Counted from the stretch's first letter, positions 1 through 64,000 are shown. The stretch is DNA of 64,000 nt from Gemmatimonadetes bacterium 2013_60CM_65_52 (GCA_002215645.1 NGFI01000010.1:1-64000); one strand, 5' to 3'. The notes: generated by a model from the letters alone, not told the origin. Program-made: numbers and translations.

Positions 1-419
1 TGGATCTTCGTCGCGGAAAAGTATGCGTCGATGACGAGCCCCGTCTTTCGCTTGATCAGGCGGTCCAGCTTCCGCGCTCGCAGGCGGTCGCAGATGCCCG
101 CTGTGCGGCGATCCTGCCAGACGATCGCGTTGTAGACTGGCGCACCCGTCGCACGATCCCACACGATCGTCGTCTCGCGCTGATTGGTGATGCCGATGGC
201 GTCGACATCGGTCGCCGAGAGTCCAGCTCGCGTGAGCGCCTCGGCCGCCACGCCCGCCTGCGATGACCAGATTTCGCGCGGATCGTGCTCCACCCATCCC
301 GGCTTTGGGAAGATCTGCGGGAACTCCTTCTGTGCCACCGCTGCGATCGCGCCGGATCGATCAAAGACGATCGCACGTGAGCTCGTCGTCCCCTGATCGA
401 AGGCAAGGATGTGCGTCAC
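1..419 (-). CDS. glpK: Glycerol kinase, N-terminal part (cut by window edge)
   Basis: ATP-dependent phosphorylation of glycerol to sn-glycerol-3-phosphate in the cytoplasm. The reading frame begins [19 protein letters not shown], the FGGY-kinase phosphate-binding start, and continues with GWVEHDP, the ITNQRET stretch and the IVWQDRRT block, all diagnostic for GlpK. The GTG start (419-417) overlaps the TGA stop of the upstream facilitator gene in a GTGA arrangement, so the two are probably translationally coupled. Only about 139 residues of the usual ~500 are inside the window; the rest lies to the left. The family call is certain, the state of the C-terminus is unknown. Confidence 0.95.
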
Positions 420-1147
420 GCGCGCCACAGGAACTGGTGCGTGAGCGCGCCGAGGAGGCCGCCGACGATCGGACCCATGATCGGAATCCACGCGTATCCC
501 CAATCCGATCCTCCCTTGCCCACGATCGGCAGCACAGCGTGCGCAATGCGCGGTCCCAGGTCGCGCGCGGGATTGATCGCATAGCCCGTGGGTCCGCCAA
601 GCGAGAGTCCGATCGACCAGATGATCACACCCACGAGCACGGGGCCGAATCCCTTCGCGAGGTCAGAGCCAGGGACAAAATTCCCCGGAGCGAACACGGT
701 GAGCAACGCGAGTACCAGTGCAAATCCGCCGATGACCTCGGACACGAAGTTGGCCCAGGGCTGCCGAATGGCGGGCGAGGTGGAGAAGACCGCGAGCTTG
801 CTCTCCGGATCCGGCGTCGCGCTCCAGTGCGGGAGATATGCGAGCCACACGATCACAGCGCCGATGAAGCCGCCGGCCACCTGTGCGGCGATGTACATCG
901 GCACCTTGGCCCACGCGAATGTGCCGATGCAGGCGAGGGCGATGGTGACGGCGGGATTGAGATGTGCGCCGCTCAGACTGTTCACCGAATAGACGGCGAT
1001 CGTGACCGCGAATGCCCAGCCCGCGGTGATCACGATCCAGCCGGAGTTGTTGCCCTTGGTGCGGAGGAGCACGACGTTGGCGACGACGCCGTTGCCGAGC
1101 ACGATGAGAATTGCAGTGCCGACGAGCTCGGCGACAAATGGAGACAT
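416..1147 (-). CDS. glpF: Glycerol uptake facilitator (MIP/aquaporin family)
   Basis: Inner-membrane channel for glycerol, about 243 residues with the usual six hydrophobic helices. Both MIP signature loops are visible: [11 protein letters not shown] in the first half and [11 protein letters not shown] in the second. The Asp after the second NPAR box is the known marker of glycerol-conducting rather than strict water channels. I chose the ATG at 1147 ([11 protein letters not shown]) because family members begin there; an in-frame start at 1261 would add a non-homologous basic stretch. No strong ribosome-binding site is visible. The stop overlaps the glpK start, which fits a glpFK operon. Confidence 0.92.
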
Positions 1148-1301
1148 GAGTGAGCGCGGGGAGATCGTGAACGTGTGGACTGCGACGGCGGCAGGACTAT
1201 ACGGTCTGCCTCGCCCGAGCAGAAGGACGTCGCGTCCCACGACCCATCTCCGATCTCTCAACGGCGCTCAGGGCACCTCCGCGCCGACCTCCCGATCTGG
1301 A

Positions 1302-2156
1302 TCACATCGGGCCCAGCCGCGCGTTGATCCAGCTTTCGATGTCCGCCATCACCACTTCCTTCCCGACATCGTTGAGCAGATCGTGATAATACCCCTCGTA
1401 GAGCTTGAGTGTCTTGTCGGCCGAACCGGCGGTATCGAAGAAAAGTTGGCTGCCACCTGGTTTCGTCGCCTTGTCCGCGGTGCCGTGGAGAATGAGCAAC
1501 GGCAGTGTGACACGCGGAAATTCCCTCTCGAGACGGTCGTCCGCGCGCGCCATCTCAGCGACGGTTTGCGTGGGTTGCGTTTCGTTCGCGATGAGCGGAT
1601 CCTCGTTCATCGCACGAACCACAGCGGCGTCGCGTGAGAAGTCTTCATTCTTGAGGTGCAGCACGTGAGCGTGTGGCGCGACGTGGGCCAGCCCCTTGAG
1701 GACGGAAATGGCGAAGTCGGGTGCGGGCACCTTGAACGCGAAGCTCTCGCAGATCAGGCCCGCGAGCTCGTTCTGATGGTCGAGCGCGTACAGGCACGAC
1801 ACGACTCCGCCTGCGCTGTGACCCAACAGATACACAGGCAGACCCGGCTCGCGTGATTTCGCGAGCTTCACGAGATTCGCGGCATCATCAACGTAGTCCG
1901 CGAACGACTCGACGTAGAACCGCTCGCCGTCCGATTTTCCGCGGCCTCGCAGGTCCACCGCATACACGACGAGACCCTCGGCCGCGAGCTGCTCGCCCAC
2001 CGCGCCGTAGTACTTGCTGTGACTATTGAAGCCGGGGATGATGGCGACGACGCCCCGAGCCCTGGCGGTCGGATGCCACGATCTCACGAAGAGCTTGGTG
2101 CTGCCCTTCCCCTCGATTCGTTCCTCACGCACGGTATCCAGCTGTCCCTGTGTCAT
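1302..2156 (-). CDS. Monoacylglycerol lipase-like alpha/beta hydrolase
   Basis: Serine hydrolase of the Hydrolase_4/monoglyceride lipase type, 284 residues, no signal peptide. The catalytic triad can be read: Ser114 in LGHSAGG, the Asp in ILHGTADKATKP, and the His in EGYYHDLLND near the C-terminus. The lid and PGFNSHSKYY oxyanion region match the family. An AGGGAGA ribosome-binding site sits just upstream of the ATG. It lies upstream of glpF-glpK on the same strand, so glycerol released from monoglycerides could feed directly into uptake and phosphorylation (inference). A lysophospholipase activity is the main alternative. Confidence 0.85.
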   Translation of the reverse strand: MTQGQLDTVREERIEGKGSTKLFVRSWHPTARARGVVAIIPGFNSHSKYYGAVGEQLAAEGLVVYAVDLRGRGKSDGERFYVESFADYVDDAANLVKLAKSREPGLPVYLLGHSAGGVVSCLYALDHQNELAGLICESFAFKVPAPDFAISVLKGLAHVAPHAHVLHLKNEDFSRDAAVVRAMNEDPLIANETQPTQTVAEMARADDRLEREFPRVTLPLLILHGTADKATKPGGSQLFFDTAGSADKTLKLYEGYYHDLLNDVGKEVVMADIESWINARLGPM

Positions 2157-2211
2157 CTCGATCTCCCTGTGTGGGTTCCCGCGTCAGTGATCGTGGAGGA
2201 AGTCTGCGGCA

Positions 2212-3588
2212 TCATGGTCCGCGCCCTTTGGGCCCGGCGCTCGTGCGCGTCTGACCAACGTCGGCACCGATGTACTCCGTTCCCGATGGACCGAATCCCG
2301 TGATCTGCACGAGCACGGGCTCATCGCGGGTTTCCGCGAAGTGTGCGCGGCGAGGCGGTTCCGTGTAGAAGCTGCCCGCCGGCAGCGCCTTCAGAACGCC
2401 CTCGTTGAAGCTGTCGCCGTACCCGAAATACCACGTGCCGGAGACGACTGTCGCTACGCGATCGTCGGGGTGTTCGTGCGCGGCGATTCGCGTATGTGCT
2501 GGAACGCGCAGCATGATCGTGTATATCCCCGACCGGTTCGGGTCGCCCTTCAAAACGATGGTTTCGATCCCGCTGACTCCCGACGTCCCCGTTCCGCCCG
2601 CCCTGGCGCCGGCGAACTGGTACTCCCGGATCGCCAACCGACGATCGCCGGCGGAGCGTTGCGCGTCGCCGAGAAAGTCGCTGATCAACGGCACGACGAA
2701 TGAAGGGTTCTCCTCCATCAGCCAGTGGCCGGCATCTGGCGCGATGACCTCGCGTACGTCGGTCGCCACGTTGCGGGCGTTCGCCGCCATCAGCGCGCCA
2801 AACGACTTCTCGCCACCGATGGCCAGGACGGGCATTCTCAGCTTCGTATGCTGAAACAGCTTGTTGTCCTCGCCGTCGCGATCGAACGCCGCGAACTGCT
2901 GGAAGCCGGAATGCATCGCCCCCGGCCGCGCGTAGATCGCGGCGTAGTGCGTGCGCGTCGCTTCGTCGATCCTCGACGGATTTGCCGCAAACTCGTTCCA
3001 GAAGCGATCGAGGTAGATGCGCTCGCGTCCCTGGACCAGTCGCTCGGCGTCCGGTCCTCCGAAATAGAAGTGCCAGGTGCCTTTGCTGTGCGCAACCGCG
3101 TCCCAAGGCTCGATGCCCGGGAGTGGGGCATCCATCAACACCAGACGTTCAACCTTGTCGGGGTACTGCGCGGCGTAGGCGTACGCAACCATGTCACCGA
3201 TGTCGTGTCCCACAACTGCCGCGCGGTCGTAGCCGAGCGCCCTCACGACAGCCCTGATGTCCGCGGCTTCCGTCTTCTTCTCGTACCCGCTCGCCGGATG
3301 CGACGACAAGCCCATGCCGCGCAGGTCGGGAACGATCACGGTGTGCGACTTGGACAGCTCCCCGGCGAGCGGAGCCCACATGTCGCCCGTGTCGCCGAAA
3401 CCGTGAATGAGAATGACGGCAGGACCCGACCCGCCGGAGCGCACGAAGATGTCTACTCCCTCCGCGACGGTGATAGTCTGCGTCTTGAAAGTCGATGGAA
3501 AGGCCGCCTGCGCGCCGGCCACATGCGCAGAGAGCAACCAGCCCGTCAGTGCCGCCGCGATGGTGCGTACCTGTGCGTTCGTCGTCAT
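2212..3588 (-). CDS. Secreted epoxide hydrolase-like alpha/beta hydrolase fused to a C-terminal cupin
   Basis: 458 residues. Residues 1-28 form a Sec-type signal peptide ending AHVAGAQA. Residues about 35-325 are an alpha/beta hydrolase with the IHGFGDTG oxyanion loop and GHDIG at 127-131, in which the nucleophile is Asp129 rather than Ser; this is the epoxide hydrolase/haloalkane dehalogenase pattern. The catalytic His is in DAGHWLMEENP. The last ~110 residues are a cupin barrel with AAHEHPDDR and a terminal ITGFGPSG stretch. The ATG at 3588 was chosen because a GGAGAGG site precedes it and it opens the signal peptide. Export suggests a periplasmic detoxification or catabolic role; the substrate is unknown. 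Confidence 0.8.
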   Translation of the reverse strand: MTTNAQVRTIAAALTGWLLSAHVAGAQAAFPSTFKTQTITVAEGVDIFVRSGGSGPAVILIHGFGDTGDMWAPLAGELSKSHTVIVPDLRGMGLSSHPASGYEKKTEAADIRAVVRALGYDRAAVVGHDIGDMVAYAYAAQYPDKVERLVLMDAPLPGIEPWDAVAHSKGTWHFYFGGPDAERLVQGRERIYLDRFWNEFAANPSRIDEATRTHYAAIYARPGAMHSGFQQFAAFDRDGEDNKLFQHTKLRMPVLAIGGEKSFGALMAANARNVATDVREVIAPDAGHWLMEENPSFVVPLISDFLGDAQRSAGDRRLAIREYQFAGARAGGTGTSGVSGIETIVLKGDPNRSGIYTIMLRVPAHTRIAAHEHPDDRVATVVSGTWYFGYGDSFNEGVLKALPAGSFYTEPPRRAHFAETRDEPVLVQITGFGPSGTEYIGADVGQTRTSAGPKGRGP

Positions 3589-3756
3589 GGAGCCTCTCCG
3601 GATGTGGTGCCTCGGAACTACCGCCCGCAAGTCAGTTTACCGCGGCAACGGCGGCCGGAAATCGTCCATCGGACGACTCTTTCGCTACGCCATCGGAGGG
3701 TTCGTCGGCTACGCCAATCGGTGTACATTCTCTGCAACTGTCACTCGGGGTCCTGT

Positions 3757-6700
3757 GTGCGATGGAGTTGCCGCGCGTCGATCGTGGTCGTGGCTGTTTG
3801 GTTCATCGCGCCAATCTGCGCTGCGCAGATCGCTCGACGCCTCACGCGCCCTCCCGAGTTCACTGTCGACCAGTGGACCACGGCGGACGGGTTGCCACAG
3901 AACTCCGTCAACGCAATCGCGCAGACACCCGACGGCTACGTCTGGGTGGGCACGTTCGGCGGGCTCGCTCGATTCGACGGACTCAGGTTCAGAGTCGCTG
4001 AGCGCGTAGACGATGCCGGACACCACGCCGATCGCGTGCTCTCCCTCGCCGTAGCGCCGGACAGTTCACTCTGGATCGGCACCGAGAACGGCCTGCTCCA
4101 ATACCGCGCCGGACACTTCAAGCGATTCACACAGGCGAACGGCCTACCCGACCATGAAATCCGAGCGCTTCATTTCGACCGCGCGGGAACGCTCTGGGTC
4201 GGCACTGAGCACGGCGGCGCTGCGCGCTACCAGAAGGGGATATTCGTCGCGGTCAGTGAAGCCGACGGCGCTGTGTTCCGCGAGGTTGTCTCCATCGTTG
4301 AAGATCGCACCGGCGTCCTGTGGCTGAACTCGCAGGGCAATTTCCTGACGGTGGAGCAAGGACAACCCACAGTCGCTCGTGCGCTGCAGTTCGGCGGACA
4401 CGGGTTCGAGCACATGCTGCTCGAGGACCGAGACGGATCTCTCTGGTTCCGGCTCGCCGATGGCGTGGCGAGAATGCGCCAGGGCCACATGGACGAATTT
4501 CGTTGGGGCTTCGGTCCAATACAGATGACCCAACAACAACGCCCAGGCCGATACTGGCTCGGCACGTTTGGAGAGGGCGTTCTGGAATTCGTCGCCGAAG
4601 GTGCGGGACACACCGTCTCGTATCCACTGAATGGTGGCGCATCGGACTACAGCGCACGCACGCTGCTCGACGGGCGCGACGGAATTCTCTGGGTCGGAAC
4701 CGCAACGAGTGGTTTGCTCCGCTTCAGGCAGAACCTGTTCACGACATATCGCACACGAAACGGCCTCTCGAACGACGTCATCACCCCCGTAATGGAGACG
4801 CGCGACGGCGAGATCTGGGCCGGAACGAACTGCGGCGGCGTGAATGTGATCGACGCGACGCGTGAAACGGTCCGCAGCTATTTGCGTGGTCGGCCTGGCC
4901 CGGGAAGCGATCCCTGCGTGTTCGCGCTGGCGCAGGACAGCGCAGGAGTGGTGTGGGCTGGAACGTACGGTGGAGGCCTGACACGAATCGAGAACGGGAA
5001 GGCGCAGCGCGTCGGTGGGTTGGGCGTGCTTCGAGACAGCACGATCCTCGCGCTCTATACCGATCGGCGCGGAACGCTATGGGTAGGCACCGGCGTCGGG
5101 GGGCTCGCGGAAGTGAAGGACGGTCGAGTGCGGAGAGTCTACACCACCCGCGACGGACTCGTGAACAACAGTGTGCGCACCATCACGCAGACTCGGGACG
5201 GCACGCTCTGGATCGGGACGCTCGGAGGTGTAAGCCGACTTGGTGTCGATGGTCGCATAGCCAACTACACCACTGCAGACGGCTTGTCGAGTGAATACGT
5301 CCGTTCGATCTACGAGGATGCTGACGAAACGCTCTGGATTGGCACGTACGGCGGTGGGCTGAATCGCCTGCGCGGCGGGAAGTTCGTGCCAATCACCCGA
5401 ACGGACGGGCTGCCCGACAACGCGGTCTCGTCCATCCTCGACGATGGCAGAGGCAACCTGTGGATGACTGGCAATCGCGGCATCTTCCGTGTGGCCAAGG
5501 AACAGCTCAACCGGTTCGCCAACGGCGAATTGCATCGCGTGCACGCCGTGCTGTACGGCAAGGGTGATGGGCTCGTGAATGCCGAGACGAACGGCGGGTT
5601 TCAGCCCGCGGCGTGGAAGGATCATGAGGGTCGGTTGTGGTTTCCAACCATCGACGGGCTCGCGACCGTGGACCCCGCCGCGGCGACGGCGGTCCCTGAC
5701 CCGCCGTCCGTCAGCGTCGAAGAGATCGTCGTGGACGGCGAGGCCCACGCACCGGAGCGATCACTTCCGATCGGGCCCGGACGACCGAACGTCGAATTCC
5801 GCTACACCGCTATCAACCTTTCGGCGCCGGAAAACGTGACCTTCCGATATCGGCTTGAGGGGTTCGACGACCACTGGGTCGAACCTGGAACACGGCGCGT
5901 CGCGTACTACTCTCGGCTCCCGGCGGGCCGGTATCGATTCGTCGTGACCGCAGCCAACCGGGATGGCGCGTGGAATCCGGTCGGCGGCGCGATGGAGATT
6001 GTCGTCCTGGCGCCGCTATTTCTACGGCCATGGTTCGTCGCCGCGATACTTCTCGCGGTCGCGCTGAGTTTGTGGATCGCGCACCAGGTGGTTCTCAGAA
6101 CGCGCAGCGAGGCCATTCGGGATGAGCGATCCCGTCTCGCGCGTGAGATCCACGATTCGCTGCTGCAGGGGTTCGGCGGGATCGCGTTGCAGCTGCACGC
6201 GGCGTCGGCGCGCCTTGCTCTTCCCGCCGCACGGCAGCGCATGCTGGACCGTGTCCTCGACATGATCGATCAAACGCTGAAGCAGGCGCGCGAAGCGGTG
6301 TGGGACATGCGACCACCCGACACCGCGGTCGCGGACTTCGGAACTGAATGTGAGGCCGCCGCGGCACGCGTACTCGCGGGGAGCCCGACAGAGGTTCATG
6401 TGGTCACACTCGGCCGGCGACGCCGAGTCTCGGCCGCGTCGCGAACCGAGTGCCTCCGGATCGTCGAGGAAGCGCTGACCAACATCAGGAAGCACGCCGA
6501 CGCCAGATCGGCGTCAGTGAATCTGCATTACGGATGGCGCCATCTCCGCGCGACCATCTCTGATGACGGCAAAGGTTTCGACGTCGGCCGAGAGGGAAAA
6601 CGGCCGGGCCACTGGGGTTTGCTTGGAATGCGGGAACGCGCCAGTCGCATCGGAGCGCGGCTCACGCTGAACAGCACACCGGGGGCCGGCACCGTGGTCT

Positions 6701-6765
6701 GCGTCCACGTGCGCTACCCTCTGTGGTGGCTCACCCTGCCGGGATGGACGCGTCGGCAAGACTAG
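3757..6765 (+). CDS. Two-component sensor histidine kinase with beta-propeller periplasmic sensor
   Basis: About 1002 residues. A signal peptide (MRWSCRASIVVVAVW, cut near CAAQ) is followed by a long series of Reg_prop repeats, seen as recurring DGYVWVGTFGGLARFDG-type units. Then come a Y_Y_Y domain (FRYRLEGFDDHWVEPG), one transmembrane helix, and a HisKA_3 dimerisation domain with phospho-His799 in AREIHDSLLQG. The last part is a NarL-class HATPase (EEALTNIRKHA, DDGKGFD, GLLGMRERA). The GTG at 3757 was chosen because it gives a proper signal peptide; the frame stays open far upstream but without homology. In Bacteroidota such propeller kinases sense glycan fragments. The NarL-type regulator is 46 bp downstream. 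Confidence 0.88.
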   Translation: MRWSCRASIVVVAVWFIAPICAAQIARRLTRPPEFTVDQWTTADGLPQNSVNAIAQTPDGYVWVGTFGGLARFDGLRFRVAERVDDAGHHADRVLSLAVAPDSSLWIGTENGLLQYRAGHFKRFTQANGLPDHEIRALHFDRAGTLWVGTEHGGAARYQKGIFVAVSEADGAVFREVVSIVEDRTGVLWLNSQGNFLTVEQGQPTVARALQFGGHGFEHMLLEDRDGSLWFRLADGVARMRQGHMDEFRWGFGPIQMTQQQRPGRYWLGTFGEGVLEFVAEGAGHTVSYPLNGGASDYSARTLLDGRDGILWVGTATSGLLRFRQNLFTTYRTRNGLSNDVITPVMETRDGEIWAGTNCGGVNVIDATRETVRSYLRGRPGPGSDPCVFALAQDSAGVVWAGTYGGGLTRIENGKAQRVGGLGVLRDSTILALYTDRRGTLWVGTGVGGLAEVKDGRVRRVYTTRDGLVNNSVRTITQTRDGTLWIGTLGGVSRLGVDGRIANYTTADGLSSEYVRSIYEDADETLWIGTYGGGLNRLRGGKFVPITRTDGLPDNAVSSILDDGRGNLWMTGNRGIFRVAKEQLNRFANGELHRVHAVLYGKGDGLVNAETNGGFQPAAWKDHEGRLWFPTIDGLATVDPAAATAVPDPPSVSVEEIVVDGEAHAPERSLPIGPGRPNVEFRYTAINLSAPENVTFRYRLEGFDDHWVEPGTRRVAYYSRLPAGRYRFVVTAANRDGAWNPVGGAMEIVVLAPLFLRPWFVAAILLAVALSLWIAHQVVLRTRSEAIRDERSRLAREIHDSLLQGFGGIALQLHAASARLALPAARQRMLDRVLDMIDQTLKQAREAVWDMRPPDTAVADFGTECEAAAARVLAGSPTEVHVVTLGRRRRVSAASRTECLRIVEEALTNIRKHADARSASVNLHYGWRHLRATISDDGKGFDVGREGKRPGHWGLLGMRERASRIGARLTLNSTPGAGTVVCVHVRYPLWWLTLPGWTRRQD

Positions 6766-6811
6766 CCGAACGACGTATTGCCTCCTCTCACCGGCGGGGT
6801 AACCCTTCAGC

Positions 6812-7483
6812 ATGGCGTCCAGCGGAAGAGGTACCAATCTCGTGCGCGGCCACGAGACAGGCGCCTCTATCACGGTCATGACCGTCGACGATCATCCGCT
6901 TTACCGCGACGGGCTCGCAGCGCTGTTGGCTGTGCACCCGGATCTCGAGCTTGTTGCGGAAGCGGGTGACGGCGCGCAGGCGGTGGAGCTATTCCGCGTC
7001 CATCGTCCCGACATCACGCTCATGGATCTCAGCATGCCCACGATGAGCGGAGTCGTCGCCATCGAACGGATCACTGCCGAGTTTCCCAACGCCAGGATCA
7101 TCGCCCTGACGACGTACGAAGGCGACGCGGACATTCACCGCGCTCTCAAGGCCGGCGCACGTGGATATCTGCTCAAGGATGTGGTTCGTCACGAGGTGGC
7201 GCACGCCATTCGCTCGGTGCACAACGGCGAACGCGTTCTGCCCGCCGCCGTGGCGCAGCGCCTCGCGGAGTTCACACCACGAGTCGAGCTCACCGAGCGC
7301 GAGCACGAAGTTCTGACGCTCATGGCGAAGGGCATGAGCAATCGCGCAATCGCCGAGGCGATCGGGCGGACCGAGGCCACGGTAAAGGTCCACGTGCTTC
7401 ACATTCTCGAGAAGCTCGACGTCGAGGACCGCACCAAAGCCGTCACGGTCGCGCTGAAGCGCGGCATGATTCACCTCACCTGA
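6812..7483 (+). CDS. NarL/FixJ-family response regulator
   Basis: 223 residues. The receiver domain has the acidic pocket in TVDDHP, phospho-acceptor Asp72 in TLMDLSMPTMSG, and the conserved Lys in YLLKDV. The C-terminal LuxR-type HTH contains LTEREHEVLTLMAKG and an NRAIAEAIGRTEATVKVHV recognition region. It follows the propeller kinase closely on the same strand, so the two form a cognate pair. The ATG at 6812 is used, but MTVDDHP at 6878 would give the standard family N-terminus without the extra 22 residues. Targets are not visible; no matching inverted repeat was found nearby. Confidence 0.92.
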   Translation: MASSGRGTNLVRGHETGASITVMTVDDHPLYRDGLAALLAVHPDLELVAEAGDGAQAVELFRVHRPDITLMDLSMPTMSGVVAIERITAEFPNARIIALTTYEGDADIHRALKAGARGYLLKDVVRHEVAHAIRSVHNGERVLPAAVAQRLAEFTPRVELTEREHEVLTLMAKGMSNRAIAEAIGRTEATVKVHVLHILEKLDVEDRTKAVTVALKRGMIHLT

Positions 7484-7521
7484 ACGGCCCTTCGGCGACC
7501 TGAAGAACGAGGAGGAGGACG

Positions 7522-8010
7522 ATGACCGCAGGAGCACGTAGTGGCACGGCGGTGGTGACGCTTCCCACCAATACGCAGATCCTGATCACGCGCGCCTTCG
7601 ACGCGCCCAAGCATCTCGTCTACCGCGCCTGGACGACGCCCGAGCTCATCAAGCGCTGGTGGTCGGCCAAGCGTGGCACGGTGACGACGGCCGACGTCGA
7701 CCTGCGCGTGGGCGGCAAGTGGCGTTGGGTGATGAAAACCGACCGCGGCTTCGACGTCGCCTTCCATGGTGAGTATCGCGAGCTGGTCCCCAACGAGCGC
7801 ATCGTGCATACCGAAATATTCGAGGACGCACCGGAGGCGGGTGCGGTTGTCACCCTCTCGTTCACCGAGACGAACGGGATCACCACGGTCACCCTCCTCG
7901 TGGAGCACGCCAACGAGGCTGACCGTGACATGCACATTCGGTCCGGCATGGAGGCCGGCATGCAGGACGCGATGGACCTGCTCGAGGAGGTGGCGATCTC
8001 GCTAATGTGA
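7522..8010 (+). CDS. SRPBCC/AHSA1-family protein
   Basis: 162 residues of the START-like AHSA1 fold. Visible family marks are ITRAFDAPKHLVYRAWTTPELIKRWW, the GGKWRWVM strand and the C-terminal helix GMEAGMQDAMDLLEE. Members bind hydrophobic ligands or act as uncharacterised partners of small regulators; no substrate can be assigned here. A very strong GAGGAGGAGG ribosome-binding site precedes the ATG. It follows the response regulator by 38 bp and may be co-transcribed with it. Its stop codon overlaps an ATG (ATGA) in the frame of the next gene. Confidence 0.85.
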   Translation: MTAGARSGTAVVTLPTNTQILITRAFDAPKHLVYRAWTTPELIKRWWSAKRGTVTTADVDLRVGGKWRWVMKTDRGFDVAFHGEYRELVPNERIVHTEIFEDAPEAGAVVTLSFTETNGITTVTLLVEHANEADRDMHIRSGMEAGMQDAMDLLEEVAISLM

Positions 8011-8072
8011 TTCGCGCCCGCGACATTTGTCCCGTGCCGCGCAGGTCACTTTACCCCGGGGACGTGTCGCAA

Positions 8073-9686
8073 ATGACCGAGCTCACCCGCCGCGACTTCA
8101 TTGGCGCCGCCGCCTCGTTGGCCGCGGCAACCGCTCTACCGACCAAAGTCGCCGCGGAGTCCACGAAGACAGCAGCGGCGCCGCTCGAGGAGTGGTCCAT
8201 TGCCGAGGTGTCGTCGGCAATGCAGCGCGGTGAGACCACAGCGCACGCCTTGACTCAGCAGTACCTCGAGCGCATCGCGGCGATGGACCGGCGAGGCCCG
8301 AACCTGCGCTACGTGCTCGAGACAAATCCCGACGCGCTCGCAATTGCGGATGCACTCGACATCGAGCGCAAGAGCGGACGGTTGCGCGGCCCGCTGCACG
8401 GCATTCCCGTCCTCATCAAGGACAACATCGACTCGGCGGATCGCATGACGACGACCGCCGGGTCGCTGGCGCTCGAGGGGAACGTTGCCTCACGCGACGC
8501 ACACGTGGTGGAACAACTTCGCGCCGCCGGTGCAATCATCCTGGGCAAGACCAATCTCAGCGAATGGGCCAACTTTCGGTCCACGCATTCATCCAGCGGG
8601 TGGTCGGCGCGTGGTGGCCAAGCGAAGAATCCATACGCACTCGATCGCACGCCATCGGGCTCGAGCTCCGGTTCCGCGGGCGCTGCTGCTTCGAACTATT
8701 GTGTGGTCGCCGTCGGCACGGAGACCGATGGCTCCATTACCTCTCCCGCCGCCGCCTGCTCGCTCGTTGGCATCAAGCCGACCGTGGGATTGGTCAGTCG
8801 AAGTGGCATCATTCCGATTGCACACACGCAGGACACCGCCGGGCCCATGACGCGCTCCGTCGCCGACGCGGCCATTCTGCTCGGTGTCCTGGCCGGGCGC
8901 GATCCGCGCGACGAAGCGACGGCCAGAATCTCGCGGCCGATACCGGACTACACGCGCGATCTCGACGCGAACGGACTGAAGGGCGCGCGTATTGGCGTAG
9001 CGCGTAAGAAGTACACCGGCTACAGCCCCGCCACGGATGCCGCGCTCGAGACGGCGCTGCGCGTGATGAAGGACCTCGGCGCGGTCATCGTCGACCCGGC
9101 CGACATTGCGACGGCGGCGAAACTGGATGATCCCGAGCTCGAGGTGTTGCTCTACGAGTTCAAGGCGGACCTTCAGAAGTATCTGGCGACGATGCCGGCC
9201 GGCGCTCGCGCACGTACGCTCGACGACCTGATCGCCTTCAATCGTTCCCACACTCGCGAGGAGACGGCGTACTTCGGGCAGGAGATCTTCGAGATGGCCG
9301 CGAAAAAGGGACCGTTGACGGACGCTGCATACAAGAAGGCACTGCGCACTTGCGGCACTCTTGCGCGCGAGAAGGGACTCGATGCCACGTTCGCCAAGCA
9401 CTCGCTCGATGCCCTTGTTGCACCGACGCAGGGGCCGCCGGCGCTGATCGATCTCGTGAACGGAGATCCATCCGGCGGAAACAGCACGACACCGTGTGCG
9501 GTGGCCGGCTATCCCGCGATCACCGTTCCGATGGGCTATGCCTCGGGGCTCCCGCTGGGACTCACGTTCATGGGGCGCGCGTGGTCAGAGGCGACGCTCA
9601 TCAAGTTTGCTTTTGCCTTCGAGCACGCGACACGCGTTCGTGTGGCGCCCCGCTATCTGCCGACGGCCGAGCTTCCGGTCGTGTAG
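8073..9686 (+). CDS. Tat-exported amidase (amidase signature family)
   Basis: 537 residues. The N-terminus LTRRDFIGAAASLAAATALP is a twin-arginine signal, so the enzyme acts outside the cytoplasm and is not the GatA subunit it resembles. The Ser-cisSer-Lys triad is visible: Lys116 in PVLIKDNID, the cis-Ser in TPSGSSSGSAGAAAS, and the nucleophile Ser221 in TETDGSITSPAA. The ATG at 8073 starts directly before the Tat motif. An in-frame ATG at 8007 overlaps the previous stop and would add 22 residues ahead of the signal, which is less likely. Known relatives hydrolyse aryl or aliphatic amides; the substrate is not determined. Confidence 0.88.
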   Translation: MTELTRRDFIGAAASLAAATALPTKVAAESTKTAAAPLEEWSIAEVSSAMQRGETTAHALTQQYLERIAAMDRRGPNLRYVLETNPDALAIADALDIERKSGRLRGPLHGIPVLIKDNIDSADRMTTTAGSLALEGNVASRDAHVVEQLRAAGAIILGKTNLSEWANFRSTHSSSGWSARGGQAKNPYALDRTPSGSSSGSAGAAASNYCVVAVGTETDGSITSPAAACSLVGIKPTVGLVSRSGIIPIAHTQDTAGPMTRSVADAAILLGVLAGRDPRDEATARISRPIPDYTRDLDANGLKGARIGVARKKYTGYSPATDAALETALRVMKDLGAVIVDPADIATAAKLDDPELEVLLYEFKADLQKYLATMPAGARARTLDDLIAFNRSHTREETAYFGQEIFEMAAKKGPLTDAAYKKALRTCGTLAREKGLDATFAKHSLDALVAPTQGPPALIDLVNGDPSGGNSTTPCAVAGYPAITVPMGYASGLPLGLTFMGRAWSEATLIKFAFAFEHATRVRVAPRYLPTAELPVV

Positions 9687-9768
9687 CTCCTCCGTCAGGC
9701 GCCTTTACAATTCAGGTGGCGAGTTGTCGTAGCATCGAGGCTAGCCGTCGTCGAGGGGAGCCGGGAGC

Positions 9769-10032
9769 CTACTCGAGAAGGTCGGACTCATACTTCTTGT
9801 AGACGGCACCCTGAGATTCGCGATTCTCGGGACGCTGAAGCTCCTCGATGAGCGCCACGAGGCGCGGCGTGAGAAACACGAGGTACCGGGCGTCGATCGC
9901 TTCATACGTGTGCGCAACTCCGGCCGGCACGAATACCGTTCCCCCTGCGCCGACGTCTACGGAGCGATCGGCAAATCGAAAACGAAGCGCCCCCTCAAGG
10001 ACGTGCCACGCCTCGTCGTCGGTGTGGTGCAC
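9769..10032 (-). CDS. Cupin-domain protein with unclear start
   Basis: A single small cupin barrel. HHTDDEAWHVLEG is metal-binding motif 1 and VFVPAGVAHTYEA is motif 2. The GTG at 10032 is the only ordinary start codon in frame, but homologous-looking sequence (WHVRVLASSSGPAKLHV) continues upstream. That extension runs to the TGA that ends the vapC gene, which is in the same frame. The first His of motif 1 (LHVHH) is lost if translation begins at the GTG. Either a non-standard start is used or the 5' end was lost when the toxin gene arrived. Possible products are 87 residues (from GTG) or about 106. Confidence 0.55.
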   Translation of the reverse strand: MHHTDDEAWHVLEGALRFRFADRSVDVGAGGTVFVPAGVAHTYEAIDARYLVFLTPRLVALIEELQRPENRESQGAVYKKYESDLLE

Positions 10033-10089
10033 GTGAAGCTTCGCCGGCCCGCTGCTGCTCGCCAGAACGCGAACGTGCCACGGTCCGAT

Positions 10090-10521
10090 TCACGCTTCGA
10101 TTGGAAGGACCTCGAGGCCCGCGGCTCGAGAGTTGGCGCGCACCCGCTCGTCGAGCGAGATGACGGAAAGCGTACCCAGTACCTCGCGGAAGCGATCGAT
10201 GGTCGCAAGGTGCAACGCATCGAGCGAACGCACCGGCTCAGTGGGGAACCCTTTCCTCGCGCGAGCGAGAATCTCCTCAGACAGGTCGTGCACGTCCCAC
10301 GAAGACTCCGCCTCGGCCAGAAGATGGCGAGCCACAATCTCCTCCGTCGCAGTGATGCGCTTGAGCGCGCGCGCACGGACGAGTGCACGTGCGCACTCGA
10401 CGGCCGTGAGCGCCGACGTGACGACGCGTTCCGACCGCTGGAGTTCGAGGACGACCGCCTGTTGTGAGGCTTCGCCGATGAGCCATGCGAGAGCGGCGCT
10501 CGATTCCAGATACACGATCAC
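10090..10521 (-). CDS. PIN-domain toxin, VapC-like
   Basis: 143 residues, the usual VapC length. It starts IVYLESSAALAWL, where the first acidic residue of the PIN active site is Glu6 instead of the usual Asp; the other acidic positions are in TAVECARAL, SLDALHLATI and VISLDERV. VapC toxins are Mg-dependent RNases that cut tRNA or rRNA. The GTG start (10521-10519) overlaps the antitoxin TGA by four bases, which fixes the start and shows translational coupling. The cupin frame follows directly after its stop. Confidence 0.85.
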   Translation of the reverse strand: MIVYLESSAALAWLIGEASQQAVVLELQRSERVVTSALTAVECARALVRARALKRITATEEIVARHLLAEAESSWDVHDLSEEILARARKGFPTEPVRSLDALHLATIDRFREVLGTLSVISLDERVRANSRAAGLEVLPIEA

Positions 10522-10811
10522 GTGTCGCGGCGCTCCTCGTCCAGCAACTCGCGCGCGAGCCCATCGGGCGATTTCAGCGGCGACACCTGATACGCCGGCG
10601 CGGGACGCTCGCCCAATCGCATACGTCCCTCGGCAGCCATCGCCGCAAGTGCTCGCTCCTCGGGCGACGCAACCCATTGCGAGACGTCCGGACGCCGGAG
10701 CTCCGCAACCACGCGGCCCCGGTCCGTCACGAGATAGACGTCGCCATTCTGGACGTCCCGGAGCACGCGGCTGAGCTGCGCCTTCAGTTCACGAATGCCG
10801 ATGGTTCGCAT
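10518..10811 (-). CDS. Antitoxin, Phd/YefM type
   Basis: 97 residues. The N-terminus RTIGIRELKAQLSRVLRDVQ followed by YLVTDRGRVVAEL is the Phd/YefM DNA-binding fold. The C-terminal half is charged and would bind the PIN toxin encoded next. The ATG at 10811 starts immediately before the conserved MRTIGIRELK; a TTG at 10820 would add three residues. A perfect palindrome lies ten bases upstream and is the probable autoregulatory operator. The pairing of a Phd-fold antitoxin with a PIN toxin is common in VapBC-type modules. Confidence 0.85.
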   Translation of the reverse strand: MRTIGIRELKAQLSRVLRDVQNGDVYLVTDRGRVVAELRRPDVSQWVASPEERALAAMAAEGRMRLGERPAPAYQVSPLKSPDGLARELLDEERRDT

Positions 10812-10820
10812 ACCCGGCAA

Positions 10821-10840
10821 TGTAGTCTCACAAGACTACA
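10821..10840. promoter_or_regulatory. Palindromic operator of the antitoxin-toxin pair
   Basis: Arms TGTAGTCT (10821-10828) and AGACTACA (10833-10840) are exact reverse complements around a four-base spacer. The site is nine bases from the antitoxin ATG and overlaps where a promoter would lie on the minus strand. Autorepression by the antitoxin is inferred from family behaviour. Confidence 0.6.
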
Positions 10841-10918
10841 CAAGCAAGCAGCCGCCAGGCAGAGTGCTGCATGCAACGCATTGACGCGCGCCCGTTTCGG
10901 ATGTCTCGCCCCGCCATC

Positions 10919-12616
10919 TCAAAGCATCGGCAGTCCCGCGCCATCCGGCCCCACCCAGTCGTATGAGTGCTCGCGCCGGCCGAGCCGCCAGCGCGTCGGA
11001 TAAACGGCGTGCTGCCAGTCCACAGGCTCGGCGAGCGGCTGCGGCACCGCCGCCAGTGCAAGCGCGGCTCTCAGATCGCGACGCTGTTCGTCTCCGAGCG
11101 CATCAGGCGCGATGGAGACGAACAGCGTCGTGCCGCTTCGGCCCAGCAGATCGAGCCACTGCCGGTTCAGCGACCAGGGGATCGCGTTCGTCACACCCAC
11201 GCAATCGGCATCGGCAACGTAGAAGGCGCCGTGCTGCGCTCCGCGAAATGCCAGCGTGTTCACACCCATCTTTCTCGTGCGGGACCACTCCGTACCGCTC
11301 GTATCGTCGCCCACGCGGCAGAGCTCGAAGTGCCCGGCCGACAGGTGGCTCACCGTATTGCAGCCGATGACGACGCCGTCGCCGGCGGCCGTGCGAATGG
11401 CGCGATACAACTCGTCGATGACTTCGGCGGTCGTGCGCGTCGCGCCCGAGGCGAACGTCCACCCGTCGCGCGTCATCGCCGCACCCATCTGCATGCCCCA
11501 TCGGCCGAAGACGTCGTACGTCGTGTAATCGTGCTTGATCAGGTCGAATCCCCACTGCCGCAGGCGCGCGACGTCTTCTGCAACCTTGTGTAGAACGTCC
11601 GGCACGGACGGATCCAGGAACGTGCGATCACGCGGCAAGCGCCATCCATCGGGCGAGTTCACCATCGCCTGAAGCGGCCGTATCCAGATTCCGGCTCGTG
11701 CGCCAATACTGCGGATCTCCGCGGCCAATCCAGGCATGTCCCGAAATTTCTCGTTGCCGTGGTCCCACGTGCCGACCCCAGTCTTGGTGGCGCTCCTCTC
11801 GGGTTGCCATCCGTCATCGATGACGGCGAATGGTCGGTTGCCACCGGCGGGCGACAGCTCGACGATGTGTCGTGCGTCCACCCGAACCGTGTCGGCGCTG
11901 TTACGGCCGTAGACCCAGTACCAGTCGTTGCTTCCGTAAACCGGCTGAGAGGGAAGCCGTGGACTCGGGCACATCTGTCGGCAGAAGTCATGGACGGCGG
12001 CAAAGGCAGATTCTCCTCCCCGGCCCGCGCGTGAGACGACGTCGCAGACGTCGAGCGTGCGCTCGCCGAGCTGCACGCCGAGGCCGCCGCTGCGGACGTC
12101 GGCCCAGAGACTCACTCCCTGCGGATCGATCTGCCAGAAACAGAACGCCCGCGCGCCAGTGCGAACACCATAGGCATGAGTGAGCTCGCCGTCGCTCGTC
12201 GCGGCGTACCATGGCATCACGCGGTCCGGCACCCACCCGCGCCACTCGAGGTCTCCGTACCCCCTCTCCCATGCGTCGCCGAGTATGAGGCGAACGTCGG
12301 TCAAGTCGCCGCGCCAGCGCAGATGGATGCGTTTCGCGGCCGTGCCAGGTGACATGAGTGAGACGCGAATGGCGTCGCCGTGCTCGATGGTGGTGACCGC
12401 GATGCCGTCACTCGTCCATCGCCCTTCGTTCTCACGCACGAGGCGCACGTCACGCGTGGCGGATTGAACGGTGACGCGATCGGGTGCACGGTGGATGTCG
12501 AGATACCTGCGCGGCGCAGCGGCGGTCGTGGCCTCGCGGGCGACGGGCGCCGAGGGTAGCGAGAGTCCAGCTGCGGCCAGTGCGGTACGCCCGATGAATT
12601 CGCGTCTGGAGGTCAT
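10919..12616 (-). CDS. Tat-exported GH36/GH27-like alpha-galactosidase
   Basis: 565 residues. TSRREFIGRTALAAAGLSLP is a twin-arginine signal. An N-terminal beta-sandwich (about 40-215) precedes a TIM barrel with FAVIDDGWQ, the nucleophile region FDLIKHDYTTYD (Asp363) and acid/base candidate RVGDDTSGTEW (Asp437/438). This is the clan GH-D layout. It probably removes alpha-linked galactose or a related sugar from oligosaccharides in the periplasm. The protein is shorter than classical GH36 enzymes, and a more distant member of the clan with another specificity is possible. The sensor-kinase gene that precedes it on the same strand ends 9 bp upstream of its ATG. Confidence 0.8.
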   Translation of the reverse strand: MTSRREFIGRTALAAAGLSLPSAPVAREATTAAAPRRYLDIHRAPDRVTVQSATRDVRLVRENEGRWTSDGIAVTTIEHGDAIRVSLMSPGTAAKRIHLRWRGDLTDVRLILGDAWERGYGDLEWRGWVPDRVMPWYAATSDGELTHAYGVRTGARAFCFWQIDPQGVSLWADVRSGGLGVQLGERTLDVCDVVSRAGRGGESAFAAVHDFCRQMCPSPRLPSQPVYGSNDWYWVYGRNSADTVRVDARHIVELSPAGGNRPFAVIDDGWQPERSATKTGVGTWDHGNEKFRDMPGLAAEIRSIGARAGIWIRPLQAMVNSPDGWRLPRDRTFLDPSVPDVLHKVAEDVARLRQWGFDLIKHDYTTYDVFGRWGMQMGAAMTRDGWTFASGATRTTAEVIDELYRAIRTAAGDGVVIGCNTVSHLSAGHFELCRVGDDTSGTEWSRTRKMGVNTLAFRGAQHGAFYVADADCVGVTNAIPWSLNRQWLDLLGRSGTTLFVSIAPDALGDEQRRDLRAALALAAVPQPLAEPVDWQHAVYPTRWRLGRREHSYDWVGPDGAGLPML

Positions 12617-12625
12617 GCCGGAAAC

Positions 12626-14704
12626 CTATGTCGCCGGAGCGATCGGGAGATCCACCACGAAGGTCGATCCCGTACCGCGCTCGCTCTTCGCATGGATCTC
12701 GCCGCCAGCCTGTCGGACGAGGAGCAACGTGGTATAGAGCCCGAGACCCGTGCCCCTCTCTCCCTTCGTGGAGAAGAACGGCACAAACAAGGATGAAAGC
12801 GTCTCCTCGTCCATGCCGATGCCAGTGTCGGTCACGCACAGCCGAACCCACTGTGATGCGGACGACGACGTCGCCACCGGGAGCTCGTCGTCCGGCGCGG
12901 TGCCGGATGAATGTTTCGCCCCGGATGCGGACACCACTTCAGTCGTGACCGAGATCGATCCATGCTCCGTGACGGCGTCACGAGCGTTCGACACGAGGTT
13001 GAGGACCAACTGCTCGATGGTGATGGGATCGGCCACGACACACGAAGTCCCCGCACCGAGGTCGATGCGAAGATCGACGATGCCGCGAACGAGCACGTGC
13101 AGCATCGGCTCCAGCTCGCGTATCGTGTCGTCAACGCGAATCGCCACGGGCTGTGGAAGCCGTGCCCGACCGAGCGACAGCAGTCGTCCCGTGAGACGCG
13201 ATGCCTGTGCGCCGGCTTCCTCCAGATCGTCGAGCGCCTCGCGATTCCCGTCCGAAAGGTCCGGTGTATCCTTGAGCAGGCCGGCGCTGAGCGTGATCGA
13301 CGTCAGAAGATTGTTGAGGTCGTGCGCCACCCCGGCCGCCAGATGTCCCATCATCTCGACGCGCTGTGCCCGCTGTAGCCGTTCGGTCAATTCGCGCTCG
13401 GCGGTCACGTCTCGCGCAACGACACCCGTGTAGCGGATGACATCGGATGCGTCGCGCACTGGAAAGCGGGTGACGACCAGATGACGCGGCGTTCCGAAGA
13501 CGATCGTCTCGTCGAAGGTGATCGCGTGCCCGCGAGCGACAACCATTCCGTCGCGCTCTCGGGCCAGGGCGGATTCCGCGGGACTCATGAAGTCCCGGGT
13601 GGATCCTCCAATCAACTGCTCGCGCGTTCGTCCAACGAGCCGTGCGTAGGCGCTGTTGGCAATGACCGTGCGTCCGTCGAGATCCTTCAGCACGAGAATG
13701 TCGTCCGAGCCGTTGAGAAATCCTTCGCGGATGTCCACCTGAAGGACGAGCTGCTCGTACGCTCGGCGCCCCTGCTCCGAGAGCGCCGACAACAGGATGC
13801 CGGTGAGCGCGAGCATCGCCAGATAGATCTGAAGTTGCAGCACCCGATCGGCGAGCACGGCCTCTGTCGCGAACGGACCGGTGCCGCGAGCGGTACACCA
13901 TGCGGCCACGGTGCTGATTTCCAGAATCGCAAAGGCGGTCCAACGCGGACCGCATCGGATCGCGGACCATGCCAACAGTGGGAACATCGCGTACGGCACC
14001 ACGACGAACTGCAGGAGGACTGGCGGCCGTGCAAAGGAGAGCAGTGACACGGCGAGGATGGCGGCTTGGCCCAGCAGCAGCTCGGGCGTCTGGGCGCACC
14101 ACGGTCCACTCCGCCGATGCTCGCGCCACCCATACATCACGGGGGGAGCAAACAGGAGCATGCTCAGCGAATCGCCGGCGAACAGCGGAGTCCACGCGGC
14201 AGCAAATGACAGTTGAAACGCGCGTGCGTACGCCACGGCCGACGGCAGCGTCGTTACGAGGGGGACGAGACACACCGCGATGCCGACGAACGACGCGAGA
14301 TCGCCCGCGTCCTCGAGTGGACCGCCTATTTTCGTCGTGCGTCTCAGGAGCAGCGCCGCCAGCGCCGCCTGTGCAAGGCCGGCAAGCGCGCCGATGACCG
14401 TGGCTCCGCTGGCGAGATCGCCACGCACGGCATAGATGGTTCCGACCTGCGCCAGCACGGCAAGACCGCCGATCAGTGGCCACTCGCGGTACGCGCGGCG
14501 AAACAGGATGCCGCAGAGAATACCGTTGATCGGCCAGTATGCCCACGGGCCCGTCTCCGGGCCGAGTCCGACGTAGCGTGAGGCGAGGTATGCGACGGCG
14601 GGAAGCACCAGCGCGGCCACCAGCCACCGCGTGCGCCCGCTGTCGCGATCGACGGGCGCAGGATCGGCGGGGACGGCCACATACGGAATGGCCGGTGTGC
14701 TCAT
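12626..14704 (-). CDS. MASE1-PAS sensor histidine kinase
   Basis: About 692 residues. Residues ~28-310 contain eight or so hydrophobic helices of MASE1 type, including WPINGILCGILFRR. A PAS domain (~325-435) starts with REGFLNGSDDILVLKDLDG. HisKA has phospho-His461 in AAGVAHDLNNLLTS, and HATPase_c shows NLVSNARDAV, DTGIGMDE and GTGLGLYTT. It probably senses a membrane-associated or small-molecule signal. No response regulator gene is adjacent, so it may be an orphan kinase. The ATG at 14704 was chosen because GAGGG lies upstream and earlier in-frame codons encode low-complexity, non-homologous sequence. Confidence 0.88.
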   Translation of the reverse strand: MSTPAIPYVAVPADPAPVDRDSGRTRWLVAALVLPAVAYLASRYVGLGPETGPWAYWPINGILCGILFRRAYREWPLIGGLAVLAQVGTIYAVRGDLASGATVIGALAGLAQAALAALLLRRTTKIGGPLEDAGDLASFVGIAVCLVPLVTTLPSAVAYARAFQLSFAAAWTPLFAGDSLSMLLFAPPVMYGWREHRRSGPWCAQTPELLLGQAAILAVSLLSFARPPVLLQFVVVPYAMFPLLAWSAIRCGPRWTAFAILEISTVAAWCTARGTGPFATEAVLADRVLQLQIYLAMLALTGILLSALSEQGRRAYEQLVLQVDIREGFLNGSDDILVLKDLDGRTVIANSAYARLVGRTREQLIGGSTRDFMSPAESALARERDGMVVARGHAITFDETIVFGTPRHLVVTRFPVRDASDVIRYTGVVARDVTAERELTERLQRAQRVEMMGHLAAGVAHDLNNLLTSITLSAGLLKDTPDLSDGNREALDDLEEAGAQASRLTGRLLSLGRARLPQPVAIRVDDTIRELEPMLHVLVRGIVDLRIDLGAGTSCVVADPITIEQLVLNLVSNARDAVTEHGSISVTTEVVSASGAKHSSGTAPDDELPVATSSSASQWVRLCVTDTGIGMDEETLSSLFVPFFSTKGERGTGLGLYTTLLLVRQAGGEIHAKSERGTGSTFVVDLPIAPAT

Positions 14705-14801
14705 CACCACCCTCGCCGCTGGGAGTGCATCTCGGACGCTCCGGAATTCTGCCATCGTAATGATTCGCCCATCGCGACCGGTCAGCAGCGTTTCCGACCG
14801 C

Positions 14802-15377
14802 TCACACCGATTCCGCGTCGACGAAAAATGCCGGGATGTCCAGCTCGAATGCCGCGCCTGCTCCCTCGGGATGCCACACCAAACGCTCCGCAAGAATCGC
14901 AGGACGTTCGTCGTCCGGCTGCCACCGCTCGAACGTGCGCGACTGTTGATCGATGACCCAATACTCCGGCACGCGGGTGCGCTGATAGCGCGGGCGCTTG
15001 ACGACACGATCGAAGCGCGCCGACGACGGAGAGATGATCTCGGCGGCGAGCAGGAGCTTGCTGACGAAGTACTCCTTGTCCACGAGCTCTGCCGTCGGCA
15101 CCACGAGCAGGTCGGGCTGCGTGACGAGTCCGGGTTGGAGCTTCACGTCCAACGAGGCGGTCAGCGCGCGTCCCAGCCGCATGGCGCGCACGTATTCATG
15201 GAGAAGCGCAAAAAGAGATCCGCTCACCAACTGATGATCTGTGCGAGGGCTGGGAGTCACGAGCACCTCGCCGTCGACCAGCTCCCAACGTTCGCCCGGC
15301 GGAGCCGCGTCACGCGCGACGTAGAACTCCGCCTCGGTCCACAGAGGGGATGCTGATTGATGCGCGACCATGAACAT
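14802..15377 (-). CDS. Uma2-family (DUF820) PD-(D/E)XK endonuclease-like protein
   Basis: About 191 residues. The Uma2 fold is marked by WTEAEFYVARDAAPPGERWELVDGEV, SGSLFALLHEYV, the acidic QPDLLVV strand and AAEIISPSSARFDRVVK followed by VPEYWVID. The Asp and Glu in these strands form the predicted nuclease site. Members are abundant in cyanobacteria and soil bacteria, and a biological role is rarely known. ATGs at 15377 and 15371 are both possible; no strong ribosome-binding site distinguishes them. Confidence 0.8.
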   Translation of the reverse strand: MFMVAHQSASPLWTEAEFYVARDAAPPGERWELVDGEVLVTPSPRTDHQLVSGSLFALLHEYVRAMRLGRALTASLDVKLQPGLVTQPDLLVVPTAELVDKEYFVSKLLLAAEIISPSSARFDRVVKRPRYQRTRVPEYWVIDQQSRTFERWQPDDERPAILAERLVWHPEGAGAAFELDIPAFFVDAESV

Positions 15378-15514
15378 AATGTGCTCGGCGGCGATGGGGT
15401 TTCGCAAGCGGGGCCATGACGCAGCCTAGCGCGACGTGCGCTGCGCAGCCAAACCCTTAGTGCTCGCGTCTTATCCTTGCGTTGCAACGCGCCGAGTGGG
15501 CGTGGCGTCGTGCG

Positions 15515-15838
15515 CTATGCTCTCTTAGGCTCTCCGTCGTCGCTGACCGAGTCATAGATGCGCACTGCGGTCCAGAAGGCACCGCACTCCGCTCTGAACG
15601 TGTCGTGCACCGGATGCACTTGATACGCGTCGTGCGCCACCTGATCGGCGAAGATGAGCACGAGCGCCCGAGTATAGCTCCGCTCGATCACTGGACGGTC
15701 CGTGGGCGCTGGCACACCGATGTATCCCTGCGCCACACCCTCGATCGCGCGCACCGATCGCAAGCCCGCCTCGAACTGAGCGCGTTGGGCGGCGGACAGA
15801 TCATCTCGAAGCCAGAAATAGACCGCATGTATGAACAT
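15515..15838 (-). CDS. Dabb (stress-responsive A/B barrel) family protein
   Basis: 107 residues. The opening MFIHAVYFWLRDDLS and the central helix/strand pattern with HDAYQVHPVHDTF are typical of ferredoxin-like Dabb proteins, which act as dimers and include cyclases and proteins with no known reaction. It sits 32 bp downstream of the PepSY membrane-protein gene on the same strand. No function beyond the fold can be assigned. Confidence 0.85.
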   Translation of the reverse strand: MFIHAVYFWLRDDLSAAQRAQFEAGLRSVRAIEGVAQGYIGVPAPTDRPVIERSYTRALVLIFADQVAHDAYQVHPVHDTFRAECGAFWTAVRIYDSVSDDGEPKRA

Positions 15839-15870
15839 TCAAAGGCCGGATTGATGTGAAACGGCAACGT

Positions 15871-17364
15871 CTACAGGAGGCGACGCACTCGTCTGGTCGC
15901 GATCCACACGCCCGTCGCGGCGGCGATCAGTCCGCCGAGCATGAACGGCAGGACGACGGCATCCCACAGTGGCCGGCGACCGTTGATTGCCGGAAAGTCC
16001 CAGGTGTGCATTCCGTCTCTGAGCCACCGCCAGCGCCGAGACTCACGGTCGACAAATCCGACCGGGGCACCAGTGACCGTGTGCAGGTACAGGGCCGAGT
16101 GTGCGCTGTCGTCGAACGCCACATGCCAAACCGGGAGATGTACCTCGCGTCCGCGCCGCGCATAGTAATAGGAATCATGCCGGTCGAGCCGCTCCGCTGA
16201 CGCGACGCGCGCGGTCGGCACGACGCTGAGAGCCGCTTGCGCCGCTCGCGCCGAATCGAGCTCGCCGCGGACCGCGCCCGTGGCGGCATCGACCCACACT
16301 TCGGGTCCCGTCACGGATTGAATGTCGTAGCCCGGACGTCCTCCCAATTGTTCGAGCGTGACGGACAGGAGGCGGTCGGATCGCAATGCGCCGCTCGATC
16401 GTGCTGCACGTACGGCGTCCCCCTCGCTCAGCGATACCTGTCGCCAGGCGACCGACCCGCCGCGCGCGCGAGCCGCCTGTCCTGGTCGCACGCTGTTTCC
16501 GCTGCCAAGAATCTCGAGTACGCCGCTGACACTCCACGTGAGAACGACGAGGCCGAAGCCAATGCCGGCGACGTGATGCCATTGTGACACTCCACCATAT
16601 GCGCTCACTCGCCATTGGCCTTGTCGGCGCCGGGGAAACAGTTGCACGACCCCGTAGACGATTCCGGTGAGCGCCATGAGCACCGCTGCACCCGGGAGAA
16701 GGAGATTGAGCCAGGTCCAGAGCTCGCGGCGATCGTACAGCCATCCGAAATACAGCCAGTGCGGCACGACACCGAGCCACGTTGTGAGGCGCGTGCGGTT
16801 CGTGACGACGCCAAAGATCGCGCCGCGGCCGCGTGAGACGTACAACGCCGTGCCGGCATCGTCATCGAATCGCACGCGATACGCGGGGAAATAGCGCGCG
16901 TACTCTCCCGACATCATGTAGCGGTCGCCGCGATCGACGAGCGCCGTGCCACGCACAGCTGTACGCGCGCCACCAACGGAGCGAGCAAAGGCGATCGCGC
17001 GCGGCGAGTCGAGTGGTGTGAGCGGCAAGCCGGAGCGGGCGTCCACGAGTGCGACCGGTTCCACGTGTCCGTCGCGATAATCCTCCCACAACTCATATAT
17101 CAGATGTCCGTCGCGCCGGAACAGACGTCCGCCGACAGGCGTGGAGCGCTGATCGACTGTTGCTGCCTTGCTGAAGCCCACGACCGACGTGGTCAGAACC
17201 GCGAGATCGAATGGCTCCAGCATGGCTCGCTGCCGCGACTCCGTGATGAGCGGCCACGAGTAGTACATCATTGCGATCCCGCTGGCGAACCAGGAGAAGA
17301 CGATGAGCCCGAGGACGATGCCGGACCAGCGATGAAAGAGAAAGACGTAGCGGCGCCAGTTCAT
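15871..17364 (-). CDS. PepSY-associated transmembrane protein
   Basis: 497 residues. It begins NWRRYVFLFHRWSGIVLGLIVF, the first helix of PepSY_TM proteins, which carries the conserved HRW. Two further helices lie near the middle (HHVAGIGFGLVVLTWSVSG) and one at the C-terminus (PFMLGGLIAAATGVWIA). Periplasmic PepSY-like domains lie between them. Relatives are linked to siderophore or iron uptake and to flavin reductases, so a periplasmic or inner-membrane electron-transfer role is plausible but unproven. The ATG at 17364 is chosen because it opens the conserved helix; upstream in-frame sequence is not conserved in character. Confidence 0.8.
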   Translation of the reverse strand: MNWRRYVFLFHRWSGIVLGLIVFSWFASGIAMMYYSWPLITESRQRAMLEPFDLAVLTTSVVGFSKAATVDQRSTPVGGRLFRRDGHLIYELWEDYRDGHVEPVALVDARSGLPLTPLDSPRAIAFARSVGGARTAVRGTALVDRGDRYMMSGEYARYFPAYRVRFDDDAGTALYVSRGRGAIFGVVTNRTRLTTWLGVVPHWLYFGWLYDRRELWTWLNLLLPGAAVLMALTGIVYGVVQLFPRRRQGQWRVSAYGGVSQWHHVAGIGFGLVVLTWSVSGVLEILGSGNSVRPGQAARARGGSVAWRQVSLSEGDAVRAARSSGALRSDRLLSVTLEQLGGRPGYDIQSVTGPEVWVDAATGAVRGELDSARAAQAALSVVPTARVASAERLDRHDSYYYARRGREVHLPVWHVAFDDSAHSALYLHTVTGAPVGFVDRESRRWRWLRDGMHTWDFPAINGRRPLWDAVVLPFMLGGLIAAATGVWIATRRVRRLL

Positions 17365-17721
17365 GCCGGCAACGTAGAATCGGTGTTCGTGTCGTGCTAG
17401 AACCCCACACGGCGATGGCGTCAACTCGGCGCGCGGAGAGCGTCTCCGTTGCCAATGTCTGGTGAGGGCGCCGGCGCAAACGCTTCAGCGCGCCTCCATC
17501 CCATCGTAGCACTGCCCGCCAACATGAGCGCTTCGAACCTCCTACCACTGTGCGATTTCGGCGAAGGCGTGGAGGACTCCATTCCGCGTGTCGGGCTGCT
17601 CCCGAGCGCGATCTCTGAGCCGGCCGGGTACCCGCGCAGCGGGTGGACGGCGAAGTGAAGCGAGCGACGCGCAGTGCGCGAGCGAGCGGTCGCGCGGGGA
17701 GCAGCCTGGCGCGCGACTAGG
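17365..17721. other. Gene-free stretch with GC-rich internal repeats
   Basis: No convincing gene on either strand. The right end (about 17625-17719) is dominated by short repeated and inverted GC-rich words: an ACCCGC/GCGGGT inverted repeat and several GCGAGCG copies around GCGCAGTGCGC. It could be a repetitive extragenic element or the transcription end of the GH20 gene region; I cannot tell which. Confidence 0.4.
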
Positions 17722-19347
17722 CTACCAATCCACCTGCGGCGACGGATAGAAATTGATGCCGAGCAACCGCCAGCGTGGCGCATGCGCCGCGATGCGCGCC
17801 CGAAAACCATCCCAACTTCGCTCAGACGCCGGACTCCACCCCACCTCGGCGATCGCCGGCAAACGCGGCACCGTCATGTACTGCGCGGCCGTGATGTTCT
17901 GGACCGTTTCCGTCCACAATGGCGCTTCCACACCGATCACGGATTGCTCCGCCACACCGGGCAGATACGTCACCGGATCCCAATCGTATGCCGTGCGCAG
18001 CTCGACGAGCCCCGCCCAATCGAGACCGAGCTCGGTGGTCGGCGTGTACTTCATGTCGAGATACGCCTTCGGAGCGGGCGACGCGATCAGCTTCGCTCCC
18101 TGCCGCAGCGCGAGTAACGCGCTGTCGCTCTTCCATTGCTGCGCGATGGACGTCGGTCGGAGCCGCGCCTTTCCCACTTCCTCCCACCCGACCATCGTCT
18201 TGCCGTACTTGTAGACGATCTCCTGCGTGCGTTCGACGAAACTTGCGTATTGCTCGGCAGTCAAACCCTGGACCTCGTCGCCTCCGACGTGGAAGTAAGC
18301 GCCAGGCGTCATCGCGGAGATCTCGCGCACGACATCGTCGACGAACCTGTACGTCACATCCTTGTCGGGACACAGCGTGCTCCACCCCACCTCGGTGCCC
18401 GTGTACGAGCCGGCCGTTCCGGTCTGTGTGGCCGGTGTCGGTTTGCTGCAGCCCAGCTCGGGATAGGACGCAATCGCGGCGTGCGTGTGGCCCGGCATGT
18501 CGATCTCGGGCACGATCGTGATGAACCGCTGCCCCGCGAACCGCACCAACTCGGCGTATTCGTCCTTCGTGTAAAACCCGCCCGGCCCGCCGCCCACCTC
18601 GGTGATGCCACCCACGGTCGTCAGCTTCGGCCACGAGTCGATCTGGATGCGCCAGCCCTGATCGTCAGAGAGATGCAGATGCAGCGTGTTCATCTTGTAC
18701 ATGGCGAGGAGATCGATGTACTGCTTCACCTCGTAAACCGTGAAGAAATGGCGCGCGACGTCGAGCATCGCGCCGCGCCACGCGAAGCGCGGTCGATCGA
18801 CGATCCGACCGGGAGGAACGGTCCACGCACTCGCCATGCGCACCGCGTGGTGCTGTCCTTCGATCCCGGCGGGGAGTAGTTGGCGGAATGTCTGAACGCC
18901 GTGGAACAGCCCCGCGGGCTCAACCGCGACAATACGAACGGAGTCGGCACTGACTGTGAGCTCGTAACCTTCGGGTCCGAGCGACGCAGGGCCACCGAGT
19001 CGCACTACGATGGCGCCGCGAGGAGGCGCGCCGTCTCCGGCCGCCACCGGCAAGACGAACCCCGACGCTGGTCGCAGCAGCGCGGCGAGCATTCCTCCGA
19101 CGCGGGACGCCTCGCCACCTCCCACAGGAACGACGATCGCCGTCGTCGCAGTGAGCACGAACGGTGCACCGTCGTCAGGTGTCACGGAAACAGGCGTCGG
19201 CACGAGACGATGTGCGCCGAGCGTGGTGAGCGGCGGCGGCATGACGAGTGGTATGGGGCCGCGAGGAGACTGCACGGGATTGCACGCGGCGACAGAGCAC
19301 GCGAGCGTGAGGGCGGCGGCGAGCCGTGCGGTCGAGAGGCGGTTCAT
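17722..19347 (-). CDS. Beta-N-acetylhexosaminidase, GH20 lipoprotein
   Basis: 541 residues. The signal ends CSVAACN, a lipobox giving a lipidated Cys22, so the enzyme is membrane-anchored outside the cytoplasm. A GH20b N-terminal domain (~45-180) leads into the catalytic barrel starting RPRFAWRGAMLDVARHF. The Asp-Glu pair is Asp357-Glu358 in YFHVGGDEV, and HLHLSDDQGWR and PEIDMPGHTHA are further family blocks. It cleaves terminal GlcNAc or GalNAc from glycans or chitin oligomers by substrate-assisted catalysis. The start at 19347 was chosen for the lipoprotein signal. The M20 peptidase gene precedes it by 61 bp on the same strand. Confidence 0.93.
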   Translation of the reverse strand: MNRLSTARLAAALTLACSVAACNPVQSPRGPIPLVMPPPLTTLGAHRLVPTPVSVTPDDGAPFVLTATTAIVVPVGGGEASRVGGMLAALLRPASGFVLPVAAGDGAPPRGAIVVRLGGPASLGPEGYELTVSADSVRIVAVEPAGLFHGVQTFRQLLPAGIEGQHHAVRMASAWTVPPGRIVDRPRFAWRGAMLDVARHFFTVYEVKQYIDLLAMYKMNTLHLHLSDDQGWRIQIDSWPKLTTVGGITEVGGGPGGFYTKDEYAELVRFAGQRFITIVPEIDMPGHTHAAIASYPELGCSKPTPATQTGTAGSYTGTEVGWSTLCPDKDVTYRFVDDVVREISAMTPGAYFHVGGDEVQGLTAEQYASFVERTQEIVYKYGKTMVGWEEVGKARLRPTSIAQQWKSDSALLALRQGAKLIASPAPKAYLDMKYTPTTELGLDWAGLVELRTAYDWDPVTYLPGVAEQSVIGVEAPLWTETVQNITAAQYMTVPRLPAIAEVGWSPASERSWDGFRARIAAHAPRWRLLGINFYPSPQVDW

Positions 19348-19408
19348 GCGCACGCCATGAGGGATCATCATGTAAGAAGGATGCGGTTGAGAGTGCAATC
19401 CGGCCATC

Positions 19409-20815
19409 TCATGTCGTCGTTGCGCGCGAGAGTCGCTTCACGAGATCGAACAGGAATGCTTGTCCCTCGTAGAACGACTGCACGCCCATGCGCTCGTCGC
19501 GGCCGTGGAAGCGAATGTCGTCGCGATCGAAGAAGAAACCCTGGATTCCGTACGTGGGAATGCCGGCGGCGCGCAATGCCCGTCCATCGGTGGCACCCAT
19601 CACCATGATCGGAACAGTCAGAACGCCAGGCCACATTTTCTGCGTCACTTCCGTGACCGCCTGCAAGACGTCTGCGCGCATTGGAGACGACGGGCCCGCG
19701 GTGAGATTGCCCAACAGGGTGACAGAGACCTGCGTGTCGGCCACGACTTTCTGAAGCGTTTCTTTCACGTAGTCGGCAGCGTCGTCCGGGAGCACGCGAC
19801 AATTCACGGTGGCCGCCGCGAGCTGTGGCAACGCGTTCATCGCGTGTCCGCCCTCGAGCATCGTGGCGACGCACGTCGTGCGCAGTGTCGCGTTGTACAG
19901 GGGTGCCGCCTTGGCGACGCGCTCCATCGCATCGTGTGAGCCGGCAGCGACCGCCTCGAGCAACGCCTTCGTCGCACCCGTCTCGATCTTCGACATCTGC
20001 CTGAAGGACTCGGCGGTCACTTCATTGGTCTTGAGCGGAAATCCGAATCGCGAGAGTCGGTCGAGCGCGCCCGCGAGATGGTAGATCGCGTTGTCGGCTA
20101 CCGGAAGCGAGCTGTGGCCGCCCTTGTTCCGCGACTCCAGGCGGAAGTTGAGGACGTACTTCTCGCTGACCTGAATGTCGTTGGCGATCCGTCTGCCGTT
20201 CACCGCATCGCCCCAGCCGCCTTCGTTGAGCGCGAAGTCGGCGTCGATCCAGTCCCGGTGGTGCGCGAGCAGCCAGTCCACGCCGTTGAACGGCCCACCG
20301 CCCTCTTCATCCGCGGTGAGGGCGACGATGATGTCACGGTCCGGTTTGAAGCCCTCCTTCCGGTATTGGATCAGGTTGGCAATCCAGACCGCGGCTTGTG
20401 CTTTGTCGTCGCCGGTCCCGCGTCCGTAGAAGTAGCCGTCCTTCTCGATGAGCTTGAACGGATCCATGCTCCAGTCTTCGCGCTTCGCTTCCACGACATC
20501 CGTGTGGGCAAGCAGTAGAAGCGGCTTGCGCGCGCCGGTGCCGTGATAGCGCACGACGAGGTTGGCTTTTCGCGGATTGGGACCATCGACGTGAATGTCC
20601 GCGTCTGGAAATCCCGCGGCCTTGAGGCGTGCCGCCGCTGCGCGCGCGACAGGCGTCGTCGCGCCGGTCGTGAATCCCGACGGGATCTCGATGAACTCCT
20701 TGTAGATGGCGCGGGCGAGTATCTGCTCGGGCGCCGGCCGCGTGATTTGCGCCCGCGCAGGAGAGCCGGAAACGAGGGCGGTAATGAGTAGGGGCAGCAG
20801 CAGCGCGTGTTTCAT
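19409..20815 (-). CDS. Secreted M20-family zinc peptidase
   Basis: 468 residues with a cleavable signal (KHALLLPLLITALVSGSPARAQ). The dinuclear zinc-site motifs are readable: LLLAHTDVVE, YGRGTGDDKAQ and ALTADEEGGG. The dimerisation domain begins near NKGGHSSLP and the final His is in DIRFHGRDERM. M20 enzymes of this kind are di- or carboxypeptidases or N-acyl amino-acid deacylases; which one cannot be told. The ATG at 20815 has a GAAGG site upstream. It probably shares a transcript with the downstream GH20 gene. Confidence 0.88.
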   Translation of the reverse strand: MKHALLLPLLITALVSGSPARAQITRPAPEQILARAIYKEFIEIPSGFTTGATTPVARAAAARLKAAGFPDADIHVDGPNPRKANLVVRYHGTGARKPLLLLAHTDVVEAKREDWSMDPFKLIEKDGYFYGRGTGDDKAQAAVWIANLIQYRKEGFKPDRDIIVALTADEEGGGPFNGVDWLLAHHRDWIDADFALNEGGWGDAVNGRRIANDIQVSEKYVLNFRLESRNKGGHSSLPVADNAIYHLAGALDRLSRFGFPLKTNEVTAESFRQMSKIETGATKALLEAVAAGSHDAMERVAKAAPLYNATLRTTCVATMLEGGHAMNALPQLAAATVNCRVLPDDAADYVKETLQKVVADTQVSVTLLGNLTAGPSSPMRADVLQAVTEVTQKMWPGVLTVPIMVMGATDGRALRAAGIPTYGIQGFFFDRDDIRFHGRDERMGVQSFYEGQAFLFDLVKRLSRATTT

Positions 20816-20977
20816 GGATGCCTTCTCGGAGTAGAGTCTGCGCGGAGTGCTCATGAAGGTGTTCAGCGTGCTCACTTTGTCTAGTCGGTGAGCTTGCGGC
20901 AGGGCAGGTCGCGACGCTCCGTGCGAGGTGCGGCGTTCTTCACGAAGAACGAGCCGGGACGTCGTGATGAATTTGCG

Positions 20978-22006
20978 CTAGCGCGCCACCGTCTTCGATA
21001 ACGTGGAGGCGGCCCGGCTGAGCTCGAGCGCGATGTCGGTCCACCAGGTTCCCGCCCTGGGGCCGCCGCGGCACGTGCCGTCCGATTCACCGGGCTGCTT
21101 GATCCAGAGAAACGCGTCGATCAGGGGATGGCCGGTGTTCGTCGTCGGCGTGACGCCGAGCGCCTGCCCGCGCGGATTGCACCACTCGGTGGCGCTGCCG
21201 AGGCCGTTGCGGCTGGTGTCGATGATGAAATGCTTTCCGCCCAACAGGCGCGAGACCGCTTCGCCATATGCGATGTTCGACGGATTGTCGATGTAATTGG
21301 AGACGTTGAGCGAAAAGCCATCCGCCGCGGCGACGTTCGCGTCACGGAGACGGTCCGCGATCACTTGGGGCGACTTCCACCGCGCGTGCCCCGCGTCCAG
21401 ATACACCGACGCGCGCTCGCTCTTGAGCACCTGGACCGCGTCGCGCAGAAGGGCCAGACGTTGTTGCTGTCCGTCTGGACGGAGGCAATCCATGCCGGGC
21501 AGTGCGTCGGGCTCGAGGACCACGATCGCCTGACGTCCCCGCAAACCGGCCGCAAACGATCGGATCCAGCTCCGATATGCATCGCTGCCGTTGGCGCCGC
21601 CGGCGCTGTACTGGCCGCAGTCTCGCCCGGGAATGTTGTACGCGACAAATACGGGCACCGCGCCTGCGCCCGTGATCATGGACACGGCGTTGTCCACTTC
21701 GCGGCCAATGTCAGACACCCATCCGCCGAGCCATCGCGCAACGGGCTGATCCGCGATTTGCGCCAGAAGCGCGGCGTCCTGCGGCCTCGATCGTCGTAGC
21801 GTCTCGGCCTGCCGCCGCGCATTGGAGTTCGGGTCCACGTAGAATCGCTTGCCGGCGAGCGGATTGCGTGTCGGCTGAAAGAGCCGTGCTCGCGGGCGGC
21901 TTCCGACCCCTGCGCCGCTCAGAACACTGGCAAGCACCACGAGCAGAACCGCCACGCCTCCGAATCGCGCCGCACCCCGCGCTCGGAACGCGTGGTCAGA
22001 GCTCAC
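20978..22006 (-). CDS. GH6 cellulase/endoglucanase, secreted
   Basis: 342 residues. An N-terminal membrane-targeting segment (VAVLLVVLASVLSGAG) precedes the catalytic domain, which starts FYVDPNSNARRQA. Family 6 marks are VFVAYNIPGRDCGQYS, the VLEPDALPGMDC block, VYLDAGHARW, IIDTSRNG and WIKQPGESDGTC. The Asp residues in the first and last of these are the known catalytic positions. It hydrolyses beta-1,4-glucan by inversion. The start lies eleven bases inside the end of the preceding membrane-protein gene, so translation is probably coupled. No carbohydrate-binding module is present. Confidence 0.9.
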   Translation of the reverse strand: MSSDHAFRARGAARFGGVAVLLVVLASVLSGAGVGSRPRARLFQPTRNPLAGKRFYVDPNSNARRQAETLRRSRPQDAALLAQIADQPVARWLGGWVSDIGREVDNAVSMITGAGAVPVFVAYNIPGRDCGQYSAGGANGSDAYRSWIRSFAAGLRGRQAIVVLEPDALPGMDCLRPDGQQQRLALLRDAVQVLKSERASVYLDAGHARWKSPQVIADRLRDANVAAADGFSLNVSNYIDNPSNIAYGEAVSRLLGGKHFIIDTSRNGLGSATEWCNPRGQALGVTPTTNTGHPLIDAFLWIKQPGESDGTCRGGPRAGTWWTDIALELSRAASTLSKTVAR

Positions 22007-22436
22007 GATCCGCGCGAGAGCTCTGGTCTGTCAGGCGCAAAATTCCCTCTGCCTCGCCTCGCGCGCGGGCAATGTAGGCCAGCCGGGCGACGAGAATGCG
22101 TGTCGCACGAATGTCGTGGTGCGATTTCACCCAAAGCACCGCCAGATCGCCCGCTCCCCAAAGCAGACCGGCGAAGATCAGCAGCCGCACGGCCTCGGCG
22201 AACAATACGCCGATGGAGAGCGGCACCGTACCCGTCACGCCCGAGATGATCTGAATGACCATCAGCAGGAGCAGAAGTACCGCCATGCTGCGGAATAGCC
22301 ACGCCACGGCGCGGATGCCCTTGACGGGTTCGACGTCCTCTTCCCGGACGATGACACCGCCAATGGTTGGCCGGTCTTCCGGTTCGCGGCGATGCTCGGC
22401 ACCGACGTGCTCATCGGATGTAGTCTGCTGGGGCAT
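21996..22436 (-). CDS. Small membrane protein of unknown function
   Basis: 146 residues. A charged N-terminal tail (~1-45) is followed by two hydrophobic helices (AVLLLLLMVIQIISG and SIGVLFAEAVRLLIFAGLLWGAG). A cytoplasmic C-terminal helix follows, beginning KSHHDIRATRILVARLAY. I do not recognise a named family. The ATG at 22436 has a GGAG upstream. Its 3' end overlaps the GH6 gene by 11 bp, so the two form an operon. It may be a structural or export-related companion of the cellulase, but nothing in the sequence proves that. Confidence 0.65.
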   Translation of the reverse strand: MPQQTTSDEHVGAEHRREPEDRPTIGGVIVREEDVEPVKGIRAVAWLFRSMAVLLLLLMVIQIISGVTGTVPLSIGVLFAEAVRLLIFAGLLWGAGDLAVLWVKSHHDIRATRILVARLAYIARARGEAEGILRLTDQSSRADREL

Positions 22437-22541
22437 GCTGGATGACTCCGTTTCGCGTGGGGCGTGCAGGGTCAGCGCCGGGCACGTCTGTGAGTTCCGG
22501 GGTGCAAGGTTCGCACCCCACGCGAGGTATTCGGTGGTCGG

Positions 22542-22570
22542 TTGACAAGCTGTGGCGCCGGAAATAATCT
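22542..22570 (+). promoter_or_regulatory. Candidate sigma-70 promoter for the SusCD operon
   Basis: TTGACA at 22542-22547 is a perfect -35 box. At 17 bp spacing TAATCT (22565-22570) could be the -10; AATAAT at 22563-22568 is a better match at 15 bp. The site leaves a leader of about 260 bases before the susC start. I see no second gene in 22437-22836 otherwise. Confidence 0.4.
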
Positions 22571-22836
22571 CGTGCGCCGCCCACACTGGCGCGTCCTGGG
22601 CCGGCTACGCCTGCCTCCGAACCGAGATGGGCGCCCTGACGTATCGCGATGACGCGATGCGCAATCCAACATCACTTTCGAGGGATACCACCCACACACG
22701 GCGACTCACCGGGGCCGATCGACTGTCGGCTACCGCTTTTGTCGCCTGAAAAGACAAAACCGATCAGTTCGCTCCATCACACGGCTGTCGCGACTCCGCG
22801 ACTTCCCCCGGAACCCACCCGTAGGAGGAAAGCACG

Positions 22837-25800
22837 ATGCGTTGGATTCTCACCAGCTCCATGCTGGCGCTTACCCTTGGCCATCAGGCCATCTCGCAAG
22901 CGCCCACAGGACGTATTTCCGGCGTTGTCACCGGCGACGGCGGCCGCCCGCTCGAAGGCGCACAGATCGTCATCATCGGCACGCGGATCGGCGTCATCAC
23001 GCGCCTCGATGGTCGCTACACGCTTCCCACTGTCGCGACGGGCGCGCGAACGATCCGGGCCTCGATGCTCGGCTTCGCACCACAGACAATCGCAGTCGAG
23101 GTAACCGACGGCGGCACGACGACCGCCGACTTCAAGCTCGTGCGGCAAGCACAGGCGCTCGATCAGGTCGTCGTCACGGGATATGGAACGAGCAGCCGCC
23201 GCGAGGTCACCGGCGCCATCGCTTCGGTGAGCGGCGAGGACATGACGCTCAAGGCCGCTCCCACGTCCGCGCTCTCCAACGCGCTGCAGGGTAAGGCGGC
23301 GGGCGTGCAGGTCACGACGAATAGCGGTGTACCCGGCGCGGGCGCGAGCGTCCGCATTCGCGGCACCAACTCGATCACGGCGAACAGCGAGCCCCTCTAT
23401 GTGATCGACGGCATTCCCGCCGCCCAGGGAACGCGCTCGTCGGACCCGACGTTCAATCCGCTCAATTCCATCGATCCGAGCGAGATCGAAACGATCGACA
23501 TCCTCAAGGATGCCTCGGCGACCGCGATCTACGGTGCACGCGGCGCCAACGGCGTCGTCATGGTGACGACGAAGCACGGTCCGCGATCGGGCAGTCAGAC
23601 CACGGTGGAGTCGAGCTACGGCACGCAAAAGATCAGCAAGTGGCTTGGCGCGCTCAACGGGCCGCAGTACATGCAGCTCCGGAACGAGGCGTACGTCAAC
23701 GCGGGCCGCGCTGCGCCGTACACCGATGCCCAGATCGCATCGGCCAGCTCGTTCGACTATCCGTCGATGATGGTGCAGGCCGCGCCGCAACAAAGCCACT
23801 CGGTGAGCTTTACCGGCGGCGACGAGCGCACACGCTATCTGCTGTCGGGCAACGCGCTCAGCCAGAAGGGCGTCATCGTCAACTCGGATTTCCTCCGGTA
23901 CGGCGCACGCCTGAATCTGGACCGCGAGATGACGAAGCGGTTCCGTCTCGGCGCGAGCATCAGCATGAACCGGTCGCAACAGGGTCTCAATCGCACCGAG
24001 AACGGCGGCATTGGCGCGGGCGCGAACGGCATCCTCGGCGCCATGAACTTCGACCCGACGGTTGCACCACGAAACGACGCCGGCGCGTGGAACCTGAAGG
24101 CCACGCTCGGTGAGCAGCTCGACAATCCGCTCGCGAACGCGCTGGAGATCCAGAATCCGCGCCGCGTCTCGCGGCTGTTGGGCTCGGGGTTCGGCGAGTA
24201 CGCCCTCACCGATGCACTGCGCTTCCGGTCCACGATCGGGACGAACTTCGCCACCGAGCGCACGCCGGAATATCGGCCCAGCACGAGCCCGGCCGGGGCG
24301 CAGTTTCAGGGATGGGCCAGCGTCTACTCCAATCAGGGCGTCGAGCTCACGAACGAGAACACGGTGGACTATCGCCGTCGGTTCCTCGGCAACGATCTCG
24401 GCGTGCTCGCCGGATTCTCGATTCAGAAGTCGAACTTCGAGGACCAGTACGCAGAGGCGCAGACGTTCCCGAACGATGCGTTCGCCTTCAACAACCTCGG
24501 CGCTGGCAAGACGCGCTCCGGCATCGGAACGAACGCGGTCGATTGGACGATCCTCTCGTATCTCGGTCGGCTGACGTACAACATCCGCGAGAAGTATCTC
24601 TTTACAGCGACCGGCCGCGCCGACGGCAGCTCCCGTTTTGCGATCAATAACAAGTGGGCGGTCTTTCCGTCGGCGGCGTTCGCCTGGCGTGCGATAGACG
24701 AGCCCTTCATGAGAGGCCGCACACCGCTGAGCGACCTGAAGTTCCGCCTCAGCTACGGCGTCACGGGCAATCAGGCGATCAACGAGTATCAGTCGCTCGC
24801 GCGGCTTTCCACGGTGTTCGTGGCCGCCGGAAAGAGCAACGAGGCGGTCTCTCTTGCACCTTCGGGCGCCGCCGCCAATCCCAATCTCAAGTGGGAGACC
24901 CAGAACCAGCTCAACGCGGGTGTTGATGCCGGCATGTTCAACAACCGGCTGCTCGTTTCGGTGGACGCGTATCAGTCGCGCACGCACGACCTGCTGCTCG
25001 ACGTTCCACTGCCGCGCAGCTCCGGCTTCTCGTCGCAGCTCCAGAATGTCGGCTCAGTGATGAACCGAGGTGTCGAATTGGCGCTCACGACCGTGAACGC
25101 CAACAGCGACAGGTACTCGTGGCGGACCACGCTCAACCTCTCGGCCAATCGCAACAGCGTGCAAGACCTCGGTGGACGCGACTTCATCGACCCGGGCACG
25201 AGCCGGTATGGCTTCTTCATCGGCAACATGAGCAGTCACATCGTGCAGGTCGGCCAGCCGCTCGGCACCTTTTACGGATTCCAGGTGAACGGCATCTTCC
25301 AACCGGGCGATGCGTGTCCGCTCGCGATGCCGCGAGCCGGTGTGGACTGCGTGCCAGGCGAATACAACGTTTTCGACGCCAACGGTGACGGCAAGATCGA
25401 CCAGTCCGATCGCGTCATCCTTGGCACAGCGGAGCCGAAGTTCTACGGCGGATTGACGAACAGCTTCGACGCCGGCCCGTGGACCTTCGACGCCTTCATC
25501 AACTTCTCGCAGGGCAACAAGGTCGCCAACATCGGCCGCACCTGGACCGAGCTCGCGACCGGCTTCCTCAACGAGAGTGACCGCGTCCTCAACCGGTGGA
25601 CGCCCACGAACACGCAGGCCACGATTCCGCGCGCCAACAACGCGCGGCCGCGGTGGCTCTACAGCCCGATGGTGGAGGACGCCTCGTTCGTCCGGCTGCA
25701 GAGCATCACCGTCGGATATCAGCTCCCCAAGCCCGCGTTCGTACCCGTAGCAACGGCACGGCTCTATGTGACCGGACAGAACCTGTTCGTGCGCACGAGC

Positions 25801-25920
25801 TACACCGGCTTCGATCCCGAGGTCAACGGCATCGGCGGAGATCCGCGCCTTCCGGGCGTGGACGTCGGCGCGTATCCGCGTGCTCGCACGTGGAATACCG
25901 GACTCAGTGTCACGTTCTGA
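22837..25920 (+). CDS. SusC/RagA-type TonB-dependent outer-membrane transporter
   Basis: 1027 residues. A signal peptide is followed by a carboxypeptidase-D-like regulatory domain (~24-105, GRISGVVTGDGGRPLEGAQI). The plug contains SRREVTGAIASVSGEDM, the VRIRGTNSITANSEPLYVIDGIP block and DASATAIYGARGANGV, all SusC-specific. The C-terminal 22-strand barrel ends in an aromatic residue (GLSVTF). It imports oligosaccharides across the outer membrane with energy from TonB. A GTAGGAGGAAAG ribosome-binding site precedes the ATG. The partner SusD gene follows within 30 bp. Confidence 0.95.
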   Translation: MRWILTSSMLALTLGHQAISQAPTGRISGVVTGDGGRPLEGAQIVIIGTRIGVITRLDGRYTLPTVATGARTIRASMLGFAPQTIAVEVTDGGTTTADFKLVRQAQALDQVVVTGYGTSSRREVTGAIASVSGEDMTLKAAPTSALSNALQGKAAGVQVTTNSGVPGAGASVRIRGTNSITANSEPLYVIDGIPAAQGTRSSDPTFNPLNSIDPSEIETIDILKDASATAIYGARGANGVVMVTTKHGPRSGSQTTVESSYGTQKISKWLGALNGPQYMQLRNEAYVNAGRAAPYTDAQIASASSFDYPSMMVQAAPQQSHSVSFTGGDERTRYLLSGNALSQKGVIVNSDFLRYGARLNLDREMTKRFRLGASISMNRSQQGLNRTENGGIGAGANGILGAMNFDPTVAPRNDAGAWNLKATLGEQLDNPLANALEIQNPRRVSRLLGSGFGEYALTDALRFRSTIGTNFATERTPEYRPSTSPAGAQFQGWASVYSNQGVELTNENTVDYRRRFLGNDLGVLAGFSIQKSNFEDQYAEAQTFPNDAFAFNNLGAGKTRSGIGTNAVDWTILSYLGRLTYNIREKYLFTATGRADGSSRFAINNKWAVFPSAAFAWRAIDEPFMRGRTPLSDLKFRLSYGVTGNQAINEYQSLARLSTVFVAAGKSNEAVSLAPSGAAANPNLKWETQNQLNAGVDAGMFNNRLLVSVDAYQSRTHDLLLDVPLPRSSGFSSQLQNVGSVMNRGVELALTTVNANSDRYSWRTTLNLSANRNSVQDLGGRDFIDPGTSRYGFFIGNMSSHIVQVGQPLGTFYGFQVNGIFQPGDACPLAMPRAGVDCVPGEYNVFDANGDGKIDQSDRVILGTAEPKFYGGLTNSFDAGPWTFDAFINFSQGNKVANIGRTWTELATGFLNESDRVLNRWTPTNTQATIPRANNARPRWLYSPMVEDASFVRLQSITVGYQLPKPAFVPVATARLYVTGQNLFVRTSYTGFDPEVNGIGGDPRLPGVDVGAYPRARTWNTGLSVTF

Positions 25921-25945
25921 TCCTTCACTGGAGATTCCACTGCCA

Positions 25946-27526
25946 ATGCAGAAGACAATGCAGGTGGTCGCCCTCGCGCTGACGTGCGCGCTTGCAGGGT
26001 GCCAGGACATGCTGACGGAAACACCGAAGAACTTCCTCACCACCGACAGCTACTACAAGACGGCGGCGGACATCGAAGCCGCCACGCTCGCATCCTACCA
26101 GCCCTTCAGTCGCGACGACGTGTGGCGTCGGTGGCTGCTCTGGGACACGGAGATGGGATCCGACATGATCCGCATCAATCCGGACGAGCCCAACTTCGGG
26201 ACATACCACCCCGGCCTGCTGCTCTGGACTCCCATGGACGGCAGCATGGTGAACCCGTGGAACGGCCTGTACGCGGCAATTTTCCGGGCCAATCTCGTCA
26301 TCGAGAACGCGGGCAAGGTGACCTTCGTCGATACCAAGCTACAGAGCCAGTTGATTGCGGAGGCGAAGTTCGTTCGTGCCTACTGCTATCTGCTGTTGAC
26401 GAAGGGGTACGACGACGTGCCGCTCCTCCTCACCCTCGACGACCACGCCAACACCGCGAGCAAGACCAGAACGCCGGTCGAGCAGATTCATCAACAACTG
26501 ATCAAGGATCTCACCGAGGCCGAGGCGAACCTGCCCGACGCGCCAAAGCAGCTCGGCCGTGCAAACAAGGCGGCCGCCGAGATCCTCCTTGCCGACCTCT
26601 ATTCGTGGCGGTCGAGCTTCCTGAAGAAGAGCGAGTGGACGCAGGCGGCGAGCTGGTCGAAGAAGGTGCTCGACAATCCGCGGTGGGGCTTGATGGACGA
26701 CTACCTCGCCCAGTACCTGCCGGCCAACAAGGGCAACAAGGAAGTCATCTGGATGTCGGTGTCGTCCGGCGTCGACAGCCGCTCGAGCACCGATCCGAAT
26801 TGCAACTGGCTGCCCCGCGAGCTCGGCTTCAATCAGGCGGGCGGATGCGAAGTGGTCGGCCAACCGACCAAGTGGCAGTACGAGACGTACCTCTGCACGT
26901 CACCCGACCCGCTCAAGTTCGATTCCAAGGGTCGCATCGCGGATACCACGGCCATCAGAGGCTGCGACTATCGCAAGCAGGTGACGTATCGTCTCGGCGG
27001 ATGCAGCACCAGCTCCGCGATCGGCTGCATCGTCTTCAAGTGGCCGAACCTGAACAAGTACCGGCCGACGAATCTGGGCGTGGGTGGTCCCAGCGACGTG
27101 GACTTCCCCTACTTCCGCTACGCCGAGGCAGTGTTGATTTACGCCGAGGCGCAGAACGAGCTCGGCAATCAGGCCGCGGCCGTGCAATACATCAACATGT
27201 TGCGAGCTCGCGCACGAAAGGGCAGCGGCGCCACGGCGTTCGCCGAGCCGCACGACTACGGCACCAAGGGTGAAGCGATGGATCAGCTTTCGGTGCGCGA
27301 CGCGATCTACCAGGAGCGCAACTGGGAGATGGCGCATGAAGGCAAGCGCTGGTTCGACCAGATCCGTCGCAACTCGCTGGAGCCCGGCTACTTCAAGGCG
27401 AGCATCGCCGCGCACGATCCCGAGACGGCAACTCGCGGCGATCTCAAGGATTTCCGTATGCGTTTTCCGATCCCCGGGCCGGAGCTCTCGCTCAATCCGA
27501 ACCTCACACAGAACCCAGGATATTGA
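25946..27526 (+). CDS. RagB/SusD-family glycan-binding lipoprotein
   Basis: 526 residues. The lipobox ALAGCQDML gives a lipidated Cys, and the mature protein opens with LTETPKNFLTTDSYYKT, the standard SusD beginning. TPR-like helices (AEAKFVRAYCYLLLTKGYDDVPLL) and the C-terminal block IYQERNWEMAHEGKRWFD are family hallmarks. It caps the SusC channel on the cell surface and binds the glycan. The ATG at 25946 is fixed by the lipoprotein signal. Substrate cannot be read from sequence; neighbours suggest an acetylated or mixed plant glycan. Confidence 0.94.
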   Translation: MQKTMQVVALALTCALAGCQDMLTETPKNFLTTDSYYKTAADIEAATLASYQPFSRDDVWRRWLLWDTEMGSDMIRINPDEPNFGTYHPGLLLWTPMDGSMVNPWNGLYAAIFRANLVIENAGKVTFVDTKLQSQLIAEAKFVRAYCYLLLTKGYDDVPLLLTLDDHANTASKTRTPVEQIHQQLIKDLTEAEANLPDAPKQLGRANKAAAEILLADLYSWRSSFLKKSEWTQAASWSKKVLDNPRWGLMDDYLAQYLPANKGNKEVIWMSVSSGVDSRSSTDPNCNWLPRELGFNQAGGCEVVGQPTKWQYETYLCTSPDPLKFDSKGRIADTTAIRGCDYRKQVTYRLGGCSTSSAIGCIVFKWPNLNKYRPTNLGVGGPSDVDFPYFRYAEAVLIYAEAQNELGNQAAAVQYINMLRARARKGSGATAFAEPHDYGTKGEAMDQLSVRDAIYQERNWEMAHEGKRWFDQIRRNSLEPGYFKASIAAHDPETATRGDLKDFRMRFPIPGPELSLNPNLTQNPGY

Positions 27527-27541
27527 TTCTGGTATTTCGAG

Positions 27542-27573
27542 GGGGGAGTGGCAGGACTCTGCTGCCCTCCCCC
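27542..27573. terminator. Strong hairpin between convergent susD and esterase genes
   Basis: GGGGGAG (27542-27548) pairs with CTCCCCC (27567-27573), and the inner GCAG/CTGC can extend the stem. No T-tract follows on either side, so it is an atypical terminator that could serve both convergent transcripts. Confidence 0.4.
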
Positions 27574-27584
27574 GCAGTGCCTTC

Positions 27585-28496
27585 TCAACGCGGCGTGAGG
27601 AGCCCGCGCCGCCGCATCCAGGACTCACACAACGTGGTCCACGCCGAAAGCACAGGATCCGTGGCCGCCAGCCCGAAGCCGTGACCGCCGTGCTCGAACA
27701 CATGCATCTCGACCGGCACGGACGCCGCCCGAAGCGCCCGATACAGCAACAGCGAGTTCTCCACAGGCACCGTGCGGTCGTCGCTGCTGTGCACGATGAA
27801 CGTCGGTGGAGTGTCTCGGGTCACCTGCGTTTCGTTGGAGAGCAGCTGAACGAGTGCGGAATCGGGATGTGCGCCGAGCAGATTAAGCCGCGAACCACCA
27901 TGCGCGACAGATTCGCGCATGGTGATCACGGGATAGATGAGCAACATGAAGTCCGGACGCGAGCTTGCACGTTCGATCGGATCGTCGCTCGTGGGAGAAC
28001 CCGCGTCGAAGTGCGTTCCTGTCGTGGACGCCAGGTGCCCACCCGCCGAGAAGCCGATGACTCCGATGCGGTGTGGATCCACGCCGAATTCCTCGGCGCG
28101 CGAGCGTGCCGTTCGAATCGCACGTTGCGCGTCGCCAAGCATCACTGGGTGGTGGTAGCGCGGTCCAAGCCGGTAGCGCACCACGAAAGCCGTGATGCCG
28201 CGGCCGGCAAGCCAGTTCGCGACATCGATTCCCTCGTGCCCCATGGCGAGATGTTGATAGCCTCCACCGGGGAATATCACGACCGCCGTTCCGTTGGCGC
28301 GCTCCTGGCGCGGGAGGTACGGCGTCATTTCCGGTCGATCGAGCGTATCGGTGCCGAGCGCGCTGGGTGCACCAGTGACCCACAAAGGGATTGCGGACTG
28401 GGCGCTCGCGACGGGCGGTGGTGGAGCGGTGCCCTGCCTTCCCGCACAGGCAGGCATCAGACACAGCGCGACAAGAGCGACTCTCGAGAAAGTCAT
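27585..28496 (-). CDS. Acetylxylan-esterase-like alpha/beta hydrolase lipoprotein
   Basis: 303 residues. The signal ends LCLMPACAG, compatible with a lipobox. FPGGGYQHLAMGHEG is the HGGG-type oxyanion region. The triad is Ser in IGVIGFSAGGHLAS, Asp in VHSSDDRTVP and His in EHGGHGFGL. This is the BD-FAE/acetylxylan esterase subgroup that removes acetyl groups from hemicellulose. It lies opposite to susCD and shares a short divergent intergenic region with the ThuA gene, matching a role in side-chain removal in the same utilisation cluster (inference). Confidence 0.85.
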   Translation of the reverse strand: MTFSRVALVALCLMPACAGRQGTAPPPPVASAQSAIPLWVTGAPSALGTDTLDRPEMTPYLPRQERANGTAVVIFPGGGYQHLAMGHEGIDVANWLAGRGITAFVVRYRLGPRYHHPVMLGDAQRAIRTARSRAEEFGVDPHRIGVIGFSAGGHLASTTGTHFDAGSPTSDDPIERASSRPDFMLLIYPVITMRESVAHGGSRLNLLGAHPDSALVQLLSNETQVTRDTPPTFIVHSSDDRTVPVENSLLLYRALRAASVPVEMHVFEHGGHGFGLAATDPVLSAWTTLCESWMRRRGLLTPR

Positions 28497-28579
28497 GGGC
28501 GCCGAAGGTAGCGTGCGCCGACTCCCCGCGCCAAACTCAGGGCCTCAGGCATGGCCTCGTTTATTTCCTGGAGATGACA

Positions 28580-29413
28580 ATGAGAATGCGCAGATGGGCG
28601 ACGATAGGCATGACGACACTCGCCTGCAACGGCGCCGCACAGAAGCAGGGCACGCCCTCCCAGCCCATCCGCGTGCTCGTGGTGACGGCGACGCAAGGCT
28701 TCCGTCACACCGACGCCATCGCCGCATCGAAGGAGCGACTGACCGCCGACGCCGCGCCAGACATGCGCTTCGACTTCACCGAGGACCCTGCCGCACTCAA
28801 CGCGCGAAACCTCCAGCAGTACGATGTGCTCTTCCTGAACAACTCCACGCTGCGCATCACTCCGCCGAACCCGCGCGATTCGGCGTCGGTCGCCTCCGTG
28901 AAATGGCCGCGGACCGGCCTCACGAATCCCGTCACGCGGGAGCAGCAGGAGGCGATCATCTCGTTCGTGCGCGATGGAAAGGGGCTTGCCGTTGTACACT
29001 CGGGAGTCGATGCGTTCTACGGCTGGTCAGAGTATCGGGACATCGTGGGAGGAGGTCTGTTCCAGAGTCACCCGTTCACTCGAGAAGCACGCGTCACCGT
29101 CGAGGATCGGACCAATCCCGCGACGTCGCACTTCGGGCCGAGTGTCACGCTCAAGGAAGAGTATTACTATCTCGACCGCGATCCGCGTGCGACCAGCCAC
29201 GTGCTCATGTCGCTCGACCTCACGAGCGTGGGCGACACCACCAGGACCGACCACCCTCTCGCCTTCATCCGACGCTACGGCAACGGCCGCGTCTATGTGA
29301 ACGTCCTCGGACACTTTGCCGACACTTGGCGCCGTGACGATTATCTGAAGAGCGTGCTCCAGGGCATTCGCATTGCGGCCGGTCGTCTACCCGCCGATTT
29401 CAGCACGCGCTGA
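28580..29413 (+). CDS. ThuA-domain protein, exported
   Basis: 277 residues. An N-terminal signal with TTLACNG may be a weak lipobox. The ThuA/glutamine-amidotransferase-like fold shows VLVVTATQGFRHTDAI, QYDVLFLNNSTL, GKGLAVVHSGVDAFYGWSEYRDIVGG and YVNVLGH. ThuA proteins take part in 3-keto-sugar metabolism in trehalose/sucrose-using rhizobia; the exact reaction is not settled. GGAGA lies seven bases before the ATG at 28580; ATGs at 28574 and 28586 are alternatives. It starts a run with two Gfo/Idh/MocA genes and a sugar isomerase. Confidence 0.85.
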   Translation: MRMRRWATIGMTTLACNGAAQKQGTPSQPIRVLVVTATQGFRHTDAIAASKERLTADAAPDMRFDFTEDPAALNARNLQQYDVLFLNNSTLRITPPNPRDSASVASVKWPRTGLTNPVTREQQEAIISFVRDGKGLAVVHSGVDAFYGWSEYRDIVGGGLFQSHPFTREARVTVEDRTNPATSHFGPSVTLKEEYYYLDRDPRATSHVLMSLDLTSVGDTTRTDHPLAFIRRYGNGRVYVNVLGHFADTWRRDDYLKSVLQGIRIAAGRLPADFSTR

Positions 29414-29446
29414 CTCGATCGACCTACACCCTCGACAAGACGGCTG

Positions 29447-30787
29447 ATGTCCAACTCGCACGAGCCCACGAACATCGATCGGCGCGAATTCGTCAAACGG
29501 AGCGCCGCGGGCATGATCGCAGGCCGTCTCGTCGTCGAGCCAGTACGACGCGACGAGAGAATTCGCGGCGCCAACAACCGCGTCGTCGTCGGGGTGATCG
29601 GCTCGGGACGTCAGGGCCTGAGCGACATGAAGAGCGCCATGCGGCATCCCGACGTGGATGTCGCCGCCATCTGCGACGTGTATCAGCCCAACCTCGCCAA
29701 GGGCGTGGCGTTGGCGCCGAGCGCGCAGCAGTACGGTGATTTTCGCCGCGTGCTGGAGCGCAAGGACATCGACGCGGTCATCGTCGCGTCGCCGGACCAC
29801 TGGCATCCGCTGCACGCCATTCTCGCGTGCGAGGCGGGAAAGGACGTCTACGTCGAGAAGCCGATCAGCGTTGCCGTCGCGGAGGGTCGCAAGATGGTGG
29901 ACGCAGCGAGGAAACACGGACGCATCGTGCAGGTCGGAACGCAGCAGCGCTCCGGCAAGCACTTTCAGCAGGCCGCTGAGCTGGTGCGGAGCGGCAAGAT
30001 TGGCAAGGTCACACAGGTGCGTTGCTGGAACTTTGGCAACGAGTCACCTGACGGCATCGGCACGGCTCCCGATGGAAGTCCACCACCCGAACTGGATTGG
30101 GACATGTGGCTCGGTCCCGCGCCGCAGCGCCCGTTCAATTCGCATCGCTTCGGCGTGAGCGACGCGCGATGGTCGACCTTCCGCTGGTTCTGGGATTATG
30201 CAGGAGGCATGATGACCGACTGGGGCGTTCACTGGCTCGACATCGTGCAGATGGCCACCGGCGCTGACGCGCCCGTCGCCATCTCGGCGTCGGGTGGCAA
30301 GTTCGCGTTGCAGGACGATCGCGAGACGCCCGACACGCTCATTGCCACGTACCAGTACCCCGGATTCATCTGCACCTACGAGAACCGGCTGGCGAACGCG
30401 GCGCCTCTCAACGACAAGCGCGGCGGCATCGATTTCCACGGTACGGACGGCACGCTGTTCGTGGACAGAGGTGGCTTCGAAGTCACGCCCGAGACGCGAA
30501 GATCCGGCGACAGCATTCTCGATCGCAGTGAGGCGATACAGGTTTCCAACTCCAACGACAACCATGTCGATCATCTGCACGACTTCATAGAATGCGTCAA
30601 ATCGAGACGCACTCCGGTGGCGGACATCGAGATCGGCCATCGCTCGACCACCACCGCGCTGCTCGGCAACGTCGCGTATCGCACGGGGCGTCGCATCACG
30701 TGGGATGGGGCGACGGAACGCATCCTTGGAGACAGCGACGCTTCGCGTCATCTGACGCGCGAGTATCGCAAGCCGTGGACGCTGTAG
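29447..30787 (+). CDS. Tat-exported Gfo/Idh/MocA-family oxidoreductase
   Basis: 446 residues. DRREFVKRSAAGMIAG is a twin-arginine-like signal. The Rossmann domain has VVVGVIGSGRQG, AAICDVY, VIVASPDHWHPLHAI and the catalytic-region VYVEKPIS. The C-terminal domain carries GGMMTDWGVHWLDIVQ. Such secreted members act with ThuA and isomerase-like enzymes in oxidation and release of 3-keto glycosides (known for related clusters, inferred here). It is 33 bp after the ThuA gene and 25 bp before a second, cytoplasmic family member. Confidence 0.9.
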   Translation: MSNSHEPTNIDRREFVKRSAAGMIAGRLVVEPVRRDERIRGANNRVVVGVIGSGRQGLSDMKSAMRHPDVDVAAICDVYQPNLAKGVALAPSAQQYGDFRRVLERKDIDAVIVASPDHWHPLHAILACEAGKDVYVEKPISVAVAEGRKMVDAARKHGRIVQVGTQQRSGKHFQQAAELVRSGKIGKVTQVRCWNFGNESPDGIGTAPDGSPPPELDWDMWLGPAPQRPFNSHRFGVSDARWSTFRWFWDYAGGMMTDWGVHWLDIVQMATGADAPVAISASGGKFALQDDRETPDTLIATYQYPGFICTYENRLANAAPLNDKRGGIDFHGTDGTLFVDRGGFEVTPETRRSGDSILDRSEAIQVSNSNDNHVDHLHDFIECVKSRRTPVADIEIGHRSTTTALLGNVAYRTGRRITWDGATERILGDSDASRHLTREYRKPWTL

Positions 30788-30812
30788 TAATCACACATAC
30801 TCACTTCGTCTG

Positions 30813-31982
30813 ATGTCATCCAGGAAGGCGTTGCGTTTCGGAATGGTCGGCGGCGGTCCGGGCGCTTTCATCGGCGCCGTCCACAATCGTGCCGCGACGG
30901 TCGATGGTCTTGCAACGCTCGTCGCCGGCGCGTTCTCTTCCGACGCCGCGAAGTCGCGCGAACAGGGAGAGGTGTATCGTCTCGCTCCCGAGCGCGTGTA
31001 TGCAAGCTTCGAGGCGATGGCCGAGCGCGAGGCGGCGCTGCCGAAAGATGTGCGCGTCGACTTCGTTTCGATCGTCACACCGAACCACTTGCACTTCCCC
31101 GTCGCGAAGGCGTTCGTCGAGCGCGGCTTCCATGTCGTGTGTGACAAGCCGTTGACGACGACGCTCGAGGATGCAGAGGAGCTCTGCCGTCTCGTGAAGA
31201 AGCACGACGTCGTGTTCGCGCTGACGCATCCGTACGTCGGCTATCCGATGGTGAAGCAGGCGCGCGCGCTCGTGCAGGACGGCGCGTTGGGCACCGTCCG
31301 GAAGATTCTCGTCGAGTATTCGCAGGGTTGGCTCGCCACGCGACTCGAGGAGACGGGACAGAAGCAGGCGGGATGGCGCACCGATCCCGCGCGTGCGGGC
31401 GCCGGCGCCATCGGCGACATTGGAACGCACGCCGAGCATCTTGCGCGGTACATCACGGGATTGGAGATGGAGGAGTTGTTTGCGGACGTGAGCACGTACG
31501 TCCCCGGCAGGCGCATCGACGACGACGCCAACATGCTCGTGCATTACGCGGGCGGTGCCAAAGGAATGCTGTCGTGCTCGCAGATCGCGGTGGGAGAGGA
31601 GAATCGTCTCACCATTCGTGTCTATGGCACCACTGGATCACTCGAATGGAAGCAGGAGGACCCGAACTTCCTCTACGTGCGCCATGCGGATCGACCCATG
31701 GAGGTCTACAAGCCTGGCCACGCACAGCTCGTTCGTGCGGCACAACATGGCACGCGAATGCCTGCGGGCCATCCGGAAGGGCTGTTGGAAGCCTTCGCCA
31801 ACATTTATGGAAGTGCGCTCCGCGTCATGGCTGCGCGGCGCGACGGAGACACGCCCGATCCTCTCGACCTCGATTTCCCCACTGTGCGCGACGGCGCGAC
31901 CGGAGTGCACTTCATCCAGTCCGCGCTCGAGAGTGGACGCAAGAGGGATTGGGTGGATGCAGCCTACAACGCGCCCGAGTGA
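30813..31982 (+). CDS. Gfo/Idh/MocA-family oxidoreductase (cytoplasmic)
   Basis: 389 residues, no signal peptide. The NAD(P) fold opens [18 protein letters not shown]; family blocks are [29 protein letters not shown] and [17 protein letters not shown]. The conserved Lys in CDKP is the usual catalytic lysine. It differs from the neighbour in lacking export, which suggests one step outside and one inside the cell. It is followed by the sugar isomerase gene after 23 bp. Confidence 0.9.
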
Positions 31983-32005
31983 ACCGTTCACCCAAGTCAT
32001 CCACA

Positions 32006-33007
32006 ATGTCCCGTCCAGTTACGCTATTTACCGGCCAATGGGCCGATCTTCCCCTCGAGACCGTCGCGAAGAAGGCTCGCGAGTTTGGATTCGACGGGCT
32101 CGAGCTGGCCTGCTGGGGCGATCACTTCGACGTCGCACGCGCGCTGTCGGAGGACAACTACTGTCAGGGGCAACGCAATCTGCTCGCACGGTATGGTCTG
32201 AAGGTCTTTGCCATCAGCAATCACCTCGTGGGACAGGCCGTCTGCGATCGCGTGGACGAGCGGCACAAGTCGATCATCCCGGCGCACGTGTGGGGCGATG
32301 GCAAGCCCGAGGGCGTCAGCGAACGTGCCGCGAACGAGATGAAGGACACCGCGCACGCCGCCGCCAAGCTCGGCGTAAAGACGGTGGCGGGGTTCACCGG
32401 TTCCTCCATCTGGCACCTGCTCTACAGCTTCCCTCCAGTGCCCGACGCCTGGATCGACGCCGGTTATCGGGACTTCGCCGCTCGGTGGAACCCCATTCTG
32501 GACGTGTTCGACGAAGTCGGCGTGCGCTTCGCACTGGAGGTCCACCCTACGGAGATTGCGTTCGACATCTCGTCTGCGGTGCGTGCATTGGAGGCCGTCG
32601 GCAATCGGCCTACGTTCGGATTCAATTACGATCCCAGTCACTTCGGTTATCAGCGCGTGGACTACGCCGCCTTCATCGACCGCTTCGCCGACCGCATCTT
32701 TCACGTCCATATGAAGGACGTGTGGTGGTCCGAGACACCGAAGCCGTCCGGCGTGTTCGGTGGCCATCTGCCCTTCGGACATCCGGACCGCTCGTGGGAA
32801 TTCCGGTCGCTCGGCCGCGGGCGCGTCGACTTCGAGGAGATCATTCGTCGGCTCAATGCCGCCGGCTACGATGGTCCGCTCTCGGTGGAATGGGAGGACA
32901 TCGGCATGGATCGCGAGCATGGCGCGAAAGAGGCGTGCGCCTTCGTGCGCTCGGTCGATTTCCCCCCGGCGCGCGCGGCGTTCGATTCGGCGTTCGCGCG
33001 GGAATAG
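32006..33007 (+). CDS. Sugar phosphate isomerase/epimerase (xylose isomerase-like TIM barrel)
   Basis: 333 residues. AP endonuclease 2/xylose-isomerase-like barrel with [16 protein letters not shown], a metal-site Glu in [31 protein letters not shown] and [10 protein letters not shown]. The acidic and His residues of these strands bind the metal. It is the last gene of the ThuA-Gfo/Idh/MocA run and probably isomerises or epimerises the oxidised sugar. The ATG at 32006 gives the family's usual short N-terminus; the frame remains open upstream but overlaps the preceding gene. Confidence 0.88.
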
Positions 33008-33022
33008 GCTCCGGAAACGTCC

Positions 33023-33069
33023 TTGACAAATGGGCACCCGCTTGTACAGCTTTCCTGTACAAGTATACG
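33023..33069 (+). promoter_or_regulatory. Promoter with palindromic operator of the YefM-YoeB pair
   Basis: A perfect nine-base inverted repeat, CTTGTACAG (33041-33049) and CTGTACAAG (33055-33063), with a five-base spacer. TTGTAC inside it is 16 bp from TATACG (33064-33069), a plausible -35/-10 pair. A consensus TTGACA also lies at 33023-33028. A YefM-type antitoxin would be expected to repress here. Confidence 0.6.
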
Positions 33070-33079
33070 CGAGGAGCCC

Positions 33080-33370
33080 ATGACCGAGAAACGCACGTAC
33101 AGTCACGTCCGCGAGAACCTCGCTGCCATCTGGAACGAGGTCGAGGATACCCGCGACACGGTGGTGATTCAGCGCCGGGGCCACGAGGACATGGCGCTCA
33201 TCCCCGCGGACGAGCTCTCGAGTCTTAGGGAGACGGCATACCTGCTCCGCTCCCCCGCGAACGCGGCGCGCCTGTTCGCCGCGCTTGCGCGCGCCAAAAA
33301 GGGTGGAACGAAGCCTGTCGACCTCGGCGCGCTGCGCGCCGAGCTCGGACTCGGAAAGTCCGATAAGTAG
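33080..33370 (+). CDS. yefM: YefM/Phd-family antitoxin
   Basis: 96 residues. TYSHVRENLAAIWNEVEDTRDTVVIQRRG followed by DMALIPADELSSLRETAYLLRSP is the complete YefM pattern, with the C-terminal part wrapping the toxin. GAGGAG lies directly upstream of the ATG. It is followed by the toxin gene after nine bases, and preceded by a perfect palindrome that should be its operator. Confidence 0.85.
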   Translation: MTEKRTYSHVRENLAAIWNEVEDTRDTVVIQRRGHEDMALIPADELSSLRETAYLLRSPANAARLFAALARAKKGGTKPVDLGALRAELGLGKSDK

Positions 33371-33379
33371 ACATTCCTG

Positions 33380-33652
33380 ATGACCGCACGACTGAAGAGA
33401 GTTGCGGTCATTCAGGATGGATGCCGAGAGGATATCCGGCACTGGGTCGATACGAATCGGAAGGTGGCGCTTCGTGTCTTCGACCTGATGGAGGCGGCAC
33501 TGCGGGATCCGTTCGACGGAATCGGCAAGCCTGAGCCCTTGAAACACATGGGCCGCAATGTGTGGTCGCGGCGCATCACGGACGCAGACCGCCTCGTGTA
33601 CGAAGTCTTCAGCGATCGCGTTGAATTCCTTCAGGCACGCTATCACTACTAA
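33380..33652 (+). CDS. YoeB-like RelE-superfamily toxin
   Basis: 90 residues. The C-terminal half shows GIGKPEPLKHMGRNVWSRRI, then DRLVYEVFSDRVEFLQARYHY; the terminal RYHY carries the His-Tyr pair of YoeB. YoeB cleaves mRNA at the ribosome A site. The N-terminal half is less typical (VIQDGCREDIRHWVDTN). It sits nine bases after the antitoxin stop. Confidence 0.82.
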   Translation: MTARLKRVAVIQDGCREDIRHWVDTNRKVALRVFDLMEAALRDPFDGIGKPEPLKHMGRNVWSRRITDADRLVYEVFSDRVEFLQARYHY

Positions 33653-33707
33653 GGCTGGCGCGGTTCTCCACCTTCCCTATACTTGGGCATCCCGAGGGGA
33701 GAGGTTC

Positions 33708-35582
33708 ATGCACGCAGCGCTCGCATTAGCCCTGGTCACTTCGCTCCTGGCGTTCCCGCCGACGCGCATGCGGACGACGCGAGCGGTGGAGCGCATCGTC
33801 ATCAACGACAATCGAACCGCCGGTGGGACTCTCCGCGACGGAGTGCTCACGATCCGGCTCCAGGCTCGCGAGGGCGAGTGGCATCCCGACGGGGATCACG
33901 ATCCAGGCCTCATCGTGCGCGCCTTCGCCGAGCAGGGAAAGTCGCTCAGCATACCGGGCCCGCTGATTCGCGTGCCCGAGGGGACGGAGATTCACGCTCT
34001 CGTTACGAACACGCTGCCGCAGGCACTCGTGCTGCGCGGATTCAGCACGCGCGGCGTCGTAACGAACGCGGATTCCATTCTGATCGCGTCCGGAGAGACG
34101 CGCGACCTGCGGTTCAACGCCGGTGCGCCGGGTACCTATTACTATCGCGGCTCGACTTCCCGTCCGTCGAGCACCGGACCATCCGTGGACGCCGAGCTGC
34201 ATGGCGCCTTCATCGTGGATCCCGCCGGCTCGCTCGCAAACGACCGCGTTTTCATCATCGGCTTGTGGGGCAGCGGTCCCCTGCCCGGAGGCATCGTCGC
34301 GGCGAATTCACTGCTTCGGTTCACCATCAACGGCAAATCATGGCCGCACTCCGAGCACCTCTCCTACGCGCTCGGCGACACGGTGCACTTTCGCGTCATC
34401 AATGCCAGCACTGCCGTGCACCCCATGCATCTGCATGGGTTCTACTTCGATGTCGATAGCCGCGGCGACGGCAGCGTGGACAGCGTGTACTCGAGCGCGA
34501 CGCCACCATACCGAGTCGTCACCGAACGCAGCATAGCCGGCAGCACCTTCGCGATGACATGGGTGCCGGAGCGCGCCGGCAACTGGCTCTTCCACTGCCA
34601 TGACAACTTTCACGTCCTGCGAAACGCGCCGCTCGACGGTTCGCCGCTGCCCGCCGAGCACCATGTACACACGAGCGATCATGCGCGCGACATGATGGGC
34701 GGCCTGGTCATGGGCATCGAGGTGCGCGGACGTGAACATCCGGGAGCTCACGTCGCCGAGAGCGCGCGGCGCAAGCTCCATCTCGTGGCGCAGTCAATTT
34801 CCGGCGGGACAGATTCCGAGCCGTCGTACGGATTCGCGCTCCACGAGGGTACGCAGTCCGTTACGCCCAATACGCAGCTGCTTCCAGGCCCCACCATCGT
34901 GCTCGAGCGCGGCCAACCGGTTGGCATCACGGTCGTGAACCACCTGGCCGAGGCGACGTCCGTTCACTGGCACGGCATCGAGCTCGAGAGCTACTTCGAC
35001 GGGGTGGCCGACTTCTCCGGTAACGGTGCGCACGTCGCGCACGCCATTGCGCCCAACGATTCATTCGAGGCGCGCTTCACGCCGCCGCGCAGCGGCACGT
35101 TCATGTATCATCCGCATGCGGACGAAATGCGCCAGCAGCGGGCGGGCCTTACAGGTGTGTTGTTGGTCGTCGACGATGCGGCAGCGTTCGATCCAACGCA
35201 CGACATCGTGCTGATGCTCACGGTCCCGCGACTCGGCGCCAACCGCGGCTCCGTGTACATCAACGGCAGTCTCACGCCCCCACCACTCGAACTGCGGGTC
35301 GGTGAGCGCTATCGACTACGTCTCGTGGACGTGCACACGTCTCGACCGAGCATGATTGCGCGCGTCCTGCGCGATTCATCGCTCGTCACCTGGCGCGCCA
35401 TGGCGAAGGACGGAATGGATCTTCCGCCTTCACGCGCGACGGTGCGACCGTCGATCCAGCAGATGGGCAACGGTGAGACGTACGACTTCGAGTTCGCGCC
35501 CACGACGCCAGGCGATCTCAGACTCACGGTCACGTCGGCGGTGAATCAGCCGCTCGCGGCGCTGACGATCAGAGTGAAGTAA
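33708..35582 (+). CDS. Secreted multicopper oxidase with swapped copper-motif order
   Basis: 624 residues, short signal peptide, GGGGAGAGG ribosome-binding site. Four cupredoxin-like domains can be traced. The first has lost its ligands (LVLRGFS in place of the HWHG loop). The second carries HPMHLHG (238-244) and HCHDNFH (296-302), which are normally at the C-terminus. The third carries HWHG (420-423) and HPH (468-470), which are normally near the N-terminus. The fourth is degenerate. Ten residues after the Cys, where a T1 axial ligand is usual, there is Ala307; a Met-rich DMMGGLVMGI follows after an insertion. Function is probably oxidation of metals or phenols in the periplasm. Confidence 0.8.
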   Translation: MHAALALALVTSLLAFPPTRMRTTRAVERIVINDNRTAGGTLRDGVLTIRLQAREGEWHPDGDHDPGLIVRAFAEQGKSLSIPGPLIRVPEGTEIHALVTNTLPQALVLRGFSTRGVVTNADSILIASGETRDLRFNAGAPGTYYYRGSTSRPSSTGPSVDAELHGAFIVDPAGSLANDRVFIIGLWGSGPLPGGIVAANSLLRFTINGKSWPHSEHLSYALGDTVHFRVINASTAVHPMHLHGFYFDVDSRGDGSVDSVYSSATPPYRVVTERSIAGSTFAMTWVPERAGNWLFHCHDNFHVLRNAPLDGSPLPAEHHVHTSDHARDMMGGLVMGIEVRGREHPGAHVAESARRKLHLVAQSISGGTDSEPSYGFALHEGTQSVTPNTQLLPGPTIVLERGQPVGITVVNHLAEATSVHWHGIELESYFDGVADFSGNGAHVAHAIAPNDSFEARFTPPRSGTFMYHPHADEMRQQRAGLTGVLLVVDDAAAFDPTHDIVLMLTVPRLGANRGSVYINGSLTPPPLELRVGERYRLRLVDVHTSRPSMIARVLRDSSLVTWRAMAKDGMDLPPSRATVRPSIQQMGNGETYDFEFAPTTPGDLRLTVTSAVNQPLAALTIRVK

Positions 35583-35614
35583 GCCCTCGCGAAGAGGGGT
35601 CTGCATCCCTCCGC

Positions 35615-35651
35615 TTGACATGTGACCATTTGGTCACCTATACTCCTCCCG
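35615..35651 (+). promoter_or_regulatory. Promoter-operator of the arsR operon, probably leaderless
   Basis: TTGACA (35615-35620) and TATACT (35639-35644) are separated by 18 bp. Between them is a perfect inverted repeat, GTGACCA (35622-35628) and TGGTCAC (35631-35637). The GTG start of the regulator at 35651 lies six bases after the -10 box, exactly where transcription would begin, and no ribosome-binding site is present. The regulator would block the promoter by binding between the boxes. Confidence 0.7.
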
Positions 35652-35974
35652 TGACTGACGACGACCGCGTCTTCAAAGCCCTCGCCGACCCCACTCGGCG
35701 ATTCCTCCTCGACCGGCTCTTCGTGCGCGATGGCCGCACGCTCACGGAGCTGGAATCCGAGCTGGAGATGACTCGCTTCGGCGTCATGAAGCATCTCCGC
35801 ATCCTCGAGGATGCGGGCATCGTGGTGACCCGGAAGTCGGGGCGAGAGAAGCTGCATTTTCTCAACCCCGTTCCGATCCGGCTCATCCACGACCGATGGA
35901 TCGACAAGTTCACCGAGCGCCGCGTGTCGGCGCTCACAGACCTCAAGCGCCAACTGGAGAAGGAGTCAGCATGA
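35651..35974 (+). CDS. ArsR-family transcriptional regulator
   Basis: 107 residues. The winged helix is seen in DDRVFKALADPTRRFLLDRL, TLTELESELEMTRFGVMKHLRILEDAGIV and TRKSGREKLHFLNP. No cysteine metal site is present, so it belongs to the subgroup paired with SRPBCC proteins rather than to metal sensors. The GTG at 35651 is preferred over TTG at 35615 because the latter is the -35 box. Its stop overlaps the start of the following SRPBCC gene. Confidence 0.88.
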   Translation: MTDDDRVFKALADPTRRFLLDRLFVRDGRTLTELESELEMTRFGVMKHLRILEDAGIVVTRKSGREKLHFLNPVPIRLIHDRWIDKFTERRVSALTDLKRQLEKESA

Positions 35975-36495
35975 CGACGAAGACCGCACCACCCGACACG
36001 AGTCTCACGACGCAGATCTATCGTGTCTTCATCAGGGCAACCCCGCAGGCGATCTGGGACGCCATCACCAAACCCGAGTGGACGGAGCGCTTCGGCTATC
36101 GCGTGCGCGACGAATACGACTTGCGCCCCGGCGGCAAGTATCGCGCATACGCCAACGAGGGCATGCTCTCCATGGGAATGCCGGAAGTCACTGTGGACGG
36201 CGAGGTCATCGAATCGGATCCGCCAAGCAAGCTCGTAGTGACCTGGCGAATGGCGATGAATCCGAAACTGGCCGCTGAGGGCTTCACACGCCTCACGTAC
36301 GAGATCGAGGAAGGGCGCGGCGGTGTGAGCCGCCTCAGCGTGATTCACGATCTCACCGGAACACCCGGACACGCAGCCATGGTCGCGGGCGACAAGCAGG
36401 GTCCGGGAGAGGGCGGTGGCTGGACCTGGATCCTCAGCGATCTCAAGACGCTGCTGGAGAGCGGGCAGGCGATGTCAAACAGTCAGGGCTGGTAA
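35971..36495 (+). CDS. SRPBCC/AHSA1-family protein, co-operonic with arsR
   Basis: 174 residues. QIYRVFIRATPQAIWDAITKPEW and LRPGGKYRAY are the AHSA1 start. The C-terminal LTYEIEEGRGGVSRLSVIHDL, GGGWTWILSDLKTLLESG completes the fold. The ATG overlaps the arsR TGA (ATGA), and GGAG precedes it, so the two are coupled. This arsR-SRPBCC pairing is widespread; the ligand is unknown. Confidence 0.88.
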   Translation: MTTKTAPPDTSLTTQIYRVFIRATPQAIWDAITKPEWTERFGYRVRDEYDLRPGGKYRAYANEGMLSMGMPEVTVDGEVIESDPPSKLVVTWRMAMNPKLAAEGFTRLTYEIEEGRGGVSRLSVIHDLTGTPGHAAMVAGDKQGPGEGGGWTWILSDLKTLLESGQAMSNSQGW

Positions 36496-36508
36496 CGACC
36501 GCACAGCC

Positions 36509-36961
36509 ATGAAGAGTCTCTTTGACCCGGCGACCGCTCAGGGAGTGAAGGAGCGGATCGCCGGCTTAGGGCCAGATACAAGTCCCTTGTGGGGCAGAAT
36601 GAGCGCAGCGCAGGTCTTGGCGCACTGCTCGGCCGCATTGCACATGGCAACTGGGGACATCCGTCCGCCGCGGAAGTTGGTAGGTCGGCTCCTCGGGTGG
36701 AACATGAAGTCGAAGGAGCTCGGCGCGGACACACCGATGCGCCCGAATTCACAGACGGTGAAGGAGCTCGTGATAGATGAGGAGTGCGATGTCGAAACGG
36801 AACAGACGTGGCTGGTCGGCTTGATCAACCGATTTGTCTCTTCCGGTCCGCGCGGCTGCACGTCGCATCCGCATCCCTTTTTCGGACGAATGACGCCGCA
36901 GGAGTGGTCGGTATACATGTACAAGCACCTGGACCACCACCTGCGGCAGCTCGGTGTTTAG
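36509..36961 (+). CDS. DUF1569/DinB-like protein
   Basis: 150 residues. KSLFDPATAQGVKERI, MSAAQVLAHCSAALHMATGD and the C-terminal HPFFGRMTPQEWSVYMYKHLDHHLRQLGV match DUF1569 of the DinB four-helix superfamily. The His in AHCSA and the C-terminal HLDHH could form the metal site common in DinB proteins. It follows the SRPBCC gene by 13 bp and is probably in the same operon. DinB-like enzymes include thiol-dependent transferases, but no substrate can be assigned. Confidence 0.8.
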   Translation: MKSLFDPATAQGVKERIAGLGPDTSPLWGRMSAAQVLAHCSAALHMATGDIRPPRKLVGRLLGWNMKSKELGADTPMRPNSQTVKELVIDEECDVETEQTWLVGLINRFVSSGPRGCTSHPHPFFGRMTPQEWSVYMYKHLDHHLRQLGV

Positions 36962-37041
36962 ATCGTGACGGATGGGCCGTTCATCGGACGGTTTGCACGT
37001 CCAGTTGTTCTCACTTCCAACGACCGGTGGAGGAAGACCCC

Positions 37042-37440
37042 ATGCAATCAGTGATTCAACCAGACTCCGTCTCGACGGGGATGCTCTGGGCGGGCAGCAT
37101 CGTCAGCGGCGCCGTCATACTGCTCCTGCTCTTCGATGGTGTCGCCAAATTGATGAAGGTGGCGCCCGTGATGGTGGCACAGGCAGAACTCGGGTATCCC
37201 GAGGACCTGACTCGCCTGCTCGGGGTCCTCGGACTCGCGTGCACCATCCTCTATGCGATTCCTCGCACCTCGATCCTCGGCGCGATCCTGTTGACCGCAT
37301 TTCTTGGTGGTGCGACGGCGGCCAAGGCGCGCCTCAAGGATGCAGGCTTCCTCTTTTCGGTCGGTGTGGGTGTGTTGGTGTGGGCGGGCCTCTTGCTGCG
37401 CGACGCGCACCTGTGGTCGCTCATTCCTCTGCGAGGTTAG
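37042..37440 (+). CDS. DoxX-like four-helix membrane protein
   Basis: 132 residues with four predicted transmembrane helices. GAVILLLLFDGVAKLMKV, LGVLGLACTILYAIP and GAILLTAFLGGATAAKAR match the DoxX-like family. GGAGGAAG precedes the ATG. It closes the arsR-SRPBCC-DUF1569 operon; similar clusters occur in many soil bacteria. DoxX proteins are tied to quinone or thiol redox chemistry, but the evidence for this short type is weak. Confidence 0.82.
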   Translation: MQSVIQPDSVSTGMLWAGSIVSGAVILLLLFDGVAKLMKVAPVMVAQAELGYPEDLTRLLGVLGLACTILYAIPRTSILGAILLTAFLGGATAAKARLKDAGFLFSVGVGVLVWAGLLLRDAHLWSLIPLRG

Positions 37441-37481
37441 CGAGCGTGCCTCCACCTGTCTCTGATTCTCCAGCGCGGCGC

Positions 37482-37509
37482 GCGTTCGCCGTCTTATCGG
37501 GGCGAACGC
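37482..37509. terminator. Nine-base hairpin at convergent gene ends
   Basis: GCGTTCGCC (37482-37490) and GGCGAACGC (37501-37509) are perfect reverse complements around a ten-base loop. The structure covers the stop codon of the ankyrin gene and lies 42 bp past the DoxX gene stop. No T-tract is present, so termination is plausible rather than shown. Confidence 0.4.
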
Positions 37510-38777
37510 CAGGCGGCGAGCACCGCTTCGACCGATGGCGATGCATGCCTGGTGGCTGACCGGGCGCCCGCGTCGAGAAGCAGTTGCGCCACCGTCGCGT
37601 GATCGCCGGCGTTATTCCCGTTGAGTGATCCGTGACAGCACCAGTCCAACGGCGTTCCGCCATGCTGTGCGTCCGCGATTGCGACGAGCTCGCGGCCATT
37701 GCGGTGGCCCAGCAGCACGGCAACGGTCTCCGCGGAGCCCGCCCACGCCGCACAGTGCAGCGCCGTGCCAGAATCTTGACCGGGCGTTCGTGGATCGAAG
37801 CCGAGCTCCAGCATCAGGGCGACAGCGCGTGCATCGCCGTCCCACGCCGCGTCGGTGATCGCCCGGTGCTCGTGCTGCGTCATCGACTCGACGAGCTCCG
37901 GATGCTCGCGCAATTGACTGCGCGCCCCCGCTTCGTCACCGCGCCGGCTGGCGACCACGAATCTCTGGAGTGGGGACGCGAGCGACAGGAGCGCCTCGAG
38001 CGTCTCGTGCTGCTCGAACTGCGTCGCCACCTCCAGTGGCGAGCGATCGGCGCCGATGGTCCAGAAGTAGATGTGATAACTGCTCGGCGGCTGTTCAGCG
38101 TAGTCACCCTGCCCCGTTCGCAGATCCAGCAGGGCCGGCTTGGCCCGCAGCATGGAAAGCACACGATCGGTGAGCCCGAGCGCCACGGCAAGAAAGATGT
38201 CTGTCGACGCGCCGCGTTCGACGAGATACTGCGCCAGCTCGTAGCGTCCGGCGCCGCGCTTCTGCTCGAGCATCCACTCCGCGGCGGTCGACCGATGATC
38301 CACGTCGCGCGCGTCGATGTCGGCGCCCGCGTCGAGGAGCTGATCGATGATCGCGCGCGACGTCGCGAAGTGCAGCGGCGTCTGTCCATCACCGCCGCGC
38401 TCATGGACGCGTCCCGGATCCTCGGCCAGTATTTGGGCCAGCAGCTCCGGACGATCCAGATGTGCCGCGGCGCAGGCGTCCGGAATTGCACCGGCCGCGA
38501 GCAGTCGTTCCGCCGCGGCACCGGTTGCCGAGTAAAGGGCGTGAAAGCCGCCGGCCCACCAGTCGCTGCGCCGATTCGGGTCGGCGCCGAAGTCGAGCAG
38601 TACGTCGACGATCGAGCGATCGCGGGAGAACGCAACGATCGCGGGTGCGTCGAAGGCGAAGACGGGCTCATTGATGCGCGCGCGAAGCTCCGCATGACGC
38701 TCGAGCAGCCGCCGCACCGTGTCCGCATCGTGCCGCTCGAGCGCATGGTGAATCTGCGCCTCTGGTGTTTCCTCCAT
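37494..38777 (-). CDS. Ankyrin-repeat protein
   Basis: 427 residues, no signal peptide. Ankyrin units are visible as SIVDVLLDFGADPNRRSD, GQTPLHFATSRAIIDQLLDAGADIDARD, AVALMLELGFDPRTPGQDSGTALHCAAWAG and HATVAQLLLDAGA. Other repeats are more degenerate. Such proteins are protein-binding scaffolds; the partner is unknown. The gene is flanked by a MarR-GNAT gene upstream on the same strand. Confidence 0.85.
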   Translation of the reverse strand: MEETPEAQIHHALERHDADTVRRLLERHAELRARINEPVFAFDAPAIVAFSRDRSIVDVLLDFGADPNRRSDWWAGGFHALYSATGAAAERLLAAGAIPDACAAAHLDRPELLAQILAEDPGRVHERGGDGQTPLHFATSRAIIDQLLDAGADIDARDVDHRSTAAEWMLEQKRGAGRYELAQYLVERGASTDIFLAVALGLTDRVLSMLRAKPALLDLRTGQGDYAEQPPSSYHIYFWTIGADRSPLEVATQFEQHETLEALLSLASPLQRFVVASRRGDEAGARSQLREHPELVESMTQHEHRAITDAAWDGDARAVALMLELGFDPRTPGQDSGTALHCAAWAGSAETVAVLLGHRNGRELVAIADAQHGGTPLDWCCHGSLNGNNAGDHATVAQLLLDAGARSATRHASPSVEAVLAAWRSPR

Positions 38778-38819
38778 GCTCGCGCCCTTGTGTCAGTGCC
38801 CCGTCGCGTCGCGGCGCCC

Positions 38820-39704
38820 TCAGGACAGGCGCTTCTCGAACCAGTGATTAGCGTACGGTTCCGTGTTGAACGGCGCAACTTCTTCGTATCCCGAGCTTCT
38901 ATAGAGACGAATTGCCTCCGCGAGCGCCCGGTGCGTCTCGAGCCGAAGCGTGGTGAATCCGAGCTCCACCGCCTGCGTCTCGAGGGCGGCCAGCATTCGG
39001 CGGCCGAGTCCGAGTCCGCGGGCCGTACCTGCAACCCACATGCGCTTCATGTAACCGATTCCTGGGGCGATCGCCTTTACTGCGCCGCAGGCGACGGGCT
39101 CTCCATCCACGCTTGCGACGAGAAATGCTCCGAGCGGGAAACGCCACTCGGTGTCATCGGTCGGAAGGCTCTGCGACGGATCGAAACCTTCCTCGAATCG
39201 TTCGGCCAGCTCGGCGAAATACTGTGCGACACACCAGCGAGCTACGCGACTGGCCGGGTCCACTCGTTCGATCCGTATCCCCGCCGCCTGGAGGAGCCGG
39301 CGCACTTCCGCCATCGCGGTGACGAGGCGCTCGCGCTGGGGCTCCGTCAGCGGCGCCAGAATGCCCTCGGCCAATTGATCCGATCGCCGGTTCATCTCGT
39401 CCACCTCGGCGATTCCCGCGCGCGTGAGGTAGGCGTATCGAACTCGTTCGTCGTCCGACCCGGCGCGAAGCTTTACGAGACCCGAGGCCGCCAGGGACTG
39501 CACAAGGCGGCTCAGGTATCCCGAATCGAGCCCGAGCCGCGCTCGAAGGTCGCGGAGATCGGCGCCCTCGGCACCGATCTCGAACAGCACGCGGGACTCG
39601 CCGAGTGGTCGGTCGCGACCGAGGAAGTGGTCGTCGAGAGCGCCGGCTCGTTGCGTGACGAGCCGATGGAAGCGCCGGACTTGCTCGACCTGCCCGAGTA
39701 TCAT
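38820..39704 (-). CDS. MarR-family regulator fused to GNAT acetyltransferase
   Basis: 294 residues. The first ~145 residues are a MarR winged helix (ESRVLFEIGAEGADLRDLRARLGLDSGYLSRLVQSL). The second half is a GNAT domain: GYMKRMWVAGTARGLGLGRRMLAALE is the acetyl-CoA loop, and LRLETHRALAEAIRLYRSSGY is the C-terminal block. The fusion is a recognised architecture. It probably acetylates a small toxic molecule while controlling its own transcription. A short inverted repeat lies at the start codon and the ThuA lipoprotein gene diverges from the same region. Confidence 0.88.
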   Translation of the reverse strand: MILGQVEQVRRFHRLVTQRAGALDDHFLGRDRPLGESRVLFEIGAEGADLRDLRARLGLDSGYLSRLVQSLAASGLVKLRAGSDDERVRYAYLTRAGIAEVDEMNRRSDQLAEGILAPLTEPQRERLVTAMAEVRRLLQAAGIRIERVDPASRVARWCVAQYFAELAERFEEGFDPSQSLPTDDTEWRFPLGAFLVASVDGEPVACGAVKAIAPGIGYMKRMWVAGTARGLGLGRRMLAALETQAVELGFTTLRLETHRALAEAIRLYRSSGYEEVAPFNTEPYANHWFEKRLS

Positions 39705-39707
39705 TCT

Positions 39708-39721
39708 CTGACATTAGTCAG
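39708..39721. promoter_or_regulatory. Inverted repeat at the MarR-GNAT start
   Basis: CTGAC (39708-39712) and GTCAG (39717-39721) flank ATTA. An imperfect outer extension (GAGTATCAT/ATAATGCTC) makes the symmetric site longer. It lies between divergent genes and is a likely MarR operator. Confidence 0.45.
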
Positions 39722-39769
39722 ATAATGCTCGGGTTGTCAACGGCTGCGTCCTATATGAAGGTTGGCGGC

Positions 39770-40630
39770 ATGATCACTCGAACTCTCGTTGCACTCGCCA
39801 CGGCGCTCCTCGGTAGTTGCGCGAGCCTCGGCACCCGCGGAAGCCAATCAGACTTCCGTGTCATCGCGTTCTTCACGGCCAGGCAGGATCAGGCGCACAT
39901 CAGCTTCGTGCACGAAGCCAACAAGTGGTTTCCTGAAGTGGCGTCCAGACATCACTTCATCTACGACACCACGTCCAACTGGCAGAATCTCAATTCAGCC
40001 TTTCTCGCCAACTATCAGGTCGTCGTCTTTCTGGATACACGCCCTGAAGATCCCGCGCAACGCGCCGCGTTTCAGGAATACATGGAGCACGGCGGTGGCT
40101 GGATGGGCTTTCATTTCGCGGGCTTCGCGCTGACTCCGTCCACGTATCCAGCCAATTGGGACTGGTACCACAACACGTTTTTGGGCTCGGGCTCTTACGC
40201 GAGCAACACATGGAGGCCGACGTCCGCCATCCTGCGAGTCGAAGACCGCGGCCATCCGGCGACGCAACATCTGCCGGAGACGTTCAAGTCATCGCCGAGC
40301 GAGTGGTACCGGTGGGAGAAGGATCTGCGACGTAATCCCGACATCGACATCCTGCTCTCGGTCGACTCGACGAGCTTTCCACTCGGCACCGGTCCCAAAC
40401 CGCATGAGATCTGGCACAGCGGGTACTATCCCGTGGTGTGGACCAACAGAAAGTACAGGATGATCTACATGAACATGGGTCACAACGACATCGACTACGA
40501 GCACAGGTACGATACGACCAACAAGACCCTGTCATACACGCTGAACAATCCGATTCAGGACCGGCTGATCATCGACGGCATCTTGTGGCTCGGCAACGGC
40601 GGCAAATCGACGCGGGGCGTGATCAAGTAG
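39770..40630 (+). CDS. ThuA-like lipoprotein
   Basis: 286 residues. The lipobox ALLGSCASLG follows a short signal, so it is a lipoprotein. The ThuA fold is marked by FRVIAFFTARQDQAHISFVHEA, YQVVVFLDTRPEDPAQRAAFQEYMEHGGGWMGFHFAG and VVWTNRKYRMIYMNMGHND. It is a distant relative of the exported ThuA protein at 28580. The start at 39770 was chosen for the lipoprotein signal, with GAAGG upstream. It is transcribed alone and ends before a hairpin terminator. Confidence 0.82.
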   Translation: MITRTLVALATALLGSCASLGTRGSQSDFRVIAFFTARQDQAHISFVHEANKWFPEVASRHHFIYDTTSNWQNLNSAFLANYQVVVFLDTRPEDPAQRAAFQEYMEHGGGWMGFHFAGFALTPSTYPANWDWYHNTFLGSGSYASNTWRPTSAILRVEDRGHPATQHLPETFKSSPSEWYRWEKDLRRNPDIDILLSVDSTSFPLGTGPKPHEIWHSGYYPVVWTNRKYRMIYMNMGHNDIDYEHRYDTTNKTLSYTLNNPIQDRLIIDGILWLGNGGKSTRGVIK

Positions 40631-40670
40631 ACGGCCGGCTTCTTACGACCACGAGTCACTACAACGCAAA

Positions 40671-40690
40671 GGCGCCCATCGCCGGGCGCC
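40671..40690 (+). terminator. Rho-independent-type terminator after the ThuA lipoprotein gene
   Basis: GGCGCCC (40671-40677) and GGGCGCC (40684-40690) form a perfect stem with a six-base loop, preceded by GCAAA and followed by ATTCTCCTTGTTG. The T-tract is interrupted but the layout is that of an intrinsic terminator. Confidence 0.6.
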
Positions 40691-40738
40691 ATTCTCCTTG
40701 TTGCTGCCGCACTGCCAATACTCGCTACCTATTGCAGG

Positions 40739-40936
40739 TCACTTTTCCGGCTCTGTCGTCGTGTCCGGTTTAGGCCGTCTTCCGCTCGCTCCCGTACCTC
40801 CCCTCGGAGCCTTCGGGAATCCGTTCTCGTCCAAAGCGCGGGAGACCTTTCCGCGTGGTACAGTGCCCGAATACCCCACGTTCGTGGGTCTAAAGCCCCA
40901 CGGGCGTCTCTCCTCGTTCTGATCGTCCTTCGGCAT
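40739..40936 (-). CDS. Small basic protein downstream of the DUF6338 gene
   Basis: 65 residues, hydrophilic, with a Gly/Pro/Lys-rich tail (GGTGASGRRPKPDTTTEPEK) and a central PWGFRPTNVGYSGTV segment. No family is recognised. The ATG immediately follows the TAG of the DUF6338 gene, and GGAGGG lies seven bases before it, inside the end of that gene. This spacing makes it very likely to be translated and coupled to its neighbour. A partner role for the membrane protein is a reasonable guess only. Confidence 0.6.
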   Translation of the reverse strand: MPKDDQNEERRPWGFRPTNVGYSGTVPRGKVSRALDENGFPKAPRGGTGASGRRPKPDTTTEPEK

Positions 40937-41543
40937 CTAGGATCCCTCCACTTGAGGCACGGAGAACAACTCAATATAGGAGTACTGCTCCTTTCGGAGC
41001 AATACGCCACGAGTGTTCGGAATCCGACGACCGAAGACGCCTGACTCGCCGACGTCATACACCGCCTCGATATAGATGTCACCGTCGTTGGGGACCGAGC
41101 CCGCATATGATTGCCTTCCCCAGTATCCGCCTAATACGTCCCCGTCTTTCAGGTGCACAAGGACGAAGCCCTCCCCAGTCTGATCGAAGACGAAGTCCCA
41201 GGCGGTGGGGTACGGGGCCTGATACGCGTAACGAGTCGCGTTGACTTGAAGATCGTGACCAGTATCAACGGCCAGACAATCGGCGTAATGCACAGGAGCA
41301 GAATGGCCGCCACCGAGTATCGCACCGGATGGGCCAATGGATCGTAGCCAACCACCAGCAGAAACAGGAACGGCACGCCGAGTACGAGATTCACGGCACT
41401 GTAGAACAGCCCTGCAACAGTGCGTTGCCCCACTCGAGTGCCCGCGCAGGCATGAGCAGCCGATAGATCGCCGTCGAGACCAATCCAGGAAACACCACCA
41501 GCAGAAAGAGCCCAACGCTTGTCGCGTCGAATGAACTGCTCAT
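40937..41543 (-). pseudogene. DUF6338-family membrane protein gene with two frameshifts
   Basis: The product is split over three frames. Frame 1 runs from ATG 41543 through SVGLFLLVVFPGLVSTAIYRLL to NALLQ. Frame 2 continues GLFYSAVNLVLGVPFLFLLVVG and TPIVWPLILVTIF. Frame 3 gives PYPTAWDFVFDQ, VLVHLKDGDVLGGYWG, the IYIEAVYDV strand and TRGVLLRKEQYSYIELF, the typical DUF6338 C-terminus. The shifts are near 41410-41412 (a GGG run) and near 41213-41217 (a CCCC run). Each is cured by adding one base, giving about 200 residues with N-terminal membrane helices. Either the gene is decaying or homopolymer sequencing errors broke it. Confidence 0.7.
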
Positions 41544-41763
41544 AGGTGATCCAGATTGCGGTAGGTCCAACCGGCCGACGCTGAACGGCAGCATCGCTCC
41601 GTTGGGTGATGTCGCATAGTGGTGTTCCGAGCGCCATGGAGCGTCATCAACTTTCCGCAGAACGGTGCGAAAGCTCCCGGAACACCCCCTTCCCCTTCGG
41701 CTATGCGTAGCGTCTCTTGGAGCACGCGTCACGTTCTGCTCCCAGCCGATCAAGGAGACTCCA

Positions 41764-42507
41764 ATGCACTCTCGTTCGATCGTGTACGGCGGTCTCGCCG
41801 CCTCGCTACTTCTCGGCGCCTTTACGGCGAACGCACAGCAGAGCGACTCGAAGATGCCCGCCTGGCCCGAGCTGAAGAAGAAGATCGAAGCCCACTGGAG
41901 CACCACCTACCCGACTGAAAAGGTTCTCTCCGTGGAGCCCAAGGGCGGCGTGGAGTATTCGTCCACCGAGCGCGTTACCGAAACCGACTGGTGGTGGACG
42001 GACGTGAAGGAGATCTCCGGCGCCTTTGCGCGGCAGACCGCTCTCGTGACGGTCGAGCGCGCGAACAGGAGCCGAGCGCGGTTCGAGGTTGCGGCGCTCT
42101 ATCGGGGTGCGGACAACAAATATCGCTTCGACAAGATCGCCGTGGGCCCGGTCGCGGAGCTTGGTGCGCCCGGCGCGCCGGCGCTTCCGTCGAGCAAGGC
42201 GGCGAGTGAGCTGTTCCTCGCGGCGTGGCGCAAGGCGCGTCCGGATTTCACGCCAAGCGCAGTAACCATCCTCGGGACGCCGGCGATGAACCAATCCGGC
42301 GAGAGACGCTGGATCAATTACAAGCTCGCCATCGACGCCGTCGGAACAGCAAAGGGACCCGCGAAGTTCTCCGGAAAAAAGGTGCGGTGCGAGCCGGCGG
42401 ACTACGCCTCTGCTCTCAAGTGGGACGCCGTCAGCTCTTCGTGGATCGCAGATGAGGCGTCGATCGTGAACATCAACGAGGACAGTGCGTGCTCGCTCGC
42501 GCCCTAG
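41764..42507 (+). CDS. Secreted protein of unknown function
   Basis: 247 residues. The signal peptide HSRSIVYGGLAASLLLGAF is cut near ANAQQ. The mature part is mixed alpha/beta with PAWPELKKKIEAHWSTTYP, TETDWWWTDVKEISG and a C-terminal IVNINEDSACSLAP. Two Cys (KKVRCEP and DSACS) could form a disulfide. No named family is recognised. AAGGAGA precedes the ATG. It diverges from the DUF6338 pseudogene and its stop is seven bases from the end of the convergent BTAD regulator gene. Confidence 0.7.
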   Translation: MHSRSIVYGGLAASLLLGAFTANAQQSDSKMPAWPELKKKIEAHWSTTYPTEKVLSVEPKGGVEYSSTERVTETDWWWTDVKEISGAFARQTALVTVERANRSRARFEVAALYRGADNKYRFDKIAVGPVAELGAPGAPALPSSKAASELFLAAWRKARPDFTPSAVTILGTPAMNQSGERRWINYKLAIDAVGTAKGPAKFSGKKVRCEPADYASALKWDAVSSSWIADEASIVNINEDSACSLAP

Positions 42508-42513
42508 GCGAGC

Positions 42514-44439
42514 TTACTTGAAGCGGAATCCCGTGGTGTTCAGCGGATCCAGCTCCGGACGACCGGTAAACCACAGACGCCGTGCTGGTTGCGATGCCGA
42601 TGCCCGCTCCTCCCACGCGAACGCCTGGTCCCATTCTCCAAGCTCGGCGTGGGACAGCGCGAGCTGCAGCTCCGGAGCATTCAACAGATCGGCGGCGTTC
42701 TCCGGTGTGCCTGCACCGAGACGCATCGTGAGGTTGGCGATCACCGCCCGAAGCTCCTGGGCACGCTGGCGACGATAGCCATCCGCGCCGTCACGAGCGA
42801 ACGCCAACACGAATGGTTCGGTCGCCTCGGCGCCGTCAGCGATCCGTCGCTCATCGATAGCATCGGCGTAACGGCCGGCATGCTCGAGACACCGCACGAG
42901 GCGGGCACGCGCCGCCTTGTAACCGCTGTCCAGCAGCAGCGCGGCACGCAGCTCTGCAATGGCTTCGTCATAAGCGCCGGTCGCCAATAGCGCGTCAGCC
43001 AGCGAGTTGCGGAATAGCGGCATGTAAGGTTCGACACGCACGGCCTCGCGCAGTTCCCGGATGCCCCCATCACGATCGCCGGTTGCCCCGAGGTAGATGC
43101 CGAGGAATCGTCGCGCTTCGGCATATCGCGGGTCGAGCGCGACGGCGCGGCGAACCTCCTCCCCTGCCACGTCCCAATTGCTCTCGAGGTACATGGCCTG
43201 CACGCCAAAGTGAACGTGCGGGATCGCCAACAGCGGGTCGAGCTCGAGGGCCCGATGGCTCAACGAGATCGCGCGATCGAAGTGCTCGCGAAAGGGACGC
43301 AGAAGATTTCTCGCCGCCGATACGGCGTAGTAGTTGGAGAGGCCGGCGTAGGCGAGCGCAAACTCCGGCTCGCGCACCAGCGCGCGCTCGAAATACTCTC
43401 GGCATCGCTTCAGATCGTCGACACTGCCGCCGACGTGGGCTGCGCGCAGGAAGAGATAGGTTCCACGTACGTAGAGGACGTATGCCTCATCGTCGCTGTC
43501 GCTCGCGGGGACGCTTGCCGCAGTCAACCTCTCATCCAGCGCGAGGAGGTTCGCTCGTGTCGTCGGGAGCGTGAAGTCGCTCGGCGCCGCGCCGTCGCGC
43601 ATGCGAACGCCGTATTGCGTGGTGAGCGATGCCATGAGGGACGTCGTCTCCGGTGCGGGTACTGCATCGAGCTCGCTCGCGAGACGGGCGGTAAACGCAC
43701 TGTACATGCGAAGCGCGCCGCGAAGGTCGCCGCTTGCCGCCGTGGCCTCGAGGCAGCGGCGAAGTACATGCTCGTCGTCAGGGTCGATGGCGTACACCTG
43801 GCGAAGAACGCCGAGCGCCGCCTTTACTTCTCCGGCCTCACCGTGACGTGTGGCGGCGGTGAGCGCGGCCTCGACCACCCGACGCCGAAGTGCATCGCGC
43901 TCGCCGTCGAGCCATCGCTCGAACTCGGGCGCGCCCGAGACATGAAACCCGCTCAGCAGCTCACCATACCGCTCGAGCGCTTCGATGACGCGACCCTGGA
44001 GCATGTCGCGCTCGAGGCATTCGACGTCGCACTCGATTTGGTCGCTCGCCACGCCGACGAAATCGTGCCCTGCGGTGACGATCACTTCGTCGCCCAGGGC
44101 CTTCCGCAGCTCGTGCAGCGAATTGCGGAGTGCCTGCCTGCCCTGATTCGTCGTGGCCTCGGGCCAGAGCAGCGCCATCAGCGTATCGCGTGAGTGCAAT
44201 CCGCGCGGCTCCGCGAGCACGAGATACGCCAGGAGTGCGAGCCGCCGAGGCTGTGTCACCGCGGCGGCGTCACGATCTGCGGTGGTGACGTGCAGCGTGC
44301 CGAGCATCTGAATGCGCACGCGTGCGGCATCGAGGTGGGACACGACGGGCTCGGCGAAGGCTGTAGACGATTTGATGACGATGCGACCGTACCGTCCCAA
44401 TGACCGCGGACTCCTCGCGAGCTCCGACCACTCCGCCAT
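42514..44439 (-). CDS. BTAD/TPR transcriptional activator
   Basis: About 641 residues from the ATG at 44439. A winged-helix trans_reg_C-like N-terminus (IQMLGTLHVTTADRDAAAVTQPRRLALLAYLVLAEP, then TLMALLWPEATTNQGRQALRNSLHELRKAL) leads into the BTAD helical domain. A long TPR array follows (EYFERALVREPEFALAYAGLSNYYAVSA and REAVRVEPYMPLFRNSLADALLATGAYDEAI). It is a SARP-like DNA-binding regulator. The start is uncertain: ATG 44469 would overlap the divergent gene, and GTG 44343 or ATG 44307 give the family's usual short N-terminus. It probably controls the divergent lipoprotein gene. Confidence 0.8.
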   Translation of the reverse strand: MAEWSELARSPRSLGRYGRIVIKSSTAFAEPVVSHLDAARVRIQMLGTLHVTTADRDAAAVTQPRRLALLAYLVLAEPRGLHSRDTLMALLWPEATTNQGRQALRNSLHELRKALGDEVIVTAGHDFVGVASDQIECDVECLERDMLQGRVIEALERYGELLSGFHVSGAPEFERWLDGERDALRRRVVEAALTAATRHGEAGEVKAALGVLRQVYAIDPDDEHVLRRCLEATAASGDLRGALRMYSAFTARLASELDAVPAPETTSLMASLTTQYGVRMRDGAAPSDFTLPTTRANLLALDERLTAASVPASDSDDEAYVLYVRGTYLFLRAAHVGGSVDDLKRCREYFERALVREPEFALAYAGLSNYYAVSAARNLLRPFREHFDRAISLSHRALELDPLLAIPHVHFGVQAMYLESNWDVAGEEVRRAVALDPRYAEARRFLGIYLGATGDRDGGIRELREAVRVEPYMPLFRNSLADALLATGAYDEAIAELRAALLLDSGYKAARARLVRCLEHAGRYADAIDERRIADGAEATEPFVLAFARDGADGYRRQRAQELRAVIANLTMRLGAGTPENAADLLNAPELQLALSHAELGEWDQAFAWEERASASQPARRLWFTGRPELDPLNTTGFRFK

Positions 44440-44454
44440 TGAGGACATCAGAAC

Positions 44455-45924
44455 ATGCGCGCTCATCAAGTCCGTCCGCCAGCCATGCTCCTTGGATGTC
44501 TCACCGCGACCCTGATGGTCGTTGGGTGTTCCGGCGACTCTGCGAGTGCACCGTTAGAGGACTTGATCTCCATGTGCCACGTCGTCGGCGCGACGGGGAG
44601 CGTCATCAGCGTGCCCTCGTCCCAGCTCGCGGCTCACCGGAGTCAGGGCGACTATCCGACGCAACTATCCGTCAGCGCGACGGCAAGCGCCGTCCAGGAC
44701 AGCGTGCACTTCACGCGCATCGGAGATGCGCTGGCCGTGGCGCGGGCGGGACGACTGGCGCGGAGTGAATTGACGTCCGCCGCCTGTCCGATCACGATCT
44801 CGGTGGCGGCCGGCCTGGTTCGCGGGGACGCGGCGCCCAATGCCGACCCGACGCTGGAGCACTTCCCCATCATCATCGACGTGCCGGCGATTGCCGTCGT
44901 GGGCGCCATGAAGATGCAGGTGGACGCCAGCGGCCGCGCCCTCGGTACCGCCGAAGGCGCCATCGCGACGACCATGAGTCCGATCAATCCGCTGCCGATC
45001 GTGGGCGGCACGTCGTCACAGACCGGAGCGTCTGTCCCGATCTTCATGGTGAACGGTCACCCGGGCGGGTCCGCCGGTAACGAGGTGACGATCCAGGGGT
45101 TCATCCTCCGGTCGGGACACGAGGGCATCGACACCATTCCCGGCGGCCAGGGGGTGCAGTCGATGCGCGTGTCCGGTCTCGCGGTTCGCGGCAACAAGTT
45201 CGAGGCATTCTTTACGGAAGCCATCGACCTGCGAGCCAGCAGCGCCACCGTGGACGTCAACCACTTGAGCGGGAGCTCCGGCGCGTGCGACCTCTGTGTG
45301 GCCGGGCCTGGCGACTACAAGATCACCGGCAACCGCCTCCTGGCCGGCGGAATTCCCGGGATCCTGATCGTGCCGGCGCTGATTCTCCCTGTCGTCAGCG
45401 ATGTCGAGCAATTCACGCTTCCGACCGCGTCGACCGTGACCGCATCGGTGTCGAACAACGAGGTGCGCGATCATCTGCGAAAGCCCGTTGGCGTCGGGGT
45501 CCGCGTAGGCGCGGTCGGCATCGGCGCGCCGAACGTTGCCGGGCACAGCGTCGTCACCATCGCCAACAATGCACTGACCAACAACAACTTTGCGATCATC
45601 CTCGACGCGGCGTTTCCCGTCGCAACCTCGACCCTTCGCGGCGACATCGACGTCACGTTGAGCCAGAACGTGCTGCAACTGAGCTGTCAGGTCGATCTGC
45701 TCGTGTCGTTCAGCCGGCACACAACGGCGCTGGGTCTGGCGAATGCGGCGTACCTGAAAGGCTCCACGTATGCGCTCACGCTCAATGGCAACACGAGCTG
45801 GGCCAACGCGTGGTTCAGCGATCCGACGGGATTCTCGAATACGCTTATGGTGGATGGGCAAGCAATCCCGAACGGCGCGCGCGCGACCTACGACGCGAAG
45901 AGAACGTGCCCGCCGCTACCGTGA
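44455..45924 (+). CDS. Beta-helix-type lipoprotein of unknown function
   Basis: 489 residues. The signal ends LMVVGCSGDS, a lipobox. The mature protein contains repeated short strands ending in Asn or Val (GLAVRGNKFEAFF, VDVNHLSGSSGACDLCVAG, YKITGNRLLAGG, VSNNEVRDH, TIANNALTNNNFAIIL), the look of a right-handed parallel beta-helix. Such proteins bind or cut polysaccharides, but no catalytic site is recognised. The N-terminal part is an additional ~180-residue domain. It diverges from the BTAD regulator, whose 5' end it almost overlaps. Confidence 0.65.
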   Translation: MRAHQVRPPAMLLGCLTATLMVVGCSGDSASAPLEDLISMCHVVGATGSVISVPSSQLAAHRSQGDYPTQLSVSATASAVQDSVHFTRIGDALAVARAGRLARSELTSAACPITISVAAGLVRGDAAPNADPTLEHFPIIIDVPAIAVVGAMKMQVDASGRALGTAEGAIATTMSPINPLPIVGGTSSQTGASVPIFMVNGHPGGSAGNEVTIQGFILRSGHEGIDTIPGGQGVQSMRVSGLAVRGNKFEAFFTEAIDLRASSATVDVNHLSGSSGACDLCVAGPGDYKITGNRLLAGGIPGILIVPALILPVVSDVEQFTLPTASTVTASVSNNEVRDHLRKPVGVGVRVGAVGIGAPNVAGHSVVTIANNALTNNNFAIILDAAFPVATSTLRGDIDVTLSQNVLQLSCQVDLLVSFSRHTTALGLANAAYLKGSTYALTLNGNTSWANAWFSDPTGFSNTLMVDGQAIPNGARATYDAKRTCPPLP

Positions 45925-45937
45925 TGTGCCGCACGAT

Positions 45938-48900
45938 TCAGTCGGCCTGTACCCGTGGAGCGCCGTCGAGGACGACGCGTACCTTGCGCAGAAGGGCATC
46001 GGGAGTGAACGGCTTCTGGAGGAATTGCATCTCGCGTTCCAGTACACCGTGGTGCACGATCGCGTCATCCGTATAGCCTGAAATGAAGAGAATGCCGGCA
46101 AACGGCCGGAGTTGGGTGAATCGATCTGCCAGCTCGCGGCCGCTCACACGCGGCAAGATCGCGTCGGTTATGAGAAGGTCGATCTGCCCGATGTGCTTCA
46201 ACGCGACCTCGAGAGCAGATTCGGCATGGGGTGCTTCGAGCACGTGATAGCCGGCGCGCTCCAATACCTGACGCGCGATCTCCCGCACGGCTGGCTGATC
46301 CTCCACAACGAGAATGGTCTCGTTTCCTCCCGCAGGGGCCACACCAACCGAGGGCAGTTCAGCCTCCTCGGTCGCTTCGTCGAAGCGCGGAAAGTACATC
46401 TTGAAGCTCGTGCCGCGTCCCGGCTCGCTGTACATGGAAATCTGCCCGCCATTCTGCTTCACGATTCCGTAAACGGTCGCCAACCCAAGCCCGGTTCCCT
46501 TGCCCGGCGCCTTCGTGGTGAAGAAGGGTTCGAACACGCGCGCCTGAAGCGCCGCATCCATGCCGACGCCGTTATCGCTCACCGACAGCATGACGTGCGG
46601 CCCGGGAGGATAGATGTTGACTCGGTCCGCGCTTGGTTGCTCGAACTCCACATTCCTTGATTCGATCAGGAGACGGCCGCCGTTCGGCATCGCATCGCGG
46701 GCGTTCACGGCCAGGTTCACAATTACCTGCTCCATCTGCCCGGCGTCGACCTTTACGGCGCCAGCGCCGGGATCGAGCGACGTGGACAACTCCACATGCT
46801 CGCCGAGCAGGCGTGTGAGCATCTGTGCCGTTCCCGCCACGAGATCGTTGAGCCGCATCACCTTCGGCTCGATGACCTGCTGACGACTGAATACGAGAAG
46901 CTGGCGTGTGAGCTTCGCCGCACTGAGACCGGCTTCACGAATCGCCTCTACATCCGGCCGCTGCGGAGCATCAGGGGCCAGTTCCGTCAGCAAGAAATCG
47001 GAATAGCTGAGAATCACCGTCAGCATGTTGTTGAAGTCGTGTGCCACGCCGCCGGCGAGCTGCCCCACCGCGTCCATCTTCTGTGCCTGGAGAAACTGCC
47101 GCTCGATGCGCCGAAGGTCTGTCACGTCCTCGGTGACGGCCTCGAGGTATTGCTCGCCAGAATCGGGATCGGTCACAAGGCGCGCCGTATACAACGCCGT
47201 GATGAGCGAGCCATCCTTGCGCTTGAGCTGAATTTCATGACGATGAAGTCGCCCGGCTTTGACGAGCCTCGCGACCAACGCGTCCCGGTCGGCCGGTTTC
47301 GGAAATAGAGCGTGCACGGCGAGCGCTCGGACTTCTTCGATCGAGTCGTAGCCGAGCATGCGAGCAAAGGCTGGATTGACCGCCAGAAAGCGGCCATCCA
47401 TCGTCGCAAGCGTGACGCCATCGGGCGACTCCTCGACCAGCCGCCGGTATCGTTCATCCTGCCGCCGGATCAGCTCCTTCGCCCGCTTGCGCTCGGTGAT
47501 GTCGTGAATCAACACGATTCGCGCGGGACGTCCCTGAAACTCGATCGAGAGCGCGTTCGTCTCGATGTCGATCAGGGTGCCGTCCTTCTTCTTGTGCCGC
47601 CATTCACCGCCGCCGTAATTCGCCCCACTGACGTCCCGGACGGCTTCGCGGAGACGCTGCACATCCTCGGCGGGCCGTATGTCCGCCACGGTCATCGCAA
47701 GCAGTTCGTCGCGCTCGTAGCCGTAGTGATGGACCGCCGCGTCGTTGACCGCGAGGATGCGAAGCGTCTCGAGGTCGTAGACCCAGAGCGGCAGTGGGAC
47801 GGCTTCGAACAGGAGGCGATGTTTCTCCTCGGCGGCTCGCGTCGACGCGAACGCCGTCTCGACCTGCGCGACCATCGCGTTGAACGCACTCGCCAGCTGC
47901 CCGAGCTCGTCTCCGCGTTGCGGAAGGCTGGCCTGGTGCGAGTAATCGCCGGCGGCCACTGATCCGACCGCACGCGTCAGGCGCGCAATGGGCCGCGTGA
48001 ACGACTCGCTCAACCAGATTGCCACCAGCAGTCCGAGCACGATGATCAGAGCGCCCTGCCCCAGGATTCGAACGAGAAAGCGCTTTGCCTGTGCCACAAC
48101 CTCGTCGTGAGCGGTTTCCAGCACCACCATGTAGGGAGTGCCGCGAACGAGCCGGGACACGGCGAACACGGGCTGACCGGTCACGGCGCTCGTGTATGAC
48201 GTGAGCGTGCCGGTTCGGAATGAGTCCACGGCCGGAGCCGGGATCGGCTTCGAGAGGTCAGTCCAGAGTGTGCCGTCGCGATTGGCAAAGCGCATTTGCG
48301 TCGCTTCACCGCCGAAGAGCCGGTTCAGGGTTTCGGGAGACGGGCTGACGTGCACTCTCGTGGTCTGCGTCAGGTAGCCCTGCACCGCTCCGTCGCGCAC
48401 CCTGACGATTGTCGTGGCCAGGATCGCTGGACCTGCGCCGCGGAGCGGAGCGACGGTTCCGGAGTCAAGCGCTGGTATTCGGTCCAGCGTTTCGCGGCTG
48501 ACCGTCGCGCCGAGCGCGATCGGGTCGTCGCCCACGTGCGCGATCTCCTTGCCCTCCGCATTCAGGAGCCGAACGACGCTCGCCAACTCGGCGGAAAGCA
48601 GAGGCCTGAGTATCGGCATCGCCGCCGAGTCGGCCGCTGCCGTCGAATGGTCGAGGGCCTCGTGGATGATGCGGTTGTCTCGCGCCGCTCGAAGCACAGC
48701 CAGCTGACGGGCCGTGGACGCTTCGAAGAGCCGTGCCCACTGGGTGGCAATGCCGTCCAGACGCGTGAACGTGGTCGCAATCGCCGATGCGCGCATCTCC
48801 CGATACGCAGCGACCGAGAGGGCAGCGGTCACGAGCGCCAGGAGCGTCCCGATCACGAGGAACAACCTCACACGGATCGAAAGCCCGCCCGCGGGACCGA

Positions 48901-48952
48901 CAGGGACTGCGAACTCGTCCTGCCTGGCAGGCTGTTGTGATCCGGACGTCAT
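45938..48952 (-). CDS. Hybrid sensor histidine kinase with HAMP, two PAS and a receiver
   Basis: 1004 residues. The first transmembrane helix is at ~28-50, followed by a periplasmic double-Cache-like sensor (~55-290) and a second helix (~297-315). Then come HAMP (~316-368), two PAS domains (~375-490 and ~500-615), HisKA with phospho-His638 in [14 protein letters not shown], and HATPase_c ([32 protein letters not shown]). A C-terminal receiver has phospho-acceptor Asp930 in LLITDAILP and Lys in QKPFTP. The FNNML variant marks the PAS-hybrid class. No partner regulator is adjacent. Its 3' end converges with the beta-helix lipoprotein gene. Confidence 0.93.
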
Positions 48953-49313
48953 TGCAACTTCTCTGGGCGAGGCAGGGGCTTACTCGGAGCCAACCATAGA
49001 CCGCCGTTTTACGCAACGCAATGAAAAACTCGCTCTGTCCTGTGCCGTGTGTCTCAGCAGCTCTTAGGCTGAAATCGCGGTAATTGTGCGCTTAAGAAAT
49101 TCTCAGCCTCGCGTCGGTCAAGCCGAGTGCCGCGCAGTGGATTGCAGACCACCGAACTTTTCAACGACGACTTGCGGCGCGCCGTGCCGTGCGTCACCGG
49201 CAATCTCGTTCCCATGCGGGGCGTCCCTTTCGAGCCTTTTGCGGAAAGGCTGAAGCGCGGGTTGGCGGCGCTCAATTGTGGCATATCGACCATCAGTATG
49301 CTACTTGCCGAAA

Positions 49314-49342
49314 AACGATACCTTGTATATCGTTATTCGATA
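49314..49342 (+). promoter_or_regulatory. Promoter/operator upstream of the DUF2975-XRE operon
   Basis: AACGATA (49314-49320) and TATCGTT (49328-49334) are perfect reverse complements with a seven-base spacer, and a further CGATA follows at 49338-49342. TTGCCG (49305-49310) is 17 bp from TATCGT (49328-49333), a plausible promoter covered by the repeat. The XRE protein of the operon is the likely binder. The rest of 48953-49382 shows no gene. Confidence 0.5.
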
Positions 49343-49382
49343 ATAACAGCTACTTCTGACTCTGCATGGAGGACAAGGTCTC

Positions 49383-49901
49383 ATGCCCCAGTCGTACCCT
49401 GACACCCTGGCGTTGTCGCGGAGAGTACTCCGCGTGCTGACCACGCTGAACCTGCTGATGGGCGCCTTCATTCTGACGCTGCTCATTGCCAGCCTGGTGG
49501 CCGAATCCTGGGTCATGCGCGCACTCGGTGCAGCACGCGGCACTGCAATGCTGTACGTGGGCATGCGCCTGATCATGGTAATTGGCCTTTGCGGAATTCC
49601 GATCGTGCATCTCGTTCTGGCGCGGCTCCTCGCCATCGTCGAGACGGTCGGCGTCGGCAATCCCTTCGTCCTGGCGAACGCGGCCCGCCTGAAGACGATC
49701 GCCTGGGCGATACTGGCGCTGGAGCTCTTGCACTTCGCCGTCGGCACCATTGCCGCCTCCGTCTCGACGGCCGCCGTTCCCCTCAACCTCGGCTGGGGCT
49801 TTTCCCTGACGCGATGGCTCGCGGTGCTGATGCTCTTCGTGCTCGCGCAGGTCTTCGAGCAGGGCGCGCGCATGCGCGAAGATCTCGAGGGCACGGTCTG
49901 A
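49383..49901 (+). CDS. DUF2975 membrane protein
   Basis: 172 residues with four hydrophobic helices. LRVLTTLNLLMGAFILTLLI, IGLCGIPIVHLVLARLLAIVETV followed by GNPFVLANAARLKTIAWAILALEL is the DUF2975 pattern (the GNPF.. loop is diagnostic). AAGG lies just before the ATG. It is followed after two bases by an XRE regulator, the usual partner. The function of the family is not known. Confidence 0.88.
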   Translation: MPQSYPDTLALSRRVLRVLTTLNLLMGAFILTLLIASLVAESWVMRALGAARGTAMLYVGMRLIMVIGLCGIPIVHLVLARLLAIVETVGVGNPFVLANAARLKTIAWAILALELLHFAVGTIAASVSTAAVPLNLGWGFSLTRWLAVLMLFVLAQVFEQGARMREDLEGTV

Positions 49902-49903
49902 AC

Positions 49904-50134
49904 ATGTCGATCATCGTCAAGCTGGACGACATGCTCCACGAGCGTCGAATGACGCTGACCGAGCTTTCGGACAGAATCGGCATCACGCTCGCCAACCTGT
50001 CTGTCCTGAAAACCGGGAAGGCGCGGGCCGTCCGATTCTCCACGCTCGAGGCCATCTGCGAGGCCCTGCGGTGCCAGCCGGGTGACCTGCTGGAATTCGC
50101 GCCAACCCTGGACGAAGAGGAGATCTCGCCATGA
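49904..50134 (+). CDS. XRE-type helix-turn-helix regulator
   Basis: 76 residues. The HTH is MTLTELSDRIGITLANLSVLKTGK, and the C-terminal FSTLEAICEALRCQPGDLLEF is typical of the YozG-like subgroup. This subgroup is regularly encoded next to DUF2975 proteins. The ATG at 49904 fits the two-base gap to the previous gene. The stop overlaps the DUF4386 gene start (ATGA), so all three are co-translated. The CGATA-type repeats upstream of the operon are a likely target. Confidence 0.9.
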   Translation: MSIIVKLDDMLHERRMTLTELSDRIGITLANLSVLKTGKARAVRFSTLEAICEALRCQPGDLLEFAPTLDEEEISP

Positions 50135-50850
50135 CGTCGGACATGTCGCCGAAGGTGAAGGCGAGGCTGGTTGGTGGTCTTCTGCTGCTCACCATGCTCG
50201 CAGGCGGATTCGCCCAGGGATTCATCGGCGGACGTCTCATCGTATCCGGCGACGCCGCGGCAACAGCCGCCAGCATCGTGGCACACGAGCCGCTCTATCG
50301 GCTTGCGTTCGCCACGTACCTCGTAGAGATGGCGTGTCAGATCGCGATGATCGTGCTCCTTTACGAATTGCTCAAACCCGTGAGCAGGAGCGCCTCTTTC
50401 GTTGCGGCGACGTTCGGCCTCGTCGGTTGCACCATCAAGATCGTGAGCCGCCTCTTTTTCTTCGCGCCACTGCTCGTGCTCGGAGGCGCGCCCTATCTGA
50501 GCGTCTTCGATCCGAAGCAGTTGCAGGCGCTGGCGTTCTTCTTTCTCCGCGTGAACTACGCGGCCGAGACGATCGCCGTGGTGTTCTTCGGCTTCGAGGG
50601 GCTCGTGCAGAGCTATCTCCTGCTCAGGTCCACCTTCCTGCCTCGGGTGCTGGGCGTGTTGTCGGCAGTTGGAGGTCTTGGTTGGCTGATGTACCTGTAC
50701 GAGCCACTCGCGCGCCGCCTGGAGCTCTACATCGTCGGCACCGGCGTCATAGGGGCCTTCGTGGTCGTCGTGTGGCTTCTCGTCTTCGGCGTGAACGAGC
50801 AGCGCTGGAGGGAGCAGGCCGCTGAAGCCTCAGCGTCGATCTGGCGATGA
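50131..50850 (+). CDS. DUF4386 membrane protein
   Basis: 239 residues with about six hydrophobic helices: ARLVGGLLLLTMLAGGFAQGF, YRLAFATYLVEMACQIAMIVLLYELLKP and RVLGVLSAVGGLGWLMYLYEP are DUF4386 hallmarks. The start overlaps the XRE stop. Function is unknown; the link with DUF2975 and XRE suggests a small regulated membrane-stress operon. Confidence 0.87.
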   Translation: MTSDMSPKVKARLVGGLLLLTMLAGGFAQGFIGGRLIVSGDAAATAASIVAHEPLYRLAFATYLVEMACQIAMIVLLYELLKPVSRSASFVAATFGLVGCTIKIVSRLFFFAPLLVLGGAPYLSVFDPKQLQALAFFFLRVNYAAETIAVVFFGFEGLVQSYLLLRSTFLPRVLGVLSAVGGLGWLMYLYEPLARRLELYIVGTGVIGAFVVVVWLLVFGVNEQRWREQAAEASASIWR

Positions 50851-50876
50851 ACGCCGGCAGTTGAGATATTGGCGCC

Positions 50877-51728
50877 ATGCATCGTCGCCAATTCATCACC
50901 GCCCTCGGATCCGCGGCTGCGCTCTCGCAGTTCGGCTGCCTCACCGCCGCACGCGGCAGCGGCACACGACGTCTCAAGCGTGTCGGCCTCCAGCTCTACA
51001 GCCTGCGCGACGACGCCCGACGCGATCTCGCGCGCACCATCGCCGACATCGCCGCGGTAGGCTACAACGACGTCGAGCTCCTCGGCTCGATGAACAACTT
51101 CGGCATGCCACCGAAGGAGCTTCGTCGAGTGCTCGACAGCCATGGCCTGCGCGCTCCGTCGACGCACGTCGGCGGTAACGCACTCGACAATCTCCCGCGC
51201 CAGCTCGACGACGCGCAGACGCTCGGCCACGAGTACATCATCGTGGCCAGTCTGCCGATCCCGGGAAAGCCGACGCTCGACGACTATCGCCGCTGGGCCG
51301 ACCGTTTGAATGAGGCGGGGCGCATTACGCGCGAGCGCGGCATCTGGATCGGCTTCCACAATCACGAGGGCGACTACGCCGTGCTCGATGGCGCAGTCGC
51401 GTATGACGTGTTCGCGGCGCGGACGGATCCGTCAGTCGTGCGGCTTCAGCTGGATGTCGGCAATGCGGCGATGGGCGGCAAGGATCCGATGGACTACATG
51501 CAGCGGTTCGGCGACCGCTATTGGTCGTTCCACATCAAGGACGTGCCGAAGTTCGGACCGACGCCGGATGCGGAGCTCGGCAAGGGCATCCTCGATTTTC
51601 GCCGGCTGCTGGCGAGCATCGACCGGATCGACGAGAAGCTTCTGTTCGTCGAGCAGGAGACATATCCGGGTACGCCGCTCGAGAGCGTCCGTCGCGACTT
51701 CAACTACATCTCGACGCTGAGGTTCTGA
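50877..51728 (+). CDS. Tat-exported sugar phosphate isomerase/epimerase
   Basis: 283 residues. HRRQFITALGSAAALSQFGC is a Tat signal that also carries a Cys in lipobox-like position. The barrel shows RVGLQLYSLRDDARRDLARTIADIAAVGYNDVEL, GFHNHEGDY, LQLDVGNAAMGG, WSFHIKDVP and FVEQETYPGTP. The metal ligands are the conserved Glu, Asp and His in these strands. It is a secreted relative of the isomerase at 32006 and may act on periplasmic oxidised sugars. Its last 29 bases overlap the convergent RES toxin gene. Confidence 0.87.
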   Translation: MHRRQFITALGSAAALSQFGCLTAARGSGTRRLKRVGLQLYSLRDDARRDLARTIADIAAVGYNDVELLGSMNNFGMPPKELRRVLDSHGLRAPSTHVGGNALDNLPRQLDDAQTLGHEYIIVASLPIPGKPTLDDYRRWADRLNEAGRITRERGIWIGFHNHEGDYAVLDGAVAYDVFAARTDPSVVRLQLDVGNAAMGGKDPMDYMQRFGDRYWSFHIKDVPKFGPTPDAELGKGILDFRRLLASIDRIDEKLLFVEQETYPGTPLESVRRDFNYISTLRF

Positions 51729-52212
51729 CCGTTTTCTTAGCGATCGAAGACGATGTGTGCCCGGTGCCGTCGAAAGCAAATGGTCGCGTGGAGACGACTT
51801 TGACCCGGGCCATCGCCGCGTGCCGTGGATTGAGCAGCACGTTGTACTCCTGTGGGACGATTGCCGATGGCACTGCAAGCCAGAGGAACGCTGCATCCGC
51901 GACCCACATCGTGCCCAGCTCTGCCTGCCACTCCTGCGCCGGGTAGTCCCGCCAGTTCCCGGGAGGAAACTGCCCGACCGTCACCCGTGCGCCCAGCCCA
52001 TCCGTTTCCGGCACGTCGATCTCGCTTGCGACAAGATCGATGGGCGCAAGGAGCGGTTCCACGTGGACCAGCAACTCGAGCGCCGCGAGCGACAGGCTTT
52101 GCGACGTGTAGACGACGGGAATGCCCGCGGGATTCCAGCGTCCGCCATTCAGCCGTGCGCCCTCGCCATCGAGAGCCTGATACTGGCGTCTCGCGATCCG
52201 CCAGACTCGCAC
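51700..52212 (-). CDS. RES-domain toxin
   Basis: 170 residues. WRIARRQYQALDGEGARLNGGRWNPAGIPVVYTSQSLSLAALELLVH holds the Arg, Tyr and Ser/Glu of the RES fold, which degrades or phosphorylates NAD+ in characterised members. The GTG start at 52212 lies 14 bases after the antitoxin stop. The C-terminus runs 29 bp into the end of the convergent isomerase gene; this tail (from about DGTGHTSSSIAKK) is not typical and the original stop may have been lost. Confidence 0.85.
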   Translation of the reverse strand: MRVWRIARRQYQALDGEGARLNGGRWNPAGIPVVYTSQSLSLAALELLVHVEPLLAPIDLVASEIDVPETDGLGARVTVGQFPPGNWRDYPAQEWQAELGTMWVADAAFLWLAVPSAIVPQEYNVLLNPRHAAMARVKVVSTRPFAFDGTGHTSSSIAKKTVRTSASRCS

Positions 52213-52226
52213 TGTACCGGAACGCT

Positions 52227-52661
52227 CTAGCTGTACACGCCGTGTTCAATCCGGCCGAGGGCGCGCTCGACGAGCCTCGCGCCGACGTCCGTCTCCAGCA
52301 GAGCGATCGGCGCCTTCCCTCTGAGCGATCTGTTGCTCGCTCTGAGCCAGGCGCGCGCCTTCGATTCGGTTCCGAGCACGTCGGCGGCGTACACCGCGAT
52401 GCGGATCACCCGCAGCAGCCGATCGGATTCAACCACCGTGAGCGGCTCATTCTCGTCGCGCCGTCGCTCGAAGGTGCGCCGCGGCACGACGAGCGAATAG
52501 AACTCCTCGGCGTCGAGCACCCCGGTTTCCACCGCACGGTACGCGGCGGCCGCGGGAATTCCTTCCATGGCAGCCGTCGCCAGGTCGAAATCCGAGTGCA
52601 CGTCCGTCCCCAGGAGCGGATATCCTCCCAGGACGGCAGCAACGGCTTCGGAGACGATCAT
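52227..52661 (-). CDS. Xre/MbcA/ParS-type antitoxin (DUF2384)
   Basis: 144 residues from ATG 52661 (a GTG at 52676 is possible). The toxin-binding domain is at the C-terminus: VVPRRTFERRRDENEPLTVVESDRLLRVIRIAVYAADVLG, then ARAWLRASNRSLRGKAPIALLETDVGARLVERAL. It sits upstream of the RES toxin gene, the normal order. The N-terminal region is shorter than a full HTH, as in many MbcA-type members. It should neutralise RES and repress the operon. Confidence 0.88.
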   Translation of the reverse strand: MIVSEAVAAVLGGYPLLGTDVHSDFDLATAAMEGIPAAAAYRAVETGVLDAEEFYSLVVPRRTFERRRDENEPLTVVESDRLLRVIRIAVYAADVLGTESKARAWLRASNRSLRGKAPIALLETDVGARLVERALGRIEHGVYS

Positions 52662-52867
52662 CGGGAGTTGTGGCACATGGCACAGTTAATCTGCGCGATT
52701 GCCATCCCGGGCGCAATGGGTGCGGCCACCGGTCCTACGAGAGAAAGATGAAGTAGCTGATTACGGCGACGACGAGAGCTGATAGACCTATCAGCGCGCC
52801 ACGCGTTCAGTGGCAGGGCGGTCTGTTCTTGCCATCGTTTGCCGGCTGCGTAGACATGAGATGGCTG

Positions 52868-53320
52868 CTATTGCGGGCAATGCTGCTTGAGTTCGTCGCG
52901 CAACGTTTGCGCCGTGCTGTCGTCGATCTTCTTCTCTGCGACGAGCTTATCGATGATCTTCTTCATCGCGGCGCAGTCGTCCTCTGACAAGCTACCTCCC
53001 CCGCTGGCTTCGAGCCTACGGGAAAGCTCCGTCCAGAACTCGACACTCTCCTTGATGCAACATGCGTCGACGCCAAACAACTTGCAGCAGAGAAAGTCGC
53101 CGAGCAGATACGTCACGCCGGCGCTGATCAGCGTGATGAGCGTTTTGGCGATTGCCGCGCCCGCCGCGGCGCCCAGGGTGTACCCGGCGGCTTTGACTGC
53201 GCCGACGATTGCGCTGCCGGCGGCTCCGCCCGATGTCACCGTAAGGCCGACGATGGCTGTTACCACGAGGGTCACGACGACGACCAACGTGATCTTGCAC
53301 CAAGTGCACGATTTCGTCAC
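52868..53320 (-). CDS. Cys-rich membrane protein, paralogue A
   Basis: 150 residues. The GTG start is preceded by CGGAGG at normal spacing. The N-terminus SCTWCKITLVVVVTLVV starts a membrane segment. A small-residue-rich region (GGAAGSAIVGAVKAAGYTLG) is followed by a second helix ending LLGDFLCCKL. The soluble C-terminal part has EFW, LSEDDC and KIDDSTAQTLRDELKQHCP. All of these positions are shared with the next gene, although overall identity is low. No known family is recognised. The glycine-zipper-like stretch might mean helix packing or pore formation; this is speculation. Confidence 0.75.
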   Translation of the reverse strand: MTKSCTWCKITLVVVVTLVVTAIVGLTVTSGGAAGSAIVGAVKAAGYTLGAAAGAAIAKTLITLISAGVTYLLGDFLCCKLFGVDACCIKESVEFWTELSRRLEASGGGSLSEDDCAAMKKIIDKLVAEKKIDDSTAQTLRDELKQHCPQ

Positions 53321-53359
53321 GAGCGTTGCCTCCGTTGTATGGCCGCGCGACCTTTTTGC

Positions 53360-53776
53360 CTAATCGGGACACCGTTTCGAGAGCACCCTTCTCAAGGTTT
53401 CCGCTGCCGCGTCGTCGATCTGGCCACGGGTCACGAGTCCGTTGATCACAGCGGTGAGGTGTTTGCAGTCCTTCGATGTCAGGTGGCCGTTGGTGCTCTG
53501 GACGGCGTTGGCGTACGCGGTCCAGAATTCCGTGGCGCCCTTGGGACAGTACTCCTTGCAGTTGGCCAATCGACAGCACAGGTACGACGCGAGGTCGACG
53601 ATCCCGATGCCGAGGCCGACGACAAAGCCAATGACTTCGCTCCAGTTGGCGATGGTCGAGGCACTTGCCTCGATGCCCAGCGCCGCCGCAATGCCGGCGC
53701 CGAGAAAGTAGCCGGCGGCAAGGCCCGCCAACCCGATCACGAAGGTCAGCGTTACACGACAGAATGTGCAGCCCAC
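53360..53776 (-). CDS. Cys-rich membrane protein, paralogue B
   Basis: 138 residues from the GTG at 53776. This start is chosen because CGGAGG and spacing match paralogue A exactly, and the product then opens GCTFCRVTL, equivalent to SCTWCKITL. Two hydrophobic regions follow (FVIGLAGLAAGYFLGAGIAAALG and IGFVVGLGIGIVDLASYLCC). The tail has YCPKGATEFW, LTSKDC and QIDDAAAETLRRVLSKRCP, all aligned to paralogue A. An upstream in-frame ATG at 53860 is less likely. The gene precedes paralogue A by 39 bp on the same strand. No named family is recognised. Confidence 0.75.
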   Translation of the reverse strand: MGCTFCRVTLTFVIGLAGLAAGYFLGAGIAAALGIEASASTIANWSEVIGFVVGLGIGIVDLASYLCCRLANCKEYCPKGATEFWTAYANAVQSTNGHLTSKDCKHLTAVINGLVTRGQIDDAAAETLRRVLSKRCPD

Positions 53777-53975
53777 GGGCGAAGCCTCCGTTGTTACGAG
53801 AGACGTCAGCTGTCCGACTGATACGCAAATATCGTTGGACTCTTGGTGCGACGCAACCATCGGGTGCTCATGACCGAACCGGGAAATGAGCCGAGTGCTA
53901 GTATGAGCGAATGTCGGCCTCTTGGACGCCCAGTCTCTCAGCGACAGCCGCTAATGTCTGAGACTGTGGATTGGT

Positions 53976-54386
53976 TCACGGTTTGATCGTCTGTTCGCGA
54001 CCGTCCCTGGTGATGATTTTGATGAAGGGGCTCGGGCCACGCGAGAGCAATTGAGTATACGCGCCTCCTTCGCCACCAAGCACGAGCCCAGATCCGTCCT
54101 CCGTCGTTCCGAGCTTCACGCGCGGGCCGCCCTTCGTATCGATCAGGCGCAATTGCACGGCCTCCCGAAATCCCGTGGTGCCGTCGGGCATCTTCACGTT
54201 GGGCTCGGCCGGGAGCACCCTGATCTCCGCGCGAACACGCCCTTGATCGTCGACGATTTCCAACGCGCGGCCGCGGAGCACGGGCGCGAAGTCCTGCGCC
54301 GTCGTGGGACGCGGATGCGTCAGTGAGAACACGAGCAGTGCAGCATTCGCGACTGTGAGGGCGACCAATAGCCGCTGCGTCTTCAT
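53976..54386 (-). CDS. Small secreted protein of unknown function
   Basis: 136 residues. A signal (RLLVALTVANAALLVFSL) is followed by VLRGRALEIVDDQGRVRAEIRVLP and a run of short beta-strands (LRLIDTKGGPRVKLGTTEDGSGLVLGGEGGAYTQLLSRG). I have the impression that this type of protein recurs in Gemmatimonadota and Acidobacteria, but it has no assigned role. A hairpin with arms AGTCTCTCAG/CTGAGACT at about 53932-53966 lies after its stop and could terminate transcription. Confidence 0.7.
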   Translation of the reverse strand: MKTQRLLVALTVANAALLVFSLTHPRPTTAQDFAPVLRGRALEIVDDQGRVRAEIRVLPAEPNVKMPDGTTGFREAVQLRLIDTKGGPRVKLGTTEDGSGLVLGGEGGAYTQLLSRGPSPFIKIITRDGREQTIKP

Positions 54387-54428
54387 ATCAACCTCCAGGT
54401 GCGCTCGCCCCTGTTTGTGCGAGCGCGG

Positions 54429-55685
54429 TCAGCGTAGCGCGGAATACACCAGGACCTTGAACGTATCTCCCAGGTCTGTCGGCGCGCCAAAGGTATTGGT
54501 GAAGATCAGCCCGACCAGCCGCTCCTTCGGGTCAGCCCAATACCACGTGTTGAAGGCACCGCTCCACCAGAACGATCCCACCGACAGCGGCGAGCGGTAG
54601 TCGTTCTCCGGCGTCTCGAGCGCGAAGCCGAGTCCGAATGCCGGCTGCAACGGCGCGATCTGATTCGTCAGCATCATCTCCACCGTCTTTCGCCCGAGCA
54701 GCCGCGTGCCGTCGAGCTCTCCGCCGTTGAGGAACATCTGGAGAAAGCGCGCGTAGTCGGCCGTGGTGGACGCCAATCCGCCACCGCCCGAGAAGTACGA
54801 CACCGTGCGCGCCGGGAAGTCCGCATGGATTCCCCTGGTTTTCTCGTGCGACGCCACGAGGACGCTGTCCTTGATCATGTGCAGCGCCACGACCCGGTCG
54901 CGCTTGCTCGCTGGGACCTCGAAATACGTGTCGACCATGCCGAGCGGGTCGAAGATGCGCGTTCGGAAGAATCTGTCGAGCGGCATGCCCGACATCACTT
55001 CCACGAATCGGCCGAGCACGTCGAGGGAGAGGCTGTAGGTGAAGCGCTCACCGGGCTCGTTCTTCAATGGGAGTTTGCCGAGCACGTCGATCTTTTCGCC
55101 GAGGATGTCGCCCTCGTGACCGAGGGCGCGCACGCCCGCCTTTGCGTAGATCGCCTTGAAGTCGTCGCTGCCGATATCGGGGTAGTCGAGTCCCGAGGTG
55201 TGCGTGAGGAGCTGCCGAATGGTGATGCGTCGGCGCGCCGGTCTGGATTCATACGACGAGTCAGCCGGATTGAACTTGGTGAGGACCGTCTGCTCCTTGA
55301 ATGCGGGCAGGTAGTTCCCGATGGGATCGTCGAGCTTGAAGCGCCCCTCTTCCCACAGCATCATCACGGCGAGGGTCGTGATGGCCTTGGTCTGCGAGGC
55401 GATGCGAAAGATGTCGGTCGGTTGGAGTGCGACGTGGGTACCAAGATCCCGGCTGCCGAATGCCTTGTGGTACACGGTCCGCCCGTCGCGGGTGAGCATG
55501 ACGACCGCGCCCGGAATCTTCCGGTCGGCGATCAGACGTTGCACCCAGGCGTCCACGCGCGCGAGCCGCTCGGCATCGAACGCGGCGGGCGCCAATCCGT
55601 TCGAAGACAGGGTTGCGCTCGGCTGCGATGACGCGATCGCCGGACAGCACAGGGTGGCGACGAGGGCAAGGCGAAGAATGCGCAT
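54429..55685 (-). CDS. Serine hydrolase of the beta-lactamase/PBP family
   Basis: 418 residues with a signal peptide (LRLALVATLCCPAIASSQ). The active-site motifs are the SxxK in RIASQTKAITT, a Tyr motif in TYSLSLDVLG and GGGGLASTTADYARF near the KTG position. The HTSGLDYP block and the GFALETPEN region are typical of class C-like beta-lactamase-related hydrolases and esterases. Probable periplasmic esterase, amidase or D,D-peptidase; true beta-lactamase activity is unlikely to be deduced from sequence alone. Confidence 0.88.
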   Translation of the reverse strand: MRILRLALVATLCCPAIASSQPSATLSSNGLAPAAFDAERLARVDAWVQRLIADRKIPGAVVMLTRDGRTVYHKAFGSRDLGTHVALQPTDIFRIASQTKAITTLAVMMLWEEGRFKLDDPIGNYLPAFKEQTVLTKFNPADSSYESRPARRRITIRQLLTHTSGLDYPDIGSDDFKAIYAKAGVRALGHEGDILGEKIDVLGKLPLKNEPGERFTYSLSLDVLGRFVEVMSGMPLDRFFRTRIFDPLGMVDTYFEVPASKRDRVVALHMIKDSVLVASHEKTRGIHADFPARTVSYFSGGGGLASTTADYARFLQMFLNGGELDGTRLLGRKTVEMMLTNQIAPLQPAFGLGFALETPENDYRSPLSVGSFWWSGAFNTWYWADPKERLVGLIFTNTFGAPTDLGDTFKVLVYSALR

Positions 55686-56137
55686 ATATTATTCTTCCAG
55701 GCGATGGAGGGATCGGCCGTAGCTGCTGAGCGCGTCAACCCGGCACGCGTTGACGAGTTCCTCTGCTACTGTAACGCTTCGTCTCCCTTTGTGCGAAAGG
55801 CGGAGACGCCTGCGATCCCAGGTACTCGACTGACGCGGCTTGTCCTACTTCACCAGTATTGCTGATGGTCGAGCACCATCTGTCGTACGCGATGCACGAC
55901 GCCATCAGCAAGCCGGATGTTCGGACCGCTTGCGCGACGAGCAGGACGAGCAGGACGAGCAGGACGAGCGCTCAAGTGGTTGACCTCAGTACTCACGCGT
56001 CCACCTTCGCCGCTGCCCCGTCAGACATCCCTAGTTCCAGGGAGACACATCCGGGCCCGTCCTACCCCCGTCCGGGAACACCCACCACCATCGCGCACGG
56101 CTTAAGAGCTTCCGCCTCCTCGCTGACCCTAGAGGCG
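55686..56137. other. Gene-free stretch with a short tandem repeat
   Basis: No supported gene on either strand. At 55936-55970 the nine-base unit GACGAGCAG is repeated almost four times in a row. The rest is ordinary intergenic sequence between the hydrolase start and the end of the small gene at 56138. It also marks a change to somewhat AT-richer DNA to the right. Confidence 0.5.
55936..55970. repeat. Nine-base tandem repeat (about 3.9 copies)
   Basis: Unit GACGAGCAG at 55936, 55945 and 55954, with a partial fourth unit from 55963. It is inside non-coding sequence. Slippage during replication is the simplest origin. Confidence 0.8.
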
Positions 56138-56539
56138 CTACTCGGACACGTCCATGTGCGAGATCGCATCACCGCGCAGACAGAGGGTTGATTCATTGGC
56201 CGTCGTGAGGTACTTCAAGACCGCTAGCTTGCGATCGCCCTCCTCCATTCTGTCATTGTATTCCATCTTTGCGCGGCACTCACCGATATCCCAGCCGAGG
56301 TCCGCGAAGGCGCGTTCAAGTCGCTCCGGAGCGCCACCGTCAGCCAGGTCTCTCTCCAATTCGCTTGCATCAGATTGCCGGCCTCGCGCAAGAAAGCCGG
56401 CTTTTGCTACAATCGCCGCGAGACATAGCATTACGCGGCCTTGCGTATCGCGTGTCGCTGGACTCTTTGGAATAGAGGCCTGACCAAAGGCGATCTCGAT
56501 TGCACGCTCCCGTACACCGTTCGTCGCTAATGCCATCAT
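56138..56539 (-). CDS. Small protein of unknown function
   Basis: 133 residues, mostly helical and charged, no signal peptide (RERAIEIAFGQASIPKSP, MLCLAAIVAKAGFLARGRQ, LERDLADGGAPERLERAFADLGWDIGECRAKMEYNDRM). AGGAGG lies five bases before the ATG at 56539, a strong case for real translation. It follows the membrane-anchored protein gene by 24 bp. No family is recognised. It could be a partner or immunity-like protein in the right-hand defence-type region, but that is only positional inference. Confidence 0.65.
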   Translation of the reverse strand: MMALATNGVRERAIEIAFGQASIPKSPATRDTQGRVMLCLAAIVAKAGFLARGRQSDASELERDLADGGAPERLERAFADLGWDIGECRAKMEYNDRMEEGDRKLAVLKYLTTANESTLCLRGDAISHMDVSE

Positions 56540-56563
56540 AACTACCTCCTGATCTCGACTGGG

Positions 56564-57382
56564 TTAGGCCGGCTGTCGAAGCTTATCGCGCAATGCTGCT
56601 ACTTCCAGTTCTTTCGCCGCTATAGCGCCTCTGAGTGTTTCGAGTCGCTTCCTGTTTAGCGTCTTCAGGTTGTAGCCCTTGTACGCCTCAAGCAGGAACT
56701 GGAGATGCTGGTACGGCGGGCTCGCGCCGACCGTATCGTCATACTTCCATTCGGCTGGATTATGACAAATGCGTAGGTACTCTTGCACGATCTTTCGATC
56801 GGCGATTACTGCAAGATAATCGCCAAGAATGATTACTACATCCTCAATACGCATCAGCCCCTCATAGACATACAGCCCGATTGCATTGAAGTAATCGAGG
56901 AGACCATCAAGTTTCTTCTCTTCCGGGCTGAATTGAAACAGCAATGGATGGTAGAACCTGCAGCCCGGTTCAATTCCTGCATTTAGCCGTTCAAACGGGC
57001 CGAATACTGGCTTATCCTGCGCGGGCACCTTACCTCTCGCACTGATATACTCATGCGCAGTGCGATCGACTTGGCTAAAGATCTCGTCGCGAAACCGATA
57101 CACGAGGTCATAGAAGGCCAGGAACAATTCACCGTTCTTCCTGAACTCAGTCAAGAAATCTTTGACGTAAGCGGCGCGCTGCACTTGCTGCGTTCGTACC
57201 AGTTGCGCAATCGTAATCGCAAACGCTGGTACAGTAGCGAATACGACCATCCCGATGTTTGGATCAAAGTGCGCCCAGCCAAGGAGAATCGGCAATAGCA
57301 GGGCGCCTTCAGCGGCACCTACGAGTAGCACCGTCCAGAGGACGTTGTGTTGTCTAAACGTTCCCCATTTGTTAGTGTACAT
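56564..57382 (-). CDS. Membrane-anchored protein, DUF4760-like
   Basis: 272 residues. Two N-terminal transmembrane helices (LWTVLLVGAAEGALLLPILLG and IGMVVFATVPAFAITIAQL) precede a cytoplasmic helical domain. That domain has AAYVKDFLTEFRKNGELFLAFYDLVYRFRDEIF and LDGLLDYFNAIGLYVYEGLMRIEDVV. The C-terminal 30 residues (RKRLETLRGAIAAKELEVAALRDKL) look like a coiled coil. The layout resembles DUF4760 proteins, some of which lie in defence islands. DNA composition is AT-richer than the left part of the window. A membrane-acting effector is possible but unproven. Confidence 0.65.
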   Translation of the reverse strand: MYTNKWGTFRQHNVLWTVLLVGAAEGALLLPILLGWAHFDPNIGMVVFATVPAFAITIAQLVRTQQVQRAAYVKDFLTEFRKNGELFLAFYDLVYRFRDEIFSQVDRTAHEYISARGKVPAQDKPVFGPFERLNAGIEPGCRFYHPLLFQFSPEEKKLDGLLDYFNAIGLYVYEGLMRIEDVVIILGDYLAVIADRKIVQEYLRICHNPAEWKYDDTVGASPPYQHLQFLLEAYKGYNLKTLNRKRLETLRGAIAAKELEVAALRDKLRQPA

Positions 57383-57758
57383 ACGTCACCCTTGTCTGAG
57401 TCATGCCCATGACGAGCGCTTGGTGCCCATCCAAAAGATCATCCGAAGAATACGAGTCCTAGATTGCGTGGGTTGGCATGATTGTCCCAATTGCCGCATA
57501 TGCGCTGCGCCCACGCGATGTGTGCCACGAGGCTTGGTTAACTCCAATAACACGTCGTAAGACGGAACTCAAGGTGGCATTCCTGCCACGACGTGGCTAG
57601 TAGCTGCAATTGATTGAGAGGTTGTTCACTGAGTCATAACGGGGCAAGCTGGGGTGCTTGGATTCCACACCAGCCGGCACCACGCCAGAGGGCGCAGTGA
57701 ACACCCATCGGCCTTGAGACTTAAAGCTCCTCGCTTCCCTGAAACAGGCAGCGCTAGC
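57383..57758. other. Gene-free stretch before the methyltransferase stop
   Basis: No supported gene. A small hairpin (GTGGCA at 57574-57579, TGCCAC at 57584-57589) lies here. The minus-strand promoter for the DUF4760-like and small genes must be in this interval, but no clear -35/-10 pair is obvious. Confidence 0.4.
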
Positions 57759-58871
57759 CTATGACGTGAGAATGAGGTCGATCTCTCCCGCCGTCTTGGC
57801 GAAATCACCAAAAAGGTGAGTTTGGGTGTCGCCGGCCACCGGTCGTCTCCGGATTACAAGATCCTTTGTGGGGAATGTCTCTCGGAGGACAGCAAGCGTT
57901 GTTTCGCGGGTGAACTTGCGCGCGTCCGTTCGGACGTAGATCGTGGCATCTCGTCGCAGTAGCCGCTTAGCGCGGGCAAACACCTCGCTGAGGAGGGTCT
58001 CGTAATTCGCACGATGCTCAAATTTGCCGCGGAGCCAGTTTCCGTTCCTTGCGGCATGGGCAGGGCCGCCAAGCAACCAGAGACGCAGCCACTGATCATA
58101 GTGATAGTTCGTGACTCCGTAGTAGGGCGGCGACGTAAAGAGTAACTTCGCCCTTCGGAGATCGCCGCGTGCCATTCGGGCAGCGATGCGTGGCAGTACA
58201 GTCATGCTGTTACCGAAATACACAGTCGATGATTCGCACTCAGGAGTTCCCTTTGCGTACCTCCAGGCGAGCCGAGAGGTGAGGAAGTCTACAGGATCCA
58301 CCTGTGGGGGCCGAGCGTTATGCTCCTTCCACCAGCGAATTGCGTAGTCCGGCGACATTGACTTCGTCTGTCGCATTTGGTTCGAGAGCGCCGCGCCTTC
58401 ATTTCCGTGAAGGTACACGAGAAGAATCGCCATGGCCGTACGATCCGTAGCCGATCGGCGCCAGTCGAGCCGATCGCGTGCCGCTAAGAGAAAACGGCGA
58501 ACAGGCGCCGCAAAGCACCGATGAAAGAAGGGCGGCAGCGCACGGGCGCTCTCTACGTATCGCGCAGCAGTGGCTACGCGGCCAATTTCCTGCACGCGAT
58601 GCGCGACCTCATCGTGCTCCGCCGCAGCAAGTTTCGCCTTCGCGTAGACAAACCCGACCGGGCTGATTTCGATGCCGACACCGGCACGACCCTGTGTCGC
58701 GGCGCTGAAGATAGCAGTGCCCCGACCCGCGAACGGATCGAGCACCAAATCGCCGGCCTGCGTGTGTTCGCGAACCACTCGGTCCGCGAAGCCGGTCGGG
58801 AACATGGCATAGTAAGGGCCGAGCCCTGCCCATCGCCCAGCGGCGGTACCATAGTCGATGTGCCGAGCCAT
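57759..58871 (-). CDS. DNA methyltransferase (N4-cytosine/N6-adenine type)
   Basis: 370 residues. The SAM-binding motif DPFAGRGT (45-52) comes first, then about 190 residues that include the probable target-recognition region, then the catalytic TSPPY (246-250, FTSPPYYGVTNYHYDQW). This order is alpha-like. The C-terminal HLFGDFAKTAGEIDLILTS is unremarkable. It transfers methyl groups to DNA bases, probably to protect self DNA. The ATG is seven bases from the stop of the NurA gene, so it is the third gene of the HerA-NurA-methyltransferase unit. No restriction endonuclease gene is adjacent. Confidence 0.87.
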   Translation of the reverse strand: MARHIDYGTAAGRWAGLGPYYAMFPTGFADRVVREHTQAGDLVLDPFAGRGTAIFSAATQGRAGVGIEISPVGFVYAKAKLAAAEHDEVAHRVQEIGRVATAARYVESARALPPFFHRCFAAPVRRFLLAARDRLDWRRSATDRTAMAILLVYLHGNEGAALSNQMRQTKSMSPDYAIRWWKEHNARPPQVDPVDFLTSRLAWRYAKGTPECESSTVYFGNSMTVLPRIAARMARGDLRRAKLLFTSPPYYGVTNYHYDQWLRLWLLGGPAHAARNGNWLRGKFEHRANYETLLSEVFARAKRLLRRDATIYVRTDARKFTRETTLAVLRETFPTKDLVIRRRPVAGDTQTHLFGDFAKTAGEIDLILTS

Positions 58872-58878
58872 GGGCGGT

Positions 58879-60237
58879 CTACGTCGCCAGCATCAAGGCT
58901 TTGGCCAGCTGCTCGAGTACCTTTGCCCCGAGATGGAGTGGGATCGCGGCTTGGGCGTGTGCCGAGACAATCGGCGCGAGCGCGTTTGGAAAGCGGGACG
59001 AGACGAGCTTGTCTAGAAGAGCACACGTAACCGGAAACGCCGGATACATGGAGATATCGGCGGTCTCAAGAGTGTCTTGTTTCGGATCGAGGAACGGGAT
59101 GCTCGCGACGATTCGCGCTCCGCTTCTCGTTTTGTAAAAGAACTTGCGACCGAAATAGGTATCCAGGCCGTAGCGCTTCTCCGATGTCGAGAAAATGATC
59201 CGCTCCTTTATGTAGTCGTCCGTGAGAAGCATGTAGTCGCGCGGCGCGAAGCGTGTGGTGCCAGCCGTCTCCGATTTGTCGAGCTCCTCGAAGTGCGCGA
59301 CGAAGGCTCCGCTCTTCTCCACGCCAACGATCAGGAGGTCTCGTCCAGTTGACTCGCGGACCTTTGCGTTGAGACGCTGGAGTTCGCTTGAGATCGCAGC
59401 CGAGAGCCACGCCGGATGCCCAAAGAGAGCCAGTGGGCCGTCGAGAAAGAAAGCCAACCGATGAGCGCTGCCAAGCAGATCTCCACGTTCGAAAGCGCGG
59501 AGAAGGTGAATGAGAAGCACGCGCTCCCACACCTGCATGATCTCGCCGAACGCCTCGCCATTCGTTCCGGTGTCGCGAAATGCCTCGTGACTGCGGAGAG
59601 CATCAGTTGACCACACGGAGCGCTTGAGGGTGCACGCGCAGGAGGACAGTCCGTGGCCAATGGCGAAATGCTCCTCGCACGCCGTGTCGAGGTTGTATGG
59701 ACACACCTGGGGCCGAGTCCGAGGCTTGAGGGCCAGGAGGGCCTCGTATGTGTCGAGCAGTGGCGTCAGGTCCTGGCTGTCTACGACACCATTGTGGAAA
59801 ACGTCGTACACCTCCTCCCGAAAGGCCACGCGGGCGCTCGTGTGCGTCCGAGTGACCACGTTGCTTCCCGGCAGAGCTGCGTCGATGGTCGCCGCTTGCT
59901 CGGTCTTTCGAAACTCGACGGGGTCGGCTGGACGCCGCTCATCAAGCGAATTGACCGCCTCAAGGTCGAGGAGAACACTGGCAACCGTAAGGTACCCGAC
60001 CTTCGCGCCCGGATAGCCGTTGCGAACATCGACTTCAGATTGGCTCCCGTCGATCGCTACGACGAACTGGGGAAGCGCGTCATCGGCGGTGGGCGCTTGA
60101 GCAGGAAGGGCAGCTGGCTCGCTCGAAGCGGGCGCGTGAACTCGTGCACGTGTAAGAAGTTGCTTGACTCGTTCGGTGTCGGCGAGCCGCTGGAGCGCGC
60201 GATAGCCTGCGAACTCCCCCTCATACGGCATCGCCAT
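58879..60237 (-). CDS. NurA-domain nuclease
   Basis: 452 residues. The NurA motifs are [13 protein letters not shown] with Asp63 and [14 protein letters not shown] with Asp266, plus [18 protein letters not shown]. NurA is a Mn-dependent 5'-3' exonuclease that works with HerA. Between these motifs four cysteines (179, 187, 200, 202) make an insert, a possible zinc site not obvious in archaeal NurA. The ATG at 60237 overlaps the herA stop by 17 bases, with CCGGAGCGG in front. An earlier ATG at 60291 is out of family length. Confidence 0.85.
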
Positions 60238-62359
60238 CCGCTCCGGCAATAGTTGGGTCGATGCTGAACAGGTCCACTTGAACGGGTACAACGTATGGAT
60301 TTGAGAGGGTCTTCACCCGCAGGAAGCCCTTGTCCTGGGCACGCAAGATACTCGCCTCGAAATCCGCAAAGTCGTAGAACTTCCGCAATTCCCTTGTCTC
60401 GTCCGTGTTGTTGAGATGTCCTATAAACCAGTTCGCGGTGTTGCGGAGGATGTTCTTCTGAATCGAACTCACTTCTTGCGTCGCATAGACGAGACCGATC
60501 TGGTACTTCGCGCCCTCCTTGGCAGTGCGGACCCAGACGTCGGAGAAGTCCTGTTCGTTGGACGAGGGGAGAATGTTATGAGCCTCCTCAAGGTATATCA
60601 GGATGCTGGGCGGAATCTGCGCGGTTCGGAAGAGTTCCTGGTTCTTCTCGAAAATGCGCCACATGACTCTGTCGGCGGCGGCCTTGTTGAGCAGCGGCTC
60701 ACCGCTAGATTGATCCACGATCACGAGCTTGCCGGCCGCGACGTGTGCGTAGATATCGTCCGCATAGTCGGTGCTCGTATCTGGCGTGTGTTGCGCTTTG
60801 ACGCGGCCGATGAGCCGAGATCCGTTCGGATACGCAAACATCTCGAGAACTTTCCGAAGGTCGTCGTCGGCCCACGAACCCGATGAACTCGTCTGAACGT
60901 ACGCCTGATCGAATCCGGTCCAGCCTGATGCGCCGTCCTTTATGAAGTCGTGCAGCGTCCCGAACGCTTGGGCGAGCTCTGGCCAACCGGGCGCCTTTTT
61001 CCCAAGGATCGTAGCACACAACGCGTACGCCGCCGGATCCTTGCCGCCCGACGATGTAAGAGCTGTGAGCAGGTCCTGGTTGAAGAGGCTCGTCGTTATT
61101 GGCTTCAAGGTGGTCGGCGGTACCAGGCCAGCTTTGCTGAGAAGCGCCCTGTATGCCAGCACGCGGCGTTGGTGTCGCGTCATGGCGGAGCGATCAGTCG
61201 CAGCTGGTGTCTCCAGCCGGACGTCGCTGAAGTTGCCGATGTACTTCGATCCCCGGTCGGGCGAAAGCGCGAGATCGATTATGCTCTTGCCTATTTCAAG
61301 ATTGCCATCAACAAAGAAGTTCAGGAGCATCAACCTGCGCCCGGGATCGTGTGGGTGGGCCATGATCCCATACGTCACGACATCCTCCTTGGACATCGCC
61401 TGCTCAGACGTCGGGCCGCACATCCACACGTTCTTGATCGCCGTTGGCTGCGCTCTCTTCTGCGCATCCTGAGTGTTTTCGTTCGCGTATTCGCCATTCG
61501 GATCGAGGACGAGCTGACCAACCCGCTCCTTAGAGTCGTGCCAGCGCAGCTCGAAGATCGACTTGAGCATCACCTTCGTAGTATTGGACTTGCCTGTTCG
61601 CGTCATGCCGAAGAGCGCGGACTTTTGGCCGAGCAGATCGCGTGGACCGATCGCGACCGGTACATTGGCGATCCTCTGGAATGGCCGGTTCGTCGAGGCA
61701 TAGCGAACATGGCCGATAGTCACTTGCACGGTCGGGTCGAAGGCCTTCGGATCGCGCGGGTCGCGGTAGTTCACGATTCGACGAAGAACCTCGGCGCGCG
61801 GCTTGTAGACCTTGAGGCCCTGATTCGGGTAGTAGTTGCTGATGTCCGAGCCAAAAACAAGCCCGTACCTTCCACCGGCGGTGCCAGGCGGGAGCTCAGA
61901 CACGTAAAAGGTCCCGAGCACGCGACAACGTACACCGGCGTAGCTCAAAAGGTTGTGGGTTGTCGCGTCCATGACGGACTTGTCATCCCAGTGCCGTCCG
62001 ACCTCCCCGCTCACGCGCTGCGCCGTCTCCACGCGGACGCGGAGGGCCTCCTGCGCATTCGGGAGATCAGCGTGATCAAGTACACGAAGCAACAGAACAG
62101 AGGTGTCTTCTTCTCTAACGTCGACCGTCTGATCAGGGTAAATGCGGCTCGCCAGAAGGAAGGAGAGTGCCGGCACGCCTCCGACCTTCGCCCGGTAGTG
62201 GTCGTGAATCTGCACCAGGCTCTCGGCGTATGACAATGAGTACACGTCACCGACGTACGCAGCCTCCTCGATCAAGTCCGTGAGGAGACGGCCGGCGTCG
62301 GCGAGGTCAGGTGCGAGTTGCTCCGCTAGTCCCTTCGAGACCTTCCCGATGATGTCCAT
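60221..62359 (-). CDS. HerA-like DNA translocase ATPase (DUF87)
   Basis: 712 residues. A HAS-barrel-like N-terminal part (~1-235) is followed by a RecA-type core with Walker [10 protein letters not shown] (251-259), [11 protein letters not shown], and Walker [10 protein letters not shown] (586-594). A sensor region [33 protein letters not shown] follows. HerA forms hexamers that pump or unwind DNA and stimulate NurA. Bacterial copies of this length are usually in defence islands. It is encoded between the DUF3883 gene and nurA on the same strand, with an overlap to nurA. Confidence 0.9.
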
Positions 62360-62610
62360 TCGGAGCTTGTGGGGTTGTGCGTGCGGAGGCGCGTCATCCT
62401 GCGCGCGGCGGGCGAACTACATGGGCGTCCGACGTTAACGCGACCATCAGCCGAGTCGGCGGTTCCTGATGCCATTCAGGACGGGCCGCGCAGCCGGAGG
62501 AACCATGCCGCCGCCGTCGCTGTGAGTCAAGGAGTCGCTTACAGTGCGCTGTCAAGAATGTCGGTGACAGGCGCTCAATTACGCGGTCGCCCCTCGCGGT
62601 ACCTGTGACC
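62360..62610. other. Intergenic gap between DUF3883 gene and herA
   Basis: No gene supported. A minus-strand TTGACA-like word is present but no good -10 box could be matched. The 251 bp suggest that herA may have its own promoter or that a small element was lost here. Confidence 0.35.
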
Positions 62611-64000
62611 TCAGCGCTCTTCGGCGATGCTCCGCCAACCGTGGTCGAATGTGAAGCTTTGGGACTTGCCTGCCGGGTCTTGAATTCGGACGATTCGGGG
62701 AACCTCACTTCCCGCGTGCTCGACGATGTACAGCCAATAATTCTCGCCGCGATCGCGAGCGCATTCGAACTGCGTTCGCGACATCCCTACAGATCGATCA
62801 TCGAGACTGCCGGTCATCGCCTTGACCTCGCACAAGCGGGTAGCGGCGCCCAGCGCCTCGCCCTGGTACAAATCAAAACCGGGGTTGTTAGCTGGCGTGC
62901 GCCGCCACGTGGGCTCCTTGCTAATGATCAGATCAATGGCCTTCCTCTCAAGCGTCATGCGTGCCAAATGATCAAGGCCGTCAGGGTCCGGCGCTTCCGT
63001 TTCAGAATGGGCCGCGACGTAGGAGACGAAGGGTCGTTTTCCCGTGCCGTCGGGCGCGCGCTTGGCGCCCGCTTCGCGGTCATTCGCTTCCTTGTCGCCC
63101 CCGGTGCCTTCGCTACGCGTGTGATCTTGGCCAGAATCAGCGCCGCCCCCGTTAGCATCACCGTCATCGCCCCCGTCGACAGCACTCACCAAAGGATCTT
63201 GATCATCCCGGTGCGGGACGGACGTCTCGTCATTCAGCGTATCCCCATCCGACGTCTTGGCGCCATTCTCCACATCGCCTTCGCCCGACGTCACATCGGG
63301 AACTATCTCATCCGCAACGCCGAGCCGCGCGCGGAGCTCCGACTCGCTCGTTACACCAAGCTGCTTGAGCAAGTCCAACACTCCAGGCTCGATACCAGCC
63401 TCTTTGGCCAGTTGGTCGATAATTGCTGGCCTAAAGCGCACTTTGGCGAGAAGAAACGGATTCGCCTTCCAGCCGAGCGAGCCAAACAGAATCGCATCGG
63501 GTACCTGCAAATTGCCATCTCCGTCCGCAATCCAAGCCGTCGTATTGAGTACGCGAACGAACGTCGAGTCGAACCGTCGTCGGTAACCGCCGTAGTGAGA
63601 CCAACTGTACTCACCATCAAATATATCCTTGCCACGGCGCTCTTCGAGATGATCAAGCTCTTCCCAGAGCAATCCGGCTTTGGTGCGACGCACCTGAAGC
63701 GTGAACCCAGAGAGGGATTTGAGAAGGCCTTCAAGCCCGAGGAGCGTCCAGTCAGTAACGTGGTCCTTGAAGCCAGAAGTCTCGGCGTGGCCTGCCTGCA
63801 CACGCAGTGCCTCGCGCTCCTGCCATGACAGGCCAATGCCGCCAATCGGGCGCAGGTAACGCACCGCGCCACAGGCTTCAAGCAGCTCGCGTATTCCCTC
63901 TCCTCGCAGGCAAGAATACCGACCATCGACTAGCAGAACGTTCGCCACCGACGCGAACAGCTCCTTGAGTCGCTCGGTTGCGATATAGAGCTGGCCGGGC
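62611..64000 (-). CDS. DUF3883-domain protein, C-terminal part (cut by window edge)
   Basis: At least 463 residues are inside; the frame stays open to base 64000 (GQLYIATERLKELFASVANVLL precedes the GTG at 63948), so the gene continues to the right. The visible part holds YRRRFDSTFVRVLNTTAWIADGDGNLQ and GWKANPFLLAKVRFRPAIIDQLAKEAGI, typical of large sacsin-like GHKL ATPases. After a Gly/Asp-rich linker, the C-terminal DUF3883 nuclease-like domain has LCEVKAMTGSLDDRSVGMSRTQFECARDRGENYWLYIVEH. The EVK is a predicted PD-(D/E)XK site. It is the first gene of the candidate defence unit. Confidence 0.85.
   Translation of the reverse strand, partial: PGQLYIATERLKELFASVANVLLVDGRYSCLRGEGIRELLEACGAVRYLRPIGGIGLSWQEREALRVQAGHAETSGFKDHVTDWTLLGLEGLLKSLSGFTLQVRRTKAGLLWEELDHLEERRGKDIFDGEYSWSHYGGYRRRFDSTFVRVLNTTAWIADGDGNLQVPDAILFGSLGWKANPFLLAKVRFRPAIIDQLAKEAGIEPGVLDLLKQLGVTSESELRARLGVADEIVPDVTSGEGDVENGAKTSDGDTLNDETSVPHRDDQDPLVSAVDGGDDGDANGGGADSGQDHTRSEGTGGDKEANDREAGAKRAPDGTGKRPFVSYVAAHSETEAPDPDGLDHLARMTLERKAIDLIISKEPTWRRTPANNPGFDLYQGEALGAATRLCEVKAMTGSLDDRSVGMSRTQFECARDRGENYWLYIVEHAGSEVPRIVRIQDPAGKSQSFTFDHGWRSIAEER

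Follow-up and report, generated by a model that had tools for sequence, protein, structure and literature searches.

The window, that is, the whole 64,000-nt stretch of DNA analysed, makes up the first 64,000 bases (1-64000) of a contig of 148,739 bases, which belongs to a genome of 4.2 Mb and 14 contigs. At its right end, ORF calls and Pfam searches located four genes on the minus strand (Table 1), in the order that had been proposed in an earlier, sequence-only reading of this DNA: a protein with a DUF3883 domain, HerA, NurA and a DNA methyltransferase (MTase).

Table 1. Genes of the block, with positions in the window, strand and the matches on which the assignments are based
Gene product	Position	Strand	Evidence
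DNA methyltransferase (MTase), alpha order	57759..58871	-	PF01555, E 7.8e-16; alignment of 9 homologues
NurA-family nuclease, inserted Cys cluster	58879..60231 (alternative ATG 60237)	-	PF09376, E 7.8e-7
HerA-family translocase ATPase	60221..62359	-	PF01935, E 6.4e-12
Tiamat TmtA-like protein, C-terminal 462 aa	62611..64000 (window end)	-	NOV_C PF13020, E 5.8e-9

The stop codon of herA (TGA, 60223-60221) lies downstream of two possible nurA start codons, and the 17-bp overlap of the two genes that had been described earlier was read from the sequence for the first of them, ATG 60237. The second, ATG 60231 (MPYEGE), is the start common to all homologues, and the overlap counted from it is 11 bp. 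The 7-bp gap between nurA and the MTase gene (58872-58878) was also as described, while the tmtA-like gene and herA are separated by about 250 bp, which makes this junction looser than the other two. When the contig was extended to the right, as the sequence-only reading had advised, the fourth gene could be read whole; it runs past the window to contig base 65817 (ATG) or 65826 (TTG) and encodes 1071 aa. Beyond it there is an ORF of 187 aa and then ribonucleotide reductase. The local G+C content is 0.55-0.61 at the block versus mostly 0.62-0.66 leftward. Two minus-strand ORFs at 56138-56539 and 56564-57382 were considered as operon members and rejected, because they are set off by a 376-bp gap, have no Pfam match and were not seen at the other loci; one of them is apparently membrane-bound, and their stretch has the lowest G+C of the region. 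Further left, the minus strand at 51700-52676 encodes a pair of a RES-domain toxin and an Xre/MbcA/ParS-type antitoxin.

The sequence motifs of HerA and NurA are well preserved. HerA has a Walker A motif GMTRTGKS (residues 251-258), an EEAH motif (591-594) and a TQE motif (627-629), which are kept in all members of the family, with GMSRTGKS as the Walker A in one copy. When a profile of 9 HerA homologues was compared with the PDB, the best match was TdpA (8wet, E 7.5e-21), followed by the next match at 1e-8. In NurA, the acidic residues D61, E236 and D264 are conserved, except for the viral copy L080, which lacks E236 and D264, and a Cys cluster, which forms a zinc-ribbon-like insert, is followed by a TD motif. 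NurA profiles gave no match among PDB sequences. The AlphaFold model of NurA built from a diverse alignment (pLDDT 83.5, pTM 0.84) had as its best fold match in the PDB the nuclease chain of TdpAB, 8wfd_G (E 1.8e-9, TM 0.47/0.57), followed by NurA of Thermococcus, Deinococcus and others at 2e-6 and weaker. An earlier model based on 9 close sequences had a pLDDT of 64.5 and the same top fold match. The similarity of the predicted NurA fold to that of TdpB is moderate.

The alpha order of the MTase motifs, which had been assigned in the sequence-only reading, is supported by the position of motifs X/I (FP..., DPFAGRGT, residues 24-52) before motif IV (TSPPYY, 246-251), with about 190 residues between them. 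In agreement with this order, residues 19-71 match positions 161-213 of the PF01555 profile, which means that the protein is permuted relative to the profile. The SPPY form of motif IV would suggest N4-cytosine methylation, and DPPY N6-adenine methylation. In a central stretch, residues 141 to 182, six diverged members share 66% identity, as compared to 38-43% on either side, and one could speculate that the target sequence may be conserved as well.

The searches for related loci were seeded with NurA or HerA only. When 84,980 species genomes were scanned with NurA as the seed, nine loci emerged, from Planctomycetes, Fermentibacter, Myxococcota, Verrucomicrobia, Cyanobacteria and a gammaproteobacterium, and the HerA-NurA-MTase order was kept at all nine, including the degenerate L015. 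Further loci were obtained by NurA or HerA searches of the window's phylum, plasmids, phages and viral contigs, and the triad is also carried by a vibriophage, by further viral contigs and by a plasmid of a haloarchaeon. Altogether, the MTase adjoins HerA-NurA at 23 of the 27 non-redundant loci with readable flanks, a tally which leaves out L016 and L078, cut by contig ends. The adjoining enzyme is an alpha N6_N4-type MTase at 14 loci (the window, L007-L014, L017, L021, L022, L029 and the degenerate L015) and a D12-type MTase at nine (L019, L020, L033, L079, L080 and L082-L085; the contig of L082 stops before NurA). The four loci at which the MTase is absent are those of the related cyanobacterial plasmids L018, L023 and L096, and the degraded L030. 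The position of the MTase gene varies, as it can be located downstream from nurA, upstream of herA, or convergent downstream from nurA.

The assignment of these MTases to two Pfam families, the N6_N4 type and the D12/Dam type, was confirmed by Pfam, and the families may be distantly related; because the MTase of L017 also matches PF02086 weakly, we call them different rather than unrelated. The genome of the window contains two PF01555 matches and no PF02086 match in its 4.2 Mb, so a chance neighbor of this kind would be expected with a frequency of at most about one percent for each locus. The conserved unit consists of three genes, HerA-NurA-MTase.

Identity values calculated pairwise for NurA, for HerA and for the MTase are correlated with each other (0.94-0.98, Mantel p <= 0.0004), and, judged from these identities, the three proteins share one history. 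NurA is 81-85% identical among genomes of Phycisphaerae, Fermentibacter and Cystobacterineae, which, together with the correlated histories, points to transfer of the triad between phyla as a unit. The exchange of one MTase family for another, with HerA-NurA kept, points to a functional coupling of the enzymes. These matching histories and this exchange make it unlikely that the MTase is an independent anti-restriction or epigenetic enzyme of mobile elements, placed beside a HerA-NurA nuclease that needs no modification signal and acts, for example, on any linear end. Such independence would be consistent with the ability of HerA-NurA to act on any DNA end, and with the three related cyanobacterial plasmids, whose loci have no MTase nearby, so that their HerA-NurA may work without an MTase, or with a distant one. 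The D12-type MTase in phages could also serve anti-restriction instead of self-marking.

The fourth gene behaves differently. Its product combines a sacsin/GHKL ATPase domain at the N terminus (PF25794, E 2.8e-14) with a C-terminal NOV_C/DUF3883 domain that shows the pattern GFD...EVK, which is suggestive, and only suggestive, of a PD-(D/E)XK nuclease. The protein matches the PADLOC models of TmtA (E 7.8e-64), the protein of the Tiamat system. It resembles TmtA in having both the N-terminal ATPase and the C-terminal NOV_C domain, while it differs in its length of 1071 aa, compared to 1063-1782 positions in the models, most of which exceed 1300, and in that its gene adjoins the triad. The sequence-only reading had proposed all four genes as one unit and suggested looking for the four families as neighbors in other genomes. 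Three of them, HerA, NurA and MTase, are indeed regular neighbors, while the membership of the DUF3883/sacsin protein was not upheld, because its gene adjoins the triad at two loci only, that of the window and L007, on a Phycisphaerales contig. At both loci the gene is on the same strand as the triad, the gene order is the same, and the two TmtA-like proteins are 51% identical, as could be expected if the HerA-NurA-MTase machine depended on the TmtA-like ATPase/NOV_C protein as its sensor or effector. This is quite improbable, since tmtA is absent from all other triad loci readable upstream, and a 51%-identical TmtA homologue stands alone, without HerA, NurA or MTase, in a genome of the same family (G101). 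We regard the TmtA-like gene as a defence module of its own, which is optional, and as a facultative neighbor of the triad.

The distribution of the triad is patchy, and its surroundings are defence-like, with Shango SngC at L008, a type I MTase at L029, a type IV restriction enzyme at L080, Shedu at L019 and AbiTii at L023 among the neighbors of HerA-NurA at other loci. The vibriophage copy of the triad adjoins a phage integrase, and its HerA-NurA pair had no blastn match in E. coli genomes. In two genomes of the window's genus the genes located 3′ of ribonucleotide reductase are unrelated to the block. It is improbable that HerA-NurA is here a housekeeping machinery of DNA end resection and repair, with the MTase as an incidental or regulatory neighbor, because even though HerA-NurA of archaea and Deinococcus has been studied as end-processing machinery (PMC12977600), the matches are limited to 5 of 395 genomes of the window's phylum and to none of the six other genomes sampled from its genus, which is not lineage-wide conservation, HerA-NurA is found on plasmids and phages and within defence neighborhoods, its pairing with an MTase is consistent, and the same paper, from 2026, argues that HerA-NurA even in archaea may be antiviral and break down foreign DNA instead of resecting ends. 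The window family shares with the archaeal and Deinococcus HerA-NurA the gene pair and the NurA fold, while it differs from them in the adjoining MTase and in the patchy spread on mobile elements; the Cys-cluster insert of the window NurA is a candidate further difference.

The closest solved structures to HerA and NurA are TdpA and TdpB of TdpABC, a phosphorothioate-based defence system of thermophiles (An et al. 2025, Nat Chem Biol, doi 10.1038/s41589-024-01832-w, cited in PMC13251355 and PMC12345140), and both putative restriction subunits of the triad are homologous to TdpAB. In both systems a HerA-type motor and a NurA-fold nuclease make up the restriction half, which is accompanied by a DNA-modification gene. 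In Tdp, the phosphorothioate is added by TdpC, and DNA without it is degraded by TdpAB, as the sulphur hinders translocation. The unit in the window differs from TdpABC in having a methyltransferase in the place of TdpC, the phosphorothioation component, and in the low sequence identity of its proteins. Pfam scans of the block and the flanking genes found the MTase, but no sulphur-transfer or adenylating enzyme. The triad probably works like Tdp, yet is not Tdp.

These observations suggest that herA-nurA-MTase is, with good probability, a modification-guided restriction unit, in which unmarked DNA is degraded and methylated self DNA is spared. The MTase would place its mark on target sites in the host genome, while HerA, as a hexameric pump of double-stranded DNA, and NurA, as a dimeric nuclease, would form one machine; the solved Thermococcus complex contains six HerA and two NurA subunits (PMC12977600). 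This machine may load on DNA ends, for example those of incoming phage genomes, thread the duplex, and degrade it when it is unmarked. The sparing of methylated self DNA could be explained most simply if the mark stalled or disfavored threading, as the phosphorothioate is reported to do in Tdp; this mark-sensing step is drawn by analogy only, as no TdpC was seen. We infer that such a logic, with methylation marking self and HerA-NurA degrading, is the best explanation for the triad, with a structural precedent in TdpAB. The triad, which is mobile and widely shared, would then probably serve to destroy phage genomes and other invading DNA that lacks the tag. If this is true, HerA-NurA, which has long been discussed as repair machinery, would be tied to modification-guided immunity in bacteria, archaea, plasmids and phages, and the Tdp principle would be widened from phosphorothioate to ordinary base methylation. 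HerA-NurA should then spare DNA bearing the mark of its own neighboring modification enzyme, whatever that enzyme is.

As a broader and more tentative proposal, for which the chances appear slightly short of even, HerA-NurA could be an engine of restriction in general, able to read more than one kind of self mark; the motor and nuclease would be kept, while the modification module is swapped. Within this proposal, and at the same tentative level, the marks would be phosphorothioate in Tdp, probably m4C or m6A with the alpha N6_N4-type MTases, and m6A with the D12/Dam-type MTases. Bacteria, archaea and phages would then share a distinct and widespread type of restriction-modification, in which translocation, instead of an endonuclease that reads the sequence, serves to sense the marks.

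The comparison with other named systems agreed with the sequence-only reading, which had recognized none of them in this block. PADLOC has no model matching NurA, and it detected no core genes of DISARM (DrmA/DrmB) or BREX (BrxC/PglZ). MADS was rejected, as the mad gene set is missing in the PADLOC results; HerA weakly resembles mad8 (E 1.4e-9), which is below its matches to other HerA models. HerA-SIR2 (Nezha) and HerA-DUF4297 also consist of a HerA motor and an effector partner, while the partner in the window is NurA, with an attached MTase; both were rejected, because Pfam and PADLOC scans found neither SIR2 nor DUF4297 in the block or its neighbors. The HerA-SIR2 loci L086 and L089, which were distant search matches, have neither NurA nor MTase. 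The triad resembles type II restriction-modification in the pairing of an MTase with a DNA-degrading partner, and this linkage of a modification enzyme to a DNA-degrading activity is seen as gene adjacency at the 23 of 27 loci; it differs in having an ATP-driven motor-nuclease, with no site-specific restriction enzyme recognized. The passages found in the literature on HerA-based or predicted defence systems (PMC10853773, PMC12839542, PMC11291478, PMC13092281) contain no description of a HerA-NurA-MTase system. The search covered open-access literature, and a prior description in subscription journals or preprints is possible.

Several individual loci showed further peculiarities. The herA gene is split at L029, herA and nurA are merged in one ORF at L015, and nurA is truncated at L030; these three, together with L080, are probably decaying copies. 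At L022, on the Deferribacter plasmid pDF308, herA is interrupted by an IS200/IS605-type element with TnpB (3347-5126). At L007, the triad is directly followed (8629-17489) by genes for a UvrD/Cas4-like helicase-nuclease, a type III-like MTase and a BPTD_3080-type restriction enzyme, with which it possibly forms one larger defence operon. The cyanobacterial plasmids L018, L023 and L096 have an XRE-type regulator next to HerA and NurA, and they possibly represent a regulator-controlled variant.
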